A DNA stretch of 32,592 bases from a virus, in the IMG/VR virus record IMGVR_UViG_3300028416_000049, positions 1 through 32,592 of that record, one strand, 5' to 3'. The notes beneath the pieces were generated by a model. The model searched no databases. It was given only the letters and a program-made list of their open reading frames with translations, and was not told where the DNA came from. Within the stretch, counting starts at the first letter, position 1, and each line of letters begins with the position of its first letter. Positions 1-32,592 of the stretch are shown piece by piece. A program made the position numbers and the translations under genes.

Positions 1-3000
1 TTTCCGGTGTAGCACTTACTAGAGCTCAGGATTCCTTCAATAACATTATTACATCTATGATTAATGATTACACACCAGATGGTACAAACTATAACTACGG
101 TGATGGTCAAATTTCTGATAACCACGTGTTTGCTCGTCAAGCGCTTCAACTTAACAGAGAATTCTTAAAAGAAGAAGCAACAGCTTGGGTTAATACAAAC
201 TATGGCGGATTATCATATGATGTAAATAAATGTAAACGCGACACAGGTATTATGGTTGACGCGGTATCATACGATACACAACACGAGTCAAATACAGCAA
301 TGCTTGATGTTGCTAAACTATATTTTGAAAATGGTCTATCCACTTTAAGTACTGCTCAAAGGGCACCGACCGCTGCATTATATACTCACTTAAGTTCAGT
401 AGCAAGTCAAATCGTTCTGAAACAAACAGTATCAAGATCAGCTGGTAATACCGTTACTCAAAATACATCGTTTGGTGTGGTTACTGTTCCAATTGCACAG
501 CACATTACATCACTATGGAAAATCGTTGGCGATTTAATTGCTGATGACTCCTTAATCAATATGCCTGATCTTGTTGAAATTCCTACGAATACTGTAGGTG
601 CTGAAAACTATCTATATGATCCATCTGCAACAATTATCGCAGGACGTAAAGATAATCTACAAGATACTATTACTCAATACTTAAGAAATAACTTTGGTTA
701 CCTTGAGTACGATGAGGATCGTTGCCGAAGAGATACAGGTTATATTGTTGATGCGATATCACACGATATTCAATATGGTGGTAACTCTGCAATGCATGGT
801 ACTGCTGAACTTTACTTTAAGAATGCAGTGAATATTCTACCAATTGACCAACGTCAATCAACTAGAGAAGCATTTGAATATCTTGGTAAAGTAGTTCGTT
901 GGGTAACACGCAATGAAACAGTACCTCGTAAAGAAGGTCGCAAGTTTACACCAACAACAGCCACATACGATCCTGATACAGGCATATTTACTGCTACTAT
1001 GGCAAACCACAATCTTAAAATTGGCGATTACGTTATGATCGCACCAAACAGTATTGTGTTTACATGTGCTCTAGATGGCGACGTTCATAACCACCCTGCG
1101 CCAGAAGCACATCATCCATATTACAATGCACCGATGAAAATCACTGCAAGAACTGGAACAACTATTACTATGAATGTTGGTAAAGTTCCATATGGTAAAG
1201 GTGGCGGTGCTCATACATTCGTAAGCGCAACAATGAATGCAATTACTCACCTAACTGGTAACACGGTTAGACAAGAGTTTAAACACAGAGCTGCTCGTCG
1301 CACAATCGCAGATGAAGCGATGAACTTAGCAACCATGTTGGCAAAAGTTGCTGATGATAATAGCCCAGCAAATATTCCATCAAGAATTGATCCAGATACT
1401 TCTTGGATTGAAACAGGATTGATGACTGCTAAAAATGTAATTGACGATAATTCAATTCAAATGGCGAAAGATCTACAAATACATATTGGTAACGCTTACA
1501 ATGGTATATCATACTCGAAAGAGAAATGCCGCAGAGATGTTGGCGTAATGATTGATGCCGTATCACACGATGTTAACTATACCACAAACTATGCAATGAT
1601 AATGACTGCAGGTCTATACTTCGAAGGCGCGCATTCAATATTACCTGCAGACCAAAGACAACAAACCGCCGAGTTCTTTACAGAGATGGCCGGCGTTGTT
1701 AAGTCAGTTGTTCAAGGTCAGACAGCGTATCAGAGAGGATTTACTTCAACTGGTGCAACATACGATCCTGATACAGGTTACTTCACTGCAACTATTGATG
1801 CTGACCACGGTTTAGAAATTGGCGATTACGTATCGTTTGAACCTGAAAGCTTTACATTCTCATGTGATGTTGGTTCTGGTCCAGTTAACCATGCGGTACC
1901 TGAGTCACATCATCCATATTACGATGTTCCTTGTCCAATCCTTTACGTTGAAGGTAACGTAATAACAATGTGGGTAGGACCAGCAGCTACTTATTCTGGT
2001 GCTCATACATTCGTAAGTGCAACTGAAGGTGGACTGAAGAAAGCGGTTAGAACTTGGACAACACAAGATACTACATCAATCACTCCAGCAACCGCGGTTG
2101 AAGGTGAAGAGGTTGCTGACTTAGTTCGTATCGTAGAGGATGCAATCAGAAGAGATAATATTGACGGTCTACCAGATATCGTTGAGCCTGACACTTCTTG
2201 GGTTAACGCTACTAAGATTGAAGCTTCAAAAATTATTGATGATAATCTTGACGAACTTGCTGACGATGTTACTAAGTTCCTTAAAGATACATTCACTATT
2301 ATTGATTACTCTAAAGCTAAATGCCGCAGAGATGCTGGATATATCGTTGATGCGATGTCTTGGGATCTCAACTATGGCGGTAACTTAGCTACAAGATGGA
2401 ATGCAGATTTCTATTATTGGAATAACGAATTACGTATCCCAGAAGATACAAGAGTTGCGACAGCGAAAGCATATCGTCAACTTGGTAAAATCGTAAGTCA
2501 AGTTGTTATTGGTAAGCATCCAAATCAAGCTGTTCGTTCTGAGCTAGGTACAACTACTCAAGAAGCTCAAGCGATTGAACTCGGTGATATATTACATAAC
2601 GTAATGTTCTATGACTCACCTCAATCACTTGGTCCAAAAATTGAACCTAACTTTGCATGGGAAGAAAGTAAAGAGTTTAGCTTTGCTAAAGATATTTTAT
2701 CTAATAACAGAACTAAATTACAGCGTGAAGTACAACGTCACATTACTTCAACATACAAATTTATCGACTTGCCTAAAACATATCGTGATGGTGGTAACTT
2801 CCTTAAAGTTCTACAAAACGATTTCAAAGGTAGAGTTATTGATCCAGTTGTTGGTACAGTTGGTTCTGATAAAGGTTCAAGATCGTTTGTTGGTGCGTTG
2901 TTTAACATCGATGCTCAACATGTATTCCCAGTATTTAATCCACCAGAGGCATATGCTGATTGGCGTAGGTTAAGATTTAAAGGTACGGTTGACAATGTTC

Positions 3001-3596
3001 CAGCATTGGCTGCCTTAAACTCTATTTCAAAGAAATGGGATGCAAGAATTGTATCAACTACTCCTAGCGCTAACCGTTATGTAGGTAACATTTACGTATA
3101 CAACGGTGCAGGCGTTTGGAATATTATAAGTGAAGGCGCTAACAATACAGATTTACTTGACTCGTTCACTGGCGCATGGTCAAGAATGAAAACTTATATA
3201 AATAACAATATCGCTCCTGATGCAGATCATAGAACCATGGTAACCGAATTGATAGATAACCTTATCATAGACAGTGTCATAAGACCTAACTTCTTAACGT
3301 TTGGTTCGTTGGTTGAATCTATTGCTCACCAGTTTAACGGTGCATCGGCAGGTGTTAACAGAAACGCCTTACCGCTGAACTTTAGAAACGTAGGTGCCGC
3401 AATTGGTGCTAATGCCTCTGTATTGTCAGAAGGCGGAGGCCGGATCAGATGGTCAGGGTCAGACGAATTAAACAACCAGTACTTCGCAAGAGGTCTCAAA
3501 ATCAACGGTAGAACAGGTCGAATTGAAGGTCGTCCGTTTACTTCATCAGTGAGAAAACTTGCACGACGTGCATCTAACAGTAGGGCATCTCTATAA
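1..3596 (+). CDS. Large repeat-containing virion structural protein (5' end outside window)
   Basis: The frame is open from base 3 through the first ATG at 57 without a stop, so that ATG is probably internal and the gene starts left of the window. At least 1198 residues are visible. Four divergent copies of a ~85-residue helical-looking module occur (nt about 140-430, 650-905, 1460-1715, 2245-2510), each centred on C-[KR]-R-D-x-G-x(3)-D-A-x-S-x-D. Between them lie two copies of a beta-type domain (about 935-1240 and 1740-2020) opening with TYDPDTG, carrying a conserved Cys plus an NH...HHPYY His-rich motif, and closing with HTFVSAT. The last ~100 residues (DELNNQYFARGLKINGRTGR and following) recall the C-termini of large structural proteins of T4-like marine phages; that is a family impression, not a search result. 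A role in the baseplate or tail-fibre region is inferred from this and from the fibre genes downstream. The stop overlaps the next ATG as TAATG. Confidence 0.8.
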   Translation, partial: SGVALTRAQDSFNNIITSMINDYTPDGTNYNYGDGQISDNHVFARQALQLNREFLKEEATAWVNTNYGGLSYDVNKCKRDTGIMVDAVSYDTQHESNTAMLDVAKLYFENGLSTLSTAQRAPTAALYTHLSSVASQIVLKQTVSRSAGNTVTQNTSFGVVTVPIAQHITSLWKIVGDLIADDSLINMPDLVEIPTNTVGAENYLYDPSATIIAGRKDNLQDTITQYLRNNFGYLEYDEDRCRRDTGYIVDAISHDIQYGGNSAMHGTAELYFKNAVNILPIDQRQSTREAFEYLGKVVRWVTRNETVPRKEGRKFTPTTATYDPDTGIFTATMANHNLKIGDYVMIAPNSIVFTCALDGDVHNHPAPEAHHPYYNAPMKITARTGTTITMNVGKVPYGKGGGAHTFVSATMNAITHLTGNTVRQEFKHRAARRTIADEAMNLATMLAKVADDNSPANIPSRIDPDTSWIETGLMTAKNVIDDNSIQMAKDLQIHIGNAYNGISYSKEKCRRDVGVMIDAVSHDVNYTTNYAMIMTAGLYFEGAHSILPADQRQQTAEFFTEMAGVVKSVVQGQTAYQRGFTSTGATYDPDTGYFTATIDADHGLEIGDYVSFEPESFTFSCDVGSGPVNHAVPESHHPYYDVPCPILYVEGNVITMWVGPAATYSGAHTFVSATEGGLKKAVRTWTTQDTTSITPATAVEGEEVADLVRIVEDAIRRDNIDGLPDIVEPDTSWVNATKIEASKIIDDNLDELADDVTKFLKDTFTIIDYSKAKCRRDAGYIVDAMSWDLNYGGNLATRWNADFYYWNNELRIPEDTRVATAKAYRQLGKIVSQVVIGKHPNQAVRSELGTTTQEAQAIELGDILHNVMFYDSPQSLGPKIEPNFAWEESKEFSFAKDILSNNRTKLQREVQRHITSTYKFIDLPKTYRDGGNFLKVLQNDFKGRVIDPVVGTVGSDKGSRSFVGALFNIDAQHVFPVFNPPEAYADWRRLRFKGTVDNVPALAALNSISKKWDARIVSTTPSANRYVGNIYVYNGAGVWNIISEGANNTDLLDSFTGAWSRMKTYINNNIAPDADHRTMVTELIDNLIIDSVIRPNFLTFGSLVESIAHQFNGASAGVNRNALPLNFRNVGAAIGANASVLSEGGGRIRWSGSDELNNQYFARGLKINGRTGRIEGRPFTSSVRKLARRASNSRASL

Positions 3597-4018
3597 TGGC
3601 TATATACACAATCGCAACATCCCAGGCGCCAGATGCTAAACCGGTCGCCAAGTCCTTTACATTGACCACGAACTGGCAGACAATGATTGAGGTACCAAAC
3701 TATGAAGTTCCGGAACTAGTTTTCGGTGGTTCAACTACAACAGAACCCGGTGTTGGTGAAGTTATTTCGCCACTTATCTTATGTAACTTTACAGCAAATA
3801 CTGTAGCAGTTGATGTAAGAACACACAGGGAAGAAATTAATGCAGAGTTTTGGATTATTAGAAATTTACAAATTCCAGCATATGATACTGTTCCTTTACC
3901 ACTCAACGGTCAATTCTTTAGATCAGGCGATCTATTAGAAATCAAATGCGATACAAACCTCGCAGTTGATGCTACCTTATCCTTTACACTTGGTCAATCC
4001 GAGGAGGATGATGTATAA
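3596..4018 (+). CDS. Small putative virion structural protein, 140 aa
   Basis: I do not recognise a named family. The 140-residue product has no signal peptide or membrane segment. It alternates hydrophobic and polar residues in short stretches, as in a beta-sandwich ([14 protein letters not shown] near 20-33; [18 protein letters not shown] near 60-78; SGDLLEIKC near 110-118) and ends acidic (EEDDV). Both boundaries are TAATG overlaps, with the large structural gene before it and the collagen-like fibre after it, so translation is probably coupled and the protein probably made with the tail components. A small adaptor or decoration protein for the neighbouring fibre would fit, but this is inference from position. 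Confidence 0.75.
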
Positions 4019-7000
4019 TGGCTTTCAAATCAATTAGCGGTTCACGAATAATTGGGCAGGGTACTCCGCAAGCAGTACCTATTCAATTAGATCCAGCCCC
4101 GTACAATGGAGCCATTGCTTATGGTTCAGACGGGTTAATTTATGTTTCTAATGGCACAGCATGGAACGCAGTTGGTGCAGGGGTTCAAGGTACATCCGGT
4201 TTACAAGGCGATGCAGGTTTACAAGGTACACAAGGTACATATGGACCGGGTTTTGACGTTATTGGTTCTGTTACTGATGTTGATACAGGTGGCGATCAGC
4301 AAGCAACTCTTAATACGGCATTCCCATCAGCTACAACTGGTCAAGGTGTTATTGATAACGCAGATGATGAGTTATGGGTTTATGATGGTGCGGTATGGGT
4401 AAACGTTGGATCGTTTAGAGGTGTTCAAGGTTTCATTGGTAACCAAGGTACACAAGGTGTGCAAGGAACTATTGGTGAAGAAGGTATTCAAGGTTCACGT
4501 GGTTTCCGTGGTTATCAAGGTACACAAGGTATTCAAGGTGCTGATGGTATCCAAGGCGTACAGGGTGTTCAAGGACCACAAGGTACTCAAGGAATTCAAG
4601 GTGTCCAAGGAGTTCAGGGAACTCAAGGAGTACAAGGGTTATTAGGTAACCAAGGTACACAGGGACCGCAATCTATTCAAGGTACTACTGGTATCCAAGG
4701 GGATCTTGGTTTTCAAGGTTTTTCTGGTGATGATGCCGGTCATGTAGTAGAATTTAGAATTAAAGATGAAATAGTACAAGCAGATCCAACTACTGGTGAA
4801 ATGATTATGAATGGCGCTGCTAATCCAGCAGACGATTTTTCCGGTGTTACAAGAATTTGGATTGATGATGAAGCATTCTATAGTGTAAATCTTGAAGGTT
4901 TATACACAGCAATCGCCGCATCATCTTCTACAAACAAAGCTTATATGAAGATTACTCTTCGCAACAATCCTGATGATTATGTTATATTCTCAGTTCAGGC
5001 AGCTACTGACCAAACAGGTTATTGGCAATTAGATGTTACTTATGTAGCAGGCGAAGGCGTTAAGGGCGATTTTGTTCAATTAGATACACCAACTCCGGGT
5101 ACAACACAGCGTTTACCAGTATTGGTTGCATTTAATATATCTGGTGACAGAGGTTTCCAAGGTATTCAAGGACCACAGGGAACTCAAGGTGTCCAAGGCG
5201 TTCAAGGTATTTTAGGCTTCCAAGGTATTCAAGGACCACAGTCAATCCAAGGTACTACTGGTATGCAGGGTATCCAAGGACAAAAAGGTATTCAAGGTAG
5301 CCAAGGAACACAGGGTCTACAAGGGCTGCAAGGTGTTCAATCAGTACAAGGTGTTCAAGGTTTACAGGGTCTACAAGGTGGAACCGGTGTTCAAGGTATA
5401 CAAGGTACTCAATCTGTTCAAGGTGTGCAAGGCGTCCAAGGTGGAGCTGGTTTACAAGGTAACCAAGGTACACAAGGCGATCAGGGAACACAAGGAGTTC
5501 AAGGTGCGGTTGGACATTATGGTGGTTTAACTTACGAGTGGGATTTCCTTAATAATAACACTGCTTCTACATTCCCAGGAACTAGTAAATGGAAAATAAA
5601 CAACGCTGATGTTTCGTTAGCAACTGTTTTAACACTTGACGATATTCCTTTAAATAACTACACTAACGATGTTGATGAAGTATTTGATTGGCTACAAACT
5701 ATTCCACAAGGGTCAGGTTCAAAAGGCTTAATTGTTGTTGAATCATTTGACGATGGTAATGGGCCGGGTGGTCACCATCAAGTTGTATACGAATTCACAA
5801 ACTTTACATGGGATGGCGCTGGAAAAACATTTGGTTGGTTCGATGTTACTTATGTTGGTTCATATGGCTTGCCTAATAATAATTGGCAAACAGATGTTAT
5901 TGATACATTACACCCTGCTAAAACATTAATTAACTTTGTTCCACGCGGCGAAGCTGGTACCCAAGGTGTACAAGGCGTACAGGGATTACAAGGTTTACAG
6001 GGTCTACAAGGGCTGCAAGGTACTCAAGGACCACAGTCAATCCAAGGTACTACTGGTATCCAAGGTGCTCAAGGTATTCAAGGTCAAGAAGGTGCTCGTA
6101 CATTTATTGTAACAAATAATGGCACAAGTGATTATTTAATTGATGGTGTAGCTGATCCAACAATTCACCTTATCCGTGGATTTACTTATATCTTTGATGT
6201 AAGCGCAGCAGGTCACCCGTTTGAAATTAGAGTTGCCCAAGGTGGAGCTGCTTATAATACTGGTGTAACAGGTAACGCGTCAGCAAGCGGTTTAATTATA
6301 TTCCGAGTACCATTTGATGCTCCTGCATCGCTTTATTATCAGTGTACAGTACATGCTGCAATGGGTGGCGATATTGTTACTTCAGATCTTGGTCCTCAAG
6401 GTACACAGGGTGTTCAAGGTATACAAGGCATTCAGGGTATTCAAGGATTACTAGGTTTCCAAGGTACGCAAGGTCCACAATCAATTCAAGGTACTGATGG
6501 CTTCCAAGGTGACTTAGGTTTCCAAGGCGTTCAAGGTGTGCCGGGACTTGTTGGTCCGCAGGGTACTCAAGGTACTGATGGTCTACAAGGTGGATCAGGT
6601 GTTCAAGGTCAAACAGGTTCGTTTGGTGGTGTTACTTTTGATTACACATTTAGCACAAATACTGCTACATCAGATCCGGGTGTAGGTACACTTAAGTTCA
6701 ATAATGCATCGTTTAACTCTGCAGGTAACCTGTATATGGACGATAGAGATGATAACTTTACAGACATTCAACCATTCCTTAGAACTATTGATGACTCAAC
6801 AAGCCCTATCAAAGGTCACTTTAAGTTATCTGAAAATGGTGCTCCGGAAAACTTTGCGGTATTTACTATCACTAGTGTTCAGGAAGTCGCAGGTTACTTT
6901 AACATAATATGTTCATATGTAAATGGTTCAGTTACAAGTATGACTGATGGACTTGATGTTGTAATTACTTTCGCAAGAACTGGTGACTTAGGTGCCACTG

Positions 7001-8718
7001 GTTCACAAGGTACTACTGGTATCCAAGGTGATACTGGTATTCAAGGTTTAGACGGTGGAATTGGTACAGTTGGTGCTCAAGGTACTCAAGGATTACAAGG
7101 ACTTCAAGGTTTAGACGGTGTTGGTGCTCAAGGTGCTACCGGTTTCCAAGGAGCATCTGGTCCACAAGGTACTGATGGTGAACAAGGTGAAGAAGGTGAA
7201 GTTGGTGGCGATGGACCACAAGGTGTACAAGGTAGCTTTGGTTTACAAGGTGGCGATGGCTTCCAAGGTATGCAGGGTTTCCAAGGTCCACAAGGTATTG
7301 GTGCTCCGGGTGCGGCAGGTTTCCAAGGTAACGATGGTTTCCAAGGTACTCAAGGTCCTCAGGCTTCTCAAGGTATACAAGGTATTACAGGTCCAATAGG
7401 ATTTGGTACTCAAGGTGTACAAGGTATGCAAGGCTTCCAAGGAGCTGAGGGTTTCCAAGGATTTGGCGGTAACCAAGGTACTGCAGGTGAAGGTAATCAA
7501 GGTGCACAAGGTGGTAACGGTTTCCAAGGTTTCCAAGGTGGATTAGGTTTCCAAGGACCAAACGGTTCAGGACAACAAGGTGTTCAAGGTTTCCAAGGTG
7601 CCGCAGGTATCGGTGATACTGGTTTACAAGGTGACAATGGTCCATCTGGTCCACAAGGTATTTCAGGTGAGTCTGGTGAAGGTGGTGTTCAAGGTTATGA
7701 AGGCTTCCAAGGATCGCAAGGTTTACAAGGTATTTCAGGTGGCGTTGGTGGAACTGGTACACAAGGTTTCCAAGGTACTCAAGGTGCTGATGGTTGGCAA
7801 GGTGTACAAGGTGCAACCGGGTTTGGTGCACAGGGTGTTCAAGGTATACAAGGTATGCAAGGTGACTTAGGTTTCCAAGGTGCTATTGGTGGCGGTGTTC
7901 AAGGTTATCAAGGTACTGCAGGCTTCCAAGGGGATTACGGTTTCCAAGGTACTCAAGGTGTTCAGGGACCGGGTAACGAAGGTGGTGTTGGTAACTTACA
8001 AAACATTCACACATCTCCATTACAGGATACTGCGTTATTCATTCCATTCTTTGAAGCTGGAGCAGACCAACGACCGTTGATGGCCACGTTAGGACCTAAC
8101 CCAGGTGGTGAACAAAACTTCTTCTATACATCTGGAGATGATGAGCTTAGTGTTGAAAACATTGATGCTGCTGGTAACATGACTGTTGGTGGTACATTAA
8201 CCGCAGGCAATCTTACAGGTATTACATCTGATATGAACTTACCTGATGATACGTACTTTGGTTTTGGTACTACTAATGCAATGAAGCTTGGTGTGGAATC
8301 AGGTACTGGTGCATTCTTATTAGATGCTGATACAACTACAGTAACATCAGTTAGGATTGAAGAAAGAGCAGGCGGTACTGCGGTATTTACTTTTGATACA
8401 ACAACCGGAGAATTTACTGCAACAGGCGATATTACTACAAACTCTGATGAAAGACTTAAAGAAAATGTTATTACTGTTGATAACGCACTTTCTAAAGTTA
8501 CAGACTTGCGTGGTGTATATTTTAACAAGAAAACAAATCCTGATGCCAGAAAAATTGGTTTAATTGCTCAGGAAGTTGAAAGAGTTATTCCTGAAGTTGT
8601 GATTGAAGATAAAACTGAAGATAAGATTAAATCAGTCGCATATGCCTCATTAGTCGGTCTGTTAGTTGAAGCTATCAAAGATTTAAAAGATGAGGTTGAC
8701 CAAATTAAAGGTCAATAA
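4018..8718 (+). CDS. Collagen-like tail fibre with cupredoxin-like insert and S74 C-terminal chaperone
   Basis: This 1566-residue protein alternates collagen-like rods with globular domains. Gly-X-Y tracts, mostly Gly-X-Gln, cover about residues 54-77, 135-238, 378-501, 644-692, 792-870 and 990-1325. Three copies of one ~120-140-residue beta-rich insert lie at about 238-378, 502-644 and 870-990, sharing patterns such as YWQLDVTYV and [10 protein letters not shown] fourth insert (about 693-785) looks cupredoxin-like, with H733, C776, H779 and M782. The C-terminus is a Peptidase_S74 / endosialidase-type intramolecular chaperone: SDERLK at 1476-1481 gives the expected Ser1476/Lys1481 dyad, and cleavage there would release a 91-residue trimerisation chaperone, as known for that family. 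The start is preceded by GAGGAGG at 4001-4007. A host-contact fibre is the likely role. Many reading frames in this gene on both strands are only by-products of the Gly-X-Gln codon repeats. Confidence 0.93.
6982..7983 (+). repeat. Longest Gly-X-Gln collagen-like coding repeat
   Basis: About 335 residues of nearly unbroken Gly-X-Y triplets, encoded by a 9-base periodic pattern dominated by ggt-xxx-caa. Third positions vary between ggt, gga and ggc and between caa and cag, so the tract is an old, diverged repeat rather than a fresh expansion. It forms the longest predicted triple-helical rod of the fibre, between the third globular insert and the C-terminal head. Confidence 0.85.
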
Positions 8719-8740
8719 TTCTTGCAAATCTCAGTCATTA

Positions 8741-8779
8741 TAAGTGAGGGGGTCAAGCGATTGTGCCTCCTTATTTTTT
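8741..8779 (+). terminator. Probable Rho-independent terminator after the collagen-like fibre gene
   Basis: TAAG-T-GAGG (8741-8749) can pair with CCTC-CTTA (8766-8773), leaving a single bulged T and a 16-base loop, and is followed directly by six T residues (8774-8779). It lies 22 bases after the fibre stop codon and just before a TATAAATA box, so it separates two transcription units. The bulge and moderate stem length keep confidence below that for a perfect hairpin. Confidence 0.55.
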
Positions 8780-8786
8780 ATAAATA
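8779..8786 (+). promoter_or_regulatory. T4-type late promoter box (TATAAATA)
   Basis: An exact TATAAATA octamer, the core of T4-like phage late promoters, lies in the 94-base gap between two genes, overlaps the end of a terminator T-tract and sits 27 bases before the next ATG (8813). An octamer this AT-rich will occur about twice per strand by chance in a window of this composition (my rough estimate), but its place in an intergenic gap just before a structural gene supports a real promoter. Confidence 0.6.
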
Positions 8787-8812
8787 GATAAAAGTAATAA
8801 AGAGATGAAAAA

Positions 8813-9139
8813 ATGGGATCCAAAGCAAATATCTATATAGATCAAGGTACTGATTTTCGTATTACGTTGGAAATGTTCGACGGAGACGATGATGATTTGG
8901 TGATAAACACATTTAGTTTTTTCGCAGACTTAAGAAAAATGTATTCATCAAAACGCGCAGCGGAATTCGTTGTAGAGAAAAACGAGAATGACATTACACT
9001 AGTTTTAGAGGCTGATGTTACAGCCAATCTAAGGCCGGGAAAATACGAGTATGATGTTTTAATGAGAAAATCCAGTGGTGAAATGTCCAAAATTGTTGAA
9101 GGTCTAGCAATAGTTATACCAACAATCACGGAGGTTTAG
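8813..9139 (+). CDS. Small fibre/baseplate accessory protein, 108 aa
   Basis: The product is 108 residues, soluble and beta-rich, with an acidic patch (GDDDD, residues 24-28). The C-terminal half (LRPGKYEYDVLMRKSSGEMSKIVEGLAIVIP) follows the pattern 'PGKYxYDVxxxxxSGExxxxxEGxxxVxP' common in small structural proteins of tailed phages, some of them N-terminal domains of baseplate or receptor-binding proteins; I assign this by pattern only. It is the first gene after the terminator and TATAAATA box, and is followed after two bases by the GTG of the next fibre gene, whose ribosome binding site lies inside its last codons. It probably works with that fibre as an attachment or assembly partner, which is inference. 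Confidence 0.75.
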   Translation: MGSKANIYIDQGTDFRITLEMFDGDDDDLVINTFSFFADLRKMYSSKRAAEFVVEKNENDITLVLEADVTANLRPGKYEYDVLMRKSSGEMSKIVEGLAIVIPTITEV

Positions 9140-9141
9140 CA

Positions 9142-12100
9142 GTGAGCATTAAAGTAAAAGTAGGTCAGTCCAATAAGATTAGGATTGTCGCAGCCGCTGA
9201 GAAAAAACCACTCATTACGCCAGATTCCATTACGCTTGGAATTGATACAGTTGGTCAATACGTTGCAAAAGTTGATGCAGGTTCTGGTATTATCGTTACA
9301 CCAGAACTTAATACAGAGAATGCAAATCTTGTTATATCTCACGCAGCTACATCAACGGAAATAAGTTCTAATAATGCCGGTTTAGTATTTGCTGGTAATA
9401 TTGATTTAGACCAATATGGTCACATTACTCAATTTAATAATCGTTCGTTTAGCGAAGACAACTTTGCTTATTCTAATAACGTAATTTCAACTAACGATAT
9501 TACACTTGGTACAACAGCCTTAACTCTTGGTGAGTCTTCAAACAATATCGTTGGACTTACAACATTTGAAGCAGGCGGTGTTGAATTATTTGATGGTACA
9601 TTTACTGCGAATGCCAACATAACATTTGACCCAGGTTCTAATAACGTTGTGGATATGTCTTTCCATAGAGTTTCTGGTATACTTGATCCTATTGATGGAT
9701 TTGATGCTATTAACAAAACGTATCTTGAGTTTGAATTAGATCGTGTTGAAACAACGATTAAAGTTTTTGACGATCCTATTATCGCAACTGATGCTACAAA
9801 CAAAAGATATGTTGATAATTTAGTACAGGGTTTCGTGGTTAGACCACAGGCTCTTGCCGCAACGACAGAAGATTTAGGTGCCACGTTTGAAACAGGAAAC
9901 TCGACGGTACGTGATACTCTTACTATTCCGCCAGTTAACTTTTTATATATCGACGATGTTACTACTTGGACACTTGGCAAAAACCTTCTCGTTAAAGACC
10001 AAACTGATAAAACACAAAACGGTTCTTATGATGTAATCCAAGTTGGTTCTGCCAATACTGAATGGATATTCCAAAGAGCTGATTTCAATACAAGCGAACA
10101 ACTTCCGGGTTCATACGAATTTGTTACTGACGGTACAATTAATGGTGGTACAGGTTGGGTTTCTACAGTTCTTGATGCTGCTAACTTTAACCTTAATACA
10201 GACCCTGTTGAATGGGCTCAGTTCCAAGGTGAAGGTACATTTACAGCAGGTGCTGGTTTAGTCCTTAACGGAACTCGATTTAGTGTAAACGAAACTCTTC
10301 CATTAAATCAGATTAATCCAGTAGGTGATGATTTAATAATCTCAGGAACAAGCGCAGTTCGTTTACCACAAGGTACAACACTAGAAAGACCAACTGAAGC
10401 AACTGGTCAAATTCGCTTTAATACTCAGGATAGCCAATTCGAAGGTTATGATGGAGTTGCATGGGCAGGCTTAGGTGGTACTGTTGATGTTGACCAAGAT
10501 ACAAAGGTTATAGCAGAAAACAGCCCAGGGTCTGACGACGATCAATTACAATTCTTTACTGGCGGTTCTAGAGTTGCTATGATGAATGCGAACAATGTTA
10601 CCACTTTCTATGGTGATGTTAATGTTCCTGTCATATCAACTTCCCTAAGACCAAATGTAACCGGTTCTTTAACACTCGGTGCACCAAATTATAACTTTGA
10701 TAAAATCTTTACAGGTAAGCTTGGTTCAGACGATGAGTTAATTAGAATTGATACTAATGGCGCGTTGGTTATGCCAAAAGGTACGACCGCTGAAAGGCCA
10801 GTTGGTATCGTTGGTGGATTACGCTATAATACTGAAGATGCTCGGTTTGAAGGTTACGATGGTACTGCTTGGGCTGGTCTTGCTGGCTCAGTTATGGATC
10901 TCGACAGAAATACATATATCATTGCTGAAACCGCTGCAGGTGTTGATAATAACGATTTAGATTTCTATACTGCCAATACTCAAAGAATGCAAATTGATGA
11001 GCTTGGTAATTTAAACTTTGGTCAAAATCTTAATCAAATTGTACTTAATTATAACACAGGTAATTTAGAAGTCAATACTAAAATTGTTTCAAATGCTAAC
11101 TTAGTACTTGATCCTACTGGTAATATTGATGCCGCAAATAATACAATTACTAATGTTGCTGACCCAGTTAATCTTAGTGATGTTGTTACTCTTAATTATC
11201 TTGGCGGATCATTCTCTTCTAAATTACAAATTGAAGATGGTGCTAATTCACACTTAACGGATATTGACTTACTACAAAATCCAACATTAAATCTTGGCCG
11301 TGGTTTAGAACTTCAGGATATTGATAGTGCAAACAACGAATTAAAAATTGGACTTGATGTTACTGGCGTTTCTGCTGAAATGTATGGTACTGATGGATTT
11401 ACTCCTCGTATACGTATTACTGAAGATGGTAGAATTGATTTTGCTACAGACATTCCATTAGAATTACAAGCTAACGCGATTCCAAACTTTACTGAAACAT
11501 CACGTGATATTATTGGTTTGATGTTTACAGACGGTAATGCAAATGGTGCAGGTGTATTTGCCGTAAACGATGATGTCAACGATGTAATGAATCTCTTTGC
11601 AGATAACTTCACTATTACACTGGGTGGAGACCTTGATGGTTCGGCACAAGTTACAAGACTTACAGATACAACTATTGATGCTGATATTACTACACAGTAT
11701 GTAAGGTTTATTTACCCAGACGGAATTACATCTGGTGTTACAGTTAACCAAGAGTTTATTGGTACAGGAGCTAACGCAAACGTTGCGATTGGTTTAGATT
11801 ATAGCCATCTTGATACGGTTTATGCCACGCTTGATGGTTCAACATTCACTGGTAACGTATTTGCTCCGAGATATTTTGACTCAGACAATAATAACTACTA
11901 TGGCGATTTTGCTGGAGAAACAAGACTAAACCAATTAAGAGTTGGTTATGGTCTAACATTCTCGCAAATTGGATTTGCTGATGGTCCCGGATCTCAGTCA
12001 ACGCTTTACGCCGGTCAAGGTAAAATTGGTTTCCTTGATAATACGTTTAACTTCTCTGCTTATTCCGAAAGGTCAACCGGTAATTGGTATGTAAACAATA

Positions 12101-13026
12101 ATGTATTAGCAGAAAAATTTGTTGATACAGATGCCACATCTTACTTCTTACATCCGGGTGGTACAGACTCTATATTCAAAGCACTTGAAGTTGATGGTAA
12201 TTTAAAATCAGGTTCAGTTTTAATTAATAACAGAACAGTTTCTACAGACGCAGGAACTGGCCACGATTTAATTCTTGACTCTGATACAAACGAAATAAGT
12301 GTAAGTAATAATATAATTAAAGATCTTGCTGACCCTGTTAGTTTACAGGATGCGGCAACTAAGGCTTACGTTGATGGTGTAGCACAAGGGTTAAGAGTTA
12401 TTCCTTCTGCTCTTGCAGCAACGACTGCTGATTTAGGTGCAACGTATAATCATGGAAATGGTACACTTACTATTCCTGCTAATATTATACTTGACATCGA
12501 CGGTGTAGCAAATTGGTCTCTCGGAGATAGAATTCTTGTTAAAGATCAAACTGCTTCACTAGAAAATGGTTCCTATGAAGTTACTACAATCGGTAGCGCG
12601 GCTATTGATTGGGTAATTACTCGAGGTGAATACTTTAATGAAACCTCGGAAATCCCAGGAGCCTTCCAATTCGTAACTGATGGTACTATAAATAATGGTA
12701 CTGGTTATGTTGCGACGGTAACAGATGCTGAAACATTTGCGCTTGGTACTGACGACGTTATTTGGTATCAATTCTCTGGTGCGGGTACATACTCGGCTGG
12801 AAGCGCGTTAACATTAACTGGTACTGAATTCTCTATAACCGATGGTGATATCACTAACGCTAAATTAGAGAACTCTACGTTTACAGTTATTGATGAAAGT
12901 GGTGCAACATCTGATATATCTCTAGGCACAAATCTAACCTTTACTGGTACTGATGGAGTCGATACTACAGTAACTGCGGGAAATGTCGCAATTGCTATTA
13001 ATGAAATTGACGGTGGAACGTTTTAA
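9142..13026 (+). CDS. Modular tail fibre protein, 1294 aa
   Basis: A GTG start is chosen because GGAGG (9130-9134) lies 7 bases upstream and the protein begins MSIKVKVGQ with no better ATG nearby. The protein is internally duplicated. One module starting DATNKRYVD (about residues 217-380) returns near 1065-1230 as DAATKAYVD, with matching downstream motifs (LVKDQT..NGSY, FVTDGTINxGTG). A second module, GTTxERPxxxxGxxRxNTxxxxFEGYDGxAWAGL, occurs near 410-445 and 545-590. Near residue 910 there is one copy of the YFDSDNNNYYGDFAG module that dominates the giant fibre downstream. No self-cleaving chaperone is seen; the C-terminus is a plain beta-rich sequence. Long, repetitive, Asn/Thr/Asp-rich and without a signal peptide, it is a likely structural fibre segment or receptor-binding subunit that joins the other fibre products in the tail. 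Confidence 0.85.
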   Translation: MSIKVKVGQSNKIRIVAAAEKKPLITPDSITLGIDTVGQYVAKVDAGSGIIVTPELNTENANLVISHAATSTEISSNNAGLVFAGNIDLDQYGHITQFNNRSFSEDNFAYSNNVISTNDITLGTTALTLGESSNNIVGLTTFEAGGVELFDGTFTANANITFDPGSNNVVDMSFHRVSGILDPIDGFDAINKTYLEFELDRVETTIKVFDDPIIATDATNKRYVDNLVQGFVVRPQALAATTEDLGATFETGNSTVRDTLTIPPVNFLYIDDVTTWTLGKNLLVKDQTDKTQNGSYDVIQVGSANTEWIFQRADFNTSEQLPGSYEFVTDGTINGGTGWVSTVLDAANFNLNTDPVEWAQFQGEGTFTAGAGLVLNGTRFSVNETLPLNQINPVGDDLIISGTSAVRLPQGTTLERPTEATGQIRFNTQDSQFEGYDGVAWAGLGGTVDVDQDTKVIAENSPGSDDDQLQFFTGGSRVAMMNANNVTTFYGDVNVPVISTSLRPNVTGSLTLGAPNYNFDKIFTGKLGSDDELIRIDTNGALVMPKGTTAERPVGIVGGLRYNTEDARFEGYDGTAWAGLAGSVMDLDRNTYIIAETAAGVDNNDLDFYTANTQRMQIDELGNLNFGQNLNQIVLNYNTGNLEVNTKIVSNANLVLDPTGNIDAANNTITNVADPVNLSDVVTLNYLGGSFSSKLQIEDGANSHLTDIDLLQNPTLNLGRGLELQDIDSANNELKIGLDVTGVSAEMYGTDGFTPRIRITEDGRIDFATDIPLELQANAIPNFTETSRDIIGLMFTDGNANGAGVFAVNDDVNDVMNLFADNFTITLGGDLDGSAQVTRLTDTTIDADITTQYVRFIYPDGITSGVTVNQEFIGTGANANVAIGLDYSHLDTVYATLDGSTFTGNVFAPRYFDSDNNNYYGDFAGETRLNQLRVGYGLTFSQIGFADGPGSQSTLYAGQGKIGFLDNTFNFSAYSERSTGNWYVNNNVLAEKFVDTDATSYFLHPGGTDSIFKALEVDGNLKSGSVLINNRTVSTDAGTGHDLILDSDTNEISVSNNIIKDLADPVSLQDAATKAYVDGVAQGLRVIPSALAATTADLGATYNHGNGTLTIPANIILDIDGVANWSLGDRILVKDQTASLENGSYEVTTIGSAAIDWVITRGEYFNETSEIPGAFQFVTDGTINNGTGYVATVTDAETFALGTDDVIWYQFSGAGTYSAGSALTLTGTEFSITDGDITNAKLENSTFTVIDESGATSDISLGTNLTFTGTDGVDTTVTAGNVAIAINEIDGGTF

Positions 13027-13054
13027 TTTATTAAAACTATATTATTGATTATTA

Positions 13055-13066
13055 AGATATATATCT
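13055..13066. promoter_or_regulatory. Perfect 12-bp palindrome in an AT-rich leader
   Basis: AGATATATATCT is a perfect palindrome in the 62-base AT-rich gap (13027-13088) between two fibre genes. It could be a protein-binding site, a variant late-promoter region or simply AT-rich sequence; no exact TATAAATA occurs here. The next gene has a good ribosome binding site, AAAGGGG at 13075-13081. Confidence 0.25.
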
Positions 13067-13088
13067 ATTATAACAAAGGGGCATACAT

Positions 13089-15194
13089 ATGTCAACAATA
13101 AAATTACGCCGCAGTTCAGTTGCGGGGCGTGTACCTACAGTTGCACAGTTAGATTTTGGTGAAATCGCCATTAACACTGCTGACGGTAAACTATATTTTA
13201 AAAAATATGATGCCGTTGCTAACACAGAATCAATTATCGATGTATCGGCAGACTTAGATGCCAGCGCGGTTCTTACCCTCCTTAAAACAGTTGATGGCGT
13301 AGGATCCGGCCTTGACTCAGACCTATTAGATGGTCAGTCTGGCGATTATTACTTAGATTATAATAACTTTACGAATGTACCACCTGCTACTTTAGACCTC
13401 ACATTAGACGGTAAAGTAACAGGCAATGCATTCTCTAATACTGGTGTTATGACTCTTACAACAGAGTTATCAAATACTGGTGTAACCGCAGGCTCGTATG
13501 GTTCGGCTTCTCTTGTACCCGTTTTCACGGTTGATGAAGATGGTCGAATTACTACAGCCAATACCGTTTCCGTGGCAGGTGTGGCAAACACTACATGGAC
13601 TATTGCTAATAATACATTTACTATTGGTACCGCTGATGGTAACTTTTACGACACACTTATTGATACGTTTACCGGCCTTGGTGTTATTGGAAACATTACA
13701 GTAACAGGCTTGGTAGATGGCCGGGATGTTGCTGCCGACGGTGCAAAGTTAGATTTATTAGAAGATGGATTGGATCTCACATTAACTGGTAAGGTTACGG
13801 GTACAGCTTCTTCAAATACTGGTGTAATGACTCTTACTACTGAGTTAGCAAATACTGGTGTAACAGCAGGCTCATATGGTTCGGCAACCGCCGTTCCGGT
13901 AATTACTGTTGACGAAGACGGGCGTTTAACATCTGTCACAACATCTTCAGTATCTGGCGTTGATGACTTTTCTTGGATTAGTGCAAACAACACTTTGGCA
14001 TTACAAACAGGTGATGGTACAAGCTATTACGTTGAGGTTGATACCTTTGGACAGGATATTGATGTAACAGGTAATATTACTGTTACTGGCAATGTTGATG
14101 GTAGAGACGTTTCGGTTGATGGTGCTAAACTCGATTTAATTGAAGATGGCGCAACCGCTGACCAAACTGCTGCCGAAATCCTTGCGGAACTTATTACAGT
14201 TGATGGTACAGGAACTGACTTAGATGCTGATAAACTTGATGGATTACATGCATCAGATATTTTATCACAGGCTGCAAATACTGCGGCAAACCAAATCGGA
14301 AATGGTAATGTTACAGTTCAAGGTGGATCAGGACTAACTGGTACTGGAAACTTTAACTTAAATGATTCCATTAATACAATAATTACAATAACCCACGACG
14401 ATACATCTTCAGTTGTTGATACTTCATTAGCATCAGGTCGTGTACTCACTGGTCTAACCTTTGATACGAATGGTCACGTACTAACACATGCAAATACACA
14501 ACTTGACGATCGTTATTATACCGAAACAGAATTAGATGCTGGTCAACTCGATAACAGATACTTTACTGAAACCGAATTAACAAGCGGTGAACTTGACAGT
14601 CGTTATTATACAGAGACCGAGCTAGATAATGGTGAACTTGACAGTCGTTATTATACAGAGACCGAGCTAGATAATGGTCAACTTAATTCTCTTTATTACA
14701 CAGAGACTGAATTAGATAATGGTCAACTTGATAGCAGATATTATACTGAAACAGAGTTAGATGCGGGTCAATTAGACAATCGCTATTATACTGAAACTGA
14801 AGCTGATAACAGATTTGTTAATGTTACTGGTGATACGATTACAGGTAACTTAACGGTTGAAGGCAACTTAAGTTTAGACCAAAGTACATTTATATCATCA
14901 ACAACCACGACAACTACAACAAGCTCGACAAACATTCACGCATTTCCGTATAGTAGTTTTAGTGGTGCTGAATATACAGTAACCGCAACTGAAGGTACTG
15001 ATCGTCAAATAACTAAACTATTGGTTACACACGACGGGTCAACCGCAATTGCTACTGAATACGGCGTTGTGTTTACGAGTACAGAGCTAGCAACGTTTGA
15101 TGTTGAAATTGATGGGTTTCTCGTTAAACTTAATGTGAATTCAAGTTCAGCATCTTCAACAGTATATAAAATTGCGGGAACACTGATTAAGTAA
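13089..15194 (+). CDS. Modular tail fibre protein with 15-residue YYTETEL repeats, 701 aa
   Basis: The ATG at 13089 follows AAAGGGG with 7 bases of spacing. The N-terminus (MSTIKLRRSSVAGRVPTVAQLDFGEIAIN...DGKLYF) matches the opening of many phage fibre proteins. A ~130-residue module is duplicated (about 98-228 and 229-360), each copy with NTGVMTLTTEL.NTGVTAGSYGSA, VDEDGR and NVDGRDV..DGAKLDL motifs. VDGxGSGLDxDxLDG-type units occur near 72-85 and 374-388. Residues 473-576 hold seven tandem 15-residue repeats based on D-[SN]-R-Y-Y-T-E-T-E-L-D-x-G-[QE]-L, followed by NRFVNVTGDTITGNLTVEGNL. These patterns are typical of trimeric beta-helical or coiled fibre shafts. A Ser/Thr-rich linker (SSTTTTTTSS) precedes a compact C-terminal beta domain. 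The product is probably a fibre component assembled with its neighbours. Confidence 0.85.
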   Translation: MSTIKLRRSSVAGRVPTVAQLDFGEIAINTADGKLYFKKYDAVANTESIIDVSADLDASAVLTLLKTVDGVGSGLDSDLLDGQSGDYYLDYNNFTNVPPATLDLTLDGKVTGNAFSNTGVMTLTTELSNTGVTAGSYGSASLVPVFTVDEDGRITTANTVSVAGVANTTWTIANNTFTIGTADGNFYDTLIDTFTGLGVIGNITVTGLVDGRDVAADGAKLDLLEDGLDLTLTGKVTGTASSNTGVMTLTTELANTGVTAGSYGSATAVPVITVDEDGRLTSVTTSSVSGVDDFSWISANNTLALQTGDGTSYYVEVDTFGQDIDVTGNITVTGNVDGRDVSVDGAKLDLIEDGATADQTAAEILAELITVDGTGTDLDADKLDGLHASDILSQAANTAANQIGNGNVTVQGGSGLTGTGNFNLNDSINTIITITHDDTSSVVDTSLASGRVLTGLTFDTNGHVLTHANTQLDDRYYTETELDAGQLDNRYFTETELTSGELDSRYYTETELDNGELDSRYYTETELDNGQLNSLYYTETELDNGQLDSRYYTETELDAGQLDNRYYTETEADNRFVNVTGDTITGNLTVEGNLSLDQSTFISSTTTTTTTSSTNIHAFPYSSFSGAEYTVTATEGTDRQITKLLVTHDGSTAIATEYGVVFTSTELATFDVEIDGFLVKLNVNSSSASSTVYKIAGTLIK
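14505..14816 (+). repeat. Seven tandem 45-bp coding repeats (YYTETEL)
   Basis: Six full 45-base units and one partial unit run in frame, each coding 15 residues of the type DSRYYTETELDNGQL. The units at 14595-14639 and 14640-14684 differ at one base (gaa versus caa), which points to a recent duplication, while the other units have diverged at many third positions. Copy number could change by unequal recombination, altering the fibre length in steps of 15 residues. Confidence 0.85.
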
Positions 15195-15198
15195 TCAT

Positions 15199-15206
15199 TA
15201 TAAATA
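15199..15206 (+). promoter_or_regulatory. T4-type late promoter box (TATAAATA)
   Basis: An exact TATAAATA lies 4 bases after one fibre stop codon and 37 bases before the ATG of the giant fibre gene, the right spacing for a late promoter with a short leader. GGGGAG at 15228-15233 then serves as ribosome binding site. Two gap-located exact boxes in the window (here and 8779) make chance occurrence less likely. Confidence 0.6.
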
Positions 15207-15243
15207 CAATAAAGAATAAGCCTAACTGGGGAGAGTGAACCGA

Positions 15244-18200
15244 ATGGCAAATGATAAGAAATTCATAGTAAAGAACGGTCTTCAATCGGAGAATAACGTT
15301 CTTGTCGGCACATCCTCTGATGATGGTGTAAATAAATTACAAGTATCAGGCACAGCCAAACTTACAAGCACAGGCTCATCGGTTCCAATTACTGTTGAGA
15401 ACACAGGAGGTATTGATACTCCTTTAATGGATTTTGCAGGCGGCGTAGGTGCATTACGAATTAAAAATACAGGTAGTGGTGACTACAGTATTTACAATAC
15501 CTCAGGCTCAAACGAAATAAAATTTAATGATAATACGGCAAGCGGTTTGGTATTCAAAGCCGGTAATAACGTCCAGCTTACAATTAATACTACTGAAGCG
15601 GATTTTACTAATGTTCCTTCCATTAACGGCGTACCAGTTTGGTATAGTGGTAACGATGGTACAGGATCAGGCTTAGATGCCGATTTTCTTGATGGAATTG
15701 ACTCATTATCGTTTGTTCGTTCTGACCAAAATGATACATTGGACGGTGATTATATTATCACTGGTAACCTTACAGTACAAGGTACACGTACCGAAGTTCA
15801 ATCAGAAACAGTTTTAATTGCCGATAACTTAATTACTCTTAATAGTAATTTTACTACAGGAGCTCCGACAGAAAATGCTGGTTGGGAAGTTCTTCGTGGT
15901 AATTTACCAAATTCATCTTTACAATGGGATGAAACAAATGATTGGTTTAAACTAATATCAGGAGGTACAGACTTAGGTCGTATTATTACAACTGATGATG
16001 AAGGTGCAGGTAACTTATTTGATGCTGACACGGTTGATGGATTAGAAGCTGCTCAGTTTATTCGCTCAGATGTTAACGATGTTGCTACAGGTAACTTAGA
16101 GTTTGAAGGTACAGTTGCTATTGGTGATGGAACTGGCTCAGCACTACTTACTATGCGTGGTGCGGGTAACAATAGAGTTATGGCATCAGACAATGGTAAA
16201 ATTGGTTTCCTTGATGGCGTATTTGCTTATCAAACATATTCAGATTTAAATGGAGATTGGACTGTTGGTCGTAATCTTATTGCTGATAAATTTTTAGACT
16301 CTGCTGATAATACATATCTATCTTGGCCTTCTGATACATCTAGGTTAAATAACATCAGTCTTGTTGGGACAATTTCGCACGATGGCGATGCTGATACATA
16401 TATTAATTTCCCGGCTGCTAACCAATTTGAAGTTTATACTGGTGGAGGTCAAAGGTTATTAATTACTGACACTGACGTAACATCATTAGTTGATGTAAAG
16501 GCTCCTCGCTATTTAGATAGCGGTAATAATGCATATCTTGGTGACTTTGCTGGTACATCTGTAATGAATACGATTGGAATTGACAGCGATCTTTTCCATA
16601 ATGGTGATACCGATACTAAGTTATCATTTGATACCGACACAATCAATTTAAACACAGGTGGAGCAACAAGATTAGCAATCACTGATACGTCGGTTACATC
16701 ATCAGTTGACTTAATCGCACCAAGGTTCCTTGACTCAAGTGACAATAACTTTTATGCTGATCCTGCCGGTACATCGGTATTTAATAACCTTGGGATTAAC
16801 GATGACTTATTCCATAATGGTGATACTAATAATAAGATTTCTTTTGGCGCAGATACGCAAACATTTACAACAAATGGCGCTGCACGATTAACTCTTAATA
16901 ATTCAAATGCAACATTCACGTATAATGTTCTTGCACCACAATTTGTCGACTCTGATAATAACTCATATTATGGTGACTTTGCTGGTACATCGGTAATGAA
17001 TAATATTAGTTTACAAGGTGATATTATTCATCAAGGAGATGCTGATACACTTATTACATTCTCTGCTGCAAACGAATTTAAAGTAAGAACTGGTGGTTCT
17101 GATAGATTATTCGTAAGAGATTCTGGTGTAACTGCCGTTGACAATATGAAAGCACCGGTATATTATGATACATCAGGAACCACAAATTATTTGGATCTTG
17201 GTCAAACTGGTGCTTCTGACTCACTTAGAGTTGGTGGTCGTATTAATGTTGGAGCAGGCACAGACTTTAATCTTGTAGATAATAACTCAGGCACTGGCGG
17301 AATTATGATCGCGCCATACGCAGGATTAGGTGCAACTACTAACCCTACAATTTCAATCGCTGGTAATAATGGCGGGCTATCGCTCTTATCACTTAATAGA
17401 ATTGACATTGGTGGTAATCCATACCAAAGTAAAAATGCTTATTGGGCAGAGTTCTTATCAGATGGCGCAGCGGCGTTCTCTATTCGTGGTGATAACTCAA
17501 GGAATGCTTACTTTATATCTGATGCAGACCAAGGAGTTTACTTCTACGATAGTGGTGCATCAACTAGATTAGCAATGCTTAGCACAGGGGATATTACAAT
17601 CGGTAATGACTCAGTCGCATATACTCAACATGATAATACACCGATATTAAATAGCGGAACAAAAACAGATAGTAAACTTCACATAGATGGATCGCTTCAA
17701 CTTAATGGTACTGATGATGCATATGTTGTCGGTAATGGAACTGCTACATTCCTAAGAATGGATGAACTTGGCTTTGGTCAAGGTGGCGGTTTCTATATGA
17801 ACGATGCCAACAATCTTAGAATTAGAAATAATAAATTACTCACATCAACAGGTAATGCTTCATTCGCTCAATACCTAGATGCAGATGATGTTTTATTCTA
17901 CGGTGACTTTGCTAGTACATCACGAATGAATAATATAAGTCTTGTCGGTGAAATTATACACGACGGAAATACTAATACTAAAATTGGTTTTGGCGCTGAC
18001 CAAATTATATTTACTGCCGGTGGAACCGCACAGCTTGATGTATATTCAACATATGCTGAAGCTGCAACAGATATGCGTTCTCCAATATTCTCTGATGCTG
18101 GTGGAACTTACAAGTTTGAGCCAAATACAGCCAATGCTCATAGGTTCACAACACCAACTGGTACTTTAGATATTGGATCTAAGGTTGCAGGGTCAGCTCA

Positions 18201-21200
18201 GTTTGATACAGACAGAGCAATATTCCTATTCAATAAGAGAGTGAATTTCAACGGCGGCATATCAGCAGCCGATGCCAATGACATGGCATATTTCCCTACT
18301 TATTACGATTATAATGACAACGCTTATTATGGTGACTTTGCTGGTACATCAGTAATGAATAGAATTGACTTAGACGATTATATTAGACATAAAGGTGATG
18401 AAGATACATACTTCGGTTTCTCAGCCGCTGGTATCTATAAATTGTTTATCAATAATACACAGAGATTAAACATTGATGATAACTCTGCTGACTTTAACCT
18501 TGATGTTTACGCTCCACGTTATTATGACTCAGGAAACAATGCTTATTATTTAGATCCTGCTTCAACATCTATACTTAATGTTGTTAGAACAAATCAAATC
18601 CAAATGGATGGCAGTTCTCTAACTATCGACTCACCATCAGGTCCTAAAGGGACTATTATGGTTGAAGGCGAAAGAGATGGTTATGCAGGTTATATGATTA
18701 GTAATGACTGGGGCTTTATATCCAGCGGTGCTACAGAGATGGGTCTGTATAACGAGACTGATAATGAATGGTCACTGACTGCAAACAGAAATAACTTTAC
18801 AAGATTACATTCAAATAACATTCACCAAATTGGTGCTGAAAACGGTTATGGTTCTGCTCCAAACAGTATGCGTTCTCCAATATTCTATGATTTAAATAAC
18901 GCTGCATTTTATATGCAACCGTCTGGTCAATCTAGACTTAAATCTGTTAAGGCAGGCGATAGCGCAATCTTTAATAATACTACATATCCACTTGAAGTTA
19001 AGTCTGCACAACAACGTTTGATCGTTTTACAAAATACTACTGCTGATGCTAACTTCCCATCTATATTCCACCAAACAAGAAACTCTCGCTCTGCGATGGG
19101 TATTTCGTTTAATAATATAGGTGAGCGTTTCTGGTTCTCAGAAAATGGTGACATACAAGCTTATGGCGCTGGTATATTTGGATCACTTGCTCTTAATGGT
19201 GGTAATGAAAATCTTGGATTGTTAAAAACGTATGGCTCTGGCCTTGCTGATATGAAAATGTTTGATGCATCAGATTATTGGGATAAACGAGTTATCCAAC
19301 CAATGCAAGGTATTGAAAATAGCGCAACTACATCTACCAGTGATTATGTTTTAAATGGTGATGGCCCATTCGCATCAAGTTATGTATTAAGAACTAACGG
19401 TTACAGAGATTTTGACTCTGACTTTATTCCAGTTGAGCCGGGAGAAACAATTTATGCAGAACAGGCAGTACGACGCATCAGTGGTACTGGCGGTTTATTT
19501 TACTTAGGTGTTAGACAATACGATAAAGATAAAAATCCAATTGCTGCTAACGATGGTATTGTATACTTCGCGGCATCTGCGGTTGACCACACCGCCACAG
19601 GCTGGACTGAATATAAAGGTGAGCATACGCTTCCAACTACCCATACGCCATTTAATGGTTCAGATGGTGCAGGTGTTCGGTTTGTTAGATTAGTTTCTCT
19701 TATGAACTTTGCGCCAAACGGTGCAACTCGTGAATTTGGTCCACCAATTCTAAAGAGAGTTGATGTACAATCGAGTATAAAAGCTGAAGGATTAACTGTC
19801 GTTACTGATGCTTCAATCGGTGGGGATCTTACTGTTACTGGTGATGTTTCTGCAGACAACATATCAGCAAATATTATTGATGCTGGTAGGTTTAGAGATC
19901 TTAACGATACTAACTATTATATTGAACCAAAAGGTCCATCTAAAGTCGCAGGTAACTGGGATTGGACAAATGGTAATATTAATAACGTAAACAAATTAAC
20001 ATTCAACGATCCGGGACCGTCTGAAGGACTAGCATGGAACGGCGGAAACCTATGGCAAATTTATGAGTCACCAAATGACTTAGCAACAAATTCTGGTGGT
20101 AATTTACAATTTACATCTGGCGCCGGTAATGGTACATATCGTTTACGTGTTGAGTCTGACGGTGATGTTTGGGCTGGACGTTATTCATATGCTCAAAGGT
20201 TTTATGACTCTAATAACTCAGCTTATTATGCTGACCCTGCTTCAACATCTGTATTTAACGAAATACGTGCTGATGAATATATCAGACATAATGGTGATAC
20301 AAATACATATATCAGATTTATTGGCGCTGACGATATGCAGTTGGTTGCTGGTGGAACTCAAATGCTTAGAATGGCAGAGGGTACTAACCCAGACAGACTA
20401 AGATTTGTTACTGACGATAACTGGACTGATGCTAATGGTGATTGGGCTATGTCTCGTAATGTTGTTGTAACAGGTACGCATACTGCTCTAAACGGTTCTT
20501 ATGCAAGTCGGTTCTATGACTCAGACGATAATGCTTATTATTTAGATCCTGCTTCAACATCTCTTACTAATGTTCTTCGTGCAAACGCAGTTCAATTTGG
20601 TGGCTCAACTTATCAATTAGATACATCTACTGGTAATTATGGTTCCATTAGTGTAACTGGTAATAAAGGTGGTTACGCAGGTTATGCTATTAACGATGAC
20701 TGGGTATTCATGTCAAGTGGAGCTGGTATTGCTGGTATCTATAACGATACGAACAATCAGTGGGCTACGATCTATCGCCAAGCAGGTGATACAGAACTTC
20801 ATTGGGCTGGTACAGAACAAGCCTCTACTAAAGATGGTTTCTTCTTAGGTACTAATCAGTTACGTTCACCAATTTGGTATGATAGTGATAACACTGCATA
20901 TAAAATTGATGGTAACGGTACTTCAAGACTATTAACACTACAAGTTGATAACGTAATCCAAGGTAATGTTGATGGTTATGCTCAAACATTGTTACGAAAA
21001 GATAACCGTATTATTGAACCAAATGAAGATACTGCGGGTCGACTAACGTTTGGTTTCACATCTTGGAACAACGATAACACTGCACCATATGCCGATTACT
21101 TACACTTAAGATCTTACACAGACTCTTCTGGTGGTTCAGATAACTTATTGATGTTTAAAAAGTCTGGTCGTGGTATGCGTCTATGGCAACAGTCATGGAA

Positions 21201-23631
21201 CTCAGGTACAGCCTATTCTTCTTATTCTGATATTGCTATCTATAACGCTAACCCAGGTGGTGGTACAAGTTCATACTTCTATGCAAGTAGATTAGTTGAC
21301 TCAGATAATACGTCTTTCTATATGGATCCATCAAATACATCAAAAGTTGATGTTATTCAGTTTGCTGATGGTGGTGAAGCTCAATTTATTACGGGTGCTG
21401 GTAATGTTCGTGGTTATATCCAAGCTACTGATACAAACGATAATCATTTAATTATTGCTACATCGGGTGGTGAAGACATCGCATTTAAAGATGGCGGATT
21501 ATCCGGAACAACAAATCTTCTCGTTCGTGGTGACGGTAATGTATTCGTAACAGGCGGAGCTTACGCTGGCAGATATTACGATAGAGATAGCACAGGTTAT
21601 TATGGTGACTTTGCTAGTACATCGGTAATGCACACACTTGATATTCGTTCTGAAGTATATAACGATGGTTGGTTCCGTAACGATACAAATGGTAGAGGTT
21701 TATATAACACTGCAACAGGTCAGCATTTCTATTCAGATAATGATGACTATTGGAACATTGCTGGTGGTTCATCTGCTAATGGTATACGATTTAGAGATGA
21801 AAACGCCGGTACTATTCGAGGTTATGTATATGCAAATAACTCGAATGATATTGGTTTCCTTAATAATAGTGCAGGATGGGCATTAAGAACTCGCGGTGGT
21901 ACAACTGAAGTATATGGTAATATGTATGCCGATGTTTATTACGATCGTAACAACTCTTCATACTTCTTAAATCCAGCCGGTGACAACAGTTTTGCTGGCG
22001 ATGTTCGAGCAAATAGGTTTATACATAAAGATGATGTATCACAAGACGATACGTTTGGTTTATACTTTTCATCTAATGAATCAGCTGCTTATGCTATTTA
22101 CCGTGAAGGCGGTGGTTGGTCATATCGTTACCCTGATTTAAGAATTGCTTTCCATACAGGTATTAAGTTTGGTGCTAATGCAAACTATAATGGTATGCGT
22201 TTCTATGATGACTACAACATGAATAATCAGGTTATGTCAATCAACAATGCGACTGATCCATTAGGTGCTAATGATGTTTATGTAAATAACTCATTACAAG
22301 CACGTAGTTCATTAAGAGCTCAAATATTCTATGACAATAATAACACGGGTCGTTATACAGACCCTGCATCTACATCTCAAATGAATGTTGTACGAGCTGA
22401 CCAGTTTGATATGCGTGATCGTGGTGACTTTATTACCTTATACGGTGATAACAGCACAAACCACTCAATCTCTGCTAGAGATCTTAATGGTAACACTTCT
22501 GACGATATTCGTATCAACTCATATGGTTCTGTGTATATTAACTTAGACTCAAATAACAACAATACTTCTGGCGCAGACTTCTATATTGGCCGACACGGTC
22601 AGGCAACTGGTGGTATTGGTAACTCTGACTTGTTTAGAGTTTATGGTGATGCAAACTATGCTTACTCAGGATTTAGCTTCCGTGCGCCTATCTTCTATGA
22701 CTCAAACAACACCGGTTATTATTGTGATCCAGCATCGTTTTCTAACTTTAATACAGGTATGAGAGGCAACGATATTTATGCTAGGAGTTGGCTCCGAAAT
22801 GATTCAGCACGCAATGGATTATATAACCAAGGTACAGGTGGACACTTTTATTCTTATCAAGGTCAGTATTGGGCTGCTACTGGTAACAATAACTCTTCAT
22901 CTATGTCTTTCCAACTTAGAGCGACATATAACGGTACAATGTGTCGTTGGATGTATGGTGACAGAACATGGTCCGGTGATTTAAATGCTGCAGGACAATG
23001 GCAGTTAAGAACTCGCCACCAAGATGGTTATTCACCATGTATTAGATTTGAAGAATCAGGTAACGAAAGCTGGACAGGTAACCCAGGAAACGACGTTGGT
23101 AAAATTGAATATCACTCAAACCGTTTCTATATCGTTGCAGGCGGAAACTCAAACAGAATTTGTCAGTTTAGACAAAATGGTTCTGATAGATCTTATATCG
23201 CAAACGATGGTGTGTTTGTTGGTACGGCTACGTCAGCAAGATGGGCTGACCTTGCAGAGAGATATGAAGCAGACGCGATTTATGGTCCTGGGTATATCCT
23301 AGGTATCGGCGGCGATAAAGAAGTAACATTGTATCAACCCGGAATGCCAGTTGCTGGTGCGGTTTCTACAAATCCTGCATACAGAATGAATGAGCATATT
23401 GAATATGACAACGATGACTCTATTGAGTCTAAGATGAACCCATTCGTTGCTCTTAAAGGACGTATTCCAGTTCTTATTAATGGCGATGCAACTAAAGGTC
23501 AATGGATTATTGCTGATCGTGATGGTAAAGGCCGTGCCGTAGACTATGGTACTGCTGGTATAAATAGCTTTGATATTATTGGTATTGCGATATCTGATAG
23601 TGAAAATGGTGAAGTAGAGGTTAAAGTATAG
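15244..23631 (+). CDS. Giant modular tail fibre protein, 2795 aa
   Basis: I start at the ATG at 15244 (MANDKKFIVKNGLQ) because GGGGAG at 15228-15233 is well spaced from it and this N-terminus is a common phage fibre opening; an in-frame GTG at 15235 would overlap that site. Residues about 174-238 form the NLTVQGTRTEVQSETVLIA...LQWDE module known from phage fibres. Most of residues 350-2510 is built from about 18 copies, some degenerate, of [RF]-[FY]-x-D-S-x-[ND]-N-x-Y-Y-x-D-[PF]-A-x-T-S-x-x-N, often followed by xHNGDxxTxIxF and a GGxxRL strand. The last ~135 residues (SARWADLAERYEAD..., VAGAVSTNPAYRMN, NPFVALKGRIPVLINGDATKG) resemble Peptidase_G2-type intramolecular chaperone domains; this is a tentative family assignment. 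It probably forms the longest fibre shaft, distal to the other fibre proteins, and only one base separates it from the next gene. Confidence 0.88.
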   Translation: MANDKKFIVKNGLQSENNVLVGTSSDDGVNKLQVSGTAKLTSTGSSVPITVENTGGIDTPLMDFAGGVGALRIKNTGSGDYSIYNTSGSNEIKFNDNTASGLVFKAGNNVQLTINTTEADFTNVPSINGVPVWYSGNDGTGSGLDADFLDGIDSLSFVRSDQNDTLDGDYIITGNLTVQGTRTEVQSETVLIADNLITLNSNFTTGAPTENAGWEVLRGNLPNSSLQWDETNDWFKLISGGTDLGRIITTDDEGAGNLFDADTVDGLEAAQFIRSDVNDVATGNLEFEGTVAIGDGTGSALLTMRGAGNNRVMASDNGKIGFLDGVFAYQTYSDLNGDWTVGRNLIADKFLDSADNTYLSWPSDTSRLNNISLVGTISHDGDADTYINFPAANQFEVYTGGGQRLLITDTDVTSLVDVKAPRYLDSGNNAYLGDFAGTSVMNTIGIDSDLFHNGDTDTKLSFDTDTINLNTGGATRLAITDTSVTSSVDLIAPRFLDSSDNNFYADPAGTSVFNNLGINDDLFHNGDTNNKISFGADTQTFTTNGAARLTLNNSNATFTYNVLAPQFVDSDNNSYYGDFAGTSVMNNISLQGDIIHQGDADTLITFSAANEFKVRTGGSDRLFVRDSGVTAVDNMKAPVYYDTSGTTNYLDLGQTGASDSLRVGGRINVGAGTDFNLVDNNSGTGGIMIAPYAGLGATTNPTISIAGNNGGLSLLSLNRIDIGGNPYQSKNAYWAEFLSDGAAAFSIRGDNSRNAYFISDADQGVYFYDSGASTRLAMLSTGDITIGNDSVAYTQHDNTPILNSGTKTDSKLHIDGSLQLNGTDDAYVVGNGTATFLRMDELGFGQGGGFYMNDANNLRIRNNKLLTSTGNASFAQYLDADDVLFYGDFASTSRMNNISLVGEIIHDGNTNTKIGFGADQIIFTAGGTAQLDVYSTYAEAATDMRSPIFSDAGGTYKFEPNTANAHRFTTPTGTLDIGSKVAGSAQFDTDRAIFLFNKRVNFNGGISAADANDMAYFPTYYDYNDNAYYGDFAGTSVMNRIDLDDYIRHKGDEDTYFGFSAAGIYKLFINNTQRLNIDDNSADFNLDVYAPRYYDSGNNAYYLDPASTSILNVVRTNQIQMDGSSLTIDSPSGPKGTIMVEGERDGYAGYMISNDWGFISSGATEMGLYNETDNEWSLTANRNNFTRLHSNNIHQIGAENGYGSAPNSMRSPIFYDLNNAAFYMQPSGQSRLKSVKAGDSAIFNNTTYPLEVKSAQQRLIVLQNTTADANFPSIFHQTRNSRSAMGISFNNIGERFWFSENGDIQAYGAGIFGSLALNGGNENLGLLKTYGSGLADMKMFDASDYWDKRVIQPMQGIENSATTSTSDYVLNGDGPFASSYVLRTNGYRDFDSDFIPVEPGETIYAEQAVRRISGTGGLFYLGVRQYDKDKNPIAANDGIVYFAASAVDHTATGWTEYKGEHTLPTTHTPFNGSDGAGVRFVRLVSLMNFAPNGATREFGPPILKRVDVQSSIKAEGLTVVTDASIGGDLTVTGDVSADNISANIIDAGRFRDLNDTNYYIEPKGPSKVAGNWDWTNGNINNVNKLTFNDPGPSEGLAWNGGNLWQIYESPNDLATNSGGNLQFTSGAGNGTYRLRVESDGDVWAGRYSYAQRFYDSNNSAYYADPASTSVFNEIRADEYIRHNGDTNTYIRFIGADDMQLVAGGTQMLRMAEGTNPDRLRFVTDDNWTDANGDWAMSRNVVVTGTHTALNGSYASRFYDSDDNAYYLDPASTSLTNVLRANAVQFGGSTYQLDTSTGNYGSISVTGNKGGYAGYAINDDWVFMSSGAGIAGIYNDTNNQWATIYRQAGDTELHWAGTEQASTKDGFFLGTNQLRSPIWYDSDNTAYKIDGNGTSRLLTLQVDNVIQGNVDGYAQTLLRKDNRIIEPNEDTAGRLTFGFTSWNNDNTAPYADYLHLRSYTDSSGGSDNLLMFKKSGRGMRLWQQSWNSGTAYSSYSDIAIYNANPGGGTSSYFYASRLVDSDNTSFYMDPSNTSKVDVIQFADGGEAQFITGAGNVRGYIQATDTNDNHLIIATSGGEDIAFKDGGLSGTTNLLVRGDGNVFVTGGAYAGRYYDRDSTGYYGDFASTSVMHTLDIRSEVYNDGWFRNDTNGRGLYNTATGQHFYSDNDDYWNIAGGSSANGIRFRDENAGTIRGYVYANNSNDIGFLNNSAGWALRTRGGTTEVYGNMYADVYYDRNNSSYFLNPAGDNSFAGDVRANRFIHKDDVSQDDTFGLYFSSNESAAYAIYREGGGWSYRYPDLRIAFHTGIKFGANANYNGMRFYDDYNMNNQVMSINNATDPLGANDVYVNNSLQARSSLRAQIFYDNNNTGRYTDPASTSQMNVVRADQFDMRDRGDFITLYGDNSTNHSISARDLNGNTSDDIRINSYGSVYINLDSNNNNTSGADFYIGRHGQATGGIGNSDLFRVYGDANYAYSGFSFRAPIFYDSNNTGYYCDPASFSNFNTGMRGNDIYARSWLRNDSARNGLYNQGTGGHFYSYQGQYWAATGNNNSSSMSFQLRATYNGTMCRWMYGDRTWSGDLNAAGQWQLRTRHQDGYSPCIRFEESGNESWTGNPGNDVGKIEYHSNRFYIVAGGNSNRICQFRQNGSDRSYIANDGVFVGTATSARWADLAERYEADAIYGPGYILGIGGDKEVTLYQPGMPVAGAVSTNPAYRMNEHIEYDNDDSIESKMNPFVALKGRIPVLINGDATKGQWIIADRDGKGRAVDYGTAGINSFDIIGIAISDSENGEVEVKV
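23559..23566 (+). promoter_or_regulatory. Possible internal late promoter box (TATAAATA)
   Basis: An exact TATAAATA lies inside the last codons of the giant fibre gene (reading Gly-Ile-Asn-Ser there), 66 bases before the ATG of the first CHxS-tail gene at 23633. If active it would start a separate transcript for the small paralogs and radical SAM genes. Because it is within coding sequence and a few such octamers are expected by chance, support is modest. Confidence 0.3.
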
Positions 23632-23632
23632 T

Positions 23633-24013
23633 ATGCCAACGTATGCACAGTTAAATACAAATGTAAGAAACCAATGTGGTCGACAATTAAGAACATTTGA
23701 TAGAACCGTAGGATTTTATATCAACGCTTATGTTAGAGGTTCTAACTGGGGAACAAGTTATACCAGAGGTCAATGGCATTATACGCGGTTTGAATACGTA
23801 AATGCAAACTACTATGTATATAACAATTATCTGGATAGCGGTATATACACTGGCGGAATTATTCGTTCTGGTGATGTTATTGATTCTATTCGTAGCGTTG
23901 TTCGTAGAACGGTTGATTTATGCGAAGGTAGAATATCTAACAGAACTATTAATGCATATTATTGCCACGCAAGTTGCCATTCTTCGTGTCATAGTTCGAG
24001 AGGGCGCCGCTAA
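23633..24013 (+). CDS. CHxS-tail protein 1: candidate radical SAM substrate, 126 aa
   Basis: I do not recognise a named family. The 126-residue product is Tyr/Asn/Arg-rich (VNANYYVYNNY near residues 56-66) and ends in CHASCHSSCHSSRGRR, with Cys at 111, 115 and 119, each followed by His: three CHxS units and then a basic end. Two further Cys (15 and 97) are absent from the paralog. My ungapped alignment with the next gene gives about 67% identity, concentrated in residues 18-64 and in the last ~35. It follows the giant fibre gene by one base and heads a run of radical SAM genes. A short protein with an invariant Cys/His/Ser tail beside SPASM-like radical SAM enzymes is what a modified-peptide precursor would look like, with the first ~95 residues as leader or carrier. 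Alternatively it is a fibre-tip or adhesin protein that is modified in place or binds metal through its tail. No Gly-Gly export or cleavage site is seen. Confidence 0.8.
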   Translation: MPTYAQLNTNVRNQCGRQLRTFDRTVGFYINAYVRGSNWGTSYTRGQWHYTRFEYVNANYYVYNNYLDSGIYTGGIIRSGDVIDSIRSVVRRTVDLCEGRISNRTINAYYCHASCHSSCHSSRGRR

Positions 24014-24396
24014 TGACTATGGATAGAAATGACGTTAGGTCGTGGGTAAGAACATATAGTGGTCAACAATTAAGAACGTTCGATAGAACGGTTGGAATTT
24101 ATGTTAACGCATATGTAAGAGCTAGTAGTGCTGCTACCAGTTATACTAGAGGACAGTGGCATTACCATAGATTTGAATATGTTAATGCAAACTACTATGT
24201 ATATGATAACTATGTAGATGGTGGTATCAATAGTGGTAATATTATTTACGGACAGGATATTGTTGATACATTGGAAGATATAACTAGAAGAACAGTTGAT
24301 CTAATTGAAGGAAGAATGTCAAACAGAACTATTAACGCATACTATTGTCACGCAAGTTGTCATACTAGTTGCCACAGTTCGAGAGGAAGAAGATAA
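24013..24396 (+). CDS. CHxS-tail protein 2: paralog of the preceding candidate substrate, 127 aa
   Basis: The start overlaps the previous stop as TAATG (24013); an in-frame ATG at 24019 is a possible alternative. Its 127 residues align without gaps to the preceding protein, with shared blocks QLRTFDRTVG, TSYTRGQWHY, RFEYVNANYYVY, RRTVDL and SNRTINAYY, and it ends CHASCHTSCHSSRGRR. Cys112, Cys116 and Cys120 are its only cysteines, which singles out the tail as the conserved reactive part. Its last codons (aga gga aga aga) also form the purine-rich ribosome binding site of the first radical SAM gene, so expression of substrate-like protein and enzyme appears coupled. Function is inferred as for its paralog: a substrate or carrier for the downstream enzymes, or a virion tip protein. 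The pair probably arose by tandem duplication. Confidence 0.8.
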   Translation: MTMDRNDVRSWVRTYSGQQLRTFDRTVGIYVNAYVRASSAATSYTRGQWHYHRFEYVNANYYVYDNYVDGGINSGNIIYGQDIVDTLEDITRRTVDLIEGRMSNRTINAYYCHASCHTSCHSSRGRR

Positions 24397-24397
24397 G

Positions 24398-25573
24398 ATG
24401 TCAATGCAAAAATCATATTGTAAGCAAATGCGGTACTCTGGTCCAGAAAGCCTAACACCGTCAGATGCTACTAAGTTTGATGTTCTAATTCAAATGGAAG
24501 TTTTAGCAGGATGTAATCACGGCTGCTTAGGTTGTTTCGTTGATAAAAACATAGACCCTGCTATGAACCAACAAATTATTGATAGAGCAAAAGAATTAGC
24601 AGATGGTGTAAAAAGAACTGGACTTAACTTAAGAGAGTTCGTTATTGGACCAACAGACTTTTTCACTGCTAAAAATACAGAGTCAGTATTAAATAATTCA
24701 GTAGTCCAAGAAATTATGAGAGAACATACTGGCGCTCGTATCGCGGCACCTGCTAAATTTGATTTGGCTACTATGGATAAAGTAAAAGAAATCTTTGCCG
24801 TACTTGATGATGAGGATAAGTATCGTCGCGAAATGATTATCGAATTTATTATGCCAATCGGTAGAGTAGATCAGATGTTAAACGATGACGAATATTTTAA
24901 TAACGTTATGGAAAAGGTAGAGTTCTTTAAAAATAATACACCAAAACAAATGGATTGGTCGTGGACATTACAGGCTTCTAACGTTGTTGGTAGAAAAATT
25001 GATAAAGAAACTTATAATAAAATTATTCAAAAATCTGTAAACGAATATGAAACAATTGTAGAAATGAACCCTGCTTTCTCTAGAGCCAATTCACAATTGA
25101 TACAAAGAAAGAATTTATTTGGTTGGAACGATTTCCTTGGTAGAGTTATTGATAAAGATAATGCGCAAGAAACCGTTATGTCAATGGCTAATCTTTATTG
25201 TAACTCAATTAACTTTGTTGGACTTACTATTGTCCCAGGAGAAAATGGTCCAACTACACACCTAAATGTAATGCTGCATGAGCAAGCGTTTTTCTTAGGT
25301 AATAAAAATTTAGATGTTACTGGTTTAACATTCGAGCAAATATTAGATCGTAAAAATGAACTAGTGACAAAAGGTATAAATAGGTCTAGTAAAGTAAAAG
25401 ATTGTGCTGACTGTAAATTTGCAGTTGCCTGTGCAAGCAGATTAATCTTTGAAGCCCAAGAATCATTAAACGTCAACGGTTGTGTATTGAACAAAGATGT
25501 CCTTGCAGAATATAACCCGTATGATTTTACTTGGAACGATGACGCAATAGAAAAATTAGGAGTAAGATCATGA
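24398..25573 (+). CDS. Radical SAM / SPASM-like protein A, 391 aa
   Basis: The frame is open back to 24305, but I start at the ATG at 24398 (MSMQKSYCKQ) because it lies two bases after the previous gene with AGGA at 24384-24387 upstream, and because it places the first cluster Cys at residue 39, as in three of the four sister proteins. CNHGCLGC (C39, C43, C46) is a CX3CX2C motif that would bind the 4Fe-4S cluster used to split S-adenosylmethionine. VIGPTDFF (GPTD at 84-87) lies where radical SAM enzymes usually have GGE. C336, C339, C345 and C362 make a C-terminal CX2CX5CX16C motif like the SPASM/twitch region that binds extra Fe-S clusters in peptide-modifying enzymes. The adjacent CHxS-tail proteins are the obvious candidate substrates. 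The reaction (thioether, C-C crosslink, epimerisation or other) cannot be told from sequence. Confidence 0.85.
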   Translation: MSMQKSYCKQMRYSGPESLTPSDATKFDVLIQMEVLAGCNHGCLGCFVDKNIDPAMNQQIIDRAKELADGVKRTGLNLREFVIGPTDFFTAKNTESVLNNSVVQEIMREHTGARIAAPAKFDLATMDKVKEIFAVLDDEDKYRREMIIEFIMPIGRVDQMLNDDEYFNNVMEKVEFFKNNTPKQMDWSWTLQASNVVGRKIDKETYNKIIQKSVNEYETIVEMNPAFSRANSQLIQRKNLFGWNDFLGRVIDKDNAQETVMSMANLYCNSINFVGLTIVPGENGPTTHLNVMLHEQAFFLGNKNLDVTGLTFEQILDRKNELVTKGINRSSKVKDCADCKFAVACASRLIFEAQESLNVNGCVLNKDVLAEYNPYDFTWNDDAIEKLGVRS

Positions 25574-26673
25574 TTGGGCAGAGTTTATATTACTTAAATA
25601 ATAAAAAGTATATTACGAATACACAAAACGTTGAAACAGTAATTGGTGAATTAAATTCTTTTTACCACACTGCTGAACCAAGACGAATTACTATTGTACA
25701 GCCTGACCTTGTAGACTCATTTCTTCAGCCTGCTGAGTATGAAGCGCTGGCAGAAGGTGCACGATCAGGCTCATCAGAACTATTAGATTTTGAAGAATGG
25801 GATACTATTGCCAATCCTACTTATATTCAAAATAGTGATAAGCGTATTCTTATGTTTACAGACGAAGAGGATATGATTAAAGTATTTGCAAAATATACTG
25901 CTGGTTTGTTAACATCATGTGGTTTTTATCCTGACGCAGATGCAACAACAATTAATGCGATGGTTGCTCATTATATGGAAGCAGTTATTAACCAAGATTT
26001 AGTATTATCTTTAATGAGCAACTCGACAGTTTATAACGATGTTAGAAACCATACAAATACTTTATTAAATGCTGAAGGCGAAACACCTTGGGTAATTACA
26101 TATCAGAATGGTAAAAACTTTAGTTATGACTTGCTATTCTTCTTAAACGATTTCTATTCATGTGCAGGCGTTTCAGAATTGATTGTTGAAAAATTTACTA
26201 TTCATTCACCAGTTATGGCAAAAGATGTTATGGAACACTTTACTTCACGTCGTCACTACTCGGCATATATTATGTCAGTTATTGATTATATGAATGCTAA
26301 TGCAACTGAAGAAAATGGCTGGGCTACAGATAAACAACAATTCTTTAAAGACGTATATGTAAATGCTGCTAATAAATCTAACTATACATTAGCGTTTTAT
26401 AAATTAGAAGAAATGTGGAATAAAGTTAAAGACGACGCTGCCTTTATAGCCGTTCATCAAAATAAAGCTGATACGACTGCTGACGGTTGGGAATACATGG
26501 ATTTATATACTGAAATCAATAACGTGTTCCCTATTGTTAAAAAAGTTTTAGAAAGAAACTTTAACACAGATAATATTAGAGAAGACTTGGCATTAATTAA
26601 CACAGATGTTCAGTTCTTTTCAAAACGTCAAAACAGAATTCCATATTTAATTCATAAATACCCATTGATATAA
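25570..26673 (+). CDS. Unknown protein between radical SAM genes, 367 aa
   Basis: I do not recognise a family. The start overlaps the previous stop as ATGA (25570-25573), implying translational coupling to radical SAM protein A. The 367-residue product is soluble, acidic and mixed alpha/beta, with no signal peptide or membrane segment and no Cys cluster: only Cys at about 117 (TSCGFYP) and 198 (YSCAGV). The region from about 100 onward reads as mostly helical, with the aromatic stretch LLFFLNDFYSCAGVSEL near 187-203. Its place inside the run of radical SAM genes suggests an accessory role such as scaffold, substrate-recognition or chaperone protein, but nothing in the sequence proves that; an ordinary phage structural or assembly protein is also possible. 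Confidence 0.75.
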   Translation: MIGQSLYYLNNKKYITNTQNVETVIGELNSFYHTAEPRRITIVQPDLVDSFLQPAEYEALAEGARSGSSELLDFEEWDTIANPTYIQNSDKRILMFTDEEDMIKVFAKYTAGLLTSCGFYPDADATTINAMVAHYMEAVINQDLVLSLMSNSTVYNDVRNHTNTLLNAEGETPWVITYQNGKNFSYDLLFFLNDFYSCAGVSELIVEKFTIHSPVMAKDVMEHFTSRRHYSAYIMSVIDYMNANATEENGWATDKQQFFKDVYVNAANKSNYTLAFYKLEEMWNKVKDDAAFIAVHQNKADTTADGWEYMDLYTEINNVFPIVKKVLERNFNTDNIREDLALINTDVQFFSKRQNRIPYLIHKYPLI

Positions 26674-26688
26674 GAAAGTGATTTTATT

Positions 26689-27525
26689 ATGAGTGAAGAG
26701 CAAACTTTATATACGCTGCCATTAGCACCGCAAAATTTAGTTGAAATATATAAATTAAAAGAAGACAACGAAAACTTTGTTTTATGGGTAGATTATTTAG
26801 CATCAAAAGAAAAGTTATCAGCCAAACATATTCTAATCTATTTGGCCAATACTAATTTTAAAACAACCTTTGCGCAGGTTGACGAAGAACTATTAATAGA
26901 ATATATTAAATCAGACTTTATCGTAGAAGCACCACTGCTATCACGGTTTGTTGTAATGGCAATCAAAGTAAGATACATGTATGAGTTTAATGGCTTAGAA
27001 GAACAATTACTTGGCCTCTTTAGTAAAGAACAATTGCACGACTTCGTAGACAAAAACTATGAACTTATAGAAGATGTTTGTAATGCAATGGCTGAACTTA
27101 TTCCATTCACACTCTGCAAATTTTACGAAAACTTATCAGATGAAAACAAAGCAATTGAAGTTGATGTAAAAGAAGCTGTTGAGCAAATTGAAGTAACTGA
27201 CAAGCCAGCAAATTGTGGTCCAAACGTTGCACGCCTTCTTATAGATGGCTGGGATGGTTTCCTATTAGTTTGTTCTATGCTTGGATTTAAACAAGAATAT
27301 AATAAACAGATGTATAATGATAAACCTGCATACTTTGGTAAAGATTTGTTTTTCTTATTGACACAAAGTAATATTACTAGTAACATTTTATCAATGATGC
27401 CTCCTGGGTTTATTAACAGCGTTGAAATTCCAAAACCAAAGTCTGATGAAGATTTACAAGCTGAAATCGAAGCAGAGGCTAAAGCCAATGCCGCTAGTGT
27501 AGCCGATGATAGTAAAACTGAATAA
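26689..27525 (+). CDS. Unknown acidic helical protein between radical SAM genes, 278 aa
   Basis: I do not recognise a family. The 278-residue product looks largely helical (residues about 15-160), then has a segment with NCGPNVARLLIDGWDGFLLVCSMLGF near 174-199, and ends in an acidic, Ala/Glu-rich low-complexity tail (about 250-278). There is no signal peptide and no Cys motif. It follows the 367-residue gene by 15 bases and overlaps the next radical SAM gene by 20 bases. The ribosome binding site is weak (AAGAAAG at about 26673-26679). Co-transcription with five radical SAM genes makes it a candidate partner, for example a substrate-binding adaptor, but this rests on position alone. Confidence 0.75.
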   Translation: MSEEQTLYTLPLAPQNLVEIYKLKEDNENFVLWVDYLASKEKLSAKHILIYLANTNFKTTFAQVDEELLIEYIKSDFIVEAPLLSRFVVMAIKVRYMYEFNGLEEQLLGLFSKEQLHDFVDKNYELIEDVCNAMAELIPFTLCKFYENLSDENKAIEVDVKEAVEQIEVTDKPANCGPNVARLLIDGWDGFLLVCSMLGFKQEYNKQMYNDKPAYFGKDLFFLLTQSNITSNILSMMPPGFINSVEIPKPKSDEDLQAEIEAEAKANAASVADDSKTE

Positions 27526-28528
27526 AACATATGCAGGTTATTATACGTATGATAAAGATAAGAGCCCTATTAATACAGACTTCTTACGTACTGAAATAAA
27601 CCTAGACATATTACATGGCTGCGCTCAGTCGTGCCCAGGATGTTTTATTCCACGTAAAAACCTTACTAAACCTGAATACTTAGAAACATTATACAATTTA
27701 TTAATGGACGGCGCATATTATCCTGACGAGATAACGATTGGACCTACTGACATTTTTGATGCAGAGAACTTCCATGAAATTATGAAACATCCATATATGA
27801 AAAAGCTTTACGAAATATCAGCAGTTGGATTTACATCAACATTACTTCAATCATATGCCGAGATAAGAACTAAACTTGATATGATATGGAGTTTATATGA
27901 AGGTGTTCATAGAGTACCTGATATTGATTTTAAAATCGTTTTAGATATAGACAAGTACCTTGATGGAGAACTAGACGATTGGAACCGTAAACTTAAAATG
28001 TTTGAGTTAGGTTCAGTTCAATTTAGAGTTAATTATCATAAAGATGTATTTAAGCGTATCACATATAACGACTTATGTCAACGGATATATGATGACTATA
28101 ATGCACCAGTTATAATTACACCGTCGTTTTTAACAGATAGGAACGCGCGTGGTAAAGTAGAACAACACCTTGCAAACTTTAGACGTGAAATGATTGAGCA
28201 AGATATTGATAAGAAATGGCTTAACCTTTATACATTTTTTGATGCAAAGTTTAATGGATATGGCTGCCAAAATTATAGCTTCTATAATAATAAACTATAT
28301 TTAAATCCATTCTTGTATGATGTTATTATTCAAAGAACTCCAAATTTTGAAACAACAATGGATGCGAATACTTTATATGAAAATATAGATTATGCTCAAC
28401 AGGTTGATGATTGTAATGGCTGCGAGTATATGATGAGTTGTGCTGAACGTAATATACATTTATATATGGAGTCGCGAGGATTAGATAGCTGCGTCGCATT
28501 AAAGGAATATATGTATGCCTCTGATTAA
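27506..28528 (+). CDS. Radical SAM / SPASM-like protein B, 340 aa
   Basis: The ATG at 27506 overlaps the previous gene by 20 bases and puts the first cluster Cys at residue 39, matching three sister proteins, which supports the start. CAQSCPGC (C39, C43, C46) is the CX3CX2C cluster motif, and TIGPTDIF (GPTD 79-82) follows. A later block, TPSFLTDRNARGKVEQHL, matches NPAFSR, IPSVSR, LPSVVR and NPSFFR blocks in the paralogs, and LYLNPFLYD aligns with the [WYF]-x-[LT]-[SN]-P-F-[MIV]-Y motif of proteins C, D and E. The C-terminus has C303, C306, C312 and C329 (CX2CX5CX16C). At 340 residues it is the shortest of the five. The enzyme type is clear; the substrate and reaction are inferred from the neighbouring CHxS-tail proteins. 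Confidence 0.85.
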   Translation: MIVKLNKTYAGYYTYDKDKSPINTDFLRTEINLDILHGCAQSCPGCFIPRKNLTKPEYLETLYNLLMDGAYYPDEITIGPTDIFDAENFHEIMKHPYMKKLYEISAVGFTSTLLQSYAEIRTKLDMIWSLYEGVHRVPDIDFKIVLDIDKYLDGELDDWNRKLKMFELGSVQFRVNYHKDVFKRITYNDLCQRIYDDYNAPVIITPSFLTDRNARGKVEQHLANFRREMIEQDIDKKWLNLYTFFDAKFNGYGCQNYSFYNNKLYLNPFLYDVIIQRTPNFETTMDANTLYENIDYAQQVDDCNGCEYMMSCAERNIHLYMESRGLDSCVALKEYMYASD

Positions 28529-29672
28529 AAATAATCTCTATTATGAGATGACGACAGAGACCCAAACTAAGCCCGTCAGCGCTGTTAAAATTCAAATGGA
28601 TGTACTAGACGGTTGTCACCACAAGTGCCCTGGATGCTTTGTACATCGACGGGGTAACTCTAGTGATAAAAGCCAAGTATATATGGCAAAAGAGTTCATA
28701 CGTTCTATTACTGACCAAGGGATACTTGTTGATGAAATATTAATTGGTCCTACAGACTTTTTAGCATCAGAAAATTTCTATCAAGTAATGCCAGAACTCG
28801 TAGATATCATTAATGAAAACTCACCTATCCTAGCTTTTGTCTCTACTCTTATTGATGGTGATATTAAAAAGTTTTGCGATTTCCTTATTGATAATATTAA
28901 TTTAGATACTGAAATAGAAATTGGTATCGCTACAAATCCACATAAGTTTTTTACTGACGAATACACAAAACATATATCAGATATGTTAGCCTATATAGAT
29001 ACACACATTCAACATGAGGTTACTTATACGTTTGTTGTTAACATTAAAGATTATGGATTAGATTATGAGGCATTGCATGATCAGGCTGTAAAACGTTTTG
29101 ATACTATATTAGATTTTATTCCGTCAGTATCTCGTTCGCATAAAGCAAACATAATCTTAAAAACGCTTGATGAGTTTAACGAATACTTTAGCACATGGCA
29201 CCAAGAGTCCAAGCTAAACAATATTATGGTAGACCATTCTCACGCAGGTATTAATTACACTGTATTAAACTACAAACGCGGTGAATGGTATTTAAGTCCA
29301 TTTATGTATGAGAACATGGCGATATATGATGATATGTTTAAAGTCAAATCTTTTGATGATGTTGTTCCAATGGTTGAACATCAAATTAAAAGAGCAAAAG
29401 GTACTGAATGCGAGGATTGCCCATTATTCTTTAGTTGTTATAACAGAAAAATAATAATGTTAAGGGATTACCTTGGAGTAGACCGCTGCATAGCACCAAA
29501 AGAGAATATGCTAAATAATATAAACAATTATAATGGTCCTGCTCAGACAATGTATGGATGGGATGGTTATTCTGTTGAAAACGATAAGAACGGTTATCGT
29601 AAAAAGTTTTTAGTTACTGATGATGACGATCCAGAACTAAAACGATTAAAGGATATATCATATGTTAAATAA
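28515..29672 (+). CDS. Radical SAM / SPASM-like protein C, 385 aa
   Basis: The ATG at 28515 is preceded by AAAGGA (28501-28506) at good spacing and overlaps protein B by 14 bases; a later in-frame ATG at 28548 is less likely. CHHKCPGC (C34, C38, C41) is the CX3CX2C motif and LIGPTDFL (GPTD 78-81) follows. IPSVSRSHKANIILKTL and WYLSPFMYENMAIYDD are the shared family blocks. C299, C302, C308 and C325 form CX2CX5CX16C. About 60 residues beyond the last Cys (GPAQTMYGWDGY... ending in a DDDD stretch and basic tail) are absent from protein B and from the last paralog, and may contact a partner. The tight overlap with its neighbours suggests these enzymes are made together, perhaps acting in sequence or as a complex. 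Confidence 0.85.
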   Translation: MPLIKNNLYYEMTTETQTKPVSAVKIQMDVLDGCHHKCPGCFVHRRGNSSDKSQVYMAKEFIRSITDQGILVDEILIGPTDFLASENFYQVMPELVDIINENSPILAFVSTLIDGDIKKFCDFLIDNINLDTEIEIGIATNPHKFFTDEYTKHISDMLAYIDTHIQHEVTYTFVVNIKDYGLDYEALHDQAVKRFDTILDFIPSVSRSHKANIILKTLDEFNEYFSTWHQESKLNNIMVDHSHAGINYTVLNYKRGEWYLSPFMYENMAIYDDMFKVKSFDDVVPMVEHQIKRAKGTECEDCPLFFSCYNRKIIMLRDYLGVDRCIAPKENMLNNINNYNGPAQTMYGWDGYSVENDKNGYRKKFLVTDDDDPELKRLKDISYVK

Positions 29673-30816
29673 TGATTGGAAAAATATTGTAGACGGTGGG
29701 CGAGGTGAGGAATTTACTTCAATCGACAATATGAAAGAATATAAAATACAGGTCAACCTTGAAATACTCGAAGGTTGTTCATATATGTGTCCGGGTTGTT
29801 TTGTTAAACGTAAAGGTAATTGGAACCCAAACTCAATCGCAACATTTCATTCCTTGGCATTTGAATTAAAAGATAGAACTGATATTGTATTAGACGACAT
29901 TGTGATTGGCCCAACCGACTTTTATGGTGCTCAAAATTTAGAAGAGATTATTAATAATCAAAGGCTTGCTGATGCCATATCCATGATGCCTGAAGATAAT
30001 AGAAATATCCAACATAACTGTTCTATACTCGGATCATTATCTGAAAAAGATATTGAAGGTAAAATAAAAGCTATTGAAAACTCAATGCTAGGCGAAGTAG
30101 TCGAAGCATGGGATGTACAAATTGCTTTGGATTTAAATAGATTAATGAATGATCAGGTATACCTAGATGCACTTGATGAAAGAGTTGAAACATTTAAAAA
30201 TAGTTCTTTAAACTTTGAAATAAGTATGGCTACTAATATCGTGCAAGGTGTAGAAGATATATTATTTCCTGCTATTGAATTTGTTAGAGCTAGGTATGAA
30301 ACAGTAATCGAAGTATTACCGTCAGTAGTACGTTCTTTTAATCATAGCGCAAAGCACGGAGACAAACTATTTGAATGGAATGATATGTTAACTCGATTGG
30401 CTGCAGATCCACATAAGTTTAAAAACAAATTCCATTTCTTACAAGGTGACGTATCACATAAAGCGTTTCATTATTCTGTAGTTAGTATATACCACGGAGA
30501 TATGTATTTGTCGCCATTCATATATGAGAATGCTCAAATCCATACAGATGATTTTAAAGTTGATAATAGTTGGCTTTGGTTACCTGATGCCGATATTGTT
30601 GATTATATATTAAACAAAAAGAACGAGATTGTCAATAGCCAAATTGAAAAAAGTTCTGAAAAAGAGTGTGGCAGTTGTAAGTATTTAAATATATGTGCGA
30701 ATAGAATGGTTCCAATGATTATGGATACTGTGTTTGATGGAAGAAAAGAATGCATCTTAAATAAAGATGTAATTGGTTTATATGATGATGAGGTATACCA
30801 TGGGAATAGTTACTAA
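29662..30816 (+). CDS. Radical SAM / SPASM-like protein D, 384 aa
   Basis: The ATG at 29662 overlaps protein C by 11 bases, with AAAGGA at 29648-29653 upstream. CSYMCPGC (C39, C43, C46) is the cluster motif and VIGPTDFY (GPTD 83-86) follows. LPSVVRSFNHSAKHGDKL and MYLSPFIYENAQIHTD are the shared blocks. The C-terminal motif is C336, C339, C345 then C364, that is CX2CX5CX18C, two residues longer before the last Cys than in the other four. No transmembrane or secretion signal is present, so it acts in the infected cell's cytoplasm. Its N-terminal KRKGNW stretch after the cluster resembles HRRGNS in protein C, suggesting these two are the closest pair, by eye. Confidence 0.85.
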   Translation: MLNNDWKNIVDGGRGEEFTSIDNMKEYKIQVNLEILEGCSYMCPGCFVKRKGNWNPNSIATFHSLAFELKDRTDIVLDDIVIGPTDFYGAQNLEEIINNQRLADAISMMPEDNRNIQHNCSILGSLSEKDIEGKIKAIENSMLGEVVEAWDVQIALDLNRLMNDQVYLDALDERVETFKNSSLNFEISMATNIVQGVEDILFPAIEFVRARYETVIEVLPSVVRSFNHSAKHGDKLFEWNDMLTRLAADPHKFKNKFHFLQGDVSHKAFHYSVVSIYHGDMYLSPFIYENAQIHTDDFKVDNSWLWLPDADIVDYILNKKNEIVNSQIEKSSEKECGSCKYLNICANRMVPMIMDTVFDGRKECILNKDVIGLYDDEVYHGNSY

Positions 30817-31828
30817 CAATAAGCGTGCTGCACAAGCTGATAAAGATTTTGATTTATCCTTTAGTGAAGGACATGAAATCAAAGTACAATTTAATTGCGA
30901 AGTATTATCTGGCTGCGAGTTTAAATGTAAAGGTTGTTTTGTCAATAAACTCGGATCAAATATGGGATCATTTGATAGATTAAACAACGCCATTGATTTA
31001 TTTAATACCAATGGCTATCGCGTGTCAACCATTAATATTGGTCCAACTGATTTATTTGGTAATAATAATATCACCGAGTTGTTGAAAGACGAAACATTCC
31101 GAGAGTGTTTAAGTAAAGTAACTACTATTCAATTCGTTACAACATTAGAAAAGATTGATTTTAATATTATTGAAATGCTGAATAGTATTCCAAAGGCCGA
31201 GGGATTTATGTATGATTGTAACATAGCCCTGCAGCCGCCAGTTAATTGGAATGTACTTGAATATAAATTAGGAATATTAAATGAGTTGACAGATGATTTA
31301 AATTATTATATGGTATATAATATGGGTAATGATGATGTTGAGAATAATAAAGTACTCGAGATGTCAAAACTTGTTGAGGAACGGTTTGATTCTATACTTA
31401 CTTTAAATCCATCATTCTTCCGAGCACCTAAATCTAAAGTGCAAAAGCATCTTATTGAGAAATGGAAAAACTATGACTTTGCCGACGACCTTATGCCTAA
31501 AACATTTATTGACCAAGCACAAGGTGGTTCTTTAGAATTAAATTATACTTATTGTAACGAACGTTTCTTTTGGACACCATTCGTATATGATATTGCTTTA
31601 ATTGGTACAGATAATTTTGTGGTCAAAGATGAAAACGATATTGAGTCATGGACTCAAGTAAAAGAAAATAAGTTTATGTCACAGTTGACTTATTCAAGTG
31701 AAACTGACAATTGTGCTTCTTGTAAAAATTTAATGACATGTATTGATAAAGGTGTCCTATCTTATATGGAACACCATTCACTTACTGCGTGTGTGTTTCC
31801 GGGAGTGATAACGTCCGATAAAGGTTGA
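30800..31828 (+). CDS. Radical SAM / SPASM-like protein E, 342 aa
   Basis: The frame extends back to a TTG at 30773, but I choose the ATG at 30800 (MGIVTNNKRA): GAGG at 30790-30793 is 6 bases upstream, and this start puts the cluster Cys at residue 39 as in proteins A, B and D. CEFKCKGC (C39, C43, C46) is the CX3CX2C motif; NIGPTDLF (GPTD 81-84) follows; NPSFFRAPKSKVQKHLI and FFWTPFVYDIALIGTD are the shared blocks; C305, C308, C314 and C331 form CX2CX5CX16C. It overlaps protein D by 17 bases and is the last plus-strand gene. Its 3' end overlaps the 3' end of the minus-strand gene by 51 bases, so its C-terminal ~16 residues are constrained by two genes. Confidence 0.85.
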   Translation: MGIVTNNKRAAQADKDFDLSFSEGHEIKVQFNCEVLSGCEFKCKGCFVNKLGSNMGSFDRLNNAIDLFNTNGYRVSTINIGPTDLFGNNNITELLKDETFRECLSKVTTIQFVTTLEKIDFNIIEMLNSIPKAEGFMYDCNIALQPPVNWNVLEYKLGILNELTDDLNYYMVYNMGNDDVENNKVLEMSKLVEERFDSILTLNPSFFRAPKSKVQKHLIEKWKNYDFADDLMPKTFIDQAQGGSLELNYTYCNERFFWTPFVYDIALIGTDNFVVKDENDIESWTQVKENKFMSQLTYSSETDNCASCKNLMTCIDKGVLSYMEHHSLTACVFPGVITSDKG

Positions 31829-32497
31829 TGGATATACGTGTTGTATTCTATGCCATTTCTCTTTTGATTCTACCTCATGCATTTTAATATCAAGTTCCAT
31901 TTCGTGCATTGGGTATATTGACATTAAAGGCGTACCATATTTAAGTGTAACAGTATATTCTTCGTCTTTAATTGGAAACGCTAAGAATACGTTTAATGTG
32001 TGTTGGTCATAAAAGTTTGTAATCCCAGGTGATATTAAAATATCGTGCTTACGCAAATCCTCACTATAATGGCATTCAGTAATCATAAACTCTTTACGTT
32101 CGCTTGCCTTAACAGCCCAAGGTCCATGTAATTTAAATACAGTTCTATTTGGATATAATGTATCGCCAAATTGTTTACGTTCATGTTGAGATCCATCAAG
32201 TTGACCAGAATTATGTAATGGCTCAATGCACTCAACATTGCCATTTGGTTTTACTCTAAAAATACCATCTGACCACAATTTAAGAACGATAGGCTTACGC
32301 ATATAATCAACAATTCCTGGGCATGTTTTAATCGTCGGAGTTGGAACGTTAACGCCAACCCTAGACCTAAATTGGTCATACGAATTCTTAATAGATTTCC
32401 ACCACGTTGGTGGCTTAGTTCTGGCTTTAATTGGTTGTAAGTCTACAAGTGTTTGGTGTGCTGTGTAAAAATCAAGTTTAAGTTTTTTCTTTATCAT
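31778..32497 (-). CDS. Unknown phage protein, 239 aa, minus strand
   Basis: The minus-strand ATG at 32497 has AGGA about 8 bases upstream (reading ACAGGATTTAATTATG). The 239-residue product is soluble and basic at both ends, with a Trp/Pro-rich start (TKPPTWWKSI near 27-36), then CPGIVDYMRKPIVLKLWSDG near 59-78, GPWAVKASERKEFMI near 125-139, SPGITNFYDQHTLNVFLAFP near 154-173 and YGTPLMSIYPMHEMEL near 184-199. This order of motifs (WW..., CPGIVDYM, PG-FYD-H, GTPLxxIxP) reminds me of a beta-rich family of phage proteins of unknown function (DUF6065-like), but I cannot confirm it. It is the first gene of opposite orientation, so it marks the end of the long plus-strand late unit. Confidence 0.75.
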   Translation of the reverse strand: MIKKKLKLDFYTAHQTLVDLQPIKARTKPPTWWKSIKNSYDQFRSRVGVNVPTPTIKTCPGIVDYMRKPIVLKLWSDGIFRVKPNGNVECIEPLHNSGQLDGSQHERKQFGDTLYPNRTVFKLHGPWAVKASERKEFMITECHYSEDLRKHDILISPGITNFYDQHTLNVFLAFPIKDEEYTVTLKYGTPLMSIYPMHEMELDIKMHEVESKEKWHRIQHVYPSTFIGRYHSRKHTRSK

Positions 32498-32592
32498 AAT
32501 TAAATCCTGTTATCAAATTTTGACCTGTTTTGTCCATATAATTAAACCACATTCTCATTATGCAGTCAGGTAAATCGCGTTCTCTGTTTTTC
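32443..32592 (-). CDS. Possible 3' end of a minus-strand gene entering from the right edge
   Basis: On the minus strand a frame is open from the window edge to a TAG whose complement is at 32443-32445. It reads about 49 residues including RERDLPDCIMRMWFNYMDK and TGQNLITGFNYDKEK, which looks like ordinary protein sequence. It would overlap the start of the 239-residue gene by 55 bases. The other two minus-strand frames stop within about 35 bases of the edge, so one of them could instead be the true end of an upstream gene; with only 150 bases this cannot be settled. Confidence 0.3.

Follow-up and report, generated by a model that had tools for sequence, protein, structure and literature searches.

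What does a phage do with a row of radical-SAM enzymes encoded directly behind its tail fibre gene? The question is raised by positions 23633 to 31828 of a 32,592-nucleotide stretch of viral DNA (IMG/VR record IMGVR_UViG_3300028416_000049, positions 1 to 32,592), which we call the window. The first-pass annotation had read this locus as two paralogous proteins with a CHxS tail, five radical-SAM paralogs and two unknown proteins, encoded by nine co-directional and mostly overlapping genes that start one base past a giant tail fibre gene. When the gene positions were re-derived this description was borne out in every part. The fibre gene (15235-23631, 2798 aa, with matches to PHROG tail fiber proteins) is followed by the genes of the two CHxS-tail proteins, which are the proposed substrates: A1 (23633-24013, 126 aa) and A2 (24013-24396, 127 aa, 67% identical to A1). 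Then come the radical-SAM enzyme R1 (24398-25573, 391 aa), the conserved unknown protein U1 (25570-26673, 367 aa), the near-universal partner U2 (26689-27525, 278 aa) and the radical-SAM enzymes R2 (27506-28528), R3 (28515-29672), R4 (29662-30816) and R5 (30800-31828). All these genes are on the + strand and free of internal stops, and the gaps between them, from the fibre through R5, are +1, -1, +1, -4, +15, -20, -14, -11 and -17. For R1 the list of open reading frames gives a longer TTG start, which is mechanical, and the form of 391 aa was adopted.

Both A proteins of the window end in the form CHxSCHxSCHSSRGRR, with CHASCHSSCHSSRGRR encoded at 23963-24010 and CHASCHTSCHSSRGRR at 24346-24393 (both + strand). 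The wider consensus is CHxSCHxSCHxSR[G/S]RR, a stretch of 16 residues which is almost invariant. In an alignment of 52 sequences, 12 of the 14 invariant columns fall within these last 16 residues. Within the tail neither the arginines nor any of the three CH pairs vary, and synonymous codons are mixed at the very same columns. As C, H and R stay fixed while their codons vary, the constraint acts on the protein, and the conservation is far from chance. Where a match is genuine, the tail always forms the very C-terminus of its protein. The bodies in front of it measure 110-350 residues and are unrelated between the two types of cassette described below; with the tail removed, profile comparison gives no match between the A proteins of type I and those of type II (hhalign 9%). 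The tail is thus the sole part common to both types and represents a module on different bodies. Structure prediction gives A2 a helix-strand-strand-helix body and a tail of low confidence. Foldseek found no significant match for A2, adhesin-like or other, in the PDB and among viral structures, and profile searches with A, with U2 and with the R enzymes found none among solved structures.

The five enzymes of the window are only 18-26% identical in pairwise comparison. All of them keep C-x3-C-x-G-C, GPTD and a C-terminal C-x2-C-x5-C-x(16-18)-C, and the C-x3-C-x2-C motif is present in 156 of 157 distinct members of the family. With the Pfam Radical_SAM model (PF04055) R1 and R3 stay below the cut-off (best 19.3 bits against 29.5; E = 1.9e-5 for R3) and R2, R4 and R5 give no match, so that R1-R5 are assigned as radical-SAM enzymes by their motifs and by a profile match to r1, an enzyme with a SPASM domain (hhalign 89%, E = 2e-6). 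The latter has the C-x3-C-x2-C core together with the SPASM cysteines, features which it shares with the radical-SAM/SPASM maturases (anaerobic sulfatase maturase, PapB, FxsB, YhhB and CteB-type enzymes). Among solved structures the anaerobic sulfatase maturase and other maturases of peptides or proteins come closest to r1, and its best relatives in both NCBIfam and the PDB are radical-SAM/SPASM RiPP and protein maturases. All its NCBIfam matches, however, fall far short of the cut-off, the highest reaching 51 bits where 349 are required. The present case also differs from these maturases in the fibre setting, in the many enzymes per locus and in the putative substrate, which would be the C-terminal tail of a larger protein.

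The enzyme genes continue past the edge of the window. Positions 15013-32592 are found with 0 mismatches in contig IMGVR_UViG_3300024335_000010, of which the window is the first half. At the edge lies the 3′ end of the radical-SAM gene r2 (32478-32592, - strand), and three more genes of this kind come after it. On the - strand of the longer contig the order is r2, p143, r4, r4, r1 and a cupin gene, and a 2OG oxygenase is encoded on the + strand beyond the cupin gene. With five enzymes in the window and four past its edge the region holds nine radical-SAM genes. The contig also carries a T4-type Gp23 capsid gene, which makes the phage of the window T4-like. We refer to this arrangement as type I (A, A, R, U1, U2, R, R, R, R in the window and r2/p143/r4/r4/r1/cupin beyond it). 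In type II the order is cupin, r1, A, U2, U1-like, r2, 2OG oxygenases, r4, r4 and p143, sometimes with two R genes. One contig of 151 kb (IMGVR_UViG_3300025138_000014) has cassettes of both types (L119 and L033).

Among the partners of the enzymes, U2 stands out. Of the 95 loci for which 1.5 kb or more of downstream DNA is available, 91 encode U2, which is hence a near-obligate partner. Its model is helical and confident (pLDDT 92), and a Foldseek search of the PDB gave no significant match; the U2 alignment is too divergent for a viral scan. U1 may likewise have a role in the cassette. Homology of U1 to its positional counterpart in type II loci is unsupported (hhalign 17%), and an assignment of U1 as LicT was dismissed at 21 bits against a cut-off of 300. 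The cupin protein of phage DT01 exceeds the Pfam cut-offs for both Cupin_2 and JmjC_2, a fold which includes protein hydroxylases. Some cassettes contain radical-SAM proteins with a B12-binding domain (L208:13417-15252 and L197:14572-16311), which suggests a methylation step that may be part of the cassette. In the cassette of phage FLC8, two adjacent genes (L038:10104-11319) look by eye like dihydrofolate reductases, and the annotated start of gp75 (L038:8001-9035) appears to lie 3′ of its cysteine motif, the homologous frame beginning earlier.

On what, then, could so many enzymes act? Radical-SAM genes of phages have been reported before, and the first-pass annotation went too far in its impression that no described phage has five such enzymes. 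Six are reported for phage DT01, whose authors saw a link with host metabolism and the repair of DNA (PMC8541153), and twelve for one marine genome of T4-like type, where they were read as Fe-S genes (PMC5332604). The papers on FLC6 and S13 list the genes one by one, and the pelagimyophage and Tara papers describe radical-SAM cassettes in the host-recognition region, with twelve in one genome. DT01, FLC6 and S13 all carry the cassette described here. The published annotations of DT01 and the marine genome would suit a reading in which the enzymes act elsewhere (on the fibre, host surface glycans or nucleotides, or in Fe-S metabolism) and the tail is an unmodified metal-binding spike which just shares the operon; the CH repeats could indeed bind metal. 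The evidence that bears on this reading is how strictly tail and enzymes occur together.

A search with R3 yielded 25 type I loci, and the tail gene is present in all 21 with enough upstream DNA; the other four begin too near the contig end. With r1 alone, a search in which the tail was not used, 393 relatives were found and 80 kept. The tail is present in 76 of 76 loci with downstream DNA, the remaining four contigs ending within 250 bases, and these 76 tails end in RGRR (65 loci) or in RSRR or RARR (11 loci). A tblastn search of the named phages with A2 found nothing. The A bodies are too divergent for this method, and the tail was therefore sought as a DNA pattern, which was found in at least 100 viral stretches and 27 genome stretches. 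The pattern presupposes the spacing of the CH pairs and thus cannot show this spacing to be invariant, which the other tests can. We looked for CHxS-tail homologues in phages without radical-SAM genes, the case which the first-pass annotation had named as evidence against its proposal. Among the matches listed, and with duplicates removed, all 123 distinct tail loci are on contigs with radical-SAM genes. For 120 of them these genes lie within the locus DNA examined, and the three remaining contigs have at least four each. Finally, r1 and U2 match the same seven of 50,697 named phage records (DT01, FLC6, FLC8, S13, Phosso and two records of Atu_ph07), and the tail is found in all seven. The link between enzymes and tail is very strong, and their co-occurrence in these searches is obligate. 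As judged from the genes present, a tail protein beside a battery of radical-SAM enzymes appears in many large phages and in some predatory bacteria.

About ten pattern matches on genome contigs do not have the tail at the C-terminus (e.g. L161, L163, L168, L172 and L181) and were discarded as chance matches in G+C-rich or repeated DNA. The MAG matches Rhodobacteraceae Water_Bin34, Rickettsiales MED606 and Euryarchaeota SP339 are apparently phage contigs caught in binning and for this reason do not enter the cellular count. Similarly, L171, L175, L183, L164 and L158 are contigs of bacterial or archaeal MAGs which resemble phage contigs binned alongside.

The reading of the tail as an unmodified spike with enzymes acting elsewhere is, in our view, unlikely. 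It does not lead one to expect zero exceptions in the 123 loci among the matches listed and in the 76 loci found with r1, nor a tail which stays constant on bodies that are not related and accompanies the enzymes both in separate phage lineages and on the chromosomes of bacteria. Furthermore, r1 resembles protein maturases and not nucleotide enzymes.

The fibre gene in front of the tail proteins is also no peculiarity of the window. The window fibre has at its C-terminus a domain which we term ADLAERY, and the same domain recurs 5′ of the tail proteins in other phages. A homologue is located upstream of the tail gene in 57 of the 80 loci with enough DNA, at a distance of 0-13 nt in 24 loci and of about 1.4-2.7 kb in 33 more. 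In phage Atu_ph07 the tail protein is gp170, flanked by r1 (gp171), a cupin-like protein (gp172), U2 (gp169) and r2 (gp168). The virion proteome of this phage, as determined by ESI-MS/MS, falls mostly into CDS 31-76, 170-215 and 284-329 (PMC6102473). The second cluster closes with gp215, which both numberings give as the major capsid protein; as they agree at this point, the cluster begins exactly at the tail protein gp170. Its place at the boundary of an MS-defined cluster suggests that gp170 is probably a virion protein, and the A protein in general is probably located in the virion. Both the upstream fibre genes and the position of gp170 thus support the virion setting which had been proposed from the window alone. 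In T2-like phages the gene of a small adhesin, gp38, is found directly 3′ of the distal fibre gene, as are the A genes here. The fibre-associated tail protein is probably an adhesin. No similarity of sequence or fold to the T4-type fibre adhesins was found, and unlike these A has a CHxS tail and comes with enzymes.

Two features of a radical-SAM RiPP pathway are found at these loci, namely a radical-SAM enzyme beside the precursor gene and a conserved Cys-rich core at the C-terminus of the precursor. Since short proteins beside radical-SAM/SPASM enzymes are the hallmark of RiPPs, the tail might be the core of a diffusible RiPP and the body a large leader, so that the modified 16-mer would be released in the course of infection and act on the host or on competitors. 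The basic end of the tail with its R-x-R-R motif and two exporter-type ABC proteins by one Bdellovibrionota cluster (L195) point in this direction. However, no leader peptidase or exporter was recognised among the phage cluster genes scanned, the ABC proteins being found only by L195, and scans for PqqD/RRE with Pfam and NCBIfam at permissive E gave no match, although such scans may miss an RRE that has diverged. As leaders, bodies of 110-350 residues would moreover be long, and those of the two types are unrelated; neither the recurrent fibre context nor gp170 at the start of a virion cluster suits a released peptide. We regard it as quite improbable. The His-Xaa-Ser (HxsA/B/C) system is similar in having His-x-Ser repeats beside paired radical-SAM enzymes, but in the present tail the unit is Cys-His-x-Ser and an R-x-R-R end is fixed. 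We rejected this system on the model scores: the enzymes of DT01 reach 26 and 26 bits with HxsB and HxsC against cut-offs of 370 and 268, the HxsB and HxsC models do not match R1-R5, and the NCBIfam models of the HxsA precursor and of HxsD have no match over cut-off among the window and DT01 proteins.

We suggest instead, as a fairly probable reading, that the cassette is a RiPP-like maturation set which acts on the tail of a virion protein associated with the fibre. The small A proteins would be made straight after the tail fibre. The last 16 residues of A would then serve as substrate of the clustered radical-SAM enzymes (r1 with its SPASM domain, r2, r4 and the GPTD family) and be chemically modified by them, the cupin/JmjC-like protein and the 2OG-Fe(II) oxygenases assisting in most phages. 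U2, to judge by its near-universal presence, may offer the substrate to the enzymes or keep the complex together. The body of A would anchor the protein to the fibre or the virion, and the modified tail would be displayed and probably touch the host surface, as a small adhesin caps the T4-type fibre. Thioether or C-C crosslinks between Cys, His and Ser would be a fitting chemistry, as would a modified metal-binding spike. A phage has from several to a dozen of these enzymes, more than the three repeats of the tail, which counts against a maturation cassette.

The radical-SAM set could also be a metallocentre maturase: instead of crosslinking residues it would assemble a centre of metal or Fe-S on tails that have multimerised. 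Metal-bearing fibre tips of phages are known, and the three CH units of each chain could stack as metal sites. Putative iron-binding domains in the fibre of a marine phage are the topic of one paper (PMC11705849). Some variants of the tail have, however, only two CH units. We also know of no radical-SAM set of this size for a simple His/Cys metal site, and consider a metallocentre maturase very unlikely.

For maturation of the tail as we propose it, the literature offers no precedent in the range covered: neither the tail strings nor phage radical-SAM RiPPs are described there, bioRxiv and subscription journals being outside the scope of the search, and no paper was found that links these radical-SAM genes to a precursor, a substrate or the fibre. 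Our best reading is that a maturation cassette with a CHxS tail as substrate is undescribed in the literature searched. If the proposal is true, post-translational radical chemistry would join the means by which phages build their host-contact structures, and the four to twelve radical-SAM genes of some large phages, hitherto without a pathway, would have a purpose. Adsorption would gain a testable chemical basis, and the fibres of phages and those of predators would be connected through the cassette that Bdellovibrionota share. The loci offer a candidate for a new RiPP-like enzyme set, the U2 fold without match in the PDB and a 16-residue module on unrelated proteins.

In Bdellovibrionota the U2 profile matches 17 of 369 genomes, with 12 of 129 in one order, and the cluster is syntenic in five genomes (L201 and L203-L206). 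The L201 cluster lies inside a contig of 4.15 Mb with cytochrome genes on its flanks and is thus chromosomal. The tails keep CH...CHxSRGRR with a changed middle, e.g. YCHGNFPPPCHGSRGRR, and variants with only two CH units exist. Near the clusters L195, L201 and L202 a protein is encoded which has a pilin-like N-terminus and an S74-chaperone-like C-terminus; for L195 and L201 both the pilin (N_methyl) and the S74 part are confirmed by Pfam. With such pilin-S74 fibre genes nearby, the chromosomal version would plausibly serve prey attachment. That the arrays and their new-fold partner form a widespread class of virion-protein maturation and turn the tail into a crosslinked or metal-bearing peptide of the fibre tip, and that predators share the machinery for prey attachment, is a tentative extension of our proposal, to which we would give somewhat less than an even chance. 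The Bdellovibrio MAT fibres are comparable in that predatory bacteria have fibre proteins with an S74 end, but the proteins near the cassette are pilin-like (N_methyl and S74); radical-SAM enzymes go unmentioned in the paper on these fibres (PMC10769870). The two ABC proteins of exporter type near one Bdellovibrionota cassette are located at L195:390-3783. An S74-like chaperone region is also seen by eye in the window, at the end of a collagen-like (GxQGxQG) protein encoded at 4018-8718.
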